A stretch of DNA of 60,111 nucleotides from a virus: positions 1 through 60,111 of the IMG/VR virus record IMGVR_UViG_3300013126_000034. One strand, 5' to 3'. This document shows, piece after piece, positions 1 through 60,111 of the stretch. A program made the position numbers and the translations under genes. Numbering within the stretch: position 1 is the stretch's first letter; the number at the start of each line of letters is the position of its first letter. Below the pieces are notes generated by a model that was not told the origin of the DNA, made no database searches, and worked only from the letters and a program-made list of their open reading frames with translations.

Positions 1-330
1 GCCGGTCGCGCCCGTGTACCCAGTGTACCCGGTCGGGCCAGTAACCGTCGAGGCCGCGCCAGCAGGGCCAGTGAAGCCGGTCGGGCCCGTGGAGCCCATA
101 GAACCAACCGGCCCGGGAATTCCGGGCACGCCCTGATTGCCCTGCATTCCAGTGTACCCAGTCGGACCGGTGTACCCCGTAGCGCCCGCCGCGCCCGGCG
201 CACCGTTCTGACCCGCGGGACCCGTGTAGCCGGTTGCTCCGGTCGGGCCGGTCGGGCACAAAGCCTCGTGAGCGCAGTCAGCGAAGTTGCCGTAGGACGG
301 GCTGCAGTTCGTGGGATTCCGGAATTTCAT
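1..330 (-). CDS. Collagen-like fibre protein, C-terminus cut by window edge
   Basis: The gene starts at ATG 330, whose first bases overlap the stop of the preceding membrane protein (ATGA), and runs off the left edge after 110 codons. Residues 1-25 are a short leader with two Cys. From about residue 26 the chain is almost entirely Gly-X-Y triplets rich in Thr, Tyr and Pro (GPTG, GYTG), the hallmark of a collagen-like triple helix. One interruption (AASTVT) occurs near residue 97. In phages such stretches form stalks of trimeric fibres. A 32-bp stretch (149-180) is identical to part of the other collagen-like gene (58507-58538). What follows the stalk is not visible. If the sequence is circular, the reading frame continues into the glycosyltransferase at the right edge. 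Confidence 0.85.
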
Positions 331-584
331 GGGCGAGCGAAAAAGTGGTGAATGGTCTGCTGGACGACCCAACCGATAATACCTACGACGGTGGAGAGGG
401 CGGCGACACCGCCCACGATTTTGGAGCGGTACGCGAGCTGTGTCTCTTCGAGGTCCTTGATCCGCTTCTCCTGCGAGACGAGCAGGGCTTGAATGTCAAC
501 GAGTCGCTGCTCGCTCTGCTCCAGTTTCAGGAGCACCGAGGCGAACATCGCATCGACGGATCTTAGGTTGACCTCTTGGCTCAT
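327..584 (-). CDS. Small coiled-coil membrane protein, holin-like
   Basis: An 85-residue protein. Residues 10-50 are charged and heptad-like (a likely coiled coil), followed by one hydrophobic segment at about 55-77 and a short tail ending HHFFARP. This architecture resembles XhlA-type haemolysin/holin accessory proteins, so a role in forming or helping the lysis pore in the inner membrane is likely. It overlaps its neighbours on both sides by ATGA junctions: the lipoprotein upstream and the collagen-like gene downstream. All three are probably translated from one mRNA starting at the motif at 1229-1238. No family motif proves holin function. Confidence 0.6.
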
Positions 585-1222
585 TTTTTATCGGCCTTGC
601 CTTTGTAGTAGGAAAGTCGTGACAAGGCGTAAATGACAAAAAGCGACCCGATGCCAGCGAAGAGGATGATGCGCTCGTTGCCCACGAAGAGGGTGGGGCC
701 GAAGACAAGGGTTAGGCCAATCGCTGCCGTGGCCATCTGGACCTCCTTGCCACCGCTGATCGCGATTCTCACCGCTGGGTGAAACATCGCCGCAGCGAAG
801 AGTAGCAGGGCGATACCCACATACTGCACAGGTTGAAAGCTGGCGAGCTTGGCGGAAATTTCGCGGGACGCGTCCTTCTGAGCGGCCCCGATCTGCTGGT
901 TCGTGTCCCGCGTCGAGGACACTACCTTCACCGTCCCCGCCGGGATCACTTCGACCACCTTGGTCACCGAGCCGTCCGCGAGCTTCGTTTCCGTCACCCG
1001 CTCGGTCGGCTGGGCGAAAACGTACTTCTCCTCCTTGGCCTCTTTGACCACCTGCGATGACGGGGTCGAGGGGTTGTCCGGCGGCTCCAGCGTGAGGTTC
1101 ACGTCCGCCGCCAGATTGCCAACGGGCTCAATCTTCGCGACCCCGCCTTTCAATGGACGCAGGGCCCCGGTGTTACACCCGGAAACGAGCAGCCAAGCGA
1201 AAACGAGGACGCCAAATTTCAT
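581..1222 (-). CDS. Lipoprotein with C-terminal membrane segments, spanin-like
   Basis: I choose ATG 1222 because the protein then begins with a lipoprotein signal: MKF, a hydrophobic stretch, then a lipobox ending in Cys16 (VSGC). A longer reading from a TTG at 1291 would bury this signal and run back through the terminator. Residues 17-130 are hydrophilic and probably periplasmic. Three hydrophobic segments follow at about 138-158, 165-185 and 190-208, then a basic tail. A lipid anchor at one end and membrane segments at the other is the layout of unimolecular spanins, which link the outer and inner membranes for the last lysis step. The holin-like gene follows directly (ATGA overlap). No Shine-Dalgarno precedes the start; a late-promoter-like motif ends 6 nt upstream. 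Function is inferred from architecture and position. Confidence 0.55.
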   Translation of the reverse strand: MKFGVLVFAWLLVSGCNTGALRPLKGGVAKIEPVGNLAADVNLTLEPPDNPSTPSSQVVKEAKEEKYVFAQPTERVTETKLADGSVTKVVEVIPAGTVKVVSSTRDTNQQIGAAQKDASREISAKLASFQPVQYVGIALLLFAAAMFHPAVRIAISGGKEVQMATAAIGLTLVFGPTLFVGNERIILFAGIGSLFVIYALSRLSYYKGKADKK

Positions 1223-1228
1223 GACTGG

Positions 1229-1238
1229 AGTATACGAC
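1229..1238 (-). promoter_or_regulatory. Candidate late promoter motif, lipoprotein/lysis genes
   Basis: On the minus strand this reads GTCGTATACT. It lies between an intrinsic terminator (1249-1287) and the ATG at 1222, only 6 nt before the start codon. The terminator-motif-gene order is the best single argument that the motif starts transcription. Confidence 0.6.
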
Positions 1239-1248
1239 CTTCCGCAGC

Positions 1249-1287
1249 AAAAGAAACGCCCGCCCCGGTCGAAACCAAGGGCGGGCG
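1249..1287 (-). terminator. Intrinsic terminator after the capsid gene
   Basis: Read on the minus strand, CGCCCGCCC (1287-1279) pairs perfectly with GGGCGGGCG (1265-1257) across a 13-nt loop and is followed by TTTCTTTT. It lies 34 bases past the capsid stop codon and ends the strongest expected late transcript. Confidence 0.85.
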
Positions 1288-1320
1288 GCAACTCTAAGAG
1301 GCTATCTCAGAGGGGGTAGG

Positions 1321-2556
1321 TTACAGCCCGAGGCTGGTCACCGGACACGCGGTCACATCGAACTGCAAGCAACGCTTGTACAGGATCGGCGTGACAGCCG
1401 CCGGACGGACCGGCTGGTAGGCGCGGGTGATCTCGTACTTGTGCCAGCCGAAGTCTCCGTACATGTTCTCACAGTTGTCCAGCTCGTAGTGCCACTGAAG
1501 CTCGCCCATGACCAGTTGCGGGGCGAACTTGAACGAGCCTTCGCCCGTGTAACGCTCCGGAACCAGACGCTTGAACGAACCGGCACCGATCAGGAAGCCG
1601 ACCTCGAACGGCGCGGCAACCCAAGCCGGATTGACACGAGCGGCGGTGCCGTTGGTCGTTGCGACGCCGATGAACGGCTCAACGAAAACCGGCTGGCCGT
1701 TGATGTCGAGGCCGGATGCGCGCAGCGGACGCTGGTCGATACCGAAGCTGACGCCACGGTAGTTGCCGAACGTCTCCCACGAGTAGCTCGTGAGGGCGCG
1801 TTCGCCGGACTTGAACGACCCGGTCGTCAGGGCGATCAGGGTCTGCTTGACGCCAGCTTCCTCACGGAACTGCTCGATGATGTCCACCGAACCGATGAAC
1901 TTGTAGTGGGCACCGTTCGTGCCGTCAGCAAACATCTCATCGAGGATGGTGTCCTTCTTGTAACGGGCGACCGCATGCAGGGCCGAGAACGTGAACTGAC
2001 CGATGTTGGCCGCCGGGATGTTCGCGTACTGGATGTCGATCTGAGCCTCACCACCGGTGAAGAGCTGGCTGAAGCCGTAGGTGCTGGACAGACCAGCCAC
2101 GAACTTCGTGCCCGAGCGGTCGTGCATGGTCGCACGCACGTCGGTGTTCATGTACTGAACCATCAGCTTCTTCAGCGAGTCTTCCGCCATCGTGTACGAG
2201 CCCTTGTAGGCCGCGAAGCCGTTCTTCACGCACACCTTGGGGCCGATACCACGCTTCGTACCGAGAGCGTAAGCGTATTCGGTCGTGGCGACATTGTCCT
2301 GACCCTCGAACGGTCCGCAAACGGTCGCGGTCGTGGTGAAGGTCGGACGAACGAGGGAGTCAGACGGGAGGGCCTGCTCTTGAACGACGGAGCGAACCGT
2401 GTCGGAGATGCCGGACGGGAAGACACCGCCCTCAAGGACGTTGACCCACGGGGAGTTGTAAGCAAGTGCCTTGGCGATCTGGCCAAGCACGCGATTGGTG
2501 TCCTTCGTCGCAAGGGCGCGAGCGGCGATAGGACCGAAGCAATTAGAAACAGCCAT
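1321..2556 (-). CDS. Major capsid protein
   Basis: A 411-residue protein. I start it at ATG 2556 (MAVSNCFGPIAAR) rather than an ATG 33 bases further upstream, because the extra residues come from leader sequence. Length, position after portal and scaffold, a private candidate promoter with a structured leader and its own terminator all fit the major head protein, expected to have the HK97-type fold. The C-terminal part is rich in aromatic residues. I assign it mainly on gene order and size; no short diagnostic motif exists for this fold. No clear Shine-Dalgarno is present. A long open frame on the opposite strand (1441-2712) is a shadow caused by codon bias. Confidence 0.8.
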   Translation of the reverse strand: MAVSNCFGPIAARALATKDTNRVLGQIAKALAYNSPWVNVLEGGVFPSGISDTVRSVVQEQALPSDSLVRPTFTTTATVCGPFEGQDNVATTEYAYALGTKRGIGPKVCVKNGFAAYKGSYTMAEDSLKKLMVQYMNTDVRATMHDRSGTKFVAGLSSTYGFSQLFTGGEAQIDIQYANIPAANIGQFTFSALHAVARYKKDTILDEMFADGTNGAHYKFIGSVDIIEQFREEAGVKQTLIALTTGSFKSGERALTSYSWETFGNYRGVSFGIDQRPLRASGLDINGQPVFVEPFIGVATTNGTAARVNPAWVAAPFEVGFLIGAGSFKRLVPERYTGEGSFKFAPQLVMGELQWHYELDNCENMYGDFGWHKYEITRAYQPVRPAAVTPILYKRCLQFDVTACPVTSLGL

Positions 2557-2745
2557 TGTAAGGTGCCCGAAGAAGATAGTTGGTCTCACCGTGCTTGGGC
2601 ACGGCGCGGCGAGAAGGGAAGTGGACTCTGCTCCTTCGCCAGACCAACGGCTCGGACAGTCTTTAGGGTCGATGGACGGTTGAGCACTCCGGCCAATTTA
2701 GGCTCGCGGTAGTATACGCACTTTTTACGCCTAAGGTAAAAATTT
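2557..2745 (-). promoter_or_regulatory. Capsid mRNA leader with promoter motif and hairpin
   Basis: This non-coding stretch holds, in transcription order, a motif reading TGCGTATACT (2720-2711), about 100 nt with nothing obvious, and a hairpin CCGTGC-CCAA-GCACGG (2604-2589) about 33 nt before the capsid start. The motif is one base off the late consensus. The unusually long leader of about 150 nt, compared with near-zero leaders at the other motif sites, suggests mRNA stabilisation or translational control of the most abundant protein. Confidence 0.5.
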
Positions 2746-2752
2746 TTACCTT
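2733..2752. repeat. Perfect 20-bp AT-rich palindrome
   Basis: The sequence AAGGTAAAAATTTTTACCTT is its own reverse complement. It contains the stop codon of the glycosyltransferase-like gene (2746-2748) and lies just upstream of the capsid promoter motif. It could be a weak bidirectional terminator, an mRNA 3' hairpin, or a protein binding site. Confidence 0.7.
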
Positions 2753-3462
2753 ACCTCTCCAAAGAGCCTCTGACGGATGATCTGCAATCCGCTATCGTCC
2801 TTGATACCATGCACAAAAGCGTACCTCGTTCCGGGGCGATAAAGATCCACCGTGGATACGTTTTGGCCGCGGTAGAGGTTGAGCATCTGGTTGCTCTTCC
2901 ACCAGTGGCGGCTCAAGCGATGCGCGTGGTACACGTCCCACCCGATATGTGGAGCCGAACCTTCAAGGCCGCGCACGCGGTCGCAGAGGGACGGGTGGAA
3001 GATCATGTTGCCATTAATGTGCCCTACGGGGCTGTGGTGCTCGGACCACGCCCCCATGACCAGCTTCTTGTCCTCAAGGGCCATCTTCCACTCCCGCTGG
3101 ATGCGGTAGAGCCAGTTCTTCTGGAGCGGCAGGATGTCGGGCTCCAGTAGCCAGACTCCCGTGACACGCTTCCACTCGCCGCTGTTCCACTTCTCCTGCG
3201 CCAGCATGAAGGCGTCCGAGGCCATGCCGTTGCACCCAGCGGGCCAGCCCACCTCCTTGCGTCGGCAAGTGTGCGTGTAGATGTTGAACTTGCGACCGAC
3301 GTACCCGAGGGTCTCGTCGTCCACGGGCGTCGCGTCGAAACGCCGCAGGAACATGAACGCAAAGTCGTCGTCCTTCTGCGGCTGCAGGTCCGCGATGAGC
3401 CGAGCAACGGACAAAGCCCGCTGCTTGTCGCCCTCCCAGTACTGCATGCAGAGGATCATCAT
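2746..3462 (-). CDS. Glycosyltransferase-like protein (GT-A type, tentative)
   Basis: A 238-residue protein that begins with a Rossmann-like strand (MMILCMQYWEGDKQ) and an amphipathic helix. A segment near residue 105 reads LLEPDILPL, where the acidic pair could be the metal-binding DxD-type site of a GT-A sugar transferase. A His/Trp-rich block (HIGWDVYHAHRLSRHWW) lies around residues 173-189, and HGIKDDS near 219-225 resembles the His/Asp end of GT-A folds. It overlaps the preceding HTH-glycosyltransferase gene by an ATGA junction, so the two are co-translated. Position between scaffold and capsid suggests modification of a virion component or host polysaccharide. Substrate unknown; the family call is by pattern only. 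Confidence 0.5.
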   Translation of the reverse strand: MMILCMQYWEGDKQRALSVARLIADLQPQKDDDFAFMFLRRFDATPVDDETLGYVGRKFNIYTHTCRRKEVGWPAGCNGMASDAFMLAQEKWNSGEWKRVTGVWLLEPDILPLQKNWLYRIQREWKMALEDKKLVMGAWSEHHSPVGHINGNMIFHPSLCDRVRGLEGSAPHIGWDVYHAHRLSRHWWKSNQMLNLYRGQNVSTVDLYRPGTRYAFVHGIKDDSGLQIIRQRLFGEVR

Positions 3463-4520
3463 CGTCCCCGCGTATTGTGTGCGCCGTAGCAGGCGAATCC
3501 GATGTGCCCGCAGTGCACCGAGAGGTCAACGTACGACCGGTGACCAGCGATGCCCGCACGGATGCCGAACGTCTGGTCCTCGCCCTGCTGAAGCCGCGAG
3601 TTCTTCACCGTCTCCATCTTCGTCTCTTCAAGCTGGGTGCGGATGTCGTCGAACAGACGCTCGACTTCCGTGAGGTCCATCTTCCCGTCGCGCACGCGTT
3701 GGTACGCGCCCGTGACCTGTTCGGAGAGGCCGTTGATCTTGTTCACCGCGGCGTCGTTCGCGTTCGAGAAGTAGTGCCACGACTCGGTGGGGTGCGCCGG
3801 AGCAAGGTTGGGGAACGTCTTGCGAAGATCAAGGTACACCTGACGGTGCACGAGCAAGGCACCCGTGGCGCACCACTTCACTGGCTTGAGCTCGTCGATG
3901 GGGCCGTTGTGAACTCTTGCATTTTCCGCAACACTCTCGGGCGTACTCAGCATCGCTTCGTAGAACATCGCACGGCCTGCGGGGTTGCGACCGAAATAGG
4001 TCGCGCCCACGATGGACTTGTTGTGCGCGAGGAGCGCGTTCAGCGTGTGCTTGCCCGCGTATTTTTCGGGCAGATTAAAGCCTGTAAAATGATTGAACCA
4101 GCCCGCATTCCCAAACGGGAACACCATGTCGTCGTCCGTCCAGAACGACCACTCGACGCCGGTGTCGAGGAACTGGTCAGCGAGGACGTTGCGAGCGTGG
4201 TGGATGAACGCGTCGTTGTGGCGCATGAGTGCACCCATCTTGTCGCGCTCCAAGAGCCCGAGAATGGAGAAGTGCGTCACCGGGTGCACGGCCTTGTAAA
4301 ACGGCTGCAGAAGCACGACCTTTTTGCCCTCCCAGTTGGCCCGCTCCACGGGCCTCGCTTCCTTCACCTCAAACACCTTCTCCACGGCAGCGATGCTCGG
4401 CACCTTGGAACCGTTACGCCACTGCTGAATCAGGAGCTTGGATACGCCAAAGAAGTCCGCCGCGGCGTCGTCGCCGATCTCAACGATCTTCGCTTTTACG
4501 ATGTTCCGCAGGTACGACAT
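3459..4520 (-). CDS. HTH-glycosyltransferase fusion
   Basis: A 353-residue protein with two parts. Residues 18-44 fit a Xre/Cro-type helix-turn-helix: AADFFGVSKLLIQQW followed by RNGSKVPS. From about residue 66 a GT-A-like domain follows: strand KVVLLQPFYK, helix, then FWTDDDMVFP at 127-136 where DDD looks like the metal/nucleotide-sugar site, then GATYFGR, an ATGALLVHR strand and GEDQTFGIRAG near the C-terminus, which resembles the catalytic (E/D)D region of GT2-like enzymes. A DNA-binding domain on a glycosyltransferase is unusual. The 56 bp before its start contain two matched 18-bp dyads that would suit autoregulation. It is followed by another glycosyltransferase-like gene with a 4-bp overlap. 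Confidence 0.65.
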   Translation of the reverse strand: MSYLRNIVKAKIVEIGDDAAADFFGVSKLLIQQWRNGSKVPSIAAVEKVFEVKEARPVERANWEGKKVVLLQPFYKAVHPVTHFSILGLLERDKMGALMRHNDAFIHHARNVLADQFLDTGVEWSFWTDDDMVFPFGNAGWFNHFTGFNLPEKYAGKHTLNALLAHNKSIVGATYFGRNPAGRAMFYEAMLSTPESVAENARVHNGPIDELKPVKWCATGALLVHRQVYLDLRKTFPNLAPAHPTESWHYFSNANDAAVNKINGLSEQVTGAYQRVRDGKMDLTEVERLFDDIRTQLEETKMETVKNSRLQQGEDQTFGIRAGIAGHRSYVDLSVHCGHIGFACYGAHNTRGR

Positions 4521-4527
4521 GTAATTA

Positions 4528-4576
4528 CGTCTGAGGCATCAGACGTTGTTCGAGTTTTGGTCTGGTATGTCAGACC
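4528..4576. promoter_or_regulatory. Two matched 18-bp dyads (operator-like)
   Basis: Between the scaffold stop and the HTH-glycosyltransferase start are CGTCTGAGGCATCAGACG (4528-4545) and GGTCTGGTATGTCAGACC (4559-4576). Both fit N-GTCTG-N6-CAGAC-N; their centres are 31 bp apart, close to three helical turns. Neither is followed by a T-run on either strand, so they are not typical terminators. They look like operators for a dimeric HTH protein, or paired RNA hairpins for processing. Confidence 0.6.
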
Positions 4577-5983
4577 TTAACGCTGCATTGCCTTCCAAGC
4601 TTCTTCCATCGCGTCCTCGGCACTCGTGTCGAACACATCAACACGCGGGGCGGCGCGGTCAGCGGTGGCGGAAGAACGAGTAGTCTTGGAGAGTCGCCCG
4701 GCTTCACGGATGCTGGAGAGTTCCTTTTCCAACGTCTTCACGCGGGTCTCGGTCTCCTTGAGCTGGGCCTGATACCGTGGGGCGAGGACACCAGCCAGCG
4801 CGAGAATGCTGCGCGTCCGGGCCGAGTCGTCCTGCAGGAACGAAAGCAGCATCTTCTGCGACTCCGCCGCGGCAGCGTTGTGACGCTCGATCTCCGCCTT
4901 GACGGCGGGCGTTGCGTTGGCTGGGGTCTCCTTCTGATGGAGGAAAGGAACCTGAGGCAGCACGGGCTTTAACGTCCGCACGGCCTCCTCGACGAACTGG
5001 TCCTGACTACGGGCGGGCGCGTTGCGCTTTTCGGCCAGAATCTGGTCCGCCTTGGACTTGATGTCCCGGAGCGCGGACTGACGGTCGGACTCTATGTTCT
5101 CGTTGTCCGCGAGGCGGGCCGTGATGAGGAGCTTGTCACGCGGACTCAGCTTCTCGGCCCAGCGGGCGATCTGCTCGACCTGCTGGTCGTACGACAGCGA
5201 CTTCACCTGATCGACGAGTTCGTCCTTCAGGCCGTTGCGCTTCAGGGTCTCGAAAATCGTGCCGTTGTTCTGGGCCAGACGGGACGAAAACTTCTGCTGG
5301 AATTCCGGGTCACGCTCGGCATCGAACGTCGCACGAAACTCGCGCAGCTCCTTCAGCTCGGCCTCGATGTTGTCCGGCACCGTCTTCTTCGACAGCTCGT
5401 CCACCTTCGCACGCAGCTCCTGCAGTTCCTTGCGTGCCTGCTCCGCTTCGATGCGGGCCTTCAGCTCGCGGTCCTTGGCCGTGCGCTTCAGTTCCTCGAA
5501 AGTATTCTTCGTCTTCTCCGACGCATCGGAGCGGAGCTTCACCTTGTCGTACGGGTCTTCCTCCGTTGGCGTCTCCGGCGCGGTCTCGACCTTCTCTTCC
5601 TTGCCCAGCAGTTTGGTCAGCAGGTCGTCGGGCTGCGGCTCTTCCTGCGTGGTGGCCGGTTGCTCGACCTGATCCTCAACTGCGTCGGGCTTGTCGTTCG
5701 ACGCCATCTCGCTCGTGACGACCTCCTCGGTCACGGGCGGCTCCGCGTCCGGCATCTCCTCCGCCGTTTCGATCTGGCGGTCGGTGAGCTTGTCGCGGTC
5801 GCGGTCGGCGATGTTGTCGAGCGTGGTCGGCGCACGACCCAACTCGTCCTCGAAAAGGCTGTCCATTGCGCTCGTCGCGTCCTCAACGTCGTCGGGCGGT
5901 AGCACAATGCCGTTCTTGTTCGTGAGCGCAGCTTCCGCCATAGCGGAGCGAGAGGGCAGGTCGGGTTGGAGTGCGTCAGCCAT
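4577..5983 (-). CDS. Scaffolding protein
   Basis: A 468-residue, highly charged protein with no hydrophobic core pattern. The first 140 residues are acidic and Pro/Glu-rich, typical of disorder. Residues 150-215 (KTKNTFEELKRTAKDRELKARIEAEQ onward, split across a long heptad pattern) and about 400-430 look like coiled coils. The last residues are amphipathic and end EEAWKAMQR, a usual capsid-binding tail. Such proteins template procapsid assembly and leave or are degraded. Its place between portal and capsid supports this. No protease is adjacent. Confidence 0.8.
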   Translation of the reverse strand: MADALQPDLPSRSAMAEAALTNKNGIVLPPDDVEDATSAMDSLFEDELGRAPTTLDNIADRDRDKLTDRQIETAEEMPDAEPPVTEEVVTSEMASNDKPDAVEDQVEQPATTQEEPQPDDLLTKLLGKEEKVETAPETPTEEDPYDKVKLRSDASEKTKNTFEELKRTAKDRELKARIEAEQARKELQELRAKVDELSKKTVPDNIEAELKELREFRATFDAERDPEFQQKFSSRLAQNNGTIFETLKRNGLKDELVDQVKSLSYDQQVEQIARWAEKLSPRDKLLITARLADNENIESDRQSALRDIKSKADQILAEKRNAPARSQDQFVEEAVRTLKPVLPQVPFLHQKETPANATPAVKAEIERHNAAAAESQKMLLSFLQDDSARTRSILALAGVLAPRYQAQLKETETRVKTLEKELSSIREAGRLSKTTRSSATADRAAPRVDVFDTSAEDAMEEAWKAMQR

Positions 5984-5984
5984 G

Positions 5985-6230
5985 TTATTCTGGTGAAGCA
6001 GTGAGGCTGATCATCTCCTGCAATGCAAGCTCGTATCCGGCCTGCACATCCGCCTCGGCTATGCGCCGGTCTGGATCAAAGGGCCCATCCGGCCTGATGG
6101 TGGATACACTCGGGCGCATCCAGAACATCCGCTGGAGGAAAATCTGCCCGGAGGGAGTGTTAAGGAACTGCCGCAGCGCGGCGGCTTGGTCGGAGGACCA
6201 AGTGGGGGTCTCGGTTGGAATCTTAAACAT
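5985..6230 (-). CDS. Small protein between portal and scaffold
   Basis: An 81-residue protein from ATG 6230 (MFKIPTETPTW). This start overlaps the last 8 bases of the portal gene, and the next gene starts 2 bases past its stop, so it sits tightly in the head operon. Sequence is mixed helical (SSDQAAALRQFLN) with a central aromatic/Met patch and no recognisable motif. Position suggests a minor head or assembly protein. Function unknown. Confidence 0.6.
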   Translation of the reverse strand: MFKIPTETPTWSSDQAAALRQFLNTPSGQIFLQRMFWMRPSVSTIRPDGPFDPDRRIAEADVQAGYELALQEMISLTASPE

Positions 6231-8364
6231 TAGGAGGGGGTTGAGCCGCTGGTGCGGCCTGCGCCTCGGCAATGGCTTCAGGCGGGATGCCCTGCTGGGC
6301 CATTAGGGCTTCCTGCTCCTGCTGCGCGGCGAGAGTAGCTTGGAGCTGCCCCAACTGGGTAGCGGCTTCCCGAATCTGACGCAGGTCTTCAGCGAATTCG
6401 TCCTTCTTGGCACCCGCGGCGACGGCCACCTCGATGTGCTGTGCCCAGTGCCCGAGCGCGATCTGGAACGAGGCCATGAGTGCCGGGTCGCCGGAGCCGA
6501 GCTGCTCCGCAGCCGCCGCGATGACGGGCTTGAGGACCTCAATGTGAACCTGATGGTTGTCGCGGGGTGACACCGGCACCTCACGGCCCGCGCTGAGAAG
6601 AAGGTTCTCCAGCTCCTGCTGGCGGGTCTGCTCCGTGATTACCGTCGGGTCCGCCTCGGCGAGCATGACATCCTCCGCGAACTCCGCGTCGATGCGGGCA
6701 GCGGCGGCAATCTTCTGGAGCTTGGCCTGATCGAAGAGCGGGTCGGTGCGCTTCTCGTTCGCGAAGAGGACGAGCTGCTGGGCTTTAAGGTCCGTGAGGT
6801 CGTCCACCGTCCGGAGCGCGGGCTGCTTGGCGATGTAGTCAAGTTCCTTCGGCGACATGTAGTTGAGGAGGTACTCGCGGGCCTGCTTGGCCTCGGTGTC
6901 GTCGGTCTTCGGGCTGATGACACGACGCTGGCAGGTGCCGATCATGTTCCCGACCTGAATGAGGAAACGCTCAAGGATCGCGTCGCGCTTCTCCTCCTCA
7001 CGGGCCGCAAACAGGTTCACCTCGCTCGCTGTCGTGCGCTCGCCGCCGAATTCCTTCGGGGTCACGCCACCGGCAATCTGGTCCATGTACGCCACGAGCT
7101 GACGGTCGAGCAGGGCGAACGCCTCGACGTTCGGGTCGATACCCTTCTGCTGAGAGATCGTGTAGTTGGCCGGGATGAGCACGGCATTACCGTGCACGGC
7201 GAGAGCGAAACGGTTGAGTTGCTTGGCTTCGCCCTGAATGAGAATCTTGCCCGAGAGCTGAAGACGGTCCACCACCTCGTTGCGTGCGCGGTCGATAGCG
7301 GCGGCGATCTCAAACAGCTCGCGGCCAATGCCCTTCGATCCCATCAATTTTCCGTTCGCCTGCTGGAACGAGAAGAGCGACAGCACGTCGGACATCTGCT
7401 CGAACTGGTCGAGCTTCTCGAAGAGAATCTTCTTGGCCCGCCCGTCCACGATGTAGTGACTCACTTGGCCGTCACACTCGGGGACGTAGAGGTGGTAAAT
7501 CTCAATCGTCTTCGAGCCGGACAGAAGCGACAGCGAAACGCTCGACTCGCGGATCGCGTCCTCGAACGTACGAAAATCTGTGTACGGGTTCGAGTTCCCG
7601 CCGCCCGTGATGGAACGCGGCGCAGCGGCGTTGATCGCGGCCACCGTGTTGTCGATGTCCCAGCCAGCGGCCTCGGCGGCGTCCTTGTTCTCGATGAACG
7701 CGGCCAGCTCGTGGATCATCAGGTACTGCTTGCCGATCCAAAGTTGGACGCCGGAGATGTTCTGCTTCGTGCCGTCCGGGACGAAGAACTCATCCTGACG
7801 AAAGTGCGTCGGACGCCACGAGTACTCGTCCAGCCACGCCACGGTGGTGAATCCGAAAAGCGCGTTCTCCTGCGACACCTCGTTCAGGAAATCGACCCAC
7901 CCATCCCAGCCACGAATCGTGTCCGTAATCTTGCGGCGGAAGAGTTCGGTCTTCTGCTTGCCGCCCGGGTGATTCTCAGGGAACGACGCGGACGTGAGGT
8001 AACGCGCCGACTGCACGGCCTTCGTGAGCCGCGGGCTCACCTTGTCGATGGCCGTGGACAGGGGCTTCGTGGAGAAGTTGCTCTTCCAGCCCAGACCGTG
8101 CTCCTCCAGCTCCTCACGCGTGAACGGACGCTCGGCGTTGTACTTGGCGAGGATGCGACCGTTCTTCTCGTTCTGATCGCGGCGGGCCTCTTCTAGCGTG
8201 CTGATGATCGCGAAGATGTGCTGAACATTCGAGATCGCACGACGCTTCGGCTTCATCGTCCTCGGGTCGAGGTCCGGTGAGTTCACCGTGCCGCCGGAGA
8301 TGCCGTCGGAGGCGGGCGGAATCAGGGCGTTGGTGGACGAAACGTCTGGGTAGGCTTGTTCCAT
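6223..8364 (-). CDS. Portal (head-tail connector) protein
   Basis: A 713-residue protein, the size of portal proteins in short-tailed phages. It forms the dodecameric ring at the packaging vertex through which DNA enters and exits. The sequence is helical and polar with the usual portal pattern: an N-terminal wing region, a central part with many aromatic residues (WLDEYSWRPTHF near 180), a conserved-looking helix around 430-470 (QIAGGVTPKEFGGERTTASE), and a long Gln/Ala-rich C-terminal helix (about 640-700) that would form the barrel. It lies downstream of the terminase genes and upstream of scaffold and capsid. The start at ATG 8364 follows a late-promoter-like motif by 20 nt and has no clear Shine-Dalgarno. 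Confidence 0.88.
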   Translation of the reverse strand: MEQAYPDVSSTNALIPPASDGISGGTVNSPDLDPRTMKPKRRAISNVQHIFAIISTLEEARRDQNEKNGRILAKYNAERPFTREELEEHGLGWKSNFSTKPLSTAIDKVSPRLTKAVQSARYLTSASFPENHPGGKQKTELFRRKITDTIRGWDGWVDFLNEVSQENALFGFTTVAWLDEYSWRPTHFRQDEFFVPDGTKQNISGVQLWIGKQYLMIHELAAFIENKDAAEAAGWDIDNTVAAINAAAPRSITGGGNSNPYTDFRTFEDAIRESSVSLSLLSGSKTIEIYHLYVPECDGQVSHYIVDGRAKKILFEKLDQFEQMSDVLSLFSFQQANGKLMGSKGIGRELFEIAAAIDRARNEVVDRLQLSGKILIQGEAKQLNRFALAVHGNAVLIPANYTISQQKGIDPNVEAFALLDRQLVAYMDQIAGGVTPKEFGGERTTASEVNLFAAREEEKRDAILERFLIQVGNMIGTCQRRVISPKTDDTEAKQAREYLLNYMSPKELDYIAKQPALRTVDDLTDLKAQQLVLFANEKRTDPLFDQAKLQKIAAAARIDAEFAEDVMLAEADPTVITEQTRQQELENLLLSAGREVPVSPRDNHQVHIEVLKPVIAAAAEQLGSGDPALMASFQIALGHWAQHIEVAVAAGAKKDEFAEDLRQIREAATQLGQLQATLAAQQEQEALMAQQGIPPEAIAEAQAAPAAQPPPNV

Positions 8365-8384
8365 GTCAGGAGCTGGTTACCCGT

Positions 8385-8394
8385 AGCTTACGAC
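8385..8394 (-). promoter_or_regulatory. Candidate late promoter motif, portal gene
   Basis: Minus strand reads GTCGTAAGCT, 20 nt before the portal ATG. The last base overlaps the stop codon region of the preceding small basic gene. Confidence 0.5.
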
Positions 8395-8627
8395 TACCGA
8401 TACCGGGCCGTCTTCTTTGCAACCGACTTGGGCTGCTTCACGAACTGCTTGCCGGAACGCATGCCCTTCTTCTTGGCGCGGTTGGTCGCGGCCTTCTCGC
8501 CGGGGCTCAGGCTCTTCCACGCGGCGTCCGGGAGGTAACGCTCGCCCGTCTTCAGGCTGGGCTTCCCGGAGGAGGTCCGCCACTTCTGGTTAGTCCACTC
8601 GACTAAGTCACGTTGTTGGGGTTTCAT
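8394..8627 (-). CDS. Small basic conserved phage protein
   Basis: A 77-residue, Lys/Arg-rich protein. The segment TGERYLPDAAWKSLSPGEK followed by a basic stretch ending GKQFVKQPK matches a small basic family that I recall in many environmental phages and large DNA viruses, sometimes labelled only as a DUF. A structural, DNA-associated virion role is plausible but unproven. Its start lies inside the second copy of a 22-bp tandem repeat, the first copy of which closes the upstream HNH gene. Confidence 0.65.
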   Translation of the reverse strand: MKPQQRDLVEWTNQKWRTSSGKPSLKTGERYLPDAAWKSLSPGEKAATNRAKKKGMRSGKQFVKQPKSVAKKTARYR

Positions 8628-8665
8628 TTGGACGTTGCTGGGGTTTCACTTGGACGTTGCTGGGA
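8622..8665. repeat. 22-bp tandem repeat at a gene junction
   Basis: Copies 8622-8643 and 8644-8665 match TTTCAYTTGGACGTTGCTGG and differ at two positions; a decayed part-copy precedes them. In the minus-strand reading, one copy supplies the last codons and TGA of the HNH gene and the other supplies the ATG of the small basic gene (AAGTGAAA versus AAATGAAA). Confidence 0.75.
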
Positions 8666-9089
8666 TTTCATGGGGGATCTTGTATCCACGCTTGTTGGTT
8701 CGAAGGTACTTAATCGCGGCGCGGAGGACACGAATCTTGTCCTTGGCCATGCCAAGGAGAGTGTTGCAGTGCTGGCAAAGTGCCCCGCGGACGCGCTTGT
8801 TGCGGTGGGAGTGGTCCACCATGAGTGGCCGCTGGAGGGTCTGTTCGTGGACGCCGCAGATCATGCACCGAAAGTTTTCCTTGGCCCGAATGGCGTGCCA
8901 CTGCTGGCGGGTGATGCCGTACCGGTTCCGGAGGTTGTCGCCCATCCGGTCCCGGGAGTACTTCCGGTGGCACTCTTTGCACCGCGTTCCGACATACTTT
9001 TTTCCGCCTCGGGCCTCCCGGCAGGCGTAGAACTCCGCAATCGGTTTCTCGACGCCGCAGTGCGGGCAGATCTTAGTCGCGGTATCCGC
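8646..9089 (-). CDS. Endonuclease VII-like HNH nuclease
   Basis: A 147-residue protein from GTG 9089; an AAGGAG sits 4 nt upstream, and upstream in-frame codons run inside the previous gene. An N-terminal zinc knuckle (CPHC near residue 9, CKEC near 37) precedes a domain with YGITRQQWHAI, CMIC, LMVDHSHRNKRVRG and LCQHCN. This is the signature of the recombination endonuclease VII (T4 gp49-like) branch of HNH nucleases: DH is catalytic and the four Cys bind structural zinc. It could resolve branched DNA before packaging or act as a free-standing homing nuclease. A tandem duplication at its 3' end hints at past insertion. Confidence 0.85.
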   Translation of the reverse strand, partial: ADTATKICPHCGVEKPIAEFYACREARGGKKYVGTRCKECHRKYSRDRMGDNLRNRYGITRQQWHAIRAKENFRCMICGVHEQTLQRPLMVDHSHRNKRVRGALCQHCNTLLGMAKDKIRVLRAAIKYLRTNKRGYKIPHEIPATSK

Positions 9090-9249
9090 CACCGTTCTCC
9101 TTGTAACGTTTGGCCAGCATCTGTGCCTTCCTCGCGGACCACTGGCCCGGGCGACCGCCCTTGCCACCGGCCTTAATCGAGTTGAACAGACGCTTCCGCA
9201 TCGCGGGCTTGGTGTACACCTTCGCTGAGTTAACTGTGGATTTGGTCAT
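9073..9249 (-). CDS. Small basic protein, DUF5872-like
   Basis: A 58-residue protein from ATG 9249, overlapping the kinase stop by ATGA. The segment MRKRLFNSIKAGGKGG then GRPGQWSARKAQMLAKRY and GGGYR matches from memory the DUF5872-type family of small basic proteins in phages and large DNA viruses. The role is unknown; a virion or nucleoid protein is possible. A second small basic virion-type gene lies just downstream, so these may work together. Confidence 0.65.
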   Translation of the reverse strand: MTKSTVNSAKVYTKPAMRKRLFNSIKAGGKGGRPGQWSARKAQMLAKRYKENGGGYRD

Positions 9250-9830
9250 TTTTGGGGGAGAGAATCGAGCCACGTCTGCAGCTTCTCCTTGAGCTGCGTG
9301 GGCGTGCCGTCGTTGAGAATCGTGGCGTCCGCGTCTTTGGCCGTCACGGCGGTGTTGTCGTCGGTCGGCGGGCTCCCGGGCCGTTCGATCCAGAACACCA
9401 CGAGCGGAACGTTCAGCCAGCGCAGCACCTGCCGAATCTCGTCCAGCTCCTCGCGACGACGGACCCCGTCGATGAGACGGATGCCCATCAGGTACAGCGA
9501 GCGGAAGAGCGTGCTGGGACTGCGGAAGTAGACGCCCGGGCCGGTTGGGCCGCCGGGGACAACGGACAGGGTTTCAGTCTTCCCGCAGAGGTAGTCGCCG
9601 AACTCAACGAGCATCGGGCGGGCCTCCTCCTTCTCCATCGCACGCAGCTCGGCCTCGGTCATCTTGAGGCGCTTCGCGAGCAGGGGGTAGATGACATCGC
9701 TGCACGAGGCACCGGGCTGGCCCACGATCTCGGAGAGAATCTTCCGAGCGGTGGTCTTACCGTGGCGCGGCGGACCGATGAACAGGACGACGGCTGGGTT
9801 ACCAGTAGTGTTTTGGGCAGTACTCATCAC
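9246..9830 (-). CDS. P-loop kinase, probably deoxynucleotide monophosphate kinase
   Basis: A 194-residue protein. The Walker A motif is GPPRHGKT at residues 19-26, after a hydrophobic strand VVLFI. A Cys/Asp-rich lid region, GDYLC, an IDGVRRREEL segment (about 120-130) and a VVFWIERP strand follow, then DADATILNDGTP, which resembles the C-terminal motif of phage and bacterial dNMP/adenylate-type kinases. Such enzymes raise dNTP precursors during replication. It overlaps the preceding Cys-rich gene and the following small basic gene, so it belongs to the same polycistronic message. The exact substrate cannot be read from the sequence. Confidence 0.75.
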   Translation of the reverse strand: MMSTAQNTTGNPAVVLFIGPPRHGKTTARKILSEIVGQPGASCSDVIYPLLAKRLKMTEAELRAMEKEEARPMLVEFGDYLCGKTETLSVVPGGPTGPGVYFRSPSTLFRSLYLMGIRLIDGVRRREELDEIRQVLRWLNVPLVVFWIERPGSPPTDDNTAVTAKDADATILNDGTPTQLKEKLQTWLDSLPQK

Positions 9831-10035
9831 GAATCATGGTCTTGAGTGAAACGAAACAGGTGCAGATACGGCACTGACCGTTCGGCTCCATTTGAGGGCA
9901 AGCCTTGCAGATGTCCAGCCGCTTATCCCGCTCCAGCGCGTCGGCGAGGAACGGGCCTGACTTGTTGAGGCGACGCTTCACCTGACGCTTGAACGCGGCC
10001 CAGAGGCCGCGGAACGTATCGGCGTTGATCCTCAT
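9799..10035 (-). CDS. Small Cys-rich, zinc-binding-like protein
   Basis: A 78-residue protein from ATG 10035, overlapping the previous stop (ATGA). Its C-terminal half carries CKAC, CRICTC and CPKH, a spacing that suits one or two zinc sites. The same type of Cys cluster (CAKCP, GCGSC) occurs in the upstream neighbour, so the two may share a fold or partner. Function unknown. Confidence 0.6.
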   Translation of the reverse strand: MRINADTFRGLWAAFKRQVKRRLNKSGPFLADALERDKRLDICKACPQMEPNGQCRICTCFVSLKTMIRDEYCPKHYW

Positions 10036-10607
10036 CGTCGCCAACAGTGCCCGGGTAATTGGTTGTGGGTCTCCGGGCTGAGGGACGGCGGGGCCTTGAG
10101 CCACACCGCCGTGGCGTTCTCTTGGCCGATCACCGAGCAGGCCATGAGCGCACCCTCATCCTTCGACTTCCTCCCGGCCCGGAACGTGAACCCAATCTGC
10201 TTTGCTGACTCGCGACAAGAACCGCAGCCCTGACGCCAGTCCTCGTTCAGCGGGCACTTCGCGCAGATCGCTGCCCGCCGGTCCGCTTCCGGCTGCTCGA
10301 CGAACGCGAACTCGATCGCGATCGACCGGCTGCTTTGGTAGAGGTGCGCGATCCACGCCGTGACCTTTGAGGCGAGAGTCGGTTTTGATCCTTGGATGGG
10401 GAGAGTTGGGCTGGTGCAAAAGTGGGGATGGTTGTTGCAGACATAGTCAAAGACTTCGCGAAGAGGGTTGCCGACCGGGAGCTTGTTGTTGACGCGGTAC
10501 TGGAGGACAGCGTCCGCGAGAGCCTGATAGCCGTGGCTCTCGATGCGGTGTTCGCCTTCCATGAAGTGGAAGCCGCCCGGCGGGATGATGTGCTCCTTGG
10601 GGATCAC
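10032..10607 (-). CDS. Cys-rich protein of unknown function
   Basis: A 191-residue protein read from GTG 10607, which overlaps the previous TGA (GTGA). The longer open frame upstream runs antiparallel to no signal and inside the preceding gene. The C-terminal half contains CAKCP, GCGSC, a single Cys (ACSVIG) and a terminal HCWRR, fitting a zinc-binding domain. The N-terminal half (GYQALADAVLQYR, NPLREVFDYVCNNHPHFC) is helical. Context: tight operon between a membrane-free small protein and another Cys-rich protein, downstream of a glycosyltransferase. Confidence 0.6.
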   Translation of the reverse strand: MIPKEHIIPPGGFHFMEGEHRIESHGYQALADAVLQYRVNNKLPVGNPLREVFDYVCNNHPHFCTSPTLPIQGSKPTLASKVTAWIAHLYQSSRSIAIEFAFVEQPEADRRAAICAKCPLNEDWRQGCGSCRESAKQIGFTFRAGRKSKDEGALMACSVIGQENATAVWLKAPPSLSPETHNQLPGHCWRR

Positions 10608-10954
10608 TTGAACAGTCGATCCACGATGGCGTCCGGGTAGTACGGGCGCGAGCCACGGTAGCTGATCGTGTACGGGGTACCGTTGACGAAGACATTGCGG
10701 AACGTAGCTTTCCCGCTCGGCTTGCACTTGCCCGTGTGGGACACGACGGCGAAACGCTCGGCGAGCGCGATGGCCTTGCGGAGTGAATACGTCCGAGGGT
10801 AGATGTGACGCGTAGTGAAATCACCGGCGGGGTCGTAGGCGTACGGCGGTGCGCCAAAAGAGACGCACAAGTCCCAGATGCGCAAAGCGAGGGCACGAAT
10901 AAAGCGGCTCATGTGGCGTATTAGAACACAGATACTGAGTATTGAAAAGCTCAT
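10604..10954 (-). CDS. Small protein downstream of a glycosyltransferase
   Basis: A 116-residue protein from ATG 10954, overlapping the glycosyltransferase stop by ATGA. The N-terminus is moderately hydrophobic (MSFSILSICVLIRH), the rest has repeated Tyr and Arg (PPYAYDPAGD, SYRGSRPYYPDA). No family recognised. Tight coupling on both sides supports it as a real gene. Confidence 0.55.
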   Translation of the reverse strand: MSFSILSICVLIRHMSRFIRALALRIWDLCVSFGAPPYAYDPAGDFTTRHIYPRTYSLRKAIALAERFAVVSHTGKCKPSGKATFRNVFVNGTPYTISYRGSRPYYPDAIVDRLFK

Positions 10955-12408
10955 TTGTAGGTTGGGGTCTTGGTGCGCCAGTCTTCTTCCTGACCACCGT
11001 ATTTGTCCAGCCACTCCGACAGGAGCTTACGGTTGTGCGTGTTGCCCGGCGAGGTGCGGTTGGCGATCCAGTAGCTCGTGTGCCACTCGTGCCAAATGGC
11101 GTGCTTCAGTTCGCAGCCCGTGACGTGCGCGTTCCGGCGAATGAGGTTCCGCATCACGTTGTCCCACGACTCACGGCCCATCAGCATGTCTGGAAATAAG
11201 CCGCCGTGCTGTTTCCACCACGACACGGAGAACGCGTACAGGTCGCACCCGCTGTACCACTGGGCTCGGCGGATGTCGTACTCGTCCTTCGGCAGGCGGA
11301 TGGTCAGCGGGTGGTGGTAGTCCCATCGGTGCGCGTACGCGGCACCATGACGCTGCACCGTCTCCAAGATCTGACCCGTCAGTCCGCCCGCGAATCCAAT
11401 GTCGTCGTTGCAAAGAACGATTATGGAGTCATCGCCCTTGGCCTCGGACACGGCCTGATCGATCAGGTCGCGGATGTACGGCACCGGCTTGTCCGCGATG
11501 TCGCGCCCGTCGCGCTTGGCCTCGAAACGAATCTCACGCCACGGGCCGTTCTGGAACTCCAGCTTCCGGGCGGCGACGGAACGGCCAATTCGAGTCGCTG
11601 TTTTGTCGCCGTCCACGGGTCCGTAATTCGTGACGAAGAGAAGCTCCGGCAGCGTGCCCTTCGTCACCGCGTGGGCGATCTCGTTCACACGCTGCACGGC
11701 CTCGCTGTAAAAGCACCGCAGCACCTGATGCGTCCGCCACGCGGCCCAGCCGAATTCGGGGTGATGATCCGGCAGCAGGGCCACGGTCTTCATCCTCGGC
11801 ACGGCTGCAGCCAGATGCAGCGGGAACGAATCGATGGTGACGAGCCCCACGGCCTTCTCGTAGAAGGCCAAGAGGTCGTACGGGTGCTTGCTGCGGTAGG
11901 CACTAACGTTTTCGACCTGATAATCCGGCAGCGCAGCCTTGAGCAGCTCGAAGAACTCAGGAGCCTGCTTGAACGGAGCGGTCCACCCCGCGCCCGAGAA
12001 AAGAACCAGCGGCTTCGTGATGGGGCCGAGTTGCTCCAAGAGCTTCGACTCGGCCTCCGCGTCACGCTGGTCGAACACCAGCTCCGGACGCTCGAACGGC
12101 AGGTCGGTGCCGGAACGCTTCCAGATTTCCCGGCTGAAGGATCGCATGTCGAACGCGTTGTTCACACCGGACCCGTGCACGGAGCAGTCGATGATCGGGT
12201 ACCCCTGAAACTTCTTCGCGAGAAAAGCCTTCGCCTCGGCCACCTGATCGAACTTGCCGTCGAAGAGAATGGGCTCGACGTAGCTCACGCCCTCCAAGAG
12301 CGGCGCGAACTCCTTCGCGAGGCACAGCCTCGCGGGACGGTTGTGCTTCCCGGAGTAGTGCCTGAGGACGGGGAGCAGGATGGTGATATCCCCGTTGCGA
12401 CCCAGCAT
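10951..12408 (-). CDS. Two-domain glycosyltransferase (GT9-like plus second GT domain)
   Basis: A 485-residue protein from ATG 12408, 10 bases after the terL stop. The N-terminal half resembles ADP-heptose-type GT-B enzymes (GT9): LGRNGDITILLPVL at the start, LVLFSGAGWTAPFKQAPEF mid-domain, and GLVTIDSFPLHLAAAV as the usual nucleotide-sugar binding loop. From about residue 300 a second domain starts (LLFVTNYGPVDG) with IVLCNDDIGFAGG, where NDD suits a GT-A metal site, and ends with a His/Trp-rich segment. Sugar transfer to a virion protein or to host surface glycan is likely. Its place directly behind terL in the head operon is unusual and points to a virion target. Confidence 0.7.
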   Translation of the reverse strand: MLGRNGDITILLPVLRHYSGKHNRPARLCLAKEFAPLLEGVSYVEPILFDGKFDQVAEAKAFLAKKFQGYPIIDCSVHGSGVNNAFDMRSFSREIWKRSGTDLPFERPELVFDQRDAEAESKLLEQLGPITKPLVLFSGAGWTAPFKQAPEFFELLKAALPDYQVENVSAYRSKHPYDLLAFYEKAVGLVTIDSFPLHLAAAVPRMKTVALLPDHHPEFGWAAWRTHQVLRCFYSEAVQRVNEIAHAVTKGTLPELLFVTNYGPVDGDKTATRIGRSVAARKLEFQNGPWREIRFEAKRDGRDIADKPVPYIRDLIDQAVSEAKGDDSIIVLCNDDIGFAGGLTGQILETVQRHGAAYAHRWDYHHPLTIRLPKDEYDIRRAQWYSGCDLYAFSVSWWKQHGGLFPDMLMGRESWDNVMRNLIRRNAHVTGCELKHAIWHEWHTSYWIANRTSPGNTHNRKLLSEWLDKYGGQEEDWRTKTPTYK

Positions 12409-12418
12409 CAAATAGATG

Positions 12419-14290
12419 TCAGTCGAGGTACTGGAAACGGTTCGTTGCATCGGTGCGTGGCTTGAAACGATTGAGGGCCTCGTCGGACCCGGAGCCTTTC
12501 TCTGCGGTGCCCACGGGACCAGCGACATTCAATCTTACGCCGTGAATCAGCAGCGTCAGCGAGTCGGCGAAGTCTGGGGACTTGTTGCCGCGAGACTTGT
12601 ACTCCGTCTTCGCCTCCACCTTGATCTTCCCGCGGGCCGAGGTGTTGAACTGCCGGGTCGTGAGTTCGTGGAACAGACGCTCGGTGGGCATCGTGCCCGA
12701 AATCTTGAGGATGCTGTGCTCGAAGAACTTTCTCGTCGCGTACCAAAGCTCCGTGACTAGACGCTCGTAGAGATCGAACGGCGTCTCGGTGTCCTCCGCG
12801 AGAATCTTGATCTCGGACGCGGAGAAGCTGGGGTTCACTCCCTTCACCGGCCCCCACGTGGCCTTGAGGTAGTCGTGCACGCCCGCGCCGTTCACCGTGC
12901 GGTCCACGCAAAGCCACTCCGGGTCCACGCCCGCGTTCTCGCACGTCTCACGAATACTCCTCGCCATCGCCAGCGTCTCCGCCTTCGGCAGCTTGAACTG
13001 CTGGTCCACCTGAATCACGTTCCGACGCAGCGGCCTGCCGTCCTCGCCGACGAATGTTCTCACCTCGCCCTCGGGCTTCTCCTTCGTCGGGCGCATGCGC
13101 CACCCGGACGCGAGGCCGTATCGTCCCACCGTCATCACCGCGTTGTCGTCGCCTTCGAGCGCAATGTCCACGCCCGCGACCGGCGTCGAGCTCACGAAAA
13201 TGAATTCCCCCTGCGCTTCGTTCAGCAGAGTCTGGGGGATGATGACGATGTCCGAACCTTCACGCGGGAACGCGCCACGGGCAAACGTGTAGTAGCCACG
13301 CGTGTTCATCCCGCCCGCGTTCGCGATGATCCGGTCGATACCTGTCTTCGTCTGGAGGCCGGGGTAGATCATCTTCCCCTCCTTCACGTTCTCGGAACGC
13401 ATGCCGTCGAGTCGCACGACGTTCCAGCCTCTGCGACTCTTCCACGTTATGCTGTGGTCCAGATCAAAGTGGCCCCAGCCGTCCTCGGGTTCGCAGCGCA
13501 CACCGCACGCACCGTTTTGGTCCTTGGGGTTGAAAGCCGCGAAAATCTTGAACTGCTCCAGACCGTCGGTGTTCGAGAGAATGTTAGACACGTCCTCCCA
13601 GATGCCCACCGGGATGTCCTCCGCTTCCTCCAGCATGATGCGCAGACGGCTCATGCGGCCCAGAAGAGGGTGGGGCTTTGGGCGCGGCTTTACCTTGATG
13701 CCCTGCAGTTTTGCGGGGGCCTTCTTGCCGATGGGAACGATGACCCCGTAGATCCCGGCGTCGCGTTTGTGCGGGTCAAGTGTGATACCCAGACGAATAC
13801 ACTCGCCCGGACTAGCAATCGCAGCCGACTGGTGGAGGTTAACAAGGTGAGAGAAGAGGTTCTTTTCAAGGTGGTCCTCGCTGGGTCCAACCACCTTCAC
13901 GTTCGTGAACTCCGGGTCGCGGAGCCAATCGAGATACAGCCAGACGCCCAACGAGAACGATTTGCCCACCGACGCCGCGCCTATGATCATGAGCTGGCTG
14001 GACTTCCTGATCTCCTGCCACATGAGCTGCACGCTGCCGGGGTGTGGGGAGAAGGTCGCCGCGGGCCAGAGTAGGGCAGCGGTGTCGGCGTACCGTCCTT
14101 GGTCCAACAGCCACTGCCGGAACGTGACCAGAATCTGAATCGCCTCCGCCTCACTGGTCGTTTGGGCGTTCGCCCTCTTGACCTGCAGGATGAGGTCCGC
14201 GGCGGCCTTCTTGTCGTCCTTGTCGTGGAGTTCGTGTGCAACGCGCTGCACCAGATCCGTGACTGCGTCAGTGGTAGCGGCGGTAGTCAT
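12419..14290 (-). CDS. terL: Terminase large subunit (TerL)
   Basis: A 623-residue DNA-packaging motor. Walker A is GAASVGKS at 104-111, Walker B is RIMLEEAE at 217-224 with the catalytic Glu. The C-terminal RNase H-like nuclease has acidic residues in AGVDIAL (Asp375), CVDRT (Asp463) and SPDFADS (Asp573, Asp576), the usual triad. It pumps DNA through the portal and cuts the concatemer. No Shine-Dalgarno is evident; an AT-rich stretch with TTTTTATAAATTTTTG lies about 20-35 bases upstream and could act as a separate promoter. The upstream 274-bp gap may hold a packaging site. Confidence 0.93.
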   Translation of the reverse strand: MTTAATTDAVTDLVQRVAHELHDKDDKKAAADLILQVKRANAQTTSEAEAIQILVTFRQWLLDQGRYADTAALLWPAATFSPHPGSVQLMWQEIRKSSQLMIIGAASVGKSFSLGVWLYLDWLRDPEFTNVKVVGPSEDHLEKNLFSHLVNLHQSAAIASPGECIRLGITLDPHKRDAGIYGVIVPIGKKAPAKLQGIKVKPRPKPHPLLGRMSRLRIMLEEAEDIPVGIWEDVSNILSNTDGLEQFKIFAAFNPKDQNGACGVRCEPEDGWGHFDLDHSITWKSRRGWNVVRLDGMRSENVKEGKMIYPGLQTKTGIDRIIANAGGMNTRGYYTFARGAFPREGSDIVIIPQTLLNEAQGEFIFVSSTPVAGVDIALEGDDNAVMTVGRYGLASGWRMRPTKEKPEGEVRTFVGEDGRPLRRNVIQVDQQFKLPKAETLAMARSIRETCENAGVDPEWLCVDRTVNGAGVHDYLKATWGPVKGVNPSFSASEIKILAEDTETPFDLYERLVTELWYATRKFFEHSILKISGTMPTERLFHELTTRQFNTSARGKIKVEAKTEYKSRGNKSPDFADSLTLLIHGVRLNVAGPVGTAEKGSGSDEALNRFKPRTDATNRFQYLD

Positions 14291-14564
14291 CGGGCCGCTA
14301 TGGGCAAAAATTTATAAAAATTTCTGGGTCTACTTAGCCGGTTACGCGAGCGCGGCCCCCCCTCCCGGGGGTGTCCGACCGGCGTGGCGAGCAGCCCACC
14401 ACACGTCTCGACGGCGCGAATACGCGCAGTCCCTAAGCCCACACGCAGGCCGGTTTCGGGCACCTGCGCACAACAAATATTATGTTTAGTCGATGCGTGT
14501 CGTACCGTCGTAAGGGCTTCACCACTACGCGTATCCGCGACTTCGGGACGTGGGGGCGTCGGGC
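14291..14564 (-). other. Non-coding gap before terL
   Basis: This 274-bp stretch has no supported gene. It contains a GC-rich hairpin (CCCCC-TCCC-GGGGG around 14358-14372), and an AT-rich near-palindrome close to the terL start (AAAAATTTATAAAAATTT). Possibilities are a packaging (pac/cos) signal, a promoter for terL, or a small RNA. No tRNA-like fold was seen. Confidence 0.4.
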
Positions 14565-15005
14565 TCATGAGACTGCGGGACTACTCCCCTGCCCTGCCGG
14601 AGTGGGGGAGGGCGGCGCGTGAGTTCTTTCAGCGAGGTCCGAACTGGGTGAGGCCAACTCGCTAAGAGCCTCGACAGCGGTCGCCAAATTTGTATTGACG
14701 CCAGCATTACCCGGAGTACGGGTGCGGTACTCGTCGGGAGAAACTTTCCCGTACCCGAAACGTGCGGCGTATTCACGAAGTCGTTGCACCGACTCCAGCG
14801 TCGGCACACGACGACCGCTGATCCAAAGCGAGGGCAAGTCCTCGTCCATGTAACCGTCGAGGTACTGCATCCGCTTTTTCCAACCCACACCCTGCGTGCG
14901 GTTCATCCACGCGACGATCTCGCGCACCTCATCGCGGCGACGCATGGCCTCGACGCGAAAATCAGTTTTGAGTCGTCGAAGCCGGTACGTCTTTTTCGCC
15001 ACCAT
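14565..15005 (-). CDS. Protein between probable TerS and TerL
   Basis: A 146-residue basic protein. I start at ATG 15005 (MVAKKTYRLRRLK) because an AAGGAGG precedes it by about 9 nt; it overlaps the previous gene by 44 bases. Residues 1-35 are strongly basic and suit nucleic acid binding, residues 60-75 read WISGRRVPTLESVQRLREYA, like a short helix-turn-helix, and the C-terminus is Ser/Pro-rich and probably disordered. It could be a packaging accessory protein or the DNA-recognition partner of the small terminase. Confidence 0.6.
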   Translation of the reverse strand: MVAKKTYRLRRLKTDFRVEAMRRRDEVREIVAWMNRTQGVGWKKRMQYLDGYMDEDLPSLWISGRRVPTLESVQRLREYAARFGYGKVSPDEYRTRTPGNAGVNTNLATAVEALSELASPSSDLAERTHAPPSPTPAGQGSSPAVS

Positions 15006-15663
15006 CGATATTCGCCTCCTTCGCTCGCTGCGCTTTGCGTGCACGCTTCTCTTCCTCGGCGTGCTCCTGCATCTCGGTGAGTGCGCTGATGACCGAGCGC
15101 ACGCTGAGGACGCTCGCTGCGCCGGTGCCTCGGTCGTTGGAATTAACGGTCTCTGCGGCGGTAGGAATTTTGTCGCCGAGAGCCCGATACGACATGTTCT
15201 GGACCGTTTCCAACGCCTTGGCCAGATCGAGCACGGCCTTCGGATTTACATCGATCCGCTCGACTGCACCGTCCGCAGCGAACTTGAACTTCACCAGTTG
15301 ACGCAGCAACTCCTCGGGGTCGGAAAGAAGTCGTAATGCGTCCTCCAATACATCGCGCATGCGCTGGGCCTGCAGGTAGTTCACCGCACGGTTAGCCACG
15401 CGCTCGGCGTCGCTCTCGCCCGCACCGGTCTTCAGACGCTTCAACTTGGCGACCCAGTTGAAGTCGTGCTCCAGAGCCACAAGGGCGGACAGCGGCACCT
15501 TGGAAGCGATGGCGGTCTTTTCGAGGTCACCCGAGAATGCAGCGTAGCACATCCACGCTCGGGCCTGATCGACCGACTCTAACGAAACCTTGGGCCGACG
15601 AGGAGCCGGACCTTCAGAGGGATCTTCGATCCACGTCGTCAGGGGGTTGGGGGTGTCGTCCAT
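14962..15663 (-). CDS. Probable terminase small subunit
   Basis: A 233-residue protein, first gene of the packaging/head block. Residues 33-65 (ARAWMCYAAFSGDLEKTAIAS onward) resemble an N-terminal helix-turn-helix of the kind used by small terminases to bind the packaging site. The central part (about 90-160) is helical and heptad-rich, suiting an oligomeric ring, and the C-terminus is basic and disordered. Position upstream of terL supports the call, but no diagnostic motif exists. A degenerate copy of the late motif (ACCGTACACT, 15680-15671) ends 7 nt before its ATG. Confidence 0.55.
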   Translation of the reverse strand: MDDTPNPLTTWIEDPSEGPAPRRPKVSLESVDQARAWMCYAAFSGDLEKTAIASKVPLSALVALEHDFNWVAKLKRLKTGAGESDAERVANRAVNYLQAQRMRDVLEDALRLLSDPEELLRQLVKFKFAADGAVERIDVNPKAVLDLAKALETVQNMSYRALGDKIPTAAETVNSNDRGTGAASVLSVRSVISALTEMQEHAEEEKRARKAQRAKEANIDGGEKDVPASTTQN

Positions 15664-16158
15664 GTGCAGCAGTGTACGGTATGCGTTTCGGCAATGCCAG
15701 AAAGAATCGCGTTTACGGGCCGAGGGGCGAAAAAGCCCACCGACCTACGGACCCACCGTCCCAAAGGCCGTAAAGCCCGCAGGACGAACCGCAGTGGGGC
15801 GGCGGGGCGCAGGGTACAATCCCGCACGAATACCCCTCTAACTCACCGGGAACCTTGTGGCCATAACCTTGTGACAATCCATTACTTACATATATACTAT
15901 TTATTATAATTAAAATAAAAAAGAAATAGAAAAGTCTGGGGGACCGACATCGGCTCCAGAGAGTTTCGGACCCAACCGCCGCCGCCAGCCCCTCTTCCCC
16001 AAAAGTCATTGCTAAAGCTCATATCATCCGTTTTTCCGTAAAGCCCAGACGTTTAACATCGGATTTCTGAAAAGATCATTCAACGCTCGCTCGGAATTCT
16101 TCAAAAGATCGAAAAAACCCACTGGACACGCAAACGATTCGACCTACCCCTCGTATCC
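15664..16158. promoter_or_regulatory. Divergent intergenic region with AT-rich core
   Basis: This 495-bp region separates the leftward late block from the rightward early block and holds no supported gene. Its core (about 15875-15935) is extremely AT-rich. On the plus strand TTGTGA (15870-15875) and TATACT are about 18 bp apart, like a sigma-70 promoter, and ATTATAAT just downstream is self-complementary and could be a -10 box on either strand. AACCTTGTG is repeated at 15851-15859 and 15865-15873. Early promoters for the plus-strand genes are the simplest reading; an origin of replication is possible. Confidence 0.55.
15671..15680 (-). promoter_or_regulatory. Degenerate late-motif copy, probable terS
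   Basis: Minus strand reads ACCGTACACT, 7 of 10 matches to GTCGTATACT, 7 nt before the ATG at 15663. The spacing fits the other copies, the sequence match alone would not. Confidence 0.3.
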
Positions 16159-16788
16159 ATGAGCCCAAACGACCCGGCGTTCCACGCCACCAATACACCC
16201 ACCCAGAACGACAACCAACCCGTCACTGGCCGACGTAAGTACGCGCACACTACGAAGTACAAGCCCATGTTCGACGAGGCGCAGGCCCGCGAGATCGTTC
16301 TCTGTCGCATGGACGAGATCAACCGGCCCGGCGGACCTCGCACCCTGAGTGTCTTCGCCAAGACCATGTACGAGTACGGCCTGAGCCGAAAGATCGCTTC
16401 CGTCTCGCTCCTGAGCCGTCTCCTGAGCGGGGAGCTGATCCCCAACCTGACGGACCGCGAGGGGCGACCGATTCGCTGGGACGACGTTCCTCGGGCCACC
16501 CGAGGACGCCGGGCCACGTCGAAGAGCGTGTCGAGCCAGATTCGCGAGCTCCGTCGCCACCTCACGCAGATTTCTCAGGTGCTGCGCGTGGTCTGCGACC
16601 GCATGGGCGTGGACGCCGACCCTTTCCCGGAGAAGGCCACCGAGGCGGAGGACGCCTACGAGCCCGACGACCTGCCGACCCAGAATCCTCCCGTCCCGCA
16701 GGTGAAGTACGTTGACGACCTGCCCGTCATCGTGACACCAGAAGACACGGTCCCGCAGCCCAGCGTCCCGCCGCCCCGCCGGAGTTAA
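16159..16788 (+). CDS. Early protein, possible DNA-binding
   Basis: A 209-residue protein, first gene of the rightward early block. No Shine-Dalgarno is visible. Residues 35-110 are basic and helical; SRKIASVSLLSRLLSGELIPNL (split here: a helix-turn-helix-like run from about 73 to 95) could bind DNA. A heptad-like helix follows (SSQIRELRRHLTQISQVL, about 124-141), then an acidic/Pro-rich tail. I recognise no family. Being first in the early block it may regulate host or phage transcription. Confidence 0.6.
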   Translation: MSPNDPAFHATNTPTQNDNQPVTGRRKYAHTTKYKPMFDEAQAREIVLCRMDEINRPGGPRTLSVFAKTMYEYGLSRKIASVSLLSRLLSGELIPNLTDREGRPIRWDDVPRATRGRRATSKSVSSQIRELRRHLTQISQVLRVVCDRMGVDADPFPEKATEAEDAYEPDDLPTQNPPVPQVKYVDDLPVIVTPEDTVPQPSVPPPRRS

Positions 16789-16824
16789 ACTTTTCGTTCC
16801 GTAACCACAAAACAAATACAGCAC

Positions 16825-17085
16825 ATGAAAACCAAACGTCCCGTAAATTTCCACAAGACGGTCTTTCGCGCCGAGATTGCGTTCCACGTCCTGCCCAGCG
16901 TTATCGCTCGTCTTGAAAACCGAGACCTCGAGTACGCGGTGTACGACGCGTTTGATGTCGCCGATAACTTCCTCGATCAAGTCGAGTACACTCGCGACCG
17001 CGACGCCAAACTCGACGCCGAGGTGCGGGCCGAAATTAAGCTGGCCGAGAAGCTGGCCGCGCAAAAGAAAAAGGCTCAGTCATGA
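16825..17085 (+). CDS. Small early protein
   Basis: An 86-residue charged protein from ATG 16825. It is largely helical with a Lys/Ala-rich C-terminus (LAEKLAAQKKKAQS). Its stop overlaps the next ATG (ATGA at 17082). Function unknown. Confidence 0.6.
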   Translation: MKTKRPVNFHKTVFRAEIAFHVLPSVIARLENRDLEYAVYDAFDVADNFLDQVEYTRDRDAKLDAEVRAEIKLAEKLAAQKKKAQS

Positions 17086-17300
17086 GCACCGAAGACAAGA
17101 TTCTCACGCTCCTTCTCCGCGATCTCCGCATCATGCAGGACGCCGAGGACGAGCGCAACGGCGACGCCGCGCCGCAGACCGCACGGCACGCGGCGGACAA
17201 GATCGAGGCCCTGACGGCCCGCCTGCACTGGGCGGAGCGCGACCTCATCGCGGCGAAGGCCGAGCTGCAGCGCATGCGGAAGGAGGTTGTTCTCCCGTGA
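17082..17300 (+). CDS. Small helical early protein
   Basis: A 72-residue protein, coiled-coil-like throughout: DKIEALTARLHWAERDLIAA at about 40-59 shows heptad spacing. Overlaps both neighbours by 4 bp (ATGA upstream, GTGA downstream), so translation is coupled. It is of the kind of small Ala/Glu/Arg helical proteins phages often encode near early genes. Function unknown. Confidence 0.6.
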   Translation: MSTEDKILTLLLRDLRIMQDAEDERNGDAAPQTARHAADKIEALTARLHWAERDLIAAKAELQRMRKEVVLP

Positions 17301-17827
17301 GCACCACACTCGAATCCACCCTCGTCGCGGAGATCGAATCGAAGCGGGCTCCCCGGACGCCGCAGGAGGTGATCGACCGGATGATCCATGTCTTGAACGC
17401 TGCGAACGGGCTGCGGTACGAGATCGCTCGGTTCGGCGACATTGAGCAGCAGCTCGAGGCCCTGCGGCAGAAGACGGAATCGCTCGTCCTGCGGGCCGAG
17501 GAGCTCGGCGATTTTGTGCGCCAGCATTTGTTCGAACCGCGGGTCAACTCGTGTGTCCACGAGACGGAGGAACTGGTGCAGAAAGTGCATCCGCTCGAAC
17601 GCGAGAACGCCGCGCTGCGTAACGAACTGGCGAGGTTGAAGAACCAGACCCAGTGGGAATGCCTTTGCGGAGGCACCGACTGCGAGGGGCAGAAAGAGAA
17701 TGCCGCGCTGCGCAGTCTAGCGCAGGCGATGGCCGAGGAAATGGAGCAGCACGGCGGCGAGATGGCGTTTGACTCGCTGACCAAGTTTCGCGCCAGTTCC
17801 ACAACGCATTCGGTGGCCGCGAGGTGA
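17297..17827 (+). CDS. Coiled-coil protein with CGGTDC motif
   Basis: A 176-residue protein read from GTG 17297, which overlaps the previous TGA; the open frame continues upstream but only as shadow of the preceding genes. Residues 45-75 and 95-115 are heptad-like. Residues about 119-137 carry WECLCGGTDCEGQKENAAL, which recurs nearly unchanged in the next gene. The three Cys in CxCGGTDC could bind a metal. Function unknown. Confidence 0.6.
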   Translation: MSTTLESTLVAEIESKRAPRTPQEVIDRMIHVLNAANGLRYEIARFGDIEQQLEALRQKTESLVLRAEELGDFVRQHLFEPRVNSCVHETEELVQKVHPLERENAALRNELARLKNQTQWECLCGGTDCEGQKENAALRSLAQAMAEEMEQHGGEMAFDSLTKFRASSTTHSVAAR

Positions 17828-17884
17828 CGGAGCGTGCAGGCATGCGCGACCCGGGCGGACCTTGGGCCGCGGAGATCGAGCACC

Positions 17885-18106
17885 ATGACCAATGACGAAC
17901 TGATCAACGCGCTGAAGCACGTCGCCGACGATCACCCCTGTTGCGCGGGCGCACTCCTCGAAGCAGCTGATCGTCTGAAGACCCTCGATTCGTTCGAGCT
18001 CGCGACGCGCTGGCAGTGCGTGTGCGGTGGCACCGACTGCGACGGCCAGCGCGAGAACGCCGTGCTCATTCAGCTTGTTCGAAATCTCATCAACCGTGGC
18101 CGCTGA
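17885..18106 (+). CDS. Small protein with CGGTDC motif
   Basis: A 73-residue protein from ATG 17885 (MTNDELINALK). It ends with WQCVCGGTDCDGQRENAVL, matching the C-terminal module of the preceding gene at 14 of 19 positions. The upstream part has HPCCAGALLEAADRL. It appears to be a shortened paralogue keeping the Cys module. It overlaps the next gene's GTG start by 11 bases. Confidence 0.6.
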   Translation: MTNDELINALKHVADDHPCCAGALLEAADRLKTLDSFELATRWQCVCGGTDCDGQRENAVLIQLVRNLINRGR

Positions 18107-18623
18107 CCTTCCAGTTCACCAATACGTCAACATAGACGCCGGTGCGATTTCCGACGGCCCGCAGCACGGCGTCTGGTTCGCCGTGCAGTGCAACGTAGGC
18201 GGCGTGTACGGTGGTCACGTCCTGCTCGACAACGGAGCCCTGTATCGAAACATCCCGCTGCACCACCTCTCGCACCCGCAGGCCCACAACCCGCCGTCCC
18301 ACAAGGCCGCCGACCTGCAACTCTGGGACTGCTATTCCGAAAAGTGCGAGGTGGTGGAGTACGACTACCTCAGAGGATTGCAGGTGCGTCTGTCCGGTTG
18401 GAAGACGGGGGCTTATCTGGCGACCATCATTCCCGCCGAGGACGCGTTCTCACGGCACCCGGAGCAGGCCAAAGAATTTGTAGTGGCGTGGATGGATACA
18501 GGTCGGCTGGTCATTCGGGCGACGAACGAGATCATGTTTTCCGACTGCTCGTTCATGAAACCGGACGCGAGCCCCTTGGGCCTCTACCGGCAGACCGTCA
18601 TTCCGTCCGTCGAGCGGCCCTGA
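18096..18623 (+). CDS. Protein of unknown function
   Basis: A 175-residue protein from GTG 18096. It has a mixed beta-rich pattern with many aromatic and His residues (HGVWFAVQCNVGGVYGGHVLL, split region about 25-45; HHLSHPQAHNPPSH about 53-66), and DCYSEKCEVVEYDY later. The His-rich loop might bind a metal. It is the last gene of the 16.2-18.6 kb operon, and a stable stem-loop follows the stop. I do not recognise the family. Confidence 0.6.
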   Translation: MAADLPVHQYVNIDAGAISDGPQHGVWFAVQCNVGGVYGGHVLLDNGALYRNIPLHHLSHPQAHNPPSHKAADLQLWDCYSEKCEVVEYDYLRGLQVRLSGWKTGAYLATIIPAEDAFSRHPEQAKEFVVAWMDTGRLVIRATNEIMFSDCSFMKPDASPLGLYRQTVIPSVERP

Positions 18624-18626
18624 GCG

Positions 18627-18682
18627 GTGCAGGGGCTGGCCCCGGGCCGTAGGAGGGAAGCCCCCGAGGCCAGCCATTGCAC
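18627..18682 (+). ncRNA. Nested stem-loop after the first early operon
   Basis: Four bases past the stop at 18623 the strand can fold as three nested stems: GTGCA (18627-18631) with TGCAC (18678-18682), CTGGCC (18636-18641) with GGCCAG (18668-18673), and GGGC (18644-18647) with GCCC (18660-18663). There is no T-run, so it is not a standard terminator. It may be a 3'-end stabiliser, a rho-type terminator element or a small structured RNA. Confidence 0.4.
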
Positions 18683-18849
18683 ATGAACGACACCCGGACC
18701 AGTGTGAGCACCACGTCCGGCCCCACCACCGTACGACCCGCCGACCCGCCGTCAAGCGGCCTTTCCGACCCGAGGACGCACAGGGCGTCCAAGTGTGTCC
18801 TCAGGCACAAATCGGGTCGTAAAACGCAAAGGACGGCGGCTGAGGGCAC
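18683..18849. other. Gap between convergent early operons
   Basis: A short reading frame from ATG 18683 can be followed on the plus strand, but it is Arg/Thr/Pro-rich, runs through the opposite-strand terminator and into the convergent gene, and has no ribosome site. I see no supported gene here. Confidence 0.4.
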
Positions 18850-18880
18850 AAAAAAGCCCCGAGCCGTGAAGCCCGGGGCC
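18850..18880 (-). terminator. Intrinsic terminator of the leftward early operon
   Basis: Minus strand: GCCCCG and CGGGGC (18879-18856, 12-nt loop) followed by TTTTTTG. It lies 6 bases past the stop of the last gene in the 18.9-21.9 kb operon. Confidence 0.85.
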
Positions 18881-18885
18881 AATTG

Positions 18886-19155
18886 TCACGCTTGCGCCTC
18901 CTCCGGCCAGTACTCGGGGTAGGTATCGACGAGGTCGCGGCCACTGTCCGTCACCTCCACCGTCCAGCCGTACCCTGCCCACCGGATGCCCATGTACGGA
19001 GCGGGCCGGTACACTTCTATGTACCCAGCCTGTTCGAGGTCGTCGAGGTGAGCGGACGGGTGGAGCGAGGTGAAATGGCGACCGGCGGAGTCGCGAGTGG
19101 TGAGGGTCGAGAGGAGACGCACGGCCTCCCCGATGCTGAGGATTTTCGTTTTCAT
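18886..19155 (-). CDS. Winged-helix-like small protein
   Basis: An 89-residue protein. Residues 5-50 are helical (IGEAVRLLSTL, SAHLDDLEQAGYI) and are followed by beta-like strands and an Asp/Glu-rich end. The pattern LDDLEQAGYIEV-turn-WTVEVTDSGRDLV resembles the recognition helix and wing of MarR/PadR-type winged helices, so a DNA-binding role is possible. It is the last gene before a strong terminator. Confidence 0.5.
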   Translation of the reverse strand: MKTKILSIGEAVRLLSTLTTRDSAGRHFTSLHPSAHLDDLEQAGYIEVYRPAPYMGIRWAGYGWTVEVTDSGRDLVDTYPEYWPEEAQA

Positions 19156-19180
19156 GGTAAAAAAAGTTCAAGAGTTGATG

Positions 19181-19405
19181 TTACCTGAGCGCGGCAGCGG
19201 CCTCGTCGTCGGTCAGGATGACGTCCCGACCGAGGTCGAGGTACGCGTGGCGACCGAGGCGGAAATTGTGGCAGTAGAGGTATCGGCGCCCGCGGGCGAC
19301 GAACGGGGTCTCGGTGCCGCCGCAGGCGGGCACCCAGCGATCCGCGCAGGCAGCGCGGGCGGCGTTGTATTCGATCTGGGAGGGGGTGAGGGTTTCAGTG
19401 GTCAT
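19181..19405 (-). CDS. Small protein with CGGTETPF motif
   Basis: A 74-residue protein. ACGGTETPFVARGRRYLYC, then HNFRLGRHAYLD, resembles a small conserved family seen on phages and plasmids, from memory and without a known function. It begins after CAACTCCTCACTCCC, a leader also found before the next gene upstream. Confidence 0.55.
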   Translation of the reverse strand: MTTETLTPSQIEYNAARAACADRWVPACGGTETPFVARGRRYLYCHNFRLGRHAYLDLGRDVILTDDEAAAALR

Positions 19406-19431
19406 GGGAGTGAGGAGTTGGGTGCTGCGGG

Positions 19432-19629
19432 TTAGCTGACCATAGCCCAGCCGGAGCCCAGCAGGTGCTGCTGGAAACCGAGGATCAGCGCGGTCCAGCG
19501 GCCTTTCGGCGTGCGGACGACGAGGTGACGTATCTTGGTGATTTCTGCGGCCTGCATGGCCTTGGCGAGGTTGGCTTCAGTGGCGTAGCTCTTAATGTAG
19601 GGGCTGTCGAGGTCGATGGCGGTGGTCAT
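19432..19629 (-). CDS. Small early protein
   Basis: A 65-residue protein from ATG 19629. The segment EANLAKAMQAAEITKIRHLVV then RTPKGRWTALILG looks like a helix followed by a beta hairpin, typical of small phage proteins of the RTPxGRWTA kind. The leader CAACTCCTCACTCAC directly before the ATG is shared with the 19405 gene. A 31-bp conserved element lies about 48 bases upstream. Confidence 0.55.
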   Translation of the reverse strand: MTTAIDLDSPYIKSYATEANLAKAMQAAEITKIRHLVVRTPKGRWTALILGFQQHLLGSGWAMVS

Positions 19630-19676
19630 GTGAGTGAGGAGTTGAGTGTTACGGACAGAGCAAAAGGCCCCTCGTG

Positions 19677-19707
19677 AATTATTGCAAGCACTATTTTCGA
19701 AAATCTT
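19677..19707 (-). promoter_or_regulatory. Conserved upstream element, copy A
   Basis: The plus-strand core TTGCAAGCACTATTTTC recurs at 21964-21994; over 31 bp the copies differ at only four positions. Each lies 48-67 bases upstream of a leftward early gene. A promoter or activator site for these genes is likely. Confidence 0.55.
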
Positions 19708-19825
19708 TTGGGGGCATTTGGACGCCGTCCAACTGGACAGTTGGACGCGGTATTTCGGTCCATCTTGCGAAATCCGGTTTACTAGAACCAAACGCATCCA
19801 AGCTTGCGTTTAGTCGCGCGAAACG

Positions 19826-20152
19826 TCACCGGGCACTCGTGAGCCGCACGAACGACGACTCCGGGAATGGTCTCCACTCCGCGGCCCGCGGACCCACGAC
19901 CCGCAGGCCCGTCGAATCCTCGACCGCGACGTAGTCGATCCTCGCGGCCAGCGCGATCTGGTAAAGTTCGTGGTCCCGTAGTTCGTGTTTCAATACGACG
20001 ATGAGGAGCCAGCCGTTCGAGTCGTCAGTGAGGTTGTGGGTCAGCTCCACGGTCCCGGGAACGACGATCGAAATGCCGGAGATGATGTTCCACATCTCGT
20101 GCGGCGAGCGCTCGCCAGCCTTCGTCTTGAGCGGGAAGTTTAGGGTCGTCAT
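19826..20152 (-). CDS. Small protein after the DnaA-like gene
   Basis: A 108-residue protein whose ATG (20152) overlaps the stop of the DnaA-like gene. It reads as a small beta-rich domain (ISIVVPGTVELTHN, WLLIVVLKHELRDHE, YVAVEDSTGLRVV). No family recognised. Coupled translation suggests work together with its neighbour. Confidence 0.55.
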   Translation of the reverse strand: MTTLNFPLKTKAGERSPHEMWNIISGISIVVPGTVELTHNLTDDSNGWLLIVVLKHELRDHELYQIALAARIDYVAVEDSTGLRVVGPRAAEWRPFPESSFVRLTSAR

Positions 20153-20520
20153 GGTTTGAGCCCGAGTGTATCTCGGAGTTTGAATACACGTTCGCGGAAT
20201 TTGCGGTTGGTTTCGAGGTGATTCTGGACCTGTTTCAAACTGTAGACGATGGAGTTTCTGGAGCGGTCAAAAAACAAGGCGAGACGGTTGACGTTGCGGT
20301 TGTTCAGATGCGCGAGGTACATTGACACCTGCCGTGCGCGGATCGCTTCATCGACTTTCGTGTGCCGGAAGATGAGCGAACGATCCACTCTAAAATCTTC
20401 CGCGGTGGCGTTGACGATGCGTTCGAGAGTGTCCGGGGAGTTGTCCCGCTGCACCTCCGACAAAACCGCCAGCGCACGCGTGAGAAGTTCGGTGGCCTCG
20501 GATACGCGTGGGTCGATCAT
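20149..20520 (-). CDS. Stand-alone DnaA domain IV-like protein
   Basis: A 123-residue protein from ATG 20520, after a good GGAGG ribosome site and overlapping the preceding stop by ATGA. Residues 33-120 follow the order of DnaA domain IV: VNATAEDFRVDRSLIF, then ARQVSMYLAHL (the conserved ARQ-AMYL helix), then NRLALFFDRSRNSIVYSLKQV, in place of the GRDHTTV box-recognition signature. The N-terminal AAA+ part of DnaA is absent. It may bind DnaA-box-like DNA at the phage origin or regulate transcription. The match is by eye and the key Asp-His of the host motif is replaced by Ser-Arg, so sequence specificity may differ. Confidence 0.65.
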   Translation of the reverse strand: MIDPRVSEATELLTRALAVLSEVQRDNSPDTLERIVNATAEDFRVDRSLIFRHTKVDEAIRARQVSMYLAHLNNRNVNRLALFFDRSRNSIVYSLKQVQNHLETNRKFRERVFKLRDTLGLKP

Positions 20521-20738
20521 GTTTTCCTCCGCCGGGACCGGATGTGGTTGCGGACGTTCGACTCGGCGAGCATGTCGTCGAGTAGTTGTCCGGGCGACAC
20601 GTCCGCGACGAACGCGAGGAAACGGAACGTGTCGAGCGTGTGTGGCCGCACGCGCCACGGGATCATCACGCCTCGACCGGTGGGGAGCGGGGGCCGACCG
20701 GGGCCGCGCTTGGCTGGGACACGGGACTTGGTTTTCAT
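20517..20738 (-). CDS. AT-hook small DNA-binding protein
   Basis: A 73-residue protein from ATG 20738. Residues 8-17 read AKRGPGRPPL, a canonical AT-hook core (RGPGRPP) that binds the minor groove of AT-rich DNA. The rest (about 24-60) could form a ribbon-helix-helix (MIPWRVRPHTLDTFRFLAF), and the end is basic. Overlap with the DnaA-like gene suggests a joint role, perhaps at the AT-rich region near 15.9 kb. Confidence 0.65.
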   Translation of the reverse strand: MKTKSRVPAKRGPGRPPLPTGRGVMIPWRVRPHTLDTFRFLAFVADVSPGQLLDDMLAESNVRNHIRSRRRKT

Positions 20739-20745
20739 GGGTGAA

Positions 20746-20786
20746 GAAAAAAGGGGGCGAGCCCGCACTAGCCGAGCCCGCCCCAT
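20746..20786 (-). terminator. Terminator after the DUF932 gene
   Basis: Minus strand GGGGCG (20785-20780) pairs with CGCCCC (20760-20755) and TTTTTTCTTC follows. It lies between the DUF932 gene and the AT-hook gene, so the operon is at least partly split. Confidence 0.75.
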
Positions 20787-20799
20787 AGTGGAGGTCAAC

Positions 20800-21612
20800 T
20801 CAAACGGTGACGGCGTCGGCGATGGACGCCGCGTGGTCCCAGAGCTGCGTGTTAATCCGCTGGGTGGCCGTCAGGCTCGTAACGCGGCGGACGTAACGTG
20901 TGGTGACACCCGGGACACGCTCGCCCTCGGCGTTGGTGCGGGCGAAGCTCGCCTCGAACCCACCCCGCATGATGGCCTCTTGAGCCCGATTGAACGTGGC
21001 CCAGAGGTTGCTACCCTCGTCGCCCCACCGGCGCGGCTGCAGCATGCCGAAATAATCCGCGAACACGGGAGCCGAGGTCTCGCTCGGCCAGCGGGCCGCG
21101 ACGGCGGCGACGGCGATTTGGCGACGCTGCTCGGGGGTCAGCTCGATCTGACGCCAGAGGTCCACGGTGGAGATGACGCGGTCGAAGTTCGCCCGGGCCT
21201 CACGCGCCCCGGCAACGATGCGGTCCTCCAGCCCACCGCCGCGGTGATAAAACACGCCGCCAACCACCTTGATCCCGGCGTAGAGTTGGTTGGTGCACGC
21301 GCTGCGCAGGAAGCCGCCGATGAGGCGGAACGCGTGCCCGCCGTCGCTGCTGTTGCTGAGACGGAGGAGCGGCGAGCCCTCGGCGTGCGTGGGCAGCTCC
21401 GGGTGCGTGAGACTGATCTCGTGCTTCTTGTGCTCGGGCGAGCCGCCGCTGCGGGTGCGGGGCTGGCGGGCGTCGGTGATGCGCCAGCCGTCCTGCTGCA
21501 GGGCGTCGAGGACGTGAGCGGTGGTGACGTGGCTGTAGGAGTCAGACAGGCTGGCGTCCGGCGAGACGGCGAACGCTGCGGGTGCGAGGTAACGGACAGT
21601 GTCGAGGTTCAT
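20800..21612 (-). CDS. DUF932 family protein
   Basis: A 270-residue protein with the pattern of the phage/plasmid DUF932 family: HEISLTHPELPTHAEGSP, then SSDGGHAFRLIGGFLRSACTNQ, an HRGGGLEDRIVAGA helix, ARW, RRWGDEGSNLWATFNRAQEAIMRGG (in two pieces), and LNTQLWDHAASIA near the end. The family is frequent on phages and plasmids; its function is not established. It has its own terminator. An A/T-rich stretch precedes the start (AAACCATAAACCAAAAAAGC). Confidence 0.8.
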   Translation of the reverse strand: MNLDTVRYLAPAAFAVSPDASLSDSYSHVTTAHVLDALQQDGWRITDARQPRTRSGGSPEHKKHEISLTHPELPTHAEGSPLLRLSNSSDGGHAFRLIGGFLRSACTNQLYAGIKVVGGVFYHRGGGLEDRIVAGAREARANFDRVISTVDLWRQIELTPEQRRQIAVAAVAARWPSETSAPVFADYFGMLQPRRWGDEGSNLWATFNRAQEAIMRGGFEASFARTNAEGERVPGVTTRYVRRVTSLTATQRINTQLWDHAASIADAVTV

Positions 21613-21654
21613 GTTAGTAGTAGTGCTTTTTTGGTTTATGGTTTCAGACGGAAA

Positions 21655-21897
21655 TTAAACCAGCGGGCCCAGCGTAGAGCGACTCTGGTGGTAGACACGC
21701 GCTGCGACGCGCCACGCGGCTCTCGCGGTCTCGGCGTTGCGGTCATAAGTCTGGACGACTCCGCGAGACACGCGGGCTACATAGTCGTCGCCCCGGTAGA
21801 GACTGACGCCGCCGTCCTCGACGACGGGCGTGTAGTCTGGGGCGAGACGCATGGCGGTGGCTAGGCTGCGGTGCTGTGAGGTGGTGAGGGTGTTCAT
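21655..21897 (-). CDS. Small early protein
   Basis: An 80-residue protein from ATG 21897, first gene of the leftward early operon. VEDGGVSLYRGDDYVARVSR suggests a small beta sheet, followed by an Arg/Ala helix (ETARAAWRVAARVYH). Function unknown. A conserved 31-bp element lies 67 bases upstream. Confidence 0.5.
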   Translation of the reverse strand: MNTLTTSQHRSLATAMRLAPDYTPVVEDGGVSLYRGDDYVARVSRGVVQTYDRNAETARAAWRVAARVYHQSRSTLGPLV

Positions 21898-22117
21898 GGG
21901 AGTGTGGTGGTGGTGGTGGGAGCGAGTAGTAGGTTGACGAGACAGAGTGGAGCAGAACCCAATAATTGTTGCAAGCACTATTTTCAAAAAACTTCAGAAA
22001 TTTTCCGATCTGGAAAACACAGTATACCAACGACTTACGAAACACTCTCTGTAGTGAAAGATGGATACCAACGAAAAAGGCGTGCTCCGCTGCGGCCCGC
22101 GTGCAGGGTAAACCGCA
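21898..22117. promoter_or_regulatory. Divergent early control region
   Basis: This 220-bp gap separates leftward and rightward early genes. It contains the second copy of the conserved element (21964-21994), a dyad TTTTCC-GATCT-GGAAAA (22001-22017), and the direct repeat ATACCAACGA (22024-22033 and 22065-22074). The ribbon-helix-helix protein encoded just to the right is a good candidate to bind the dyad. Confidence 0.5.
21964..21994 (-). promoter_or_regulatory. Conserved upstream element, copy B
   Basis: Second copy of the element at 19677-19707. On the minus strand it contains TTTTTTGAAAATAG, and TTGAAA would pass as a -35 box, but no good -10 is found at standard spacing. Confidence 0.5.
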
Positions 22118-22294
22118 ATGAATACGAAAATGTCTGTCGTGCTCCGACCGGAGCAAGTTGAGAAACTAAAAGCGTTCGCGGCGGAGCGCGACCTGTCGGT
22201 GTCCGACGTGGTCCGCGAAATTCTCCGCGGGTACGTGGCTGATGTCGCCGCCGAAAAACCGAAGGGGACCAACACCAAGAAGGGCCGCCGATGA
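22118..22294 (+). CDS. Ribbon-helix-helix (CopG/Arc-type) regulator
   Basis: A 58-residue protein. MSVVLRPEQVEKLKAFAAE followed by RDLSVSDVVREILRGYV is a textbook ribbon-helix-helix: a beta strand (SVVLRPEQ) for base contacts, then two helices, the second starting with SVSDVVREIL. The tail is basic (KPKGTNTKKGRR). It probably acts as a dimeric early repressor, perhaps of the divergent region just upstream. The next gene starts within its stop (ATGA). Confidence 0.75.
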   Translation: MNTKMSVVLRPEQVEKLKAFAAERDLSVSDVVREILRGYVADVAAEKPKGTNTKKGRR

Positions 22295-22683
22295 GCTTCA
22301 TGCGTGTTTACCCCGTGGATACAAGCACGGGCCGCGAGGCGTCGTGCGTCAGGTATTTCGAGCGGGTCTGCCAGCGGGCCGCGAAGGAACTGCTCATCGC
22401 CGACGGCGTGCAGTCGATGATACGTCTCGAACGTATTCCCCAACGACCCGCCGTCCCACGACCCAAGGGCGCACACGGCGCGGGAGTGGACTCAAAGTCC
22501 AACCTCGTCCCCGGCATGCGGGTGAGCCAGAAAGTCGTCGACGCGGCTCGTCTCTGGGCCACAACACCGCCGGACAAACGTCGCCTGCAGCCCGGTCTGG
22601 CCGAGCGGCTGGCCGTCGAGGCGGGTGTCGCCCGCGGCACGCTCACGCGTGTCGGTCGCCGCATCCTCAAAGGAGATTTGTAA
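22291..22683 (+). CDS. Early protein with possible C-terminal HTH
   Basis: A 130-residue protein, ATGA-coupled to the CopG-type gene. The C-terminal segment QPGLAERLAVEAGVARGTLTR (in part) fits a helix-turn-helix: LAERLAVEAGVARGTLTRV. The middle is Pro/Arg-rich. Regulatory function possible. Confidence 0.5.
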   Translation: MSFMRVYPVDTSTGREASCVRYFERVCQRAAKELLIADGVQSMIRLERIPQRPAVPRPKGAHGAGVDSKSNLVPGMRVSQKVVDAARLWATTPPDKRRLQPGLAERLAVEAGVARGTLTRVGRRILKGDL

Positions 22684-22685
22684 TT

Positions 22686-22871
22686 ATGTTCCCACTACTT
22701 ATTCTTGCGGTCTCTGTTTTCTCTTCCTGCGCGACCATCTACCTCATCGACGACGCCTACGAGGCTTACCTCGAAACAGCGCCTCTGCGTGAATTTATTT
22801 TCAAGGCCCTTTGTGCCGCCTCTGCACTCGTGCTCAGTGTCGCTCTCTGGCTGCTCGTCTACCTCACTTAA
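22686..22871 (+). CDS. Small membrane protein
   Basis: A 61-residue protein from ATG 22686, with AAAGGAG upstream. Two hydrophobic segments, about 2-20 and 39-60, flank a short acidic middle (DDAYEAYLETAP). It is an inner membrane protein of unknown role, expressed early, so possibly superinfection exclusion or host takeover rather than lysis. Confidence 0.6.
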   Translation: MFPLLILAVSVFSSCATIYLIDDAYEAYLETAPLREFIFKALCAASALVLSVALWLLVYLT

Positions 22872-22872
22872 C

Positions 22873-23418
22873 ATGCCCGACAAAAACTATCGCTCTTACG
22901 AAAACCTCGACGGTGTCACCGTCGAGAATTGCATACTGGTCCCTGACCATTCGACCTACAACGACACGATGAAGGTTTTCAAGTGCACGCACTCGACGTT
23001 CAAGGATTTCTACGTCGTCGGCTCCAAGGAAGACGTTCTTGATCTGGGGCGTGAGTCCTGCGCCAACCTGCTGACTGGTTTCCGGGTAAAGCCCGTGGGC
23101 CGGTACGTCGTGACGTGCAAGGGCGGGAGCCACCACAATTCGTTCACCAACTGGCTCCTCGAAGCGCACGGCGAGGCCGTTGATTTCGAGTTCGGGAATT
23201 GGCATTCCCTGAATTTCGACACGAGCCGCGACAACGTGCTGGCCAACGTCCGCGCCCTCGACGGCAAGCCCGTCACCTACTGCTACCGTTGGGGCTGCAG
23301 ACCCCTCTTCATCGACACGCCCGCCACGCATTTCTGGTGGCGTTCAGTTGGCCTCACCGTGTACTGGTGGGGCAAATACGTCGCGCACCGCATTCTCCGC
23401 GTCCCCGACAACTACTGA
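22873..23418 (+). CDS. Early protein with beta-helix-like repeats
   Basis: A 181-residue protein from ATG 22873. Short strands with regular polar loops (VTVENCILVPDHST, KVFKCTHSTFKDFYVVG, TCKGGSHHNSFTNWLLEA, VDFEFGNWHSLNF) suggest a right-handed beta-helix or similar sheet. The C-terminus is Trp-rich (FWWRSVGLTVYWWGKYV) and may touch a membrane. No family recognised. Confidence 0.55.
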   Translation: MPDKNYRSYENLDGVTVENCILVPDHSTYNDTMKVFKCTHSTFKDFYVVGSKEDVLDLGRESCANLLTGFRVKPVGRYVVTCKGGSHHNSFTNWLLEAHGEAVDFEFGNWHSLNFDTSRDNVLANVRALDGKPVTYCYRWGCRPLFIDTPATHFWWRSVGLTVYWWGKYVAHRILRVPDNY

Positions 23419-23446
23419 CGTCGTTTCACGCAAAGGAGGACAAGCC

Positions 23447-24163
23447 ATGAACCTGCTCCACATGACACCCGCAGAATTCTGCCGCGTTACCAACGCCTGC
23501 GAAAAAGGCCGCGACTTCGCGCTCCAACACGCGTCGATGGCCGACGTGTGGGATAAGTGCCCACGCGCTGACTGGCTGATTTGGATCGCACGTGCTCTTG
23601 GCGAGCGACCAGACGACCGCACGCTGCGGCTTTTTGCGGTGTGGAGCGCCCGCCACACGCCGTTGGGCGACGGGCGGGTAACAGGTGACCTTCTCACCGA
23701 TCCTCGCTTGCAGGCTGCGCTGGAGGTGGCCGAGCGTTACGCGCATGGGCAGGCCACGACGGAGGAGTTGGCTGCTGCGAGGGCTGCTGCGTGGGTTGCT
23801 GCGGATGCCGCGCGGGCTGCTGCGGGGGCGGCTGCGTGGGATGCTGCGGGGGCTGCTGCGGATGCTGCGTGGGCTGCTGCGGCGGCTGCGGCGGCTGCTA
23901 CGGCGTTCGAAGATCCGGAGCATGCGGCCCGAAGGGCGTGGGATGCTGCGGGGGCTGCTGCGGATGCTGCGTGGGCTGCTGCGGCGGCTGCGGCGGCTGC
24001 TACGGCTGCTGCGGATGCTGCGGCGGCTGCTACGGCTGCTGCGGATGCTGCGTGGGCTGCTGCGGCGGTTGCGGCGGCTGCTACGGCTGCTGCGCGGGCT
24101 GCTGCGGGGGCTGCTCAAGCCGACCAACTCCGGCGCATGGTGCCTAACCCGTTTCGCCCATGA
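23447..24163 (+). CDS. Protein with long alanine-rich repeat tail
   Basis: A 238-residue protein from ATG 23447 after a strong AAAGGAGG. The N-terminal 90 residues (MTPAEFCRVTNACEKGRDFAL, in part; SMADVWDKCPRADWLIWIAR) form a conserved-looking domain I have seen in phages without a known function. Residues 105-225 are nearly all Ala with regular Trp, Asp and Thr (AADAAWAAAA, AATAAA). The DNA here is an imperfect array of about 60-bp units (for example 23845-23905 and 23943-24003), which leaves all three forward frames open. The next gene starts within its stop (ATGA). Confidence 0.7.
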   Translation: MNLLHMTPAEFCRVTNACEKGRDFALQHASMADVWDKCPRADWLIWIARALGERPDDRTLRLFAVWSARHTPLGDGRVTGDLLTDPRLQAALEVAERYAHGQATTEELAAARAAAWVAADAARAAAGAAAWDAAGAAADAAWAAAAAAAAATAFEDPEHAARRAWDAAGAAADAAWAAAAAAAAATAAADAAAAATAAADAAWAAAAVAAAATAAARAAAGAAQADQLRRMVPNPFRP

Positions 24164-25260
24164 AACTACGCCCCTACCAAATCGAGGCCCGTGACTTCCT
24201 CGTCGAGCGGCCCCGTGGGTTCGTCATCGCCCCCGCGGGGTCGGGAAAAACCGTCATCGCGGCTTCGGCGTGCGCCTCCGCGGTGAAAATGTGCGAGCGC
24301 GTGGCGTGGCTCTGCAACACCCGCGAACAGTGCGCTCAGGCCGAGGCCGCGCTCGCCAAGGCGCAGGTCCCCGATTTTCTGGTCTGCTGCGTCGCCGGGG
24401 CTCCCGCTGATTTGAAGCCGTACGCCATCGTCGTGATCGACGAGGCGCATCACGCGCCCGCCGCGACGTGGGCCGCGGTGGTGAAGGCGAGCGGGCACGC
24501 CCGGCACCTCTGGGGCCTCTCGGCCACGCCGTGGACGGACGACAAGGAGCGCAACACGGCGGTCCAGCAGATTTTCCTCGAATTTGTCGAGATCGACCGC
24601 GACGACGTGATGGCCGGGGGCCATCTCGTCCCGGGTCACGTCCACGTCCTCGATTTCGACTGGCCCCGGGAGTACGACGAGGAGATCGAGCCCCGGGTCG
24701 AACGTGAGGTGCTGCGCCGCAAGCGGATGTTCAGAGCGATCCCGGAGCACGAACACCGCCGCCGTGTCATCTGGCAGTACACGTCAGCTCACCTGCGAAA
24801 CAACGCGAACCGCAACGCCGCCATCATCCAGACTGCTGGACAGGAGATGGCCAAGGGCGAGACGGTGATCATCCTCGTGGGGTCCATCGAGCACGGCGAG
24901 CATCTGGCCGACGAGATCGTCGGCGCGGCCTGTATTCACTCGAAACTCGGGACGAAGAAGCGCAAGGAGCTGACGGACGCGCTGCGCGACGGCTCGCTCA
25001 AGTGCGCCGTAGCCACGTCGCTCCTCGACGAGGGCGCAGACTTTCCACGCGCTTCGGTGCTCATCCTCGCCGCCGGTGGACGGTCCGCCACGAAGACAAT
25101 CCAACGCGCCGGTCGCGTGATGCGCCCTCACGCCGGGAAGACCTGCGGCGTCGTTTACGATTTCGCCGACCGCGGGCTCACGTTCGCGAATGCGCAGTGG
25201 ATCGCTCGGCTACGCACCTACGAAAATTTGGGCTACCTCATTCATGGACATTCTCACTGA
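24160..25260 (+). CDS. SF2 DNA/RNA helicase
   Basis: A 366-residue superfamily 2 helicase. Q-motif-like LRPYQIEA at 3-10, Walker A APAGSGKT at 24-31, DEAH at 94-97, SAT at 121-123, and motif VI QRAGRVMRP near 312-320. It is short, near the minimum two RecA-like domains, like phage recombination/replication helicases of the UvsW or RecG-like class. It sits just before a PD-(D/E)XK nuclease gene that overlaps it by 17 bases, so the pair may process recombination intermediates. Confidence 0.88.
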   Translation: MKLRPYQIEARDFLVERPRGFVIAPAGSGKTVIAASACASAVKMCERVAWLCNTREQCAQAEAALAKAQVPDFLVCCVAGAPADLKPYAIVVIDEAHHAPAATWAAVVKASGHARHLWGLSATPWTDDKERNTAVQQIFLEFVEIDRDDVMAGGHLVPGHVHVLDFDWPREYDEEIEPRVEREVLRRKRMFRAIPEHEHRRRVIWQYTSAHLRNNANRNAAIIQTAGQEMAKGETVIILVGSIEHGEHLADEIVGAACIHSKLGTKKRKELTDALRDGSLKCAVATSLLDEGADFPRASVLILAAGGRSATKTIQRAGRVMRPHAGKTCGVVYDFADRGLTFANAQWIARLRTYENLGYLIHGHSH

Positions 25261-25723
25261 GAGAGGCCAGCGTTACGTCGAAGAGGAACGCAAGGTCGTA
25301 GCGTTCATGCAGGACCTCTACCGCACCTCGTTCGTCTACCACACGCCGCTGCACACGCCCGCCGCGTTGGACATTGTGTCCATTCGCGATGGTCAGGTCC
25401 GCGCTGTGGCCGAGATCAAATGTCGAGAGAACACGATCGACGACTTTCTGCGCTTCGGCTCGCTCATTTTGACGTGGTCCAAAATTGAGGCCATGCAGGA
25501 GGTGGCCCGGGCTGTCTACGTCTCCGGGTATGTCGTGCTCTACAGCATCCCCAACGATGCCCTCTGCGTCGCCCACATTGTGAACCCAGACGGCACACTC
25601 GCGGCCAAGATCGACTGCGACATCACCGCGACGAAGCGGAGCTGCAACGGAGGGCAGGCCCTGCGAAAAAACGGGTACATTCCGATCAGCTTGTTCGGCG
25701 ACTTCGAGCCTCACTTTTTCTAG
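25244..25723 (+). CDS. PD-(D/E)XK nuclease (VRR-type, tentative)
   Basis: A 159-residue protein from ATG 25244, inside the helicase 3' end. ALDIVSIRDGQVRAVAEIKCR contains the Asp ... Glu-X-Lys core of PD-(D/E)XK nucleases (LD at about 44-45 and EIK at about 59-61). It is of the size of Holliday-junction or nicking enzymes. Next to a helicase and ahead of the RecB-like nuclease, it fits recombination-dependent replication. Substrate unknown. Confidence 0.65.
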   Translation: MDILTERGQRYVEEERKVVAFMQDLYRTSFVYHTPLHTPAALDIVSIRDGQVRAVAEIKCRENTIDDFLRFGSLILTWSKIEAMQEVARAVYVSGYVVLYSIPNDALCVAHIVNPDGTLAAKIDCDITATKRSCNGGQALRKNGYIPISLFGDFEPHFF

Positions 25724-25727
25724 GTGT

Positions 25728-25937
25728 ATGAACCCAAACCCGCTGAGCGACGATGATTTCGTCCGGGCCGTGCTGACCCGTACCATCAGCCACGACGAAT
25801 TTAACGCGAATGCTCAAAGGTTCGTCTCGACGGGAAGGTGGCTAAACATGAGCCGTGAACTGCAGCGTGAAGTGCGCCGGTGGATACGGTTCGGCCTTGT
25901 AAAATTTGAATCCCGCCCTGAAACCCAAAACCCATAA
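25728..25937 (+). CDS. Small early protein
   Basis: A 69-residue helical protein (DDDFVRAVLTRTISHDEFN, RELQREVRRWIRFGLV). No motif recognised. Two bases separate it from the next gene's context; spacing supports an operon. Confidence 0.5.
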   Translation: MNPNPLSDDDFVRAVLTRTISHDEFNANAQRFVSTGRWLNMSRELQREVRRWIRFGLVKFESRPETQNP

Positions 25938-25940
25938 GCC

Positions 25941-26171
25941 ATGTACATCGTGAACCGAAAGCTGTTCGAGCAGAAAGTCGTCACCGACTCGAAGCTTGCG
26001 TACCTGCTGATCCGGGCCATCGAGCACCCGTGCTCGTCGGATCAGTATCCCACGCACGAGATGACCGAACTCCGCGAGCATCTCGTCACTCTCCGACTCG
26101 CCGACCGAGTTGGCGCGACGGGTGGACCCGAACCTGAAAAAATCGAAGATAATGACTCAGACAACTACTGA
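25941..26171 (+). CDS. Small early protein
   Basis: A 76-residue protein. Its last 20 bases overlap the start of the next gene. Amphipathic helices (SKLAYLLIRAIEH, MTELREHLVTLRLAD) and an acidic end. Function unknown. Confidence 0.5.
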   Translation: MYIVNRKLFEQKVVTDSKLAYLLIRAIEHPCSSDQYPTHEMTELREHLVTLRLADRVGATGGPEPEKIEDNDSDNY

Positions 26172-27345
26172 ACGCGGCCACCATCCCGACAGCCCGTCAT
26201 CGCTGCAGAGTTCCGCCCAATGCGCGTTTTTCACGAACGCCAAGCGCGACTCAGCGGCCTCTATCGCGGGGACGCTCCAGCACAAGGCCGCGGAGACCCG
26301 GGACCTTTCGACTCTCGACGATGAGGCTCAGGTCGCTGCCGTCCAGCGGGCCATCGCGCTTGAGGACGACGTGATCAAGAACCTGAAGGACTACGGGCTC
26401 GACGTGGAAGTGATCCGCGAGCAGTACCTCGCCGTCGCTCCGGACGAGTCCACCGCTGGTTGGGAGGGCATCACGGGCGGGTACCCAGACACACTCATCA
26501 TCGGTCGCGGTGAGCAGGGTACGCTCGCGGCGATTCTCGACTGGAAGTTCGGCCAGCACCTCGTGACGCCGACCTCGGAGAACCTGCAGGGCATCGCGTA
26601 CGCGCTCGCTGTCATGCAGCGTTGGCCCGAGGTGCTCGAAGTGATGGTCGTGTTCTTCCATCCGCGCATCGAGGTTGCCAAGCGTCTTGAGGAGTACACG
26701 CACGTGTTCAGCCGGGACAACATGCCGACGATGGAGCTGGTCATTCGTCTCGTCGTCGAACGCAAGCGCAAGGCCAAGGCCGACGGCTGGGACGGCGAGA
26801 TCAAGCCGAACCCGTCGTCCAACCTCTGCATCTGGTGCGCCAACCTCGCGACTTGCCCGGCGGTGACCCAGCTGGCGACAGTCACCTCGAAGAAATACGA
26901 GTCGCTCGCGGTGCCCGCCGAGGTGCGTCCCGCGTACCTCTCGAACCCCGAGGACATGCGTCGCGTGCATCAGCTCGCCGGCGTCCTCGAAAAGTTCTGC
27001 AAGACCGTAAAGGCCCGCATTCGCGACGCCGTCCTCACCGAGGGCGTGGAGGTGCCGGGCATGCGGCTGGTCACCAAGGCCGATCGCGAGGTCGTGTCCG
27101 TCAGCGCCGTGCGCGATGTCGCTTTCGAACACGGTCTGAGCGTGGAGGATTTTGAGGCTTGTCTGTCACTGCCCTTGACGAAAGTGGAGGACGCCGTCAA
27201 AAAGGTAGCTTCCAAAGGGAAAGGTGCCGCCGCGCTTCGTGAATTCCGGTCCGCACTGGACGACGTGGGCGCGGTGAAAAAAGGCAACCCCTACACCTAC
27301 CTAACGGAGGACAAGTCCTCGGCGGACGACGCCGTGGATAGCTAA
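26152..27345 (+). CDS. RecB-like PD-(D/E)XK exonuclease with Cys cluster
   Basis: A 397-residue protein from ATG 26152. The nuclease core is GYPDTLII (Asp near 107) followed by LAAILDWKFGQH (Asp-X-Lys near 124-126), then a QGIAYALAV helix. Cys residues SAQCAFF near 24 and CIWCANLATCPA near 219-229 give the Cys-Cx2C-x5-C arrangement of AddB/Cas4-type 4Fe-4S nucleases. It probably trims DNA ends for recombination or host DNA breakdown. The last nine codons fall in the first copy of a 32-bp repeat. Confidence 0.8.
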   Translation: MTQTTTERGHHPDSPSSLQSSAQCAFFTNAKRDSAASIAGTLQHKAAETRDLSTLDDEAQVAAVQRAIALEDDVIKNLKDYGLDVEVIREQYLAVAPDESTAGWEGITGGYPDTLIIGRGEQGTLAAILDWKFGQHLVTPTSENLQGIAYALAVMQRWPEVLEVMVVFFHPRIEVAKRLEEYTHVFSRDNMPTMELVIRLVVERKRKAKADGWDGEIKPNPSSNLCIWCANLATCPAVTQLATVTSKKYESLAVPAEVRPAYLSNPEDMRRVHQLAGVLEKFCKTVKARIRDAVLTEGVEVPGMRLVTKADREVVSVSAVRDVAFEHGLSVEDFEACLSLPLTKVEDAVKKVASKGKGAAALREFRSALDDVGAVKKGNPYTYLTEDKSSADDAVDS

Positions 27346-27414
27346 AACCTTCGGCGGACGACGCCGTGGATGGCTAAAACCTTCGGCGGACGACGCCGTG
27401 CATATCCAAAACTT
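27319..27414. repeat. Three-copy 32-bp tandem repeat
   Basis: Copies at 27319-27350, 27351-27382 and 27383-27414 begin TCGGCGGACGACGCCGTG. Each contains the dyad CGGCG-GACGA-CGCCG. Copy 1 encodes the end and stop of the exonuclease; copies 2 and 3 fill most of the gap before the next gene. A related shorter hairpin follows (CGGCAGCATCCCGCTGCTCG). Confidence 0.85.
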
Positions 27415-27460
27415 TCGGCAGCATCCCGCTGCTCGATACAAAACCCAAACACGCACTAAC

Positions 27461-28264
27461 ATGCCTACGAAAATCGTATCGTTCAAAAACAACGCCATCC
27501 ACGCGAATGCCACCGCAGCCGCGTCCACCGTGGAGGAGGTCGAGGCCGACGAGAACTTCTCGGCTGGTCTCGCCCGAATCCCCGGAAACGAGATCTTCGC
27601 CGCAGGCGCGGCGGATGATGTCGATCCCTCGGACATCACGCTCCCAAAAATCAAACTCCTGCAGGGAACGAGCGACAAAAAGCTCCTCCAGCAGCACGGC
27701 TTTGGTGCCCTCGTGCTAAAGGACGCGATCACGCTCGCCCGTCCCGCGAGCGAAGGCAAAAGCGCGGTGAGCGCAACGATGGTGTTCTGCCGCCTGCTCT
27801 CGAAGTCGTACGCTGAGAAGCCCAAGAAGTTCGGCGACCCGTCCGGCTACGCCTCCAGCCTCGTCGAGGTGGAGCAGCTCAACGGCACGACGGACTGGCG
27901 CGAGTCACGCGAGAATCCGCGTGCCTCGTCCACGAAGCCATGGTTCCAGCAGGTGGCGAACTGTCTCGTCCTCGTGGCCCAGCCCGAGGGTGTGTCGGAT
28001 GATCACTTTCCGTTCGAGGCTGGCGGCAAGCGTTACGCGCCCGCGATTTACTCCGTGAAATCCTTCGCCTACGACGCGTTTTTCAAGACCATCGCCACGG
28101 CCAAGGCCACGGGCGAACTTCGCAAGGATGGATACGCGTCCAAGTACATCGAGTTCGTGCCGGAGATTAAGGCGGGCAAGGGCAACGCCGAGTTCGTGGT
28201 GCCGTCGATTAAGTTCGGCGACTCAACGCCGGATGATGTCCGCGCTCTGGCCGCTCAGTTCTAA
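27461..28264 (+). CDS. Putative ssDNA-binding or recombination protein
   Basis: A 267-residue protein from ATG 27461. The N-terminus is acidic and disordered; a domain follows from about 55 (DITLPKIKLLQGTSDKKLLQ) with beta-like segments (GFGALVLKDAITLA, SAVSATMVFCRLL) and an aromatic/Lys-rich middle. Position between an exonuclease and DNA polymerase suits a single-strand binding or annealing protein. No motif settles it. Confidence 0.5.
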   Translation: MPTKIVSFKNNAIHANATAAASTVEEVEADENFSAGLARIPGNEIFAAGAADDVDPSDITLPKIKLLQGTSDKKLLQQHGFGALVLKDAITLARPASEGKSAVSATMVFCRLLSKSYAEKPKKFGDPSGYASSLVEVEQLNGTTDWRESRENPRASSTKPWFQQVANCLVLVAQPEGVSDDHFPFEAGGKRYAPAIYSVKSFAYDAFFKTIATAKATGELRKDGYASKYIEFVPEIKAGKGNAEFVVPSIKFGDSTPDDVRALAAQF

Positions 28265-28270
28265 GCCAAC

Positions 28271-30277
28271 GTGGAACGTATCGTCGCTCTCGATACCGAG
28301 CTGTACTACGACAAGCACGTAAGCGTTAAACCGCTCGGCACTTGGCGGTACACTCGGCACCCCAAGGCCGAATGCTACCTGATTTCGGTCAGCGACGGTA
28401 CGGATCATTGGGCCGGGCACCCTCGGGACTTTAACTTTGCAAATCTGGAGGGTGCCTCCATAATTTCACACAACGCCGGATTCGACGAGGAGGTGTACCT
28501 CGCTCAGTCGCAGAAAGGCTTGTGGCCGAAGATCAACTACAAGACGTGGCACTGCACCGCGGACCTGTCCGCCTACATTTGCAACCGTCGCAGCCTCGCG
28601 GACGCGATCTTTTACGCGTTCGGCGAGAGCGTCTCCAAAGACATGCGAAACTATATGTGCGGCAAATCTTGGGCCGACGCGCAGCAGGAGGGCAAGTCCG
28701 AGCAACTCCTGCAGTACGCCCGCGACGACGCGATGCACTGCTGGCGGCTGTGGGACAGGTGGAGCGGGCAGTGGCCCGAGTGGGAGCGTGACCTTTCAGT
28801 CCTAACCCGCAGGCAGGGCCGCGCTGGCGTCTACATTCACGAGGGGCGTCTTCGCGAGGGCATCACGACCCTAGAACGCGTCGTCCTGTCGTGTATCGAC
28901 CGTCTGCCGTGGGTCGCGAGCGGCCATCCGGCAGCGAGCCCCAAGGCCATCGCTCAGGCATGCCGCGACGCTGGCCTGCCCCCGCCGCCGATCAAGGCCC
29001 ACGACGCGGACGCCGCGGAGGCGTGGGAAGAGGAACACGGGCACCTGACGCCGTGGCTCAAGGCTCTGAAAGACCTGCGGAAGGCGAAGAAGATGCTCGC
29101 CACGTTCAAAACCATGCAGCAGCGGCTGCGTGAGGACGGGACGATGGGCTTTTCGCTGAAGTATTTCGGCGCACACACCGGTCGCTGGGCGGGCGAGGCC
29201 GGTCTGAATTTCCAGAATTTCAACCGCATGCCGATGTTCGTGGATGCGCAGCATCGGCTGATCGACGACCCGCAGGAGTTTGCCAAGCACTTTGCCGTCT
29301 TCAAGGACAACCCGGACGCCGTGGAGGTGCCCGTGATCGATGTCCGCGGGCTCATCGTCGCGCCGCCCGGCAAGCAGATCGCCTCGGTGGACCTCTCGCA
29401 GATCGAGCCCCGAGTCCTCAACTACGTCGTCGGCAACGAGGCCCTGCTGCAGTCGATCCGTGACGGCTTCCCGATTTACGAGGCGCACGCACGCAGCTCG
29501 ATGGGCTGGAAGGGCGGCAAGCTCAAGAAGGAAAACGAAAGGCTCTACTCGCTCGCGAAGGCCCGCGTATTGGGCCTTGGATACGGCTGCGGGTGGTCGA
29601 AGTTCATCACCGTGGCCCAGCTCATGGCCGGGATCGACCTCACCGAGGGCGACCGGGAAGCCGCTCTCGCGTTATCGGTTGACGGCAAAGTCTACGAGCA
29701 GGACGAGAAGGGCGGCCCGTGCGAACCGTTTGTCTACACGTCCGATGTACGCGGGGGACGCGTGAAGATGGCCGTGTACGGAGCGAACTCCCGCGCCGTC
29801 GTGGCCGATTTCCGCAAGGCGAACCCACTCGTCACGGGCCTCTGGCGGAGCCTGCAGAACGCGCTGGAGGAGTCGGTAGGCAAGCATTTGGAGCTGGAGC
29901 TGCCCTCGGGCCGCAAGCTGTCGTACCGGTCCGTGACGGCGGAGCAGAAGACCTCCACCGATCCCGAGACCGGCGAGCCGTTCCAGAAGACGGTCTTGAG
30001 GGCGTCCGTGGACGGCATCCGGACGACCTTCTACGGTGGGCTCCTCGCCGAGAATCTCGTGCAGGCCGTTTCCCGGGACGTTTTTTCCGTCAACATGCTG
30101 GCCCTCGACCGAGCCGGTATCCGGGTCCTCTGGTCCGTGCATGACGAGGCGGTGTGCCTCGTATCTGATCCGGAGGAGGCCGAGAAGGCCCGCCGGATCA
30201 TGGCCTCCACCCCAGAGTGGCTGGCTGGATGCCCGGTGGACGCCGAAGTTTCTATCAGCGATCGCTTCAAGAAATAA
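28271..30277 (+). CDS. DNA polymerase family A with 3'-5' exonuclease
   Basis: A 668-residue T7-like replicative polymerase from GTG 28271. Exonuclease motifs: LDTEL (Asp8, Glu10), SHNAGFDEE near 67-75, and YARDDAMH near 149-156. Polymerase motifs: motif A SVDLSQIEPR (Asp374), motif B ERLYSLAKARVLGLGYG (about 423-439), motif C VHDEA (His624-Asp625-Glu626). All catalytic acids are present, so both activities are expected. No thioredoxin-binding insertion was identified. It lies in a replication operon with the primase/helicase-like protein. Confidence 0.93.
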   Translation: MERIVALDTELYYDKHVSVKPLGTWRYTRHPKAECYLISVSDGTDHWAGHPRDFNFANLEGASIISHNAGFDEEVYLAQSQKGLWPKINYKTWHCTADLSAYICNRRSLADAIFYAFGESVSKDMRNYMCGKSWADAQQEGKSEQLLQYARDDAMHCWRLWDRWSGQWPEWERDLSVLTRRQGRAGVYIHEGRLREGITTLERVVLSCIDRLPWVASGHPAASPKAIAQACRDAGLPPPPIKAHDADAAEAWEEEHGHLTPWLKALKDLRKAKKMLATFKTMQQRLREDGTMGFSLKYFGAHTGRWAGEAGLNFQNFNRMPMFVDAQHRLIDDPQEFAKHFAVFKDNPDAVEVPVIDVRGLIVAPPGKQIASVDLSQIEPRVLNYVVGNEALLQSIRDGFPIYEAHARSSMGWKGGKLKKENERLYSLAKARVLGLGYGCGWSKFITVAQLMAGIDLTEGDREAALALSVDGKVYEQDEKGGPCEPFVYTSDVRGGRVKMAVYGANSRAVVADFRKANPLVTGLWRSLQNALEESVGKHLELELPSGRKLSYRSVTAEQKTSTDPETGEPFQKTVLRASVDGIRTTFYGGLLAENLVQAVSRDVFSVNMLALDRAGIRVLWSVHDEAVCLVSDPEEAEKARRIMASTPEWLAGCPVDAEVSISDRFKK

Positions 30278-30309
30278 AACTCATTTACAGAAACTCTAAG
30301 AAAGACTTC

Positions 30310-32532
30310 ATGAATCCGGTAGTGACATTGGCCCTGCCTTGCCTTCCGAACCTGATCTCCACCGCGGTGGAGCAGGTTTGCCCGTGGACGTTCCGCGGGA
30401 CGATCCCGCCCGCCGTGCGCGGTCCCTCGGGCAAGAAGGCGCGGACACAGTGGATGCAGGACGCGAGCACGCGGCACAACGCGTTCAGCGGCTGGGAGGG
30501 GCTCACCCCGTCCCTACGACTTTCCGACTCGGCGACCGACGGCAATCCGCCCTACGCGCTTAAAGCCATCGTGGGCGATTACGAGTCCACCGTGAGCCCA
30601 GAAGACCTGCAGGCTGGCATCAAGCGCATCGGCGAGTGTTTCGCCCCGACGTGGCAGGAGCGTTCACTTTCTGGATACAGCCACTTTGTGTGGGTGCTGG
30701 AGAAGCCGCTGCTCGTACCCAATCGTGCGTTTGCCGTGGCCCTGCTGGAATTCATTCTCAAGGAGACGAAGTTCCAGTACCTCGCCGTGGGTCTGGATAC
30801 GCCAGCCTTCACGACGCCGGAGCGGTACTACACGAATTCTTGCGAGTGGGCTCAGGTCAGCGACAACGTGCTCCCGTCCGCGCTCGTGTCCGGGTGGGCG
30901 ATGAGAGTCGCGGAGAAGTTTTCCTTCAAGCAGGTCGGCACGACCAAGATTCCCCTCGAAACGGTCTGGGCCGAGCTGCAGAAGAAGTACCCGGGCGTCG
31001 AGTGGCAGGGCGATTTCGTCGCTGGGTCGCAGGGTCCGTCGTTTTTCATTCAAGGGTCCACGAGCCCGAAGTCGGCCATCGTCAAGGAGGACGGCATCTA
31101 CACGTTCTCCGCGCACGCCACGAAGCCGTGGTGGTCGTGGCGCGATCTTCTTGGGTCCAACTTCGTGGACAACTTCCAGACGCGTGCCCTCGGCGCGGCG
31201 GTGGAAGGCATGTACCACGACGGTCAAAATTATTGGCGTCCAACGGGCCGCGGGAAGTGGCGTGCGTATTCGAAAGAGGACACCGCCCAGCACCTGCGCC
31301 TCTGCAAGGGCCTCAACTCGCAGGCGGGCAGAAACGAGCCGTCCGAAGTGGACCGTGCGCTGGAACACGTCCGCCACTGGGGCGACATCGTCGGTGCCGC
31401 GCCGTTCGCCTTTCGTCCGACAGGCATTATTGAGTTGGACGGTGGCGACCGAATTTTGAACACCTACACGCGGCGTGTAGTCATGCCCCACGATCAGCCC
31501 GTGCAGTGGGGGCCCAACGGCCAATTCCCGTTCATATCGGAGTACGTCGGCGGCATGCTGGACCCCATCGAGCAGCTCGACTCCCTGCTCTCGTGGCTGC
31601 GCCGATTCTACATTGGCGCGATGAACCTGAGCCTCGATAGTGGGCAGAACATCTTCATCGTTGGTCCGGTTGGCACCGGCAAGACGCTCTTCTCCACGAA
31701 GCTCTTGGCCAAGCTCATGGCTGGTCACGCGCCCGCGGAGAACTACCTCCTCGGGAAGACTGACTTCAACGCGCAGCTCTTCGAGCACGCGCTCTGGACG
31801 GTGGACGATACCTCGGCGAACGACGACGCGAATGCGCACAAGCGGTTCTCGTCGATCATCAAGCGTATGGCCGCGAACACCACTTTCGAGTACCACGCGA
31901 AGTTCCGCCAACCCGTAAACGTCTCGTGGCAGGGCCGCGTGGTCGTGACGGCCAACTCCGACGAGGACTCGATCCGTATCCTCCCCGACCTCGACATCTC
32001 GATCCTCGACAAGATCATGATCTTCAAGGCGGCAAGCCGGATGATGAAGTTCGCGTCAAACCGCGAGGTGGAAGCGACTATCGACCGTGAGATGCCGTTC
32101 TTCGCTCGGTTCCTCGTGGACTATCACGTGCCCGACCACTGCAAGGGCAGCAGCCGATTCGGCGTTGTCTCCTACCACGAGAAGTCGCTCGTCCGCACGG
32201 CGCAGCTCACCTCACGCCTCAACTCGTTCCACGAAATTCTGGAGGACTGGAAGAGCGACTACTTTCTCGAGCACCGCGAGCCGTGGTGTGGTACGGCGCA
32301 TCAGTTTTTTGTCGAACTTCATCGCGATCCGGCGAAGTCAGCGGCTCTCCGCGGGCTCACGCTGGACCGGGTGGTGATGCAGCTCTCCGCGATGAAGCGG
32401 AAGGGTTTCCCAGTCGAACACGACGACGGGATGGGTGCGCTGCGGCGGTGGACAATACGTCCTCCGGACGCCAAGCGTGCGGTAACGGCGAGTGCGAACT
32501 CGCTAAAGTATGACGCAAGAGGAGCTCGATAA
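30310..32532 (+). CDS. Primase/SF3-like helicase (DUF5906-type)
   Basis: A 740-residue protein from ATG 30310. The N-terminal part (about 1-330) resembles a primase-like region without a zinc ribbon that I can see (SGYSHFVWVLE, ERYYTNSCEWAQV). The C-terminal part is an AAA+/SF3 ATPase: Walker A GPVGTGKT at 452-459, Walker B TVDD (Asp499, Asp500), sensor-1-like VVVTANSDED with Asn549. This matches phage D5/DUF5906-type primase-helicases that unwind the fork ahead of the polymerase. Its last 23 bases overlap the sigma factor gene. Confidence 0.8.
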   Translation: MNPVVTLALPCLPNLISTAVEQVCPWTFRGTIPPAVRGPSGKKARTQWMQDASTRHNAFSGWEGLTPSLRLSDSATDGNPPYALKAIVGDYESTVSPEDLQAGIKRIGECFAPTWQERSLSGYSHFVWVLEKPLLVPNRAFAVALLEFILKETKFQYLAVGLDTPAFTTPERYYTNSCEWAQVSDNVLPSALVSGWAMRVAEKFSFKQVGTTKIPLETVWAELQKKYPGVEWQGDFVAGSQGPSFFIQGSTSPKSAIVKEDGIYTFSAHATKPWWSWRDLLGSNFVDNFQTRALGAAVEGMYHDGQNYWRPTGRGKWRAYSKEDTAQHLRLCKGLNSQAGRNEPSEVDRALEHVRHWGDIVGAAPFAFRPTGIIELDGGDRILNTYTRRVVMPHDQPVQWGPNGQFPFISEYVGGMLDPIEQLDSLLSWLRRFYIGAMNLSLDSGQNIFIVGPVGTGKTLFSTKLLAKLMAGHAPAENYLLGKTDFNAQLFEHALWTVDDTSANDDANAHKRFSSIIKRMAANTTFEYHAKFRQPVNVSWQGRVVVTANSDEDSIRILPDLDISILDKIMIFKAASRMMKFASNREVEATIDREMPFFARFLVDYHVPDHCKGSSRFGVVSYHEKSLVRTAQLTSRLNSFHEILEDWKSDYFLEHREPWCGTAHQFFVELHRDPAKSAALRGLTLDRVVMQLSAMKRKGFPVEHDDGMGALRRWTIRPPDAKRAVTASANSLKYDARGAR

Positions 32533-33214
32533 TCTGCACCGACGTTTTCGTTGGTTTCGTCGCCGAGACGACGGGGACAAGCTCCTCAAGCACCACCACG
32601 GCTTTGCCGTCCAGATCGCCCGCCGTTACGCGAGCCCACACCTCTCCCACGATGAGGCCACCGCAGCCGCCCTGCGTGGCCTGTACGAGGCCCTAAAGCG
32701 GTACGAACCGAAGCAGGGCGCGTTTACCACGTTCGCCTACTGGTGGATTTTAAAGGCCCTGCTGCACGAGCGGACGTTCGCGAAGAATGTCGTCAAGCTC
32801 CCGGTGGCCGTGGTCCGCCACAGCCGGAAAATTCAGAAGCTCATGGCCGAGGGCGTGCCAGACGAGGATATCGCCCGCGAGCTGACGCTCACGGTGGAGC
32901 ATGTGAGGGCGTACGCCGAGGTGCACCTCCAGCCTACGGGCAGCGGCCTCGTGACTCAGGACGGCGAGCAGGTGGACGTGCCCGCGGCGGACGACGTGCA
33001 CGAAAACGCCGAACGTGACTCCATGAAGGAGGAACTCGACCGGGCGATCAGCCGACTGAGTGAGCGTGCCCAGTACATCGTGCGGGGACGCCTGCAGAAT
33101 GAACCGAAGACCTTCACGGAGCTTGCTCGGCGGTACAACATCAGCCGCCCGCGGGCCATCCTGATCTACGAGAAGTCGGTCAAGACCATCAAATTCTTTT
33201 TCCGTAAACAATGA
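32510..33214 (+). CDS. Phage sigma-70 family transcription factor
   Basis: A 234-residue protein with all main sigma regions. Region 2 (about 24-88): LLKHHHGFAVQIARRYASPH, then LRGLYEALKRYEPKQGAF (core-binding helix) and FAYWWILKALLHE (the aromatic -10 melting helix). Region 3 about 96-140 (KLPVAVVRHSRKIQKLM). Region 4 about 176-230: ISRLSERAQYIVRGRL and an HTH TFTELARRYNISRPRAILIYE. It would redirect host RNA polymerase to phage promoters. It is the last replication-operon gene before the late block, fitting a middle-to-late switch, and the motif GTCGTAWRCT upstream of virion genes is its likely target. Confidence 0.88.
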   Translation: MTQEELDNLHRRFRWFRRRDDGDKLLKHHHGFAVQIARRYASPHLSHDEATAAALRGLYEALKRYEPKQGAFTTFAYWWILKALLHERTFAKNVVKLPVAVVRHSRKIQKLMAEGVPDEDIARELTLTVEHVRAYAEVHLQPTGSGLVTQDGEQVDVPAADDVHENAERDSMKEELDRAISRLSERAQYIVRGRLQNEPKTFTELARRYNISRPRAILIYEKSVKTIKFFFRKQ

Positions 33215-33567
33215 AGGCGTGGACCGAAGCCTTCGTTCTCTCTCGTATCCGCTCTGTTTTGCGCCGGCTGTCGATGCAGATGCCGTCGATCCGGGAGTGC
33301 AAGCTCGCCGTTCGTCGCCCTTACACCGGAACAAACCCGAGGCTCAAATGGAAGTACCCATGCGCTCACTGCGGCGGATGGTTTTCGGAGAAAGAAACGC
33401 ACGTTGACCACATCGTGCCGGCCGGTAGTCTGAAGTCGTTCGAGGACGTGGGTCCATTCTCCCGACGGCTCTTGTTCCCGACGTCCGATCAACTTCAAAT
33501 TCTGTGCAAACGGTGCCACAAGATCAAGACGCTCGCCGAACGGAAGGCTTCACGACGTAAGCTCTGA
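33211..33567 (+). CDS. HNH endonuclease
   Basis: A 118-residue protein, ATGA-coupled to the sigma gene. CAHC (about 51-54), then HVDHIVPAG (about 64-72), then CKRCHKIKT near 99-107 give the Cys4-HNH zinc finger with catalytic DH and the final His. Such small HNH proteins cut phage or host DNA or aid packaging; homing activity is also possible. Confidence 0.85.
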   Translation: MKAWTEAFVLSRIRSVLRRLSMQMPSIRECKLAVRRPYTGTNPRLKWKYPCAHCGGWFSEKETHVDHIVPAGSLKSFEDVGPFSRRLLFPTSDQLQILCKRCHKIKTLAERKASRRKL

Positions 33568-33568
33568 C

Positions 33569-34186
33569 ATGCTAAAGACCCCTGACTCGCCAGAGACCCC
33601 ACAGGGCCGCATGCGGGGCGTGTTCCACAGCCTTCCGCACGTCGAGAAGACGGCGGCGCAGGTCGCGATCCTCCGTGGCATTGTCGAGGCCGCAGCGGGC
33701 TTCCTGACGCCCCAGAGGAGCCCTTTTGGGGGCAACGAGGAGAGCGTGGACATCGACCCGGAGGTCAAGGAGGCGGCGAAGCGGACGCTCATCTTTACTT
33801 TTCACCAGCTCGACAACCTCGTGGACGAGACGGTGCGGTGGACGATCAACGACACCGAGACGGAGGCCGCGGCGAAGAGGCTCCTGAAGACCGAGGCGGA
33901 CCAAGTGGAGGCGAACACTGTGCTCAAGAAGATGTTCGCCCAGCCTTTTTACGCGATGCGGGCGACGCTCCACCGGTCCTCGACGGGCCGGGTGCTGGCC
34001 GTGGACCCGAACAACGTCCTGCAGGGGTGGGGCGACACGCCCAAAGCGGCCATCGACGATTTCAACCGGGCGTTCGAGGAGTTCGACGGCATCGGCGACA
34101 CGAAGCCCGTGGACCCGGAGCCCAACGACCCACAGCCCGAGGCCCCAAAGAAGCGGAGCCGTCGGGCCAAGAAGCTGGAGGACTAA
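33569..34186 (+). CDS. Protein of unknown function at end of rightward operon
   Basis: A 205-residue protein. Helical N-terminal two thirds (VKEAAKRTLIFTFHQLDNLV, EAAAKRLLKTEADQVEANTV), then a small domain with RATLHRSSTGRVLAVDPNN and GWGDTPKAAIDDFNRAF, which resembles a HicB-like fold, and a basic Pro-rich end. Its last 4 bases overlap the end of the convergent late gene, with no terminator between. Confidence 0.55.
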   Translation: MLKTPDSPETPQGRMRGVFHSLPHVEKTAAQVAILRGIVEAAAGFLTPQRSPFGGNEESVDIDPEVKEAAKRTLIFTFHQLDNLVDETVRWTINDTETEAAAKRLLKTEADQVEANTVLKKMFAQPFYAMRATLHRSSTGRVLAVDPNNVLQGWGDTPKAAIDDFNRAFEEFDGIGDTKPVDPEPNDPQPEAPKKRSRRAKKLED

Positions 34187-34719
34187 ATCGCCCGCTTGCT
34201 CACCGCGTTGATGACCGGCTTCGGTTCAATCGGCGAGACCTGACGCGGCGCGAAATTCTGGATACGGGCCGTCGTGAGGCGCGACTCGTTGACGGGCGGG
34301 GGACCGGTCAGCGTGGCCTGAGCTAGCGGTGCCGTCTGAGGAGCAGCCGCCTGCGCCGGAGCGGCGTTTTCAGCCGCTTGAGCAACAACAGGGGTAACGA
34401 GCTGCTGGAGGGTTCCGTTCGCCTGCGCTTCGAGTATGGCATCTTCCGTCAGGACCTCGGGGTTGTAGACGACCGTGGACATGTCCGGCAGCTCGAAGAC
34501 ATCGAGCCCCAGCTCCGGGAGTCGTCCGAAATTCTGGACGACGGCCTCAACGACCGGCTCGCTCATCGTCGCCTCGCTGACGGGCGGCACGAGGATGCCG
34601 GGCACCGTCCCCGCGATCACGTCCGGCAGCGGCGCGGGCAGCTCGGCCTCGACCGGAGCATTGGTCGGGGCGACGGGCTGCGTGTCCATCATCGTGGCGT
34701 TGTCGAGGGGAGCGGCCAT
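34183..34719 (-). CDS. Ala/Pro-rich late protein
   Basis: A 178-residue protein, last gene of the minus-strand late block when read leftwards. It is Ala/Pro/Val-rich and low in charged residues (AAPQTAPLAQATLTG), so probably extended or disordered. A late-motif copy (GTCGTAATCT) ends 22 nt before its ATG. A minor virion or tail-associated protein is plausible; no homologue recognised. Confidence 0.55.
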   Translation of the reverse strand: MAAPLDNATMMDTQPVAPTNAPVEAELPAPLPDVIAGTVPGILVPPVSEATMSEPVVEAVVQNFGRLPELGLDVFELPDMSTVVYNPEVLTEDAILEAQANGTLQQLVTPVVAQAAENAAPAQAAAPQTAPLAQATLTGPPPVNESRLTTARIQNFAPRQVSPIEPKPVINAVSKRAI

Positions 34720-34722
34720 AAA

Positions 34723-34986
34723 TCAAAGAGAGTTACAAAATAGATTACGACGCCACTGTTTGTGATGGCCGTAGATTCCTCGGGAAACGCGACTCATGCA
34801 GGTTGAATTTAATCCGTGTTGGCCACAAAAATCACTCAATGAAGACGTTGAAATCGCAATCCCTTCAGGTGAAATAAAAAAGTAGGTTTTTGCTCTACGG
34901 CGGTTTGAATCGGCGATTCGTTTTGACCGGGCCTCCTTCGTTAAGGTTGACGGACGGTAACGTTTTTGCGAGGCCCAGTCCCCCAT
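34723..34986 (-). pseudogene. C-terminal fragment of GIY-YIG homing endonuclease
   Basis: An 87-codon open stretch overlapping the GIY-YIG gene by 46 bases in another frame. FISPEGIAISTSSLSDFCGQ and HGLNSTCMSRVSRG match the NUMOD1/IENR-like DNA-binding module that ends many GIY-YIG homing enzymes, and HHKQWRR ends it. Together with the upstream frame it would make one full-length enzyme, so a frameshift has most likely split the gene. Codon use is AT-richer than in neighbours. Confidence 0.6.
34742..34751 (-). promoter_or_regulatory. Candidate late promoter motif, 34719 gene
   Basis: Minus strand GTCGTAATCT, 22 nt before the ATG at 34719. It overlaps the 3' end of the homing endonuclease fragment. 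Confidence 0.45.
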
Positions 34987-35396
34987 CGAGCTGAGATCAT
35001 CTTTTCTCGAGATGCTGAATCAGCCCAACGCGCTTTTAACTTTTCCGAGATAAATTTTTTCCACGAGTCTGTTTTAAGATGTGGATTTCCTTTGGTACGC
35101 GGTCCGGCTCCTCCAGACAACATGTTGTAACCCGTCGCAATCGTGTCGAAGAACTGGATGAAATGAGCCTCCAGTTTATTCGCGGCTTCGGGAGACGTGG
35201 CAGCGCAAAGCTGCTCAATGACAAAAAAGTCTTCTCCGTATTTGCGTATCGCTCTAGCTAATCCTCGCCGTTTACAGATTTGTCGAGAGTTGTAGCAATG
35301 CTGCCGAAAGCGAACGTGTAGCGGATGTTTAGTCTGCCCAACGTATCGTTTTTCGTTGATCGTATTGGTTACGCAATACAGATAGATTACTTGCAT
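34941..35396 (-). CDS. GIY-YIG homing endonuclease, N-terminal part
   Basis: A 151-residue product from ATG 35396, which lies inside the last codons of the DUF6321-like gene. VIYLYCVTN and EKRYVGQTKHP at about 3-26 are the GIY-YIG core variant (YLY/YVG), with Arg in RFRQHCY and Glu in NKLEAHFIQ as catalytic residues. A NUMOD3-like basic stretch follows (WKKFISEKLKARW). The frame ends early; the DNA-binding end is in another frame (34723-34986). The GC content is lower than in flanking genes, as in recently acquired homing elements. Confidence 0.75.
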   Translation of the reverse strand: MQVIYLYCVTNTINEKRYVGQTKHPLHVRFRQHCYNSRQICKRRGLARAIRKYGEDFFVIEQLCAATSPEAANKLEAHFIQFFDTIATGYNMLSGGAGPRTKGNPHLKTDSWKKFISEKLKARWADSASREKMISARWGTGPRKNVTVRQP

Positions 35397-35644
35397 TGCC
35401 ACTGGCGTCTGGACCACCAGTTCGCCGACAGCTTGTTCGAGGTGTTGCCCTGACCCGCCGAGCGGGCGCAGTAGTTGGACTTGCGTCCGGGGATGTGCTT
35501 CTTGATGGAGAGTTTCGGGTCACCGAAACGGACCAGCTTCACGCTGTCGCCCTGCTTCGCGAGCACGGCGAATTTCTTGCCCTCGCCGGGCGTGCGCTTG
35601 GGCTTGTTGTATCCGGAAAAACGTTCTCCGCGGTATTCGATCAT
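35387..35644 (-). CDS. DUF6321-like small protein
   Basis: An 85-residue basic protein. GYNKPKRTPGEGKKFAVLAK, then VRFGDPKLSIKKHIPGR and a C-terminal WWSRRQWQCK match, from memory, the DUF6321-type family of phage virion-region proteins. It probably is a minor virion or DNA-binding protein. A late-motif copy ends 11 nt before its ATG. Confidence 0.65.
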   Translation of the reverse strand: MIEYRGERFSGYNKPKRTPGEGKKFAVLAKQGDSVKLVRFGDPKLSIKKHIPGRKSNYCARSAGQGNTSNKLSANWWSRRQWQCK

Positions 35645-35655
35645 GACGGTAGGTG

Positions 35656-35665
35656 AGTATACGAC
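35656..35665 (-). promoter_or_regulatory. Candidate late promoter motif, 35644 gene
   Basis: Minus strand GTCGTATACT, 11 nt before the ATG at 35644; it starts in the TAG stop codon of the lysozyme gene. Confidence 0.55.
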
Positions 35666-36285
35666 TACTTTTTCAGGGCCTTGGAAATGTTGGCGGCGGC
35701 GCGGATGGCGGCGGCGTTGCGCTCCATGCGTCCCGCGACTCCGTGCTTCTCGCCGCGCTTGTTCATCGCGACGGACTCCCGGTACTCCTTGTTGTTGAGG
35801 TACTCGTCCGCCGCTTCCGGGAGCTTCCCAGCGCGGAGGAGTTCGAGTGCCTTGGGGGAGCCGGACATGTCGCCGCGGAAGAACCCGTCGAGGATGGCCA
35901 CCTTGGCCTCCTTCGGCAGCGTGTCGTACGCCTTGCCCAGCTCGCGCTTGGCCATCTTGGCCTTGGACGCGAGGTCACGGGCGAAGATGTCGTTCACCTC
36001 CTGATCCGAGAGCGTGCGCCCGGCCATCGATTTGATCTCCTGCGGCGTCATGAGGTGCCCGATACCGACGGTCCAGAAGCCCTTGGAGTCCTTGTACGGC
36101 TTGTTCTTCACGCCCTCGTTGGCCTTGATGTACTCACGCGCCGCGACGATGACTTCGTCGGGCTCTGGGGCCGGTTCGGCGGCGAGCGGCTTGGCCTTGG
36201 GCTTCGCAGCCATAGTTTCCTCGGCCAACGGCGCAGCGGCCATGACCGGCGGCGTGAACTTCACCGTGAAATCGTTCGGAGTCAT
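35665..36285 (-). CDS. Lysozyme/muramidase (GH24-like)
   Basis: A 206-residue protein. After a disordered Ala/Pro/Lys leader (1-44), residues 52-80 read IKANEGVKNKPYKDSKGFWT and VGIGHLMT, the GH24 active-site pattern with Glu57, Asp66 and Thr72. It cleaves peptidoglycan. No signal peptide is seen, so export needs a holin, or it is a virion enzyme: it is encoded in the internal virion protein cluster, about 24 kb from the lysis-like genes. ATGA overlap with the upstream small gene. Confidence 0.85.
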   Translation of the reverse strand: MTPNDFTVKFTPPVMAAAPLAEETMAAKPKAKPLAAEPAPEPDEVIVAAREYIKANEGVKNKPYKDSKGFWTVGIGHLMTPQEIKSMAGRTLSDQEVNDIFARDLASKAKMAKRELGKAYDTLPKEAKVAILDGFFRGDMSGSPKALELLRAGKLPEAADEYLNNKEYRESVAMNKRGEKHGVAGRMERNAAAIRAAANISKALKK

Positions 36286-36485
36286 GATTCGTTCTCTAGC
36301 GGCTTCTTCGAAGTACGCGACGGTTTCGCGGCCTCGTTCATTCCAGTCATGATCATGACCGAATCGTTCGCGGTGAGTTCGTCGCCAAGCGTCCTAAAGT
36401 CTTGCGACTTGGACAGCCGCTTGGCCATCAACGACAGTGCGTCGTAGGATTCCTTGGTGTGATACGGGGCTGGGTTGCTCTTCAT
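36282..36485 (-). CDS. Small late protein
   Basis: A 67-residue protein linked by 1- and 4-base overlaps to the giant protein upstream and the lysozyme downstream. It has helical, Met-rich stretches (YDALSLMAKRLSKSQD) and a Lys/Ser-rich end. Function unknown. Confidence 0.55.
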   Translation of the reverse strand: MKSNPAPYHTKESYDALSLMAKRLSKSQDFRTLGDELTANDSVMIMTGMNEAAKPSRTSKKPLENES

Positions 36486-39400
36486 CAGTCTGTTCCTTCG
36501 GCTTCGATTTCAGGTGAAATGGCGTTCTTGAGGCGTTCGGCTGTTGCGGCGTCTATCTGACCGCGCAATAATGCAGCGTCAACATCCGATTTTAGCTTGG
36601 TCAACACCTTGAGAGCCTTTGTCTTGGCCACGCCTTCAATATCGGCCAGCCTCTTTACGGTTCGCTGAGACAAGAGCGCAGGAATTGGAGTGGTCTGCGG
36701 GAACAGAAACGAAGTGCTGGGAGCAGCGGAAGCCACGCGACCAATGATATACTGCGCAATAGACTGCGCGAAGCGAGACCCCGAGGCAGGAGTTTCCGCG
36801 GCACCCCGGAAAAACATCTCGGTCATTAAACGTTCCTCGCGGAGGCCCTCGACGTTGTACTTCGTCATGAGGTTTTGAATTGCAGTCTCGTTGGCTCGAA
36901 GGGCGGCGGACATGTCGCCGTTGTAGAACTGGTCGCCCACGGCCAAACTGCCGTCCTTCGTTTCGGTAAAACCGGTGATGAACGAATTACCAGCAGGGTC
37001 CTCGAGCTTGTTAAGCTCTAGGAAGAATGCTTCACGCTGCGGATTGGACAGTGACCGAGTATCGAACGTGACGAATACGTTCTTGCGCGTTTTGAGATCA
37101 TTCATTTCGCGCACCGTCGGTTTGCGGACGATGTTTCCACCGTCTTGGTCCATCGCACGCGACATCGCGTCGAGCACGGTGCTGACATCGTTACGCGGGC
37201 CCCGCAGCACCAGTCTCATGTTCGGTGATACCGAGGCCACGCCTTTTTCGGTGTAGCCACCTCGGCCTAGATGAACCTCGTCCACCGTAACATCAACGCC
37301 CTCTTGGGTGGCGATGTCGTTAATGGCGTCTCCAAGGCCATCTGCAATGTGAGCGGTTAGAGTCAAAGCAGGGTTGATGTCGCCTGCCTGAGCTAGAACT
37401 TCGAGTCTGGTCTGGATCGCACGGGCGTTGGCCGAGGTTCCGCTTGTCACGGCCTCAATCGGAATTTCCTGCCGAGCCATCTGCTCGTAGGCCCGATCCA
37501 TTGCGTTCAGAATGGCTTCGGCGCGGGATTTCTTCGTGAGTGTTTTGCCTTCACGCAGCCCCTGCACTTCCGTGACCAAGCTTCGAATCGAGTTTCCGTA
37601 AAGCGACAGGTCGTTGTTCGACGGGATCGGATTGTCACGCTTTTCGAGCCCCCAAAGGGTCTCTTGCGCGTTTCGGGCTTTCAGCTTTGTCTTGCCGAAC
37701 AGGGACGCCATGCCCTCCGCGTTGAGTCGGTCAGCGATCAACCCGTCCATCGCTTGCTGCGCGTCGTACATCGGTCCCGCTCCACCGGGGCTCAGGCCCG
37801 CTTCGGTGCCCTGCGTGTAGTAGGTAAACTTGGTGTCCGGTTTGAACTCGTTGCCCTTTCTCTCGGACCATGACTTTTCGTTCCAGTCCATGTTCCCATC
37901 GATTCGCAGGGATCGAGCTTGTTGGTATGACAGCTCGGAAGGACTCGCGATGCCAAGGTCCTTGAGCACCGTCTTCCACGCCGAATCCGAGAAGGAAGCG
38001 GTCTTTGAGAATTTGTCCTGCGTCCACTGGAATGGTTGCGCGGCGTTGTTGCGCTCGCTCTTTCGGAGGATAAAGCCGGGCCAAGCAAAGCCCTTTCCGG
38101 CCATGTCCCACATGTCAATCGTGGCCTTGCCGTCCAGAAGCCTTTGAATCTCGACGCGAAGAGCGTCGGTCATGGACTGCCCCGGTGAAAGCACGTTGAG
38201 CGAACGACCGGCGCGCTCCATCAGTCGATCAGCCGACACGCGGTCCGCTTCGTTGCCTTCTTGAAGCATCTCAATCAGCTCGGAAATACCGTTGATGTAG
38301 AAGCTGCGGACCTTGTCGTCGATGCCGGGAGCATTGAGGTCGAAGTGTTCGTTCTTCAACCACGCGTTGTAGGTGTCCTTGGCTCCAAGTTGCTGACTTC
38401 CAAAGCCGATCTTGAAACCCGGCTCGAAACCGCCCACGAATCCCGCCGCCGATCCACTGGACTTCGTGGCGTTTCCGGTGACGTTCGTGCGTGGGGAGCC
38501 AAGCGCGAGATAGCGCAGCATGAGATCGGCAAGATTTGCCTTCTCCCAGCCAGTCACGTTCGGGGAAACAACGTCCGAAAGATCGAGGGACGACTCGGCC
38601 ATGTCGCGGTAGAAACTAGCAGACCCTCGAGCAAATTCCGGGTCCTCCGAGGTCACACGTTTCAAGCGATCAACAGCCCGAGTAACAATGTCGTCTACTT
38701 CAGAATAGCTTCGAGCCATTCCGACGATGTTGCGGTTAACAATGCCCCAGCGAGCAGGCAACGTCACTGAACCTTCAACAGGATTGTTTGGATACTTCAG
38801 GCTGGCCGGGTTAACTTGCGACGCGCTCTTGTTTCCAGCAGCATCAATGGCGCGGATGTTTTCGACGTTCTGCTCCGGAGAAGCCGCGGGCATGAACTGC
38901 CGCGAGTCTTCACCGCGGTTGACGATGCCTCGGCCCGGGGCGTCGGTAGCCGTGGTAACCTTGTCGTACACCGGATGGATACGTCCGCGAACCTCGATCT
39001 CGCCCACTTTATCTCCAACCTGCAGAACGCCACGGGTAGTCGGGCGCAAACGCGGCTCGCTTTTCTTTTCAGCGTAGCGGGCCAGCTCGACTGGCGTATC
39101 GAATTGCGCGTTGAGCGTGTAGACGTGGTCGTTGCCGATCTCGACGCTAACCAGCGTAGAGGTTGGAGACGGAGCTTCTCCAATCCACTTCCATCCGGCA
39201 GACTGCTTGAAGAGGTTGGTACGAATCTTTCGACCTGAGACAGGAAGAGCCGCCGGAGCGTCCGACGTTTGAAGGCTCGGCCTGCCAGTGCTTACGTCGA
39301 TGGAACCGGTCTGGTACACGCGCCCGGTGATGTCTTCTCCTGAGGCAGTGTTGACATACTTTCCTCCGCGAACGTAGTCCTCGATATCATATCGAGCAAA

Positions 39401-42400
39401 GAAGCCCGGAGGAGTTACTTTAGCTCCACGACGTCCTGCCTCTTCGCCCGTTCCAGTAAATCGTTCCGGGATGGGAAGCGCACTGGGCATGAAGCCAATC
39501 TGAATCACGCCCTGCAGCGGAGCGCGGACATTCAGGTCTTCGCGGAACGTGATCGGCGTCGCGATGCGCTTCAGCCGTAGCTGCTCGATGGCGACGTGGA
39601 AGAGGTTCGTGTCGAAGCCGAGGTCGCGCAGCTCTTTGTTGACGAGGTTGAACTCGTTCGTCGGCACCATCTCACCGGCCTTACGCCCCGGCACCTCACG
39701 AACTTCGACCACCGCGGCCCCGTTGGCCTTGGCCAGACGCTGAACGTACGACTGGGCAGCCGTGGCACCCTCGCCGTAGTCGATGGCGTTCCGGAGACCC
39801 ATGAGCGAGTTGATGAGCTTCGACGCGCCTTCTGGCACCGGCACGGGAGTGTACCCGGGCGTCGGATCGGGGATGTCCTCGGCTCGCGTGTCCTCGGTCT
39901 TTACCAGCGGCTTTCCGTCGCCGCGGTATCCGTTGGCCTGATTCTGAAGGTAGTTCTGGAACTGAGCGCGGAACTGCGGGCTCTCCAACGACTGCACGCC
40001 CGTCACCTGAGTTAGGCGGGCCGCGGCGTCCGGGTTGCGGCGAAGCCACGCGCCGAGCATGTCGATGTTGCGGATCACCTTGTCCAGCGAGAACGCGAAG
40101 AGCGTCGTGCCGCCCTTCTTTGTGTCCTGCGCCTTGTACGGAATCGTCACCTTGTCGTACACCTCGCGGAACTGGTCCGCGACGCCGCTGGCCTCGCCTT
40201 CGTCCGCCAGCGCACGCTGCTCGGCACGCTGCGGCTCAGAGAGCTTCAGGGGGCCGTCGGTGCGGGCCTCGTCGGCCTTCGCGGAGTTGTACCCGACCTG
40301 AATCGGGCGGCGGTCGGCGCGAGGCTTCGCAAGTTCCGTCGCAAGAGTCTGGCGATTAGCTGCCTCGACTTCCGGCGTGGCCTCCTGCGTGGTGATCTCC
40401 TCGCGCCGCTGAGGCGTCGCGTAGATGCTGCGGGGAGTCTCGACGGAAGCCGTCACGGGTGCCGCGGGGGCGGGAGCGGGCGTAGGAGCCGCTGCAGCGG
40501 GCGCAGGGGCCGCGGGAGCTACGGGAGCCGCCACCGGAGCCGCTGGAGCCGCCTGCGGGGCAGGAACGGGGGCCGCTGGGGCCGCCGCGGCAGGCGTTGG
40601 GGCCGGGGCAACCGGGGGAGGAGCTGCCGGAGCAACAGGAGCAGCCGGGGGAGGAGCCGTAACGCCAGCGGGTGGCGTTCCGCTCAGGTCGAAATCACGG
40701 GCCTCCAGCATCGACCGGATGGCGCCCTGCGCAATAAATGACGGGGTGAACTGCAGCGTCTCGGACGTGACGACATCGGCCCCGGGGACCAGATTTCGTA
40801 GGCCCACGCGCTCCGCCAGCGTGCCAACCGTGCCGTAGATACGCCCAGCGAGGCTCCGCGGCGTGCCCAGTCGGCCCAGAGGACCGCCGTTCAAAGCGAC
40901 TTGGAAATTCTCCGCCAGCACCTCTTCGACCAGAGCGTCCTGAGTCGGGAGGTCGATTCCACGGGAGACGTAGTACTCGCGCATCTGCTCCAGCTCCTCG
41001 GGCGTGTAGCCCTCGAGCACGGCGTCCCGCAGCTTCGCCTTCTCGGCGTCCGGGAGAGAGTTGAACACAACGTGACCCGTCTCGTGGAGCAACGACTCGC
41101 TGCCGCCTCGGATCAGGGCGATCTGCTTGCCGTTCGGCGCGGTCGCAAAGACCACACCCTGCGATTTCGCACCGCCCGCCTGCGTCTGGTCGAGCGAGTC
41201 GTAGGTCGTCGGGTCGATGACGTAGAGTTCGCTGTTCGTGCCGACGAGATCGCGGAGGGCCTCGATGCGGTTGGCCATGTCCGCGGGCAGTCCCTTGACG
41301 TACTCCGCGTGCGCACTGTCGAGATCAGGCGTGCCGTACGACGTGGTGGGGGCGCGTTCCGTCTCGGGAACAATCTTGTCGCTGGGCTTCCAGAGACTGC
41401 GACCAAGCTGGCGTACTGAATTATTGGCGACGCCTGCACCTGCACCGAATCCACCGGCCACGAAACCACCGGCGAGCAGGGTTCCACGCTCTTCAGCCGT
41501 TTCGGCGGGCAGAGCCAGCGGGGCCATCGTCGCGGTACCAGCAACACCGCCCCTGACGAGGTCCTTGGTGACGTTGGCGAGCTCGCCGATGGGTCCGGTG
41601 AGCGGAGCCTTGATTGCACGACCCGTCGCCTTGACGGCCTCGGGGCCCGCCTTCAGCACGGTCTGACCAAGACGAGACCCGCCGCCCAGTGCAGAGAAGA
41701 GCACCGTGGCGGGTGACCCCCCGGACACAGCGGCTATCGTGGCAGCCGTCACGGCGCGGCCCGTAGGAGTGCCCGCGATTTCGCCCGTCTTCTCAACCGC
41801 GGTGCCGAGAGCACGACGCGGGAACGATACGGCCTGCTCGGCTGCGGTTTTTGCAGCAGCATCGGCCACAGTTTTTTCGGCCTGCGTGATGATGCGCGGG
41901 GCAGCGACGGCGATCTTATTGCCCACCTTGGCCGCGGCCTTAGCACCAATCTTCGGAACAAGCGCACCGGTGACGGCGGACGCAACGTTGTCCAGCGAGA
42001 GCACCTCGCCGACCGGTGAAATAAACTCAACGAGCTCTTCCGGAACAACCTGCCGGTATGCGCCCGTCGTCTCGTCTTTCAAATTCGATTGACCCCGCTC
42101 GAACGAGATCATCGTGTCGTACAGATCGAGGTCCTCCTTCAGACGTTCCTTGATGGACTCTTCGTCGAAGTCCTCAACACCGAGCGTCGCCAAACGAATC
42201 AAACGCTGAACCAGACGGCCCGTCTCGTAGGTGCCCTGAAGCGTGCCGAACATCATGAGTTCCGTGGCCCCCTGTTCCCCGTGCTTTATGGGCTCCGCGC
42301 CTACGAGCTTTCTGACCCGGTTGATTTCTTCGATCTTCCCTTCCTTGACCGTCTCGAAGGCGGCCTGCGGAGCGTAGCGAGCAACTCCGTACAGGCCCTT

Positions 42401-42856
42401 GGCGATGTCCATGCCGACATCGGGCAGAGCCTTCAAAAATTCTTTCGCGTCTTTCAGGCTTACTTCCGGAAGAGGCTCGCGGGCCTTTTCTTTTACGAGC
42501 TCCGTGATCGCGTCGATGAACCTATCGTCGATCTGGTTGTCGCGCTTCAACTCCGCGAGCCTGCGTACCGTGTTCTCGTAGCCCTTTACCGCGTTTACTT
42601 GGTTGAAAAGGTTCTCAAATTTTTGATCGATGGTATACTCAATCGCGTCTCCCTCCGGAGTGCCCGCAAACTCGGCGAGCTGCTTTTGGAGCGTTGGGAG
42701 CGGCGTGTCGAAAAGGCTGCGGACGTACGCTTCCGGGTCATCGGGCGTGACGAACGGCGAAGTTTCGGGCGGCGGGGCGATCCCCAGCGCGGCCTGCTCG
42801 CTGCGGAGCGTTTCAGCAAATACGTCTCCGACAGACTTGCTCGGCGTGGTCACCAT
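36485..42856 (-). CDS. Giant internal virion protein with HExxH metalloprotease motif
   Basis: A 2,123-residue protein, the largest gene here. Residues 591-595 are HETGH, the zincin active site, and EEVLAENF about 45 residues later supplies a plausible third ligand (Glu). Hydrophobic Gly/Ala-rich segments lie at about 285-315 and 365-400. A Pro/Ala-rich linker spans about 722-810. The rest is mostly helical and repeats no known domain that I see; the last kilobases are AT-richer. Such giant proteins are ejected with DNA in podoviruses and may form a channel, degrade peptidoglycan or modify host proteins. A lysozyme gene lies next to it. Confidence 0.8.
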   Translation of the reverse strand: MVTTPSKSVGDVFAETLRSEQAALGIAPPPETSPFVTPDDPEAYVRSLFDTPLPTLQKQLAEFAGTPEGDAIEYTIDQKFENLFNQVNAVKGYENTVRRLAELKRDNQIDDRFIDAITELVKEKAREPLPEVSLKDAKEFLKALPDVGMDIAKGLYGVARYAPQAAFETVKEGKIEEINRVRKLVGAEPIKHGEQGATELMMFGTLQGTYETGRLVQRLIRLATLGVEDFDEESIKERLKEDLDLYDTMISFERGQSNLKDETTGAYRQVVPEELVEFISPVGEVLSLDNVASAVTGALVPKIGAKAAAKVGNKIAVAAPRIITQAEKTVADAAAKTAAEQAVSFPRRALGTAVEKTGEIAGTPTGRAVTAATIAAVSGGSPATVLFSALGGGSRLGQTVLKAGPEAVKATGRAIKAPLTGPIGELANVTKDLVRGGVAGTATMAPLALPAETAEERGTLLAGGFVAGGFGAGAGVANNSVRQLGRSLWKPSDKIVPETERAPTTSYGTPDLDSAHAEYVKGLPADMANRIEALRDLVGTNSELYVIDPTTYDSLDQTQAGGAKSQGVVFATAPNGKQIALIRGGSESLLHETGHVVFNSLPDAEKAKLRDAVLEGYTPEELEQMREYYVSRGIDLPTQDALVEEVLAENFQVALNGGPLGRLGTPRSLAGRIYGTVGTLAERVGLRNLVPGADVVTSETLQFTPSFIAQGAIRSMLEARDFDLSGTPPAGVTAPPPAAPVAPAAPPPVAPAPTPAAAAPAAPVPAPQAAPAAPVAAPVAPAAPAPAAAAPTPAPAPAAPVTASVETPRSIYATPQRREEITTQEATPEVEAANRQTLATELAKPRADRRPIQVGYNSAKADEARTDGPLKLSEPQRAEQRALADEGEASGVADQFREVYDKVTIPYKAQDTKKGGTTLFAFSLDKVIRNIDMLGAWLRRNPDAAARLTQVTGVQSLESPQFRAQFQNYLQNQANGYRGDGKPLVKTEDTRAEDIPDPTPGYTPVPVPEGASKLINSLMGLRNAIDYGEGATAAQSYVQRLAKANGAAVVEVREVPGRKAGEMVPTNEFNLVNKELRDLGFDTNLFHVAIEQLRLKRIATPITFREDLNVRAPLQGVIQIGFMPSALPIPERFTGTGEEAGRRGAKVTPPGFFARYDIEDYVRGGKYVNTASGEDITGRVYQTGSIDVSTGRPSLQTSDAPAALPVSGRKIRTNLFKQSAGWKWIGEAPSPTSTLVSVEIGNDHVYTLNAQFDTPVELARYAEKKSEPRLRPTTRGVLQVGDKVGEIEVRGRIHPVYDKVTTATDAPGRGIVNRGEDSRQFMPAASPEQNVENIRAIDAAGNKSASQVNPASLKYPNNPVEGSVTLPARWGIVNRNIVGMARSYSEVDDIVTRAVDRLKRVTSEDPEFARGSASFYRDMAESSLDLSDVVSPNVTGWEKANLADLMLRYLALGSPRTNVTGNATKSSGSAAGFVGGFEPGFKIGFGSQQLGAKDTYNAWLKNEHFDLNAPGIDDKVRSFYINGISELIEMLQEGNEADRVSADRLMERAGRSLNVLSPGQSMTDALRVEIQRLLDGKATIDMWDMAGKGFAWPGFILRKSERNNAAQPFQWTQDKFSKTASFSDSAWKTVLKDLGIASPSELSYQQARSLRIDGNMDWNEKSWSERKGNEFKPDTKFTYYTQGTEAGLSPGGAGPMYDAQQAMDGLIADRLNAEGMASLFGKTKLKARNAQETLWGLEKRDNPIPSNNDLSLYGNSIRSLVTEVQGLREGKTLTKKSRAEAILNAMDRAYEQMARQEIPIEAVTSGTSANARAIQTRLEVLAQAGDINPALTLTAHIADGLGDAINDIATQEGVDVTVDEVHLGRGGYTEKGVASVSPNMRLVLRGPRNDVSTVLDAMSRAMDQDGGNIVRKPTVREMNDLKTRKNVFVTFDTRSLSNPQREAFFLELNKLEDPAGNSFITGFTETKDGSLAVGDQFYNGDMSAALRANETAIQNLMTKYNVEGLREERLMTEMFFRGAAETPASGSRFAQSIAQYIIGRVASAAPSTSFLFPQTTPIPALLSQRTVKRLADIEGVAKTKALKVLTKLKSDVDAALLRGQIDAATAERLKNAISPEIEAEGTD

Positions 42857-42874
42857 GGTAGATGTGTAGCCCGT

Positions 42875-44479
42875 TTAGGGCTTTCTGGCTGCGGCTTGGC
42901 CTATCGAACCGGGACTAGCGTTGTATTTGGCGCGAGATCTCTTCAGAATCTCGGCTCCCGTCTTTACCTGCTCTTCTGTCGGCCCTGTTCGAATCGGGGC
43001 GGGCGTGCCCTGATCGGTAGTCATTCCGGCAGGAACAAGCTGTTTGGTGATTACGTCAAGGCGAGCGAGATTAGGAGACCCGTCGGGATTAACCAGTTCT
43101 CCTACCGGTTTGAATTGGAAAAGCGTTCCGTTGTTTTGGAAGTATGCGATCTGATCCTCGCGGTCGCGAACCGCGGTCTCGGCAACTTGAACCGCCTTGC
43201 GGACCATTTCCACGTTGGCCCCGGGAGAAAGGAACAAATTGAACGAGCGATTCATCATCGACTCGCCTTCCGCACGGGTGAATGCGGCTCCGAGAACTTC
43301 GCGTAGCGACTGCTGGATAGCGGTACGAACTTGTTCGCGAGCGAAAAACTTGTCCGTAGCGACGAGGGCCTGAACGGAGTCGGGCAAGAAGGGAATCAAA
43401 CGAGACCGTTCGATGGGCCCCCCGGTTTTTTCTGACTCTGCGTGCAGTTCAACCGCATCCATCAAGCGGTTGATATTCTGCTGTGCGTTTGCCATCTGCG
43501 ACGGTGACATTTTTCCGATCTCATCGGCAAAAGCCTCGTCGAACCTCTTCACCGCTGTATTCGTCTTGTGAAGCGTCTCGACATCGATCTTCGCGTCGCC
43601 GCGAACACCGATAACGCGATCCCCAACGACCCGGGTACCTACCGTCATGGGGACACCACGACCATCAACAAACCTGTACTCAGAGTCCTTGGGCTTCAGT
43701 TCCTTTGAAATGGCCGGAAGTCTCGCCGCCACCTCGCTCAGGCGCCGGTTCGTAATGAACTCCGACGGTCCAAATTCTTCGGCCACTCGCCGGTTGTACT
43801 CTTCGTCAAACGCCGCCTGCTCGGAGTCCGCGGAACGCACGAACTGGCTCACGTTCGACACGTCAGGAGTATACCTGCGACGATTCTCGCGTTCAGTGGT
43901 ACGCCGTGCCTCGATCTCTTCAGCCGTCTGCTCCTCGGCCACCGTGGTGACATCCGCGAGCGTTGCGGGGGGTCTTTCTACCGTGGTTACAGTAGTTACA
44001 TCGGTCAAGGGAAGAGTCGTTGTCCCTCCCGCTTCCGCTCCAGTTTCCGTTTCCGCTCCAGCTCCGACGTTCCCCGCGGGTACGTCAGTTCCGCGAAAAA
44101 AGGGTGATAGTCTTTCCGGAGAAACTGGTTGTCTACTTTGAAGGTCGAGGCGTGCCGTCTCTGTGTCGAGTGCAGCCTTTCTAAGGGCCTCTCGCTTTAT
44201 GTCCGCTTCAAGCTGGGCTTGTGCGCGAGCTGCGGCCTGAATCGCGTCGTAGTTCCGAATGTTGTACTCGGTCTGCTTCTTGAGAAAATCGAGCTGACTG
44301 CGCTCGGCTTTATTTTTCTCGCGCTGCAGATCGATCTGCTCCATCGCGAGAGGAAGCTGCGCCGCGGCCATGAACGTCCCGAGACCCGCCGTCGGATCGA
44401 GCTTCGGGACGAACGACTGGATATCGACGCGGGGAGCGGTCGGAATGACGCTGACCTGAGAGGTGGGTACGACAGGCAT
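42875..44479 (-). CDS. Internal virion protein (probable)
   Basis: A 534-residue protein. Residues 42-115 form a long polar helix (MEQIDLQREKNKAERSQLDF and on), then a Thr/Glu-rich low-complexity region (about 140-200) and a helical C-terminal domain. No catalytic motif. Placement between two other large late proteins suits an ejected internal protein that partners the giant one. Confidence 0.6.
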   Translation of the reverse strand: MPVVPTSQVSVIPTAPRVDIQSFVPKLDPTAGLGTFMAAAQLPLAMEQIDLQREKNKAERSQLDFLKKQTEYNIRNYDAIQAAARAQAQLEADIKREALRKAALDTETARLDLQSRQPVSPERLSPFFRGTDVPAGNVGAGAETETGAEAGGTTTLPLTDVTTVTTVERPPATLADVTTVAEEQTAEEIEARRTTERENRRRYTPDVSNVSQFVRSADSEQAAFDEEYNRRVAEEFGPSEFITNRRLSEVAARLPAISKELKPKDSEYRFVDGRGVPMTVGTRVVGDRVIGVRGDAKIDVETLHKTNTAVKRFDEAFADEIGKMSPSQMANAQQNINRLMDAVELHAESEKTGGPIERSRLIPFLPDSVQALVATDKFFAREQVRTAIQQSLREVLGAAFTRAEGESMMNRSFNLFLSPGANVEMVRKAVQVAETAVRDREDQIAYFQNNGTLFQFKPVGELVNPDGSPNLARLDVITKQLVPAGMTTDQGTPAPIRTGPTEEQVKTGAEILKRSRAKYNASPGSIGQAAARKP

Positions 44480-44482
44480 GGA

Positions 44483-45544
44483 CTATTTCTGGAACAGACC
44501 CGTGAAAGGTAGAAGTGACCCCGTAGACGAATTGCTGGAGGGCATCGACGAATATTTGGCTGACCCGAGCAGGCTCGTATCGGTTGGCGTGAGGCTGAAC
44601 TTAAACGGACCACCCGAGCCTCCACCACCGCCGCCGCCTTTCCCAAATGCCCCCGCCGCCATACCAAGACCGGACTGAATGCCCCCAACCATCTGTCCAA
44701 TGCCAGCCGCGGCACCCCCTGCCTTGATGGCCGCGGCGTCCATGAGACGCTGGTTGTACGCGTTGATGTCGCCCACTGTGATATTCGCCAAACTGCCGGA
44801 AGACAAGCCGCTTTCAGGAAGAGCCTGATTGGCCAGAGTCTGGTAGAGGTTGCCCGCTCGGGTCAGCTCGTTACCCGTGGCCTCGACGCCCATGCCCAGC
44901 GAACGCAGAAGCTGATCCGCCGCGCTGAGTTCAAGCTGAGTCTGACTCAGACCAAGCATGGACTGAGCTTTCCCGGCCTCCAAAGCCGCTTTTTGACGAT
45001 CCTGCTGGAGTTGGAGCGACGTAAGGCCCAAATCGCGAGCCGTGAGTCCACGACCGGCCTGCGACCCGATGATGCCAGAACGTCCGGCACCAGACAACGC
45101 GCCGCGGACCACCGCGGCCTGCGTCTCGGCGTCGAGCTTGCCTCCAAGAGCGAGGTCAGCAGCAATGCGGTCAGTAGCCTGCTTGAAGAGCGCGGACCCC
45201 TCGTACGTCGGGGTCGCGGACGCAGGCGTGAAGCCCAGAAGACGATTTAGGGCCTCGTCGCGACGAATTTTTCCCTCGCCGCTCACCTGTTCCAAGAGCC
45301 CTGCCGTCGTCGCTTCGCGGAGCTGCGCCGTACCCGGGAGGTACTTCTTCTCCAGCTCCATCGACTTCGCGAGGTTGGCCTCGGAGTTCGCACGGGCGTC
45401 GGCCACGAGCTTGCCGATGTCCACGCGCTGCTGCTTGGACATCGCCTCGTCGGCGGCGCGGGACGCGGCCTTTCTGGTCTTGCTGCCGCCAATGAGCCCA
45501 GCGACGGTGCTGGCCGCTGCGAGTGATAGAGTGACGGGGTCCAT
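44483..45544 (-). CDS. Internal virion protein with membrane-like N-terminus (probable)
   Basis: A 353-residue protein. The N-terminus LSLAAASTVAGLIGG is hydrophobic, the middle is helical and Ala/Gln-rich (QLQQDRQKAALEAGKAQSML), and the end is Gly-rich (GGGGGGGSGG near 307) and Ser-rich. Size and pattern recall T7 gp14-like internal proteins that insert into the outer membrane on infection. Confidence 0.6.
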   Translation of the reverse strand: MDPVTLSLAAASTVAGLIGGSKTRKAASRAADEAMSKQQRVDIGKLVADARANSEANLAKSMELEKKYLPGTAQLREATTAGLLEQVSGEGKIRRDEALNRLLGFTPASATPTYEGSALFKQATDRIAADLALGGKLDAETQAAVVRGALSGAGRSGIIGSQAGRGLTARDLGLTSLQLQQDRQKAALEAGKAQSMLGLSQTQLELSAADQLLRSLGMGVEATGNELTRAGNLYQTLANQALPESGLSSGSLANITVGDINAYNQRLMDAAAIKAGGAAAGIGQMVGGIQSGLGMAAGAFGKGGGGGGGSGGPFKFSLTPTDTSLLGSAKYSSMPSSNSSTGSLLPFTGLFQK

Positions 45545-45547
45545 GGC

Positions 45548-46510
45548 TTAGAGTTTCCGAACGAGGATGAATTCAGCAGTCGAGTTCGCTGCGGAGACTT
45601 CGACGTTACCCGAGTTGGTACCGTCTTCGAGCGAAAGAGCAATCTCCACGATATCGCCCGTGCCGAGCTGAACAAACGCGTTGACTTGCGGGTACCAGCG
45701 TGCGCCCGGGGGCGACGAAATCGCCATGCCGGATGCTTGGTAGTTGCCCGAGTTCTTCAAGACGGTCAGCAGCATCTCCATGTTCGCCGCGACGCCCGTG
45801 TTGTTGTCCACCTGAAGCTCGGCACGTACCTGATAGACGCCGTTAACGGGTGCCACGAAGCGGCTGTTGGCCGCGTCATACGCTGAATCAGGGTCAAGGT
45901 TGACCGTGTTGAACAGCAGTTTGGTATTCGTGGCGAGATTCGAAATCGGAACGGTCTGATTAACCGCCAGAGACGCCGCGATCGGATAGTTCACGCGCAC
46001 GGCATCCACAGCAGTGGAAATCGCCGTGTTCATCTGCGTGGTCGTCGAGTAGTTCGTCGTGATGTTCGTGAACTGGGTCTGGATGCCCGCGAACGTGTCC
46101 TCGAAGATGCTCTTCCACGCGCCGGAAGAGTAGTGCTTGATGTCGATGGCCTTCCCGGCACCGTTCAGTTCGATCCAGAAGCTGTAGTTGACCGGATTCG
46201 GGGCCAAGGACGATACCGCGTAACGGAGCGACGGGTACTGGGTGCCGCCGCTCGTGTCGATGACCGACGGCGAGACCACCGGGATGTAGGTCGCCAGAAC
46301 GTCGTCCCAGACCCACAGTTCTTTCCCGTCCTTGAACCACGGCCCGAGGTTGCTCGTCGGCTGCGCGGCCCCCACCGTGAACGACGACCACGGGACGGAC
46401 GGGGCGATGATCAGGCGTGCGGCAAACTCCTGCAGCAGGCCCTGCGGGTCGGTATCCAGACCCTCAGGAAGGGCTCCGGCTGAGACATCGAATGTAACGG
46501 GGTTTGGCAC
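45548..46510 (-). CDS. Fibre-like protein with C1q-like C-terminal domain
   Basis: A 320-residue protein from GTG 46510; a late-motif copy ends 9 nt upstream. The N-terminal half (PSVPWSSFTVGAAQP, FKDGKELWVWDD) looks like an anchoring domain. Residues 185-320 have the beta-sandwich pattern of C1q/TNF-like heads (LLFNTVNLDPDSAYDAANSR, FVAPVNGVYQVRAEL, then AFVQLGTGDIVEIALSL). Trimeric C1q heads end several phage fibres and bind receptors. Confidence 0.65.
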   Translation of the reverse strand: MPNPVTFDVSAGALPEGLDTDPQGLLQEFAARLIIAPSVPWSSFTVGAAQPTSNLGPWFKDGKELWVWDDVLATYIPVVSPSVIDTSGGTQYPSLRYAVSSLAPNPVNYSFWIELNGAGKAIDIKHYSSGAWKSIFEDTFAGIQTQFTNITTNYSTTTQMNTAISTAVDAVRVNYPIAASLAVNQTVPISNLATNTKLLFNTVNLDPDSAYDAANSRFVAPVNGVYQVRAELQVDNNTGVAANMEMLLTVLKNSGNYQASGMAISSPPGARWYPQVNAFVQLGTGDIVEIALSLEDGTNSGNVEVSAANSTAEFILVRKL

Positions 46511-46519
46511 GGTGATGAT

Positions 46520-46529
46520 AGTTTACGAC
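46520..46529 (-). promoter_or_regulatory. Candidate late promoter motif, C1q-like gene
   Basis: Minus strand GTCGTAAACT, 9 nt before the GTG at 46510; it begins in the TAG stop codon of the 47-residue gene. Confidence 0.55.
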
Positions 46530-46672
46530 TAAAGCAGGGACGTGTAACCGTCGGACGACGACGGGATTTGCGAGTAGTACACGATGCCGCAGATCGCCGG
46601 GGACTCGTAGAAGATTTCCACGACCCGGGAACTGATCGGCCTCGCGAAGTCGAACTTTACTTGGTAGGGCAT
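46529..46672 (-). CDS. Small protein (47 residues)
   Basis: A short gene from ATG 46672, sharing a base with the preceding TAA (TAATG). MPYQVKFDFARPISSRVVEIF, ending SSSDGYTSLL. Its start MPY resembles the neighbouring 60-residue protein (MPYNRV). Coupling and position in the late operon support it; function unknown. Confidence 0.5.
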   Translation of the reverse strand: MPYQVKFDFARPISSRVVEIFYESPAICGIVYYSQIPSSSDGYTSLL

Positions 46673-46854
46673 TATCGGGTACAGACCAGACCGGCTTGGG
46701 CCTTCCCCTTCGCGTAGCCCGCGGCCTTGCGGTCCGCGTCACGCTGGGAGATGATGCTCTGGGACGACGCGACGGCGGACACAGGCGCACCCGTGCCGAT
46801 CTGGCAGGTGGCCGTGGCTACGTCGGTCTTGCGGTAGACTCGGTTGTAGGGCAT
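46672..46854 (-). CDS. Small DUF5977-like protein
   Basis: A 60-residue protein overlapping the preceding stop (TGATG). ATATCQIGTGAPVSAVASSQ and SIISQRDADRKAAGYAKGK, ending AGLVC, follow the DUF5977 repeat pattern (Cys-x-GTG ... ISQxDADxxA ... Cys) found in cell-surface and fibre proteins of environmental bacteria and phages. It probably is a single, free-standing repeat attached to the tail. Confidence 0.6.
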   Translation of the reverse strand: MPYNRVYRKTDVATATCQIGTGAPVSAVASSQSIISQRDADRKAAGYAKGKAQAGLVCTR

Positions 46855-48638
46855 CAGGGGGCGGTATTACAGGGCGTTGGGTTGTCCAGAAGGCCGGTGC
46901 GGACAGGCTGGGCCGTGTCCACGTTCTCCACCAGACCCTCGGCGGCACCGACTCCGGTCTCGTCGAACGTGCGGGCGAAGATGCGGTACGAACGGAGGGC
47001 CGCTTTGCCGGACCAGACGATGAGCAGCGAGAACGCTCGGTCGTGGCGGTCTGTGAAGGGGGACTCGATGCCGCAGGTGCTGCCCTCCTGCCGGTCGTTG
47101 AGAATCTCGGTTGTGCGGACGACGCGTGACTGGGGCTGGTAGGCGAAGAGTTTCGTGTCGAGGGTGATCTGCTTGTTGTAGGTCAGGTTGCCCTCAGGAG
47201 CTACGAAGCGGAAGACGGTGAGCTCCTTGTAGTTCCCGCGCATGCCCGCCCAGTATACCTTCACGTCGAGCGTGCCCTGAATCTCCGTGAACTCCAGCTC
47301 CGCGAATCGGAACGTCTTCATGTCCAGCCCACGGGCCATCTCGTTGAAGTCCGTGTGGGCCTTGGTCTCGACGTAGCAGGTGATCGGCTGACCGTTGTCT
47401 TGCCGGGTGGGAATAAAGGCTTCCCAGATACGGTTCTTCCCGTCGTAATCGGTCGAGGCGTGGAAGATGCGCTGGACGCCGTTTACGGCGCCTACGCTCC
47501 ACTGCACGGGCCGTGTGCCGGTCCAGACGCTGTTCCACGCGCTCGCGGAGCCTGCGTTCAGCTTCTCAGCGGGCGACTGGTCCATCACCCAAGTGTGCCG
47601 GTTGAAGAGGTCGCCGGACGGAACGGAGAAGAGGACGTAGTTCTCGAACGCGATGGCCGCTACCTTGTCGATGTTCGGCGAGAGGTTGCCCTTGGAGACC
47701 GCCATCTCCACGTCGCGGTAGAGGAGTTCGCTGGACACGCGGCTCTGGGCCGCGGCGTTCAGGCTCGTGACACCGGTCATCGTCATCCACCAGAGCTGAC
47801 CGTACTGGGTGGCGATGGCCCGGCCAGAAGCGCACCCGATCTCGGGGAAGAGAACGCGCTGGAAGTTGGGGGTCGTCTTCCACGTCGCCCGGTCACGGAT
47901 GTTCGACTGAAAAATCGACGTGGTGTTCGCCGTGAAGACTAGAAGCTGGGGAACCTCTGTAGACGTGATCTCAGCGAGGCCGGTTACATTATCCGGCAAA
48001 CGGAAACTTCCGCCCTCGGAGAGGTAGTCGGTTTCGGTGAAGCGGAGCGGGTCAGCGATGTCCGAAACAAACAGCTCGTTGTCACGGCCCACCCACAAAC
48101 GGTCACCGGACCACTTCATCCAGACGCCAAGCGGGGTCTCGCTGTTCAGCGGAGACAGGTGCCGTGAGATTGAGCCGTCCCAGTACGCGGCGGGCGTGCG
48201 TCCGTCCTGCATCACCAGCACATCGAACGGGTCCACCACCGTTAGCGAGCCGTCCGGGTTCTGGACGACAGACTTCGTAGCCTTCTCGAACACCACGAGG
48301 TCAGAGCCGACATGAAACTGGATGTTCGGCAGCTCGCTGTAGGAGTTGAACGGATACGCGGAGACGTACACCTTGCCTGAAATCGCCACAACGTGGTGCC
48401 ACGCGCCGCCGGTCGGGCGGAACAGCGTGTACCCCTGCAGGCGACCCGGGGGCAGCTCGAAGACGCAGTTGTACCCGGGGCGGGTCTTGAGGACGCCGCC
48501 GCGGTTGGTCACGTTCATCGCGGAACGGTACTCCGCCTCCTGCAGGAACGCAGGGTCGAGCGACGAGTCCATGCCGCGAATCCAGAACGCCGAGCCCGAG
48601 AAGCCGAGCCCGCCCTGAATGAGCTTTGGAGGGATCAT
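46854..48638 (-). CDS. Tail nozzle protein (T7 gp12-like)
   Basis: A 594-residue, beta-rich protein. RPGYNCVFELPPGRLQGYTL near 55-75, ALFT-like turns, LWVGRDNELFVSDIADPLRF and repeated WWMT/VLFSVPSG strands suit the beta-propeller plus platform fold of T7 gp12. It begins next to the adaptor gene, overlapping it by 4 bases. The pair gp11-gp12 closes the head and forms the tail tip in podoviruses. Confidence 0.75.
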   Translation of the reverse strand: MIPPKLIQGGLGFSGSAFWIRGMDSSLDPAFLQEAEYRSAMNVTNRGGVLKTRPGYNCVFELPPGRLQGYTLFRPTGGAWHHVVAISGKVYVSAYPFNSYSELPNIQFHVGSDLVVFEKATKSVVQNPDGSLTVVDPFDVLVMQDGRTPAAYWDGSISRHLSPLNSETPLGVWMKWSGDRLWVGRDNELFVSDIADPLRFTETDYLSEGGSFRLPDNVTGLAEITSTEVPQLLVFTANTTSIFQSNIRDRATWKTTPNFQRVLFPEIGCASGRAIATQYGQLWWMTMTGVTSLNAAAQSRVSSELLYRDVEMAVSKGNLSPNIDKVAAIAFENYVLFSVPSGDLFNRHTWVMDQSPAEKLNAGSASAWNSVWTGTRPVQWSVGAVNGVQRIFHASTDYDGKNRIWEAFIPTRQDNGQPITCYVETKAHTDFNEMARGLDMKTFRFAELEFTEIQGTLDVKVYWAGMRGNYKELTVFRFVAPEGNLTYNKQITLDTKLFAYQPQSRVVRTTEILNDRQEGSTCGIESPFTDRHDRAFSLLIVWSGKAALRSYRIFARTFDETGVGAAEGLVENVDTAQPVRTGLLDNPTPCNTAP

Positions 48639-49585
48639 TCGAGACGGTTGTAGGCGGCGGCAATGTTCGGGCCGCGGACCTGTACTTCCGGAGTGGTGAC
48701 GGGGTTACGGGACAACTGTTCTTTGGTGATGAAGTCGATGGCGCGAGCCAAGTACTTCTCGCCCTCGTCGATCTGGTCGTCTTCCATCTTCTGCGTGGCC
48801 TTGAGGGCCATGAGGAGGGCGAACGGACTGTGGAGCGGAATAAGGTCGTCCATCGTCTTCAGCTTGAAGACGCGGCGACGATAAATCACGCGGACCCAAC
48901 CGCAGTTGCGGGAGAGCTTGATGCGGCGGTAGGAGGGCTCGGTTTCGTCGGGGGCGTAGTCGCCGAGGAGAACGCCCGTGTTGACTCCGATGTCGAAGGA
49001 CGTGAGGCGGATGTAACCCTGCGTGACGCTCTTGCGGACGCGCACGATGCGGGAAAACACCTGCTGCTCGGGGTTCGGCACAGCGTACCCGAAGATCGTC
49101 GGCACCGGACAACCGTCCACCATCTCGCCGTTCACCTCGGTACGAATCCAGCGGTTCTGCTCGTCGTACCCGTACACCCAAAGCTCGGCGTTTGTGTCAT
49201 TCGGGTTCTCTAGAAACGCGATGAACTGCACCGGGGAGGGCGGATCGTAGAAGAGCGGCACGTCGCCCTTGTCGTCCCAAGTGTAGCTGCACGACTCGCG
49301 GCAATCGTCGCCCGGACCGTTCAGATGGAACGAGAAGAAGCGGTTGCGGGCCTGCGCGGGCGTGCCGCCGATGTTGATGGAGAGAGGGGTCTCCACCTCA
49401 CGGGGCAGCGTCACGCATGTCTCGCCGGGGTTCGTACAGATGTCCACGACGCCGATAAGCGGGTCCCAGTCGGACTCGTTCGCGAGCAGCTCGACGACGT
49501 AGTTCAGGCGATTGAACAGCGTCGCGTCATCGCAGTTGGCGAGAATGCGCTTGGCGTCTGAAGCGATGTCAGCGACGGTGAACAT
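48635..49585 (-). CDS. Tail adaptor protein (T7 gp11-like)
   Basis: A 316-residue protein. The N-terminal helical part (DIASDAKRILANCDDATLFN, LNYVVELLANESDWDP) followed by beta segments and a C-terminal long helix pair (FALLMALKATQKMEDDQ, DEGEKYLARAIDFITKEQL) is the gp11 layout: helices bind the portal and the beta part binds the nozzle. Overlap with the nozzle gene supports this. Confidence 0.75.
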   Translation of the reverse strand: MFTVADIASDAKRILANCDDATLFNRLNYVVELLANESDWDPLIGVVDICTNPGETCVTLPREVETPLSINIGGTPAQARNRFFSFHLNGPGDDCRESCSYTWDDKGDVPLFYDPPSPVQFIAFLENPNDTNAELWVYGYDEQNRWIRTEVNGEMVDGCPVPTIFGYAVPNPEQQVFSRIVRVRKSVTQGYIRLTSFDIGVNTGVLLGDYAPDETEPSYRRIKLSRNCGWVRVIYRRRVFKLKTMDDLIPLHSPFALLMALKATQKMEDDQIDEGEKYLARAIDFITKEQLSRNPVTTPEVQVRGPNIAAAYNRLE

Positions 49586-49984
49586 TTAGTACTTCTCGGG
49601 GTTATCGTCCTCGGACTCGTCAACCATGTCCTCTTCGTCAAGGTCTTCCATGATGGCGTCGAGGGCGTCCTCGGCGTCCATCTCTTCGCTCTCGCCTTCG
49701 TCCTCGGAGTCCATCTCCTCGCCACGGTCCTCGTTGTACTCCGCGTCCTTGCCCTTGCAGTCGCAGATGTCCGTGATCTTCTTGAGCACGAGTTCGACCG
49801 ACGTGGTTTCGCCACTACGGTCTTCCTTCTCGATTTTCGAGATGCGGGAGAACCGGAAGCGAATTTCACCCTCTTCAGGGATGTCTACGTCGGTGAGGCC
49901 ATCGAGCCAGAGCCGGGGGAACTTCTCCGGCCCACCGAAGGGCATGGGGACGAAATCTTCGCGTTTGAGGGAGACGGGTTTCAT
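49586..49984 (-). CDS. Acidic late protein
   Basis: A 132-residue protein. The first 75 residues are a small beta-like domain (FVPMPFGGPEKFPRLWLDGL, VELVLKKITDICDCKGK), and the rest is almost all Asp/Glu (EEMDSEDEGESEEMD). Such acidic tails occur in assembly chaperones or head-tail accessory proteins. Function unknown. Confidence 0.6.
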   Translation of the reverse strand: MKPVSLKREDFVPMPFGGPEKFPRLWLDGLTDVDIPEEGEIRFRFSRISKIEKEDRSGETTSVELVLKKITDICDCKGKDAEYNEDRGEEMDSEDEGESEEMDAEDALDAIMEDLDEEDMVDESEDDNPEKY

Positions 49985-49986
49985 GG

Positions 49987-52416
49987 TTAGTTGCAGAGGC
50001 CGTGGTATTGGAGACAGGCGATCACATCGGCCAACGTCGTGACGGGGCCCGTGTAACGAGATGCTACGACCTTCTGGCCGTTGATCCAGATTTGCTGAAG
50101 GTCGCGGTTGAGTACGATAGTCGGGGTTGCGCCCGTCATCACGCGGATATTACAGTCCTTCGCGTCAACCGAGACCGAGGACGCAAAAAGCCGGAGGCTT
50201 TCGATTGTTCCCGTGGTGGTCACGCCACCCGGTCCAAGAGTCGTCGATCCTCCGAGAGAACCCGTGACTTCGACGCCTCCTGCGGTTGCTCCGCTTCCGA
50301 TGTCAAAAGCTGCAATCCGAACGTAGGCGGTGCCGCCGTTTCTGGCCTGAAACTCCGTGCTGCCAACCGTGGACTGAGGAAACGCAATGTGCCGGAAGGA
50401 GCTGTTACCAAACGTGCTGGCGGACGGCGAGGCGTTAAGTACTCCGTCAGCGCCAGTGCCCGCCGAGAACGTGCCGCGCACTGTGACGTTGTTGAACTCG
50501 CCGTCGCCGTTGCCTCGGATACGCCAGCCAGAGGCACCAGCGGAGTAGTTGTCCGAGCGCAGGATTGAGGAGGCAGAGTTCGACAGAATGATCTCTTGGG
50601 CTCCGATGGTGCCTGCAATGAGCTTGCCCGCGCTGACCGAGCTGATCTGGCTGTCCACTAGGGTGCCAATCGTGATCGTGGTCGCGTTGACCGACCCGAT
50701 CTGGGCTGCGCTCACCGTGCCCGTAAGCGAGGCGGCGTTGACGGAGGTGATCTGGGACGAGGTGATGCCGCCCGTGATCGAACCTGCGCTCACCGAAGAA
50801 ATCTGCGACGAGGTGATGCCGCCGACGATGCTTGCGGCACTCACGGAAGAGATTTGGCTTGAGGTGATGGTGCCCGTGATGGCCGTGGCACTTACGGAGC
50901 CAATCTGAGAAGAGGAAATGCTGCCCGTAATAGACGCGGCACTCACCGTTCCGATCTGGCTCGCAATGATCAGACCGACGATGGACCCCGCATTGACGCT
51001 CGCGATGTCGGTGGCCGTGAGCGTGCCCGTCACCGAGGACGACGAGGTCACCACCGTCCAGACGTTGGCCACGTTCTGGTAAAGCGTCTGGTTCGTGGTG
51101 TTGAGGGCCAACGCGCCGATGGGGTAGTTGACGTTCGGAAGCGTCGGCAGCGTGCTCACGCGACGAACGACGGAGATGTCGCTCGCGATGAGCCGCTGAG
51201 TGTTCAGAATCTGGTCCGTCAACTGGGCACCGACGATGACGCCCGTGATGCTGCCCGCACTGACCGATCCGATCTGGCTCGCAGAGATCGAGCCAACAAT
51301 CGTCGCCGCGTTAACGTCGTTGATCTGGGTGGCCGTGATACCGCCGACGATGGTGTTCGCGTTAACCGATCCGATCTGCGTCGAAGTGATCAGTCCCGTG
51401 ATCGTGTTGGCGTTGATCGAGCCGATTTGACCTGCCGTGATCGAACCGATGATGGAGGCCGCGTTGACGGACGCGATTTGACCCGCGACGACGGACCCCG
51501 TGATTGAGGAGAACGAGATTGAACCGACCGAGAAGTACTGGGTCCAAGTGATCGGCGTCGTACCAATCGTGATTACGCCGGTCGTCGTGATGACGAACGA
51601 GGTGCTCGAATTCGTGGCACCCGAGTTAACGAAGACGTAGGTGCCGGTGACGAGTTCGCCGGTCGTGTCAGCGTCGGTTGTTCGAGCCCAAGTCCCGTTG
51701 CTACCAGTGCCAAGCGTCTGGACGTAGTAGACGCCGTTCTGCGATGGCGTGCTCTGGTCCTTGACGAGGACGCGGTCGTTGGGGGCCAGCAGAATGGTGT
51801 CCAGCGTGTCAGGCGCACCGCCCGTCAAGTTGATGTTAGCTCCGATAGTCGCAACGCGGACCGGGCTTAAAACCGACAAGCCAGCAGCGGCGGCGTCGGC
51901 GTAGGCTTTGGTCGCCGCGTCGCCAGAGAGAACCGGGGCCGGGAGCGACTTCACCGCAGCACCCGTGATGGTGCCTCCGGTGACGTTGCTCGTGTTGATC
52001 GTGGCACCCGTGATGGTGGGGTTGACGATCTGAGCGTTCGAGATCGTGCCGCCCGTGATGGCCACGTTCGTGGCGTTCTGCGTCGCCATCGTTCCGAGCC
52101 CCAGATTCGTGCGGGCGGTCGGGACGTTGGTCAGGTCGGAGAGGTTGTTGGCACGCAAGAGCGCGTCCACCGGGCCACCGCCGCCCCCGCCCATGCTGAT
52201 GTCTTCCAGCACGCGGGAGAAGTAGCACGCGAGCCCTTCGCCTTCAACGCGGGGGTAGCCCGGGATGCCCTCGTCGAGGTTACACGGCAGTTCCCACACG
52301 ACCTGCCCATCGACGCAGGTCTTCGTGACTTCGCCGAAGAACTGGGTAACGAAATTATCGACCGTGCTCGGCAGCGGCTCGTGGTCGGGATCGCAGCTAT
52401 TGTTGCAGCAAGACAT
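49987..52416 (-). CDS. Tail fibre with long 17-residue repeats
   Basis: An 809-residue protein. Residues 1-80 are an anchoring domain shared with the next gene (PDHEPLPSTVDNFVTQFFG, then GLACYFSRVLEDISM). Residues about 300-420 and 460-620 hold around 14 copies of a 17-residue unit like TSTQIGSVNANTIVGGI, which suits a regular triple beta-helix or coiled fibre shaft. The C-terminal 170 residues are a mixed beta domain, ending QYHGLCN. It probably forms a receptor-binding fibre. Confidence 0.8.
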   Translation of the reverse strand: MSCCNNSCDPDHEPLPSTVDNFVTQFFGEVTKTCVDGQVVWELPCNLDEGIPGYPRVEGEGLACYFSRVLEDISMGGGGGGPVDALLRANNLSDLTNVPTARTNLGLGTMATQNATNVAITGGTISNAQIVNPTITGATINTSNVTGGTITGAAVKSLPAPVLSGDAATKAYADAAAAGLSVLSPVRVATIGANINLTGGAPDTLDTILLAPNDRVLVKDQSTPSQNGVYYVQTLGTGSNGTWARTTDADTTGELVTGTYVFVNSGATNSSTSFVITTTGVITIGTTPITWTQYFSVGSISFSSITGSVVAGQIASVNAASIIGSITAGQIGSINANTITGLITSTQIGSVNANTIVGGITATQINDVNAATIVGSISASQIGSVSAGSITGVIVGAQLTDQILNTQRLIASDISVVRRVSTLPTLPNVNYPIGALALNTTNQTLYQNVANVWTVVTSSSSVTGTLTATDIASVNAGSIVGLIIASQIGTVSAASITGSISSSQIGSVSATAITGTITSSQISSVSAASIVGGITSSQISSVSAGSITGGITSSQITSVNAASLTGTVSAAQIGSVNATTITIGTLVDSQISSVSAGKLIAGTIGAQEIILSNSASSILRSDNYSAGASGWRIRGNGDGEFNNVTVRGTFSAGTGADGVLNASPSASTFGNSSFRHIAFPQSTVGSTEFQARNGGTAYVRIAAFDIGSGATAGGVEVTGSLGGSTTLGPGGVTTTGTIESLRLFASSVSVDAKDCNIRVMTGATPTIVLNRDLQQIWINGQKVVASRYTGPVTTLADVIACLQYHGLCN

Positions 52417-52419
52417 GGT

Positions 52420-54333
52420 TTAGTAGGTGCCGGGGTTGACCGTGAGACCGAGACGGTAGGTGGTGCCTCCGGGGAGGTTGGTGCCGTCTAACGTGTAGAC
52501 ACGGATGCGAGCCGTAGTCTTGGAGTTGGCGATACCGTTCCAGTCGTAGAGTACGCCGATGTTCGTCGCGACTACGTTCAAAGAAACTGGAATAGCCGGG
52601 GCCTTACGGCCCAACGAAGCACGCGTGATGTCCACGCTGAAAGTCTCGTTGGAAGTTCCGCCCATCGTCGTGACCGAAGCCGAGATGTTCACAGTCTGAC
52701 CGACCTGATTGTTGGACTCTCCGCCCACAGCGGTGGAGCTGTCGGTGTTGATCAGTGGGTACTGGTTCTCGCGAGTGTTGTTCGTCGCGATGTTGAATTG
52801 GGTGTCCGTACCGAACTGGAACGCGGTCGGGAAACTGGCGTTGCCGCCTTGACGGAATTGGTTGCCGGTGAAGGTGCTATTCGTGGACTTGCCGACCACT
52901 TCGACGCCGACGCTGCACGGCCCGAAGAGCGAGTTGCCGGTGAAGGTGCCCTCGTAGGCTCCGTTCAGGTACGCGATGTTCGCCGCGCCGTCGGAGGCGA
53001 TGAGCATGTTTGAGGTCACTAGGAACGCGTTGACGTTTTCGAGCTTCAATGAAGCAGTGCCAGCCGCTCCACGGGCGTCAATGTGGCTGTTGGACAGGAA
53101 AACTAAGCCCACGCGGCCCGTGACGTATCGACCGTCCCAGTCCAGACCAAGACCCGCGAAGTCCGCGTTGGGGTTACCCTTGACGTGCACACCCGTCTTC
53201 ACCGGCACCATGAACATTTTGTCGAAGACGATGCCTTCGGTGTTCTGGTCGGACGTGGAGACGCTGTTGTTGATGCTCGCGAATCCGATGTCCCAGAAGT
53301 TGAGCTGCGTGTTGGACAGTGAGAAGTTGACGCAGAGGCCGGTGAGGTCGATTCCTCGGCCCGTGAGACTGGCGTCGGTCGTCGGATTACCTGCGATGAA
53401 GCAGCCGTCCACCACCGCGTTCCAAGTCTGGTTAAACTGCACGCCGTTGGCCCAGTAGAAGAACGTGCTCGGGCTCTCGATGGATACGCGGGTGAGCTTC
53501 GATCCGGGCGACTTGTGGTAGCTGGTCGAGGTGCCGTTATCGATGAGGATCGCACGACCACAGAGTGCCCCGGCACGCAGCGTGAGGTCGGAGAAGCCAA
53601 CCGTGCGGCTCACTGAGGTGGCGGGGGTCGATCCGATCAACGAAACGACAAAGCCACCCTGAGTGGCCGTCGCCTGAGTAATGACGCTCACCCCAATGCC
53701 GTCGCCCCGGAACTGAAGATTAAACGCCGTGGTGTCCAAGGGAGCCGCGACGGCAATCGTGGACGTGACCCGGTAGTTACCGCGGGGAAAGTAAACGACG
53801 CCCCGGGTAGAGAAACCCGCGCCGTCGGAGATGCCCACCGTGGCGGCGGAGAGGGCCGCGTTCACCGCAGCCGTATCGTCGGCCACACCGTTACCCACGG
53901 CACCGTAGTTGCGGACGTTGAACACGGGAACATTTCGGGCGATCTCGGTGTCAACGTAGTCCTTGGGGGCCACGTCGGTCGGGTTTGTCGGGGTCGGCAT
54001 CCCGGTGATCGCACCGCCCGTGATGTTCACCGCGTTGGCGTTCTGGAACGCCATCGTGCCCAGCGAGCTGAAGAGGACGAAAAGATCGTTGATCAGACGC
54101 TTAAAGTAGCATGCGAGACCCTCGCTGGGTGAGCGGGGGTACCCGGGTACACCCGCGTCGAGATTGCAGGGCAGCGACCAGACGACCTGATTGTTGACGC
54201 AGGTCTTTGTGACCGACCCGAAGAACTGGGTCACGAAGTTGTCAACGGTGCTCGGCAGCGGCTCGTGCGCGGGGTCGCACTGGGTCTGGCACGGTTCACA
54301 GGGGCAGGGCGTACTGGGGGGCTGGCAGGACAT
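52420..54333 (-). CDS. Tailspike with pectate-lyase-like beta-helix
   Basis: A 637-residue protein. Residues 1-90 repeat the anchor of the preceding fibre (PAHEPLPSTVDNFVTQFFG, GLACYFKRLINDL). FNVRNYGAVGNGVADDTAAV near 134-153 is the start signature of pectate-lyase-3-type beta-helices used by phage tailspikes, which bind or cut host surface polysaccharide. Later strands (GNSLFGPCSVGVEVVGKSTN, FTGNQFRQGG) continue the helix. A late-motif copy ends 11 nt before the ATG. Confidence 0.8.
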   Translation of the reverse strand: MSCQPPSTPCPCEPCQTQCDPAHEPLPSTVDNFVTQFFGSVTKTCVNNQVVWSLPCNLDAGVPGYPRSPSEGLACYFKRLINDLFVLFSSLGTMAFQNANAVNITGGAITGMPTPTNPTDVAPKDYVDTEIARNVPVFNVRNYGAVGNGVADDTAAVNAALSAATVGISDGAGFSTRGVVYFPRGNYRVTSTIAVAAPLDTTAFNLQFRGDGIGVSVITQATATQGGFVVSLIGSTPATSVSRTVGFSDLTLRAGALCGRAILIDNGTSTSYHKSPGSKLTRVSIESPSTFFYWANGVQFNQTWNAVVDGCFIAGNPTTDASLTGRGIDLTGLCVNFSLSNTQLNFWDIGFASINNSVSTSDQNTEGIVFDKMFMVPVKTGVHVKGNPNADFAGLGLDWDGRYVTGRVGLVFLSNSHIDARGAAGTASLKLENVNAFLVTSNMLIASDGAANIAYLNGAYEGTFTGNSLFGPCSVGVEVVGKSTNSTFTGNQFRQGGNASFPTAFQFGTDTQFNIATNNTRENQYPLINTDSSTAVGGESNNQVGQTVNISASVTTMGGTSNETFSVDITRASLGRKAPAIPVSLNVVATNIGVLYDWNGIANSKTTARIRVYTLDGTNLPGGTTYRLGLTVNPGTY

Positions 54334-54344
54334 GGCGTGTACTT

Positions 54345-54354
54345 AGTATACGAC
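54345..54354 (-). promoter_or_regulatory. Candidate late promoter motif, tailspike gene
   Basis: Minus strand GTCGTATACT, 11 nt before the ATG at 54333; it begins in the TAG stop codon of the GT2 gene. Confidence 0.55.
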
Positions 54355-56120
54355 TAGACAAGGAGGTGGGAGAACCCAAAGTTCGCCGCCCGGGCCTTCA
54401 GAAGCTCGCGATCCTCTTCTACCCGGCTGTAGGCCAGCTTGTGAACCTCGTCCGCCTTGTCCCAGCCGTGCTTGACGGGGTGGTTGTGAGTGATTCTGGC
54501 GTCCTCGGCCCACGCGTACTTGCCCAGAAGCTGGCAGCGGCCCGTCAACTCGTTGTCGCAGCCCGCGTGGTGGTACCCCGTGTGAAAAAACTCCCCGCCC
54601 AGCAGCGGTAGGAGTCTCTTGGAGGCCAGCCAGTGGGTTGCGATCTCGCCTTTGGCCCAAATACCGTCGTTCAGGCCCACCAAACCGTCCCCGTGGGCAA
54701 AAATCCGGTACATTTGCTCCAAAGCACGCCTCAGGAAGCCCTTTTCGGGCACGCAGTCGTTCCCGAGGAAGCAAACGAACTCGCCCGTGGACTCTTCGAC
54801 GCCCTTTTTGACCATTTTCGGTACCCCAGAGCGGTTCTCGAAGGAGTCCCGCTTTACGATCACCTCGAAATTGGCCCAGCCGGTCGTTTCGGGCAGCGAA
54901 TTGACCAAATTCGTCAACTGCTCCTCGCGCCCGAGCGTCGGGATGACGATGGACACCTTCGGGTTGAGGAAATCGAGGTAGAAAATCGAGTCCCGGCGGT
55001 ACTTTTCGTTCTCCGGGAAGAAGTCGCGGGCCTTTTTCCAGTGCTCGAAGCTCCCTTGCTTGTCTCCGAGCCACCACAGTGCCCAATAGAGTAGCTCGTG
55101 AGGTTCGTGCCGGTAGTGATTAGCGTTGTTCGCATAGAAATCGGACCACGGGATCGTGAGCGCAGCCGCCGCGTAGGCCGCGGTACGTTGCGCGTCTCCC
55201 TTCTTGAAGAAGTACTGGGCCAGACGGAGCCAAGGCTCGCGGCGCGAGGAGTCCCTGCCGATGGCCTTGTGCCACTTTTCGAGCGCGAGCTCCTCGTTGC
55301 CGAGGTACTGGGCGCACTCGCCCTGAAAAATGACGCTCTGGGTGGCCTCGGTGAACCACCCGTTCATGGCGATGTGCCGCTCGAACTCTCGGAACGCTGA
55401 CTTGTACCGGCCCGTGTACAGCATCTCGCGGGCAAGGTAGTGCGAGTTGCGGTCGTTCGTTGGGTTCTGGAAGCAGTCGAGTGCTAGACCCGTGAGGTAG
55501 CGTCTGCGGTGGTCGGACGGCTGCTGCCAGTGCTCCAGCTTGACGATGTCCGGAGGGAGGTACGCACGCGTGGCCGTGCCCGCGAGCACCTCGTGGACCA
55601 CGCCGACCCAGTGGAGCTTCGTGCGGTCGTAGAACTTGCAGTGGCGAAACTTGACGATCTCGTTGCCGTGCTCGTCGTGGGCGAAAACGAACTCGTACTC
55701 AAGCTGCCCAACGCCCTCGTCAATCTTGGCCTGAATGGCGTCGAGGTTAAGGCGCGTGTACTCCTCGTCGCAGTCGGGCATCGCGACCATATCGGTCGGC
55801 GCGAGCGAGGCCGCAAAGTTGCGGGCCTTTGAGTAGTCGAAGAGCCGGTCGCCTTCTTTGACGAGAGGAGCCTCCTCCCCGAAGATGAAACGCTCGTTGA
55901 TCTCCTTCGCGAGGGCTTCGTCGATGGTGAAGAGGAATCGCTCGCCGACCTCGTGCACCTCGACGCCGAGATTGCGTGCAACCTCCGCGCTGTTGTCGGT
56001 CGATCCCGTGTCCACCAGAATAACTTTTCCCCCGCGCTTCTGGAACTCCACGAGGGAGGCCAGAAGGCGGGGGATGGTGCGGGACTCGTTCCGACAGATC
56101 AGTACGACGGAAAAATTCAT
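54354..56120 (-). CDS. Double GT2 glycosyltransferase with TPR-like middle
   Basis: A 588-residue protein. Domain 1 (about 1-215) starts FSVVLICRNESRTIPRLLAS and contains ILVDTGSTDNSAEVAR and a DCDEEY metal site near 116: a GT2 family. Residues about 225-370 are repeated helices (GDAQRTAAYAAAALTIPW), TPR-like. Domain 2 (about 385-588) starts VSIVIPTLGREEQLTNLVNS with FLGNDCVPEKG and HAGCDNELTGRCQ: a second GT2. The layout is known from phage and bacterial O-glycosylation enzymes. It lies between the spike and the collagen-like fibre. Confidence 0.82.
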   Translation of the reverse strand: MNFSVVLICRNESRTIPRLLASLVEFQKRGGKVILVDTGSTDNSAEVARNLGVEVHEVGERFLFTIDEALAKEINERFIFGEEAPLVKEGDRLFDYSKARNFAASLAPTDMVAMPDCDEEYTRLNLDAIQAKIDEGVGQLEYEFVFAHDEHGNEIVKFRHCKFYDRTKLHWVGVVHEVLAGTATRAYLPPDIVKLEHWQQPSDHRRRYLTGLALDCFQNPTNDRNSHYLAREMLYTGRYKSAFREFERHIAMNGWFTEATQSVIFQGECAQYLGNEELALEKWHKAIGRDSSRREPWLRLAQYFFKKGDAQRTAAYAAAALTIPWSDFYANNANHYRHEPHELLYWALWWLGDKQGSFEHWKKARDFFPENEKYRRDSIFYLDFLNPKVSIVIPTLGREEQLTNLVNSLPETTGWANFEVIVKRDSFENRSGVPKMVKKGVEESTGEFVCFLGNDCVPEKGFLRRALEQMYRIFAHGDGLVGLNDGIWAKGEIATHWLASKRLLPLLGGEFFHTGYHHAGCDNELTGRCQLLGKYAWAEDARITHNHPVKHGWDKADEVHKLAYSRVEEDRELLKARAANFGFSHLLV

Positions 56121-56143
56121 CGTCTGCCTGTTGGAACGGGAGC

Positions 56144-56278
56144 TTACCGGGAGCGTTTCTCGACGCCCTTGATCCGGCCCTTGTTGGCGGAAGCGTAGAA
56201 GACGGCTTTGCCCTTCTTGGCACCGTACTCCTTCTCCATCGCCTTCTTGATCTTCGATCCCTTTTTGGTCAGCGGCAT
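56144..56278 (-). CDS. Small basic conserved phage protein (44 residues)
   Basis: A 44-residue protein from ATG 56278: MPLTKKGSKIKKAMEKEYG, then KKGKAVFYASANKGRIKGV. It matches from memory a small basic family common in environmental phages (TKKGxKIxKxMxxxYGxKKGxxVFYAS). Probably a virion or nucleoid component. Confidence 0.7.
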   Translation of the reverse strand: MPLTKKGSKIKKAMEKEYGAKKGKAVFYASANKGRIKGVEKRSR

Positions 56279-56293
56279 GTGTGGTGGGTTTGG

Positions 56294-56641
56294 TTATGGC
56301 GTGTTAGGCCAAACCACTACATGGGGGAACTGCGGCTGGGTCGTCAAGTCGCGAAGTTGCTGGCGGTAGGGAGCCCACTTGTCCTTGATCGCCTGCGGCG
56401 TATCCACCAACTGCGACCAGTCGGACTCGACGAGCTTCTGGTTTCGCTCGGCGCGGATTTCAGACGCGAGCTTAACCTCGTCAACGAACGGCGGAGGCGC
56501 GAGCGAGTCGTCCTCGCTAATTTCGTAAGGGCCGAGGACGTTGAACGGCAGTTCCGCGCCGTCGCAGCGGAGGCGATCAGGCAAAACCTCGATCTGCTTA
56601 AACGGTCCAAACACCGACTGAGGGGTGATGACAACGCTCAT
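56294..56641 (-). CDS. Tail fibre assembly chaperone-like protein 1
   Basis: A 115-residue protein. The C-terminal segment RAERNQKLVESDWSQLVDT and KDKWAPYRQQLRDLT, then QPQFPHVVVWP, fits the Phage_tail_APC pattern (RxxRNxxLxxxDWxQ ... YRQxLRDx ... QPxFPxxVxWP). Such proteins help fold or trimerise distal fibre ends. The collagen-like fibre gene lies directly upstream in the operon. Confidence 0.75.
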   Translation of the reverse strand: MSVVITPQSVFGPFKQIEVLPDRLRCDGAELPFNVLGPYEISEDDSLAPPPFVDEVKLASEIRAERNQKLVESDWSQLVDTPQAIKDKWAPYRQQLRDLTTQPQFPHVVVWPNTP

Positions 56642-56644
56642 GTT

Positions 56645-58741
56645 TTAGGCGAGTTCAAACTTTCTCATGACGGAGCTATTGCCGATAACACCGGCGACAA
56701 GGAAAGCAATCTTCTGATTTTCTAACGGAATGCCGTGATTACCAAAGGAACCCATTTGGACGGACAAGTTTGGAACCTGTATCGCCGATCTCAGCCCCCG
56801 AAGAAATTGTATCGAGCTGATCGGTTGGACAGAAGTGGCCGGGGTAAGGACATTGCCCGAGACCAACGCTTGCGGGACTCCGTAGTTGTTCGGATTAAGC
56901 CCGCCAACAGCAATTCCTTGACCGAAGTAGTTTTTTACGGTCAGACTTGCTCCAGAGCAATCGAGCACGACAAGGTTGGTGCCCGCTTCCACTGAAAGAT
57001 CTGTTCCAGAAAGACCGATGGGGCCCGTTGATACATTGGCTGGTGCACTGGTAAGAGCAGTACCGAGCGTAACGGCACTTCCAGTGAACGTGAGAAGATT
57101 CCAATAGATTTGGCTAAAGCCGTTTGAGAAGGAGAAGAAAATTTTTGTTGAAGTGACTGGAAACATCGCCCGGGCGAAAGAAGAGGCGCCGGTAGATAGG
57201 TTGGCCGAAATGTATCGCGTTGCGGTCGTACCTGAGATCGACAAGACACCAACGTACCCTATGGCGGAGGAGTTGGAGTAGGCGTCAAAGAAAAACGTCG
57301 TGTCCGTTAGTCGAATGAATTGAGCCCCTAAGTTAGTGCTGAATCCGACGCTTACTCTCGTCCCGGCGGTGAGCGTAGTACCGGAAAGCGAGTAGACGAT
57401 AAAACCGCCGTTTCCAGCGTTATCGCCCGGATTGTAAAGTACGACTTTATCGAGCGCGGTATTTCCGTACAGGGTTGATCCCGTTGCTCCGCTAAAAGCG
57501 GTGACGACCGAACCTATCGTGACGGTTGTGCCACTCACCGTCATCGGGACGAGCAAAGAGCTGCTCGAAATGGCGTTCGTGTAACCGTAAACAAAACCTC
57601 CAGAAGGAACGGCTTTGAAAAACTGGAATTGATTTACTGCCGCGCCGAGGGTTAAGGTCGCGGCAGTGTTTACCGTGATGGTCGTGCCGCTGATAGAAAG
57701 TACAACCGCTTCAAAAGCTGTCGAGGTTGTCGAGGAAGCGACCAACACTGCGCTTGAGCTGATTTTTAATGCGGCGGATGCGACGTATACAACGGCGTTA
57801 CGGATAAGAGCTGGAGAGCCCCAAGTGTTAGTCGCTTGATCGTAGGCCTGACCGTAAAGGATTCCCGTTGAACTTCGGACAAGCACGAAAGCGCGGGCAG
57901 AATCAAGTTCGATGACAGCGGACTGTACAGGGTTTCCTGCACCGACAATCTGTTCCCAAGTAGCGTTTGCCGGTGATTCTGCGGAAACACCATAACGAAG
58001 TGCCTCATTAAGCACCCACGTTCCAGCGGAACTTGCGTTGTCAAACAACCCTACCTTCACTACGCCAAATCGGTTAACGAAACCGATCAGAGTTCCGCTG
58101 TTGTCTGTGATGCGGACGTGGAACTCAGAAAGATTCTGAATCTCAAACTTGTCTGTGCCGACCGTCATCGTCGTCGCGTTCGGCAGCTTCACCGTGGTGC
58201 CGTAGTCGGTCGGCGTGATGCGAAGCAGAGTCGGCGTCGAGGTGAGCGTCGTGTTGCCCGCGGCTGTGACGACGTTCGTGATGCCTGCCGAAGCCCCAGC
58301 AGGCCCGGTGTACCCGGTATACCCGGTGTAGCCCGTGTATCCGGTCGCACCTTGCGGGCCCGGGGAACTCGGCGATGCCTCAACCCACTGACTTCCGCTG
58401 ATGTCAACGTAGTAGATCATCAGCTTGCCCGTGGTGGAGTCCCACCAGAGATCGCCGTCGATCGGAGAAGCCGGAGCCGTGTCGCTCGTCGGAGCGTTCA
58501 GCGCGGGCCCAGTGTACCCAGTCGGACCGGTGTACCCCGTCACGCCCTGCGGACCGGTGTACCCGGTGTACCCCGGCGGTCCGGTGACGTTGGAAGGAGC
58601 CCCCGTGTACCCGGTGTACCCCGTCGGGCCAGTCACACCGAGGTTGTAGCCCAGCCACTCGGAGCCATTCCAGATCCAGTTTCTACCCCCGGAGGAGTAG
58701 ATTTGATTGAGCGACGGACTGCTAGGAAAGTCGAGGGCCAT
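56645..58741 (-). CDS. Collagen-like tail fibre with beta-propeller-like head
   Basis: A 698-residue protein. The N-terminus (MALDFPSSPSLNQIYSSGG, NWIWNGSEWLGYN) matches a widespread fibre anchor. Two Gly-X-Y blocks follow (about 35-80 and 127-150), rich in GYTG/GPTG. From about 160 to the end are repeated strands (VVLSISGTTITVNTA, VPMTVSGTTVTIGSV, IVYSLSGTTLTAGTRV), suggesting a beta-propeller-like receptor-binding head. DNA of the head part is clearly AT-richer than the stalk. A late-motif copy ends 9 nt upstream. Confidence 0.82.
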   Translation of the reverse strand: MALDFPSSPSLNQIYSSGGRNWIWNGSEWLGYNLGVTGPTGYTGYTGAPSNVTGPPGYTGYTGPQGVTGYTGPTGYTGPALNAPTSDTAPASPIDGDLWWDSTTGKLMIYYVDISGSQWVEASPSSPGPQGATGYTGYTGYTGYTGPAGASAGITNVVTAAGNTTLTSTPTLLRITPTDYGTTVKLPNATTMTVGTDKFEIQNLSEFHVRITDNSGTLIGFVNRFGVVKVGLFDNASSAGTWVLNEALRYGVSAESPANATWEQIVGAGNPVQSAVIELDSARAFVLVRSSTGILYGQAYDQATNTWGSPALIRNAVVYVASAALKISSSAVLVASSTTSTAFEAVVLSISGTTITVNTAATLTLGAAVNQFQFFKAVPSGGFVYGYTNAISSSSLLVPMTVSGTTVTIGSVVTAFSGATGSTLYGNTALDKVVLYNPGDNAGNGGFIVYSLSGTTLTAGTRVSVGFSTNLGAQFIRLTDTTFFFDAYSNSSAIGYVGVLSISGTTATRYISANLSTGASSFARAMFPVTSTKIFFSFSNGFSQIYWNLLTFTGSAVTLGTALTSAPANVSTGPIGLSGTDLSVEAGTNLVVLDCSGASLTVKNYFGQGIAVGGLNPNNYGVPQALVSGNVLTPATSVQPISSIQFLRGLRSAIQVPNLSVQMGSFGNHGIPLENQKIAFLVAGVIGNSSVMRKFELA

Positions 58742-58750
58742 GATGGGTAC

Positions 58751-58760
58751 AGTTTACGAC
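58751..58760 (-). promoter_or_regulatory. Candidate late promoter motif, collagen-like fibre gene
   Basis: Minus strand GTCGTAAACT, 9 nt before the ATG at 58741 and next to the TGA stop of the upstream gene. Confidence 0.55.
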
Positions 58761-59207
58761 TCAGACGGGCTTGACGGGCCAGACTACGTTGGTCGGAAAG
58801 CCGGGCTGCTGCGGGATGTCGCGGAGGGCTTGGCGGTGGGGCGCCCACGCGGCGCTGGTCGCGTCGGGGATGTCCTTGCCCTGCGTCCAGTCCGTGTCGG
58901 CGAGCTTCTTGTTGCGCTCGCTGCGGACCTGACTCGCTTTCTGGGCGTTGTTCTCGGCCACCTCCTCGGCGGTGTACTTGCGCCACTGCTTAGTCTCGAT
59001 GACCTCGGTGGGAGTGATCGTGAACGTGCTGCCGACAAACTTCTCGTCCACGGCACCCTCCTCCAAACGCACGGAGAGCCAGCCGAGCGATTGGAGGCCG
59101 GACGCGTCCATCAGATTCAGTCCGGAGACGTTGCGCCACGAACGCGGAAGGCCGCGAGGACCTTCGACAATGGCGTTGTTTTCAACGAGGCAGTAGTTCA
59201 TGCTCAT
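58761..59207 (-). CDS. Tail fibre assembly chaperone-like protein 2
   Basis: A 148-residue protein. The end RSERNKKLADTDWTQGKDI, then HRQALRDIPQQPGFPTNVVWP matches the Phage_tail_APC consensus closely and is paralogous to the 56294-56641 protein. Residues 1-90 (NYCLVENNAIVEGPRGLPRS) resemble the N-terminal part of such chaperones. The GT9-like gene upstream overlaps its start by 26 bases; the true start may be the third codon (ATG 59201), 6 nt past a late-motif copy. Confidence 0.8.
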   Translation of the reverse strand: MSMNYCLVENNAIVEGPRGLPRSWRNVSGLNLMDASGLQSLGWLSVRLEEGAVDEKFVGSTFTITPTEVIETKQWRKYTAEEVAENNAQKASQVRSERNKKLADTDWTQGKDIPDATSAAWAPHRQALRDIPQQPGFPTNVVWPVKPV

Positions 59208-60111
59208 AGCTTACGACCTTAATTTCGTCAAAAGGATGGCTCCAGTCGCCATACTTCTGCTGGCGAAACAGCCGCATAGAGTTGTAGTAGGGCGTCTTGG
59301 GACCGGGTTCCGCATACAGATAATACCCCATTACGGGAATGACAACCCACGTTGGCACGCCCATTGCCGCAGAAAGGTGGCTTACGGACGTACAGGACGA
59401 GATTACGAGATCGCAGGTACTGACGGCGGCTTGGGTATCACACCATGTATCAAGGGGCACCGTTTGCGCCCAATCGGGCTTGTATTCCAAGTCGGCGTCC
59501 CGTTGCAGACTGATAAACTCTACGTCGTCCCGTTTGACGGCATCGAAGAATAGGGGTGCTGGGAACAGCTTGTGGTGCTGAGCCTCAAACTGCTTGTTGC
59601 CCGACCAACGTAAACCCACCCGCAGCTTCTTGGACTGGCGGACATATGGGATCTTGTCGAGGTACGGGTCGCCATGAATCATCTCTTTGGATAAGTTCAT
59701 GTATGCCGGAGCTGACATACCAGCCATCCAGCAGTCGTGGTAAACGCCGTATTCCGCGCCGTGCTGCACCACCGCCGAACAAAGATTGGCGTCGTGGACA
59801 AAGCGCACTAGCTCGCCTGAGCAGGAAACAATGATGTCGGCTGTTTCCGTTTGGCGGACATTGCGGATATAGCCTAGCTGCTGAATCTGGTCCCCTAGTC
59901 CGCCTTCAAGGTACATGAGCAGCGTAGCACAGGGCTTGCCGTTCCACTCTGGCTGGGGCGTGTTGGGCTTGCTGTTGCCAAACACTCCTACCTTACGACC
60001 ACGGCGCAGCAGTTGGTGGCCGAGGCGGAAGTTGCCATCGCGCAGTTCATACCATCCACGATTAAAGGCGGCGCGAGAGTCGTCGGGTCGTTCAACCGCG
60101 AGCTTGTCAGC
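59182..60111 (-). CDS. GT9-like glycosyltransferase, N-terminus cut by window edge
   Basis: A 309-residue part that runs through the right edge; a start at 59985 is possible but the frame stays open upstream with matching sequence (RAAFNRGWYELRDGNFRLG), a TPR-like pair often preceding these enzymes. LMYLEGGLGDQIQQLGYI at about 60-77 of the visible part is the GT9 acceptor-domain glycine loop, LRVGLRWSGNKQFEAQHHK the mid-domain signature and DLVISSCTSVSHLSAAMG the nucleotide-sugar loop. It adds a sugar to an unknown target. It ends inside the next fibre chaperone gene. Confidence 0.8.
   Translation of the reverse strand, partial: ADKLAVERPDDSRAAFNRGWYELRDGNFRLGHQLLRRGRKVGVFGNSKPNTPQPEWNGKPCATLLMYLEGGLGDQIQQLGYIRNVRQTETADIIVSCSGELVRFVHDANLCSAVVQHGAEYGVYHDCWMAGMSAPAYMNLSKEMIHGDPYLDKIPYVRQSKKLRVGLRWSGNKQFEAQHHKLFPAPLFFDAVKRDDVEFISLQRDADLEYKPDWAQTVPLDTWCDTQAAVSTCDLVISSCTSVSHLSAAMGVPTWVVIPVMGYYLYAEPGPKTPYYNSMRLFRQQKYGDWSHPFDEIKVVSYEHELLPR
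59208..59217 (-). promoter_or_regulatory. Candidate late promoter motif, second chaperone gene
   Basis: Minus strand GTCGTAAGCT, directly before ATG 59207 and 6 nt before ATG 59201. It lies inside the 3' end of the GT9-like gene. Confidence 0.5.

Follow-up and report, generated by a model that had tools for sequence, protein, structure and literature searches.

In SPO1-type cascades, phage sigma factors (gp28 and gp34) drive the later gene classes from promoters that have both -35 and -10 elements. The late promoters of phage T4, TATAAATA, have a -10 element only; they are read by the phage sigma factor gp55, which acts with the co-activator gp33 and the sliding clamp gp45. The role of gp55 is also described in PMC5780444. 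For gp36 of phage phiEco32, the middle and late promoters consist of a single element, tAATGTAtA, with start sites 6-8 bp downstream (PMC8948821).

The locus described here lies in 60,111 nucleotides of viral DNA (IMG/VR record IMGVR_UViG_3300013126_000034, positions 1 to 60,111), referred to as the window. It encodes a sigma-70-family factor and carries a short box ahead of genes of late type. We consider it likely that this factor is a late sigma that diverts the host RNA polymerase to late promoters made of a single element, in a manner resembling gp36 of phiEco32. Such a switch is of a known viral kind, here in a phage group without a cultured relative. Annotated phages gave no match to the capsid candidate, the primase/helicase or a 713-residue protein, no relative of the capsid was detectable among 50,697 annotated phage records, and the DNA polymerase has annotated-phage matches of only about 30%. 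Alignments of the capsid with GTDB genomes gave first no match and then a single one, to a 26.5-kb contig under a Peribacteraceae MAG, too weak for naming a host.

The sigma factor and its gene neighbourhood

The reading frame at 32510-33214(+) starts with ATG, is open throughout and encodes 234 amino acids; its product is, almost beyond doubt, a sigma-70-family factor. Region 2 is matched by PF04542 at residues 25-86 (E 3.9e-11) and region 4 by PF04545 at residues 179-215 (E 2e-6), both above the Pfam curated cut-offs. Region 3 has no separate Pfam match, and the alignment with solved chains runs through region 3.0-3.2. The earlier note had proposed a complete factor with regions 2, 3 and 4, to be checked by profile search and structure prediction; the profiles bear this out for regions 2 and 4, and the full-length alignment is compatible with a region 3 between them. 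Solved SigA, RpoS and RpoH chains in the PDB match residues 6-228 from end to end, the best being SigA1 (residues 6-228, 8e-16), and the match improves to 3.8e-21 with a profile of four sigma sequences. The AlphaFold model is of moderate quality (pLDDT 64); with it, the best PDB match found by Foldseek is sigma-32, over 248 columns, the other top matches are also sigma factors, and the helices of the region 4 helix-turn-helix (202-208 and 213-230) are present. The best phage family match is PHROG 351 (phage RNA polymerase sigma factor, E 1.6e-26), yet the closest annotated phage sigma record is only 27.5% identical, with none nearer. The gene is under purifying selection (dN/dS 0.14). The factor is ordinary in kind, and it is real.

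Orthologues in related IMG/VR contigs are 85, 43 and 33% identical; the 85% orthologue comes from one contig, and further contigs were obtained with a 623-residue late protein and the DNA polymerase as queries. The sigma factor evolves faster than its neighbours, with 43% identity in contig G003 versus 71-72% for the polymerase and primase. Identities of the window protein to its G003 and G004 counterparts are 74 and 59% in region 2.3-2.4, 55 and 55% in region 3.0, and 32 and 19% in region 4. Invariant FTTF..WW..K spans residues 72-82 and includes the melting aromatics Phe72, Phe75, Trp78 and Trp79, all kept; region 3.0 runs from Pro98 to Lys107, a linker occupies residues 141-165, and region 4 comprises residues 166-234, approximately. 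Lys82 and Arg103 are invariant in all four orthologues compared, and we take them to occupy the positions of RpoD Gln437 and Glu458. At the -35-reading positions of RpoD Glu585 and Arg588, the window protein has Pro and Ile, and the four orthologues disagree. By these comparisons, the putative -10-reading region is the most conserved part of the protein and the putative -35-reading region has diverged, which fits a sigma factor that reads the -10 side only. In the alignment with PDB chains, region 2.2 does not retain DLIQEG, the canonical core-binding stretch.

The sigma gene shares an early or replication operon with a Family A DNA polymerase (28271-30277, +). Directly upstream is a DUF5906-type primase/helicase ATPase (30310-32532, +), which overlaps the start of the sigma gene by 23 nt; downstream, an HNH endonuclease gene (33211-33567, +) overlaps its stop codon. 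This order is kept in relatives, with the sigma gene between primase/helicase and HNH genes in four of four contigs compared (G001, G003, G004 and G005). A 205-residue protein (33569-34186, +) with its own late-type box ahead is encoded by the last gene of the cluster. The sigma gene had earlier been placed at the end of the replication operon; with the HNH gene and one further gene downstream of it, it lies near the end instead.

It had also been claimed that the phage has no RNA polymerase gene. This holds for the 60 kb examined, as Pfam scans of nearly all large window proteins gave no match. The contig ends (1-330 and 59182-60111) fall in two different genes, one for a collagen-repeat fibre and one for a protein that ends at 59182; the genome is therefore not closed, and the lack of a polymerase gene is unproven beyond the window. 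A search with PF00940 gave no match in the window and none in the controls either, leaving its sensitivity unproven. Contig G002 spans the end join of the window with a 1233-residue collagen gene.

A conserved box ahead of late-type genes

The earlier note had tied the sigma factor to an unspecified set of motifs, and such a motif was recovered independently by two routes. Aligning the intergenic regions of relatives revealed a conserved box resembling GTCGTATACT. When the 0-40 nt ahead of gene starts were scanned for enriched words without supervision and without a preset motif, CGTANACT came out as the most enriched start-proximal word in the window (full form GTCGTAWACT, where W is A or T). 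Six of its eight copies in the window are start-proximal, as are 12 of 23 copies pooled over three genomes, where it is again the top word (binomial log10 p -14.7, without multiple-testing correction across words). In single genomes, it ranks third by p-value in G003 and falls outside the top list in G004. Exact TATAAT and TTGACA show no excess over the whole window.

Ten directional boxes were chosen by eye among the CGTANNCT hits in the window, a weaker CGTAATCT at 34749 being excluded. Nine are at (-) late genes and one is at the (+) gene downstream of sigma. On the (-) strand, GTCGTATACT at 1229-1238 immediately follows a terminator-like hairpin (1223-1320), lies 6 nt before the ATG of 581-1222 and is kept in G001 and G002. 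TGCGTATACT at 2711-2720 precedes the capsid candidate (1321-2556) by about 150 nt and is kept in G001, G002, G003, G004 and L030; GTCGTAAGCT at 8385-8394 lies 20 nt before the ATG of 6223-8364 (713 residues; kept in G001-G004), and ACCGTACACT at 15671-15680 lies 7 nt before that of 14962-15663 (kept in G001-G005). The only (+) site, GACGTAAGCT at 33554-33563, is 5 nt before the ATG of 33569-34186 and is kept in G001, G003 and G005. The remaining sites are again on the (-) strand. GTCGTATACT at 35656-35665 is 11 nt before the ATG of 35387-35644 (kept in G001, G003 and G005, weaker in G004), and GTCGTAAACT at 46520-46529 is 9 nt before the GTG of 45548-46510 (kept in G003). GTCGTATACT at 54345-54354, kept in G002 and G003, is 11 nt before the ATG of a pectate-lyase-like tailspike gene (52420-54333), and GTCGTAAACT at 58751-58760 is 9 nt before that of a collagen-repeat fibre gene (56645-58741). 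The last, GTCGTAAGCT at 59208-59217, precedes the tail fibre assembly gene 58761-59207, whose true start is probably the second in-frame ATG, 6 nt from the box.

A matrix built from the ten window sites was applied to held-out genomes. In G003, it gave seven hits scoring at least 14, versus 0.45 expected from simulated sequence; each of the seven marks a gene start whose orthologue in the window has a site. Five have a called start no more than 60 nt away; of the other two, one is the capsid leader and one a start that the gene caller missed. In G004, there were four hits versus 0.4 expected, of which one had a called start within 60 nt. Over 23 sites, the CG, TA and CT of the box are invariant, and the preceding G-T and the inner A are strong; at the same 23 sites, neither a -35 hexamer nor any second element gave a signal above that of random segments. 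Aligned on the box, genomes are 81% identical within it and about 36% in its flanks, a contrast that is partly circular because the sites were selected by the box.

Start codons mostly follow the box by 5-11 nt (range 5-24 nt), with the capsid gene, at about 150 nt, standing apart. With most boxes so close to a start codon, and few genes having a Shine-Dalgarno sequence, the box might be a signal for translation initiation or another start-proximal function and not a promoter. We regard this as highly improbable: the spacing is too variable, extending to some 150 nt ahead of the capsid gene in each of the five genomes that cover it, the box is found at late-type genes only, and one copy directly follows the terminator-like hairpin at 1223-1320. 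On its variable spacing and its restriction to late genes, a ribosome-binding or similar start-proximal reading was rejected.

The (-) targets comprise capsid, tail-fibre, tailspike, 85-residue and uncharacterised structural-cluster genes, and the late clusters hold tail-fibre assembly proteins, the pectate-lyase-like tailspike, the collagen-repeat fibre and an endolysin. In the window, TANNNT ends 4-12 nt before the start of 8 of 38 late genes versus 1 of 29 others, and in G003 before 4 of 29 versus 0 of 31, 'late' denoting the (-) strand structural clusters as classed by position and content rather than by expression. These counts bear on an alternative to which we give a minor but appreciable chance, namely that the boxes are -10 elements of the host primary sigma factor at leaderless genes (of the TANNNT type, as in Deinococcus), late through replication or another phage activator, while the phage sigma serves elsewhere. 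TATACT and TAAACT obey the sigma-70 -10 rules (T-12, A-11 and T-7), and the spacing from box to start matches that of leaderless-rich hosts, in which the -10 box lies 6-7 bp before start codons (PMC12340547). A candidate early promoter of host-sigma type, GTGACA-16-TATACT at 15871-15898(+), likewise ends in TATACT; it matches the consensus at 10 of 12 positions and is situated in an AT-rich divergent region ahead of the (+) genes from 16159. Against such host -10 elements, conservation extends beyond TANNNT to the upstream GTCG and the invariant inner C. A leaderless TANNNT pattern would place the box before all gene classes, but the early genes, expected users of the host sigma, are without it (1/29 in the window, 0/31 in G003). 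Furthermore, distant relatives without the sigma factor also lack the box ahead of their capsid gene.

This last comparison depends on the capsid candidate, a late-gene product of 411 residues encoded at 1321-2556(-), for which a low-confidence model has N4-type and other phage capsids as best PDB matches (E about 1e-3). It is 88-97% identical in close relatives. In contigs with capsids of 38-52% identity, up to 131 kb long, nothing passes the cut-off for sigma region 2, the sigma-like stretches staying below threshold at Pfam E values of 0.003-0.015, and the late box is absent ahead of the capsid genes; this joint absence concerns one clade only, of which the contigs may be incomplete.

The capsid-gene leader and other features of the window

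The leader of about 150 nt that precedes the capsid gene is conserved in the five genomes covering it, and little other non-coding sequence is conserved. Blocks invariant in six sequences of this leader (2557-2712, -) are GAGC.TAAATTGG, CATCGACCCTAA, GTCCGAGCCG.TGGTCTGGC.AAGGA and GCCGTGCCCAAGC. The leader is possibly a structured RNA. Consensus folding of eight diverse sequences of it gave no useful structure, and Rfam had no match anywhere in the window. In distant relatives (L037, L041, L042, L044, L047, L052, L055 and L057), the capsid leaders have in common a small hairpin whose base pairs covary; a downstream CGGGTGCC could pair with its loop, CACCG, and the two may form a pseudoknot.

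Several repeats were also observed. A 33-bp repeat at 19398-19430 and 19622-19654 spans two start codons and reads CAACTCCTCACTC.CATGACCAC on the (-) strand. Words enriched before starts outside the late class are CTCACTCC in G003 and AAACCNAA over three genomes. AT-rich AAAATAGTGCTTGCAA (- strand) is present in both 19630-19825 and 21613-22117, with one edge base differing, and might be a shared promoter or operator. Three 32-bp tandem copies (27319-27419) lie around the stop codon of 26122-27345, the extra copies being missing in relatives, and tandem 9/12-bp repeats occupy 23713-24129 within 23447-24163. An AT-rich insert at 34720-35386 (GC 46%) is absent from G001, G003 and G005; its translation, read by eye (YVGQTKHPLHVRFRQH), looks like that of a GIY-YIG homing endonuclease. 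A ferredoxin-like protein (PHROG 3704) is encoded at 18096-18623.

Proposed late switch and comparison with known systems

A role of the phage sigma factor as the late switch is well supported at the level of sequence: the motif is found only at late-type genes, its orthologous positions are kept, the -10 module of the protein is conserved, and sigma and motif are jointly absent in distant relatives. Judging from its place in the operon, the factor would be produced alongside the replication genes, and its fold suggests that it binds host core RNA polymerase. The holoenzyme would then be directed to about ten late promoters, each predicted to be a single extended -10 element, GTCGTAWACT, without a -35 element. 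We infer that the phage sigma reads this box, with region 2.3-2.4, together with the beginning of region 3, presumably reading and melting it; region 4, its -35-contact residues not being conserved, probably serves core binding and not -35 reading. Initiation about 7 nt downstream of the box would leave the transcripts of particle, tail-fibre and lysis genes leaderless or nearly so; with the box 5-11 nt before most starts, leaderless late mRNAs are predicted at the usual initiation distance. The capsid gene, with its conserved leader of about 150 nt, would be the exception. We put at about even the chances that region 4 has given up -35 reading and that the single extended -10 box sets a leaderless late transcriptome, in which most mRNAs start at the start codon or within a few bases of it.

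Some observations speak against a sigma-motif regulon: TATACT, or TANNNT, also fits a host primary -10 element, the hits in G004 are fewer and less start-proximal, and DLIQEG is lost. The link between sigma factor and box is indirect, and the cluster encodes several proteins of unknown function, so the sigma could be real but serve middle or host genes, with another phage factor reading the late boxes. This appears improbable, as the box, the one motif built like a promoter, is restricted to late-type genes, the gene ending the sigma operon apart, and the window has no second sigma region-2 match.

With a sigma factor, a promoter consensus and about ten targets, the candidate regulon is complete, for a phage group without a cultured member. 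If true, it adds a case of a sigma factor that bears region 4 and uses promoters without a -35 element, and the joint occurrence of box and sigma among relatives offers an entry point to the origin of new sigma specificities.

As for phage late sigma factors with dedicated promoters, the motif lies at late and not at early genes, and is a single element without -35. The predicted use of a phage sigma for a later gene class is shared with gp28 and gp34 of SPO1; unlike the SPO1 promoters, with their -35 and -10 elements, the late box has no detectable -35. In T4, too, a phage sigma (gp55) reads late promoters that have a -10 element only, as predicted here. Like gp47 of phage 7-11, the window factor is a phage sigma with region 4 that would serve late genes, as gp47 does (PMC8948821), but gp47 promoters are bipartite, GTAAtg-16-aCTA (PMC8948821), and no second element is detectable here. 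The motifs predicted in silico for phage 7-11 (PMC4331800) differ from the consensus later mapped by experiment (PMC8948821), a warning that applies equally to the box predicted here.

By analogy, phiEco32 gp36 is the closest working parallel. It too is a phage sigma that works with host RNA polymerase at single-element promoters without -35, as predicted for the window, and the late cluster of phiEco32 likewise runs opposite to the early and middle cluster (PMC8948821). The box is a different one, and the boxes of the window nearly abut the start codons. Unlike gp36, which has no region 4 homology, the window sigma has a recognisable region 4, which places it outside the gp36 family proper, though it would work like gp36.
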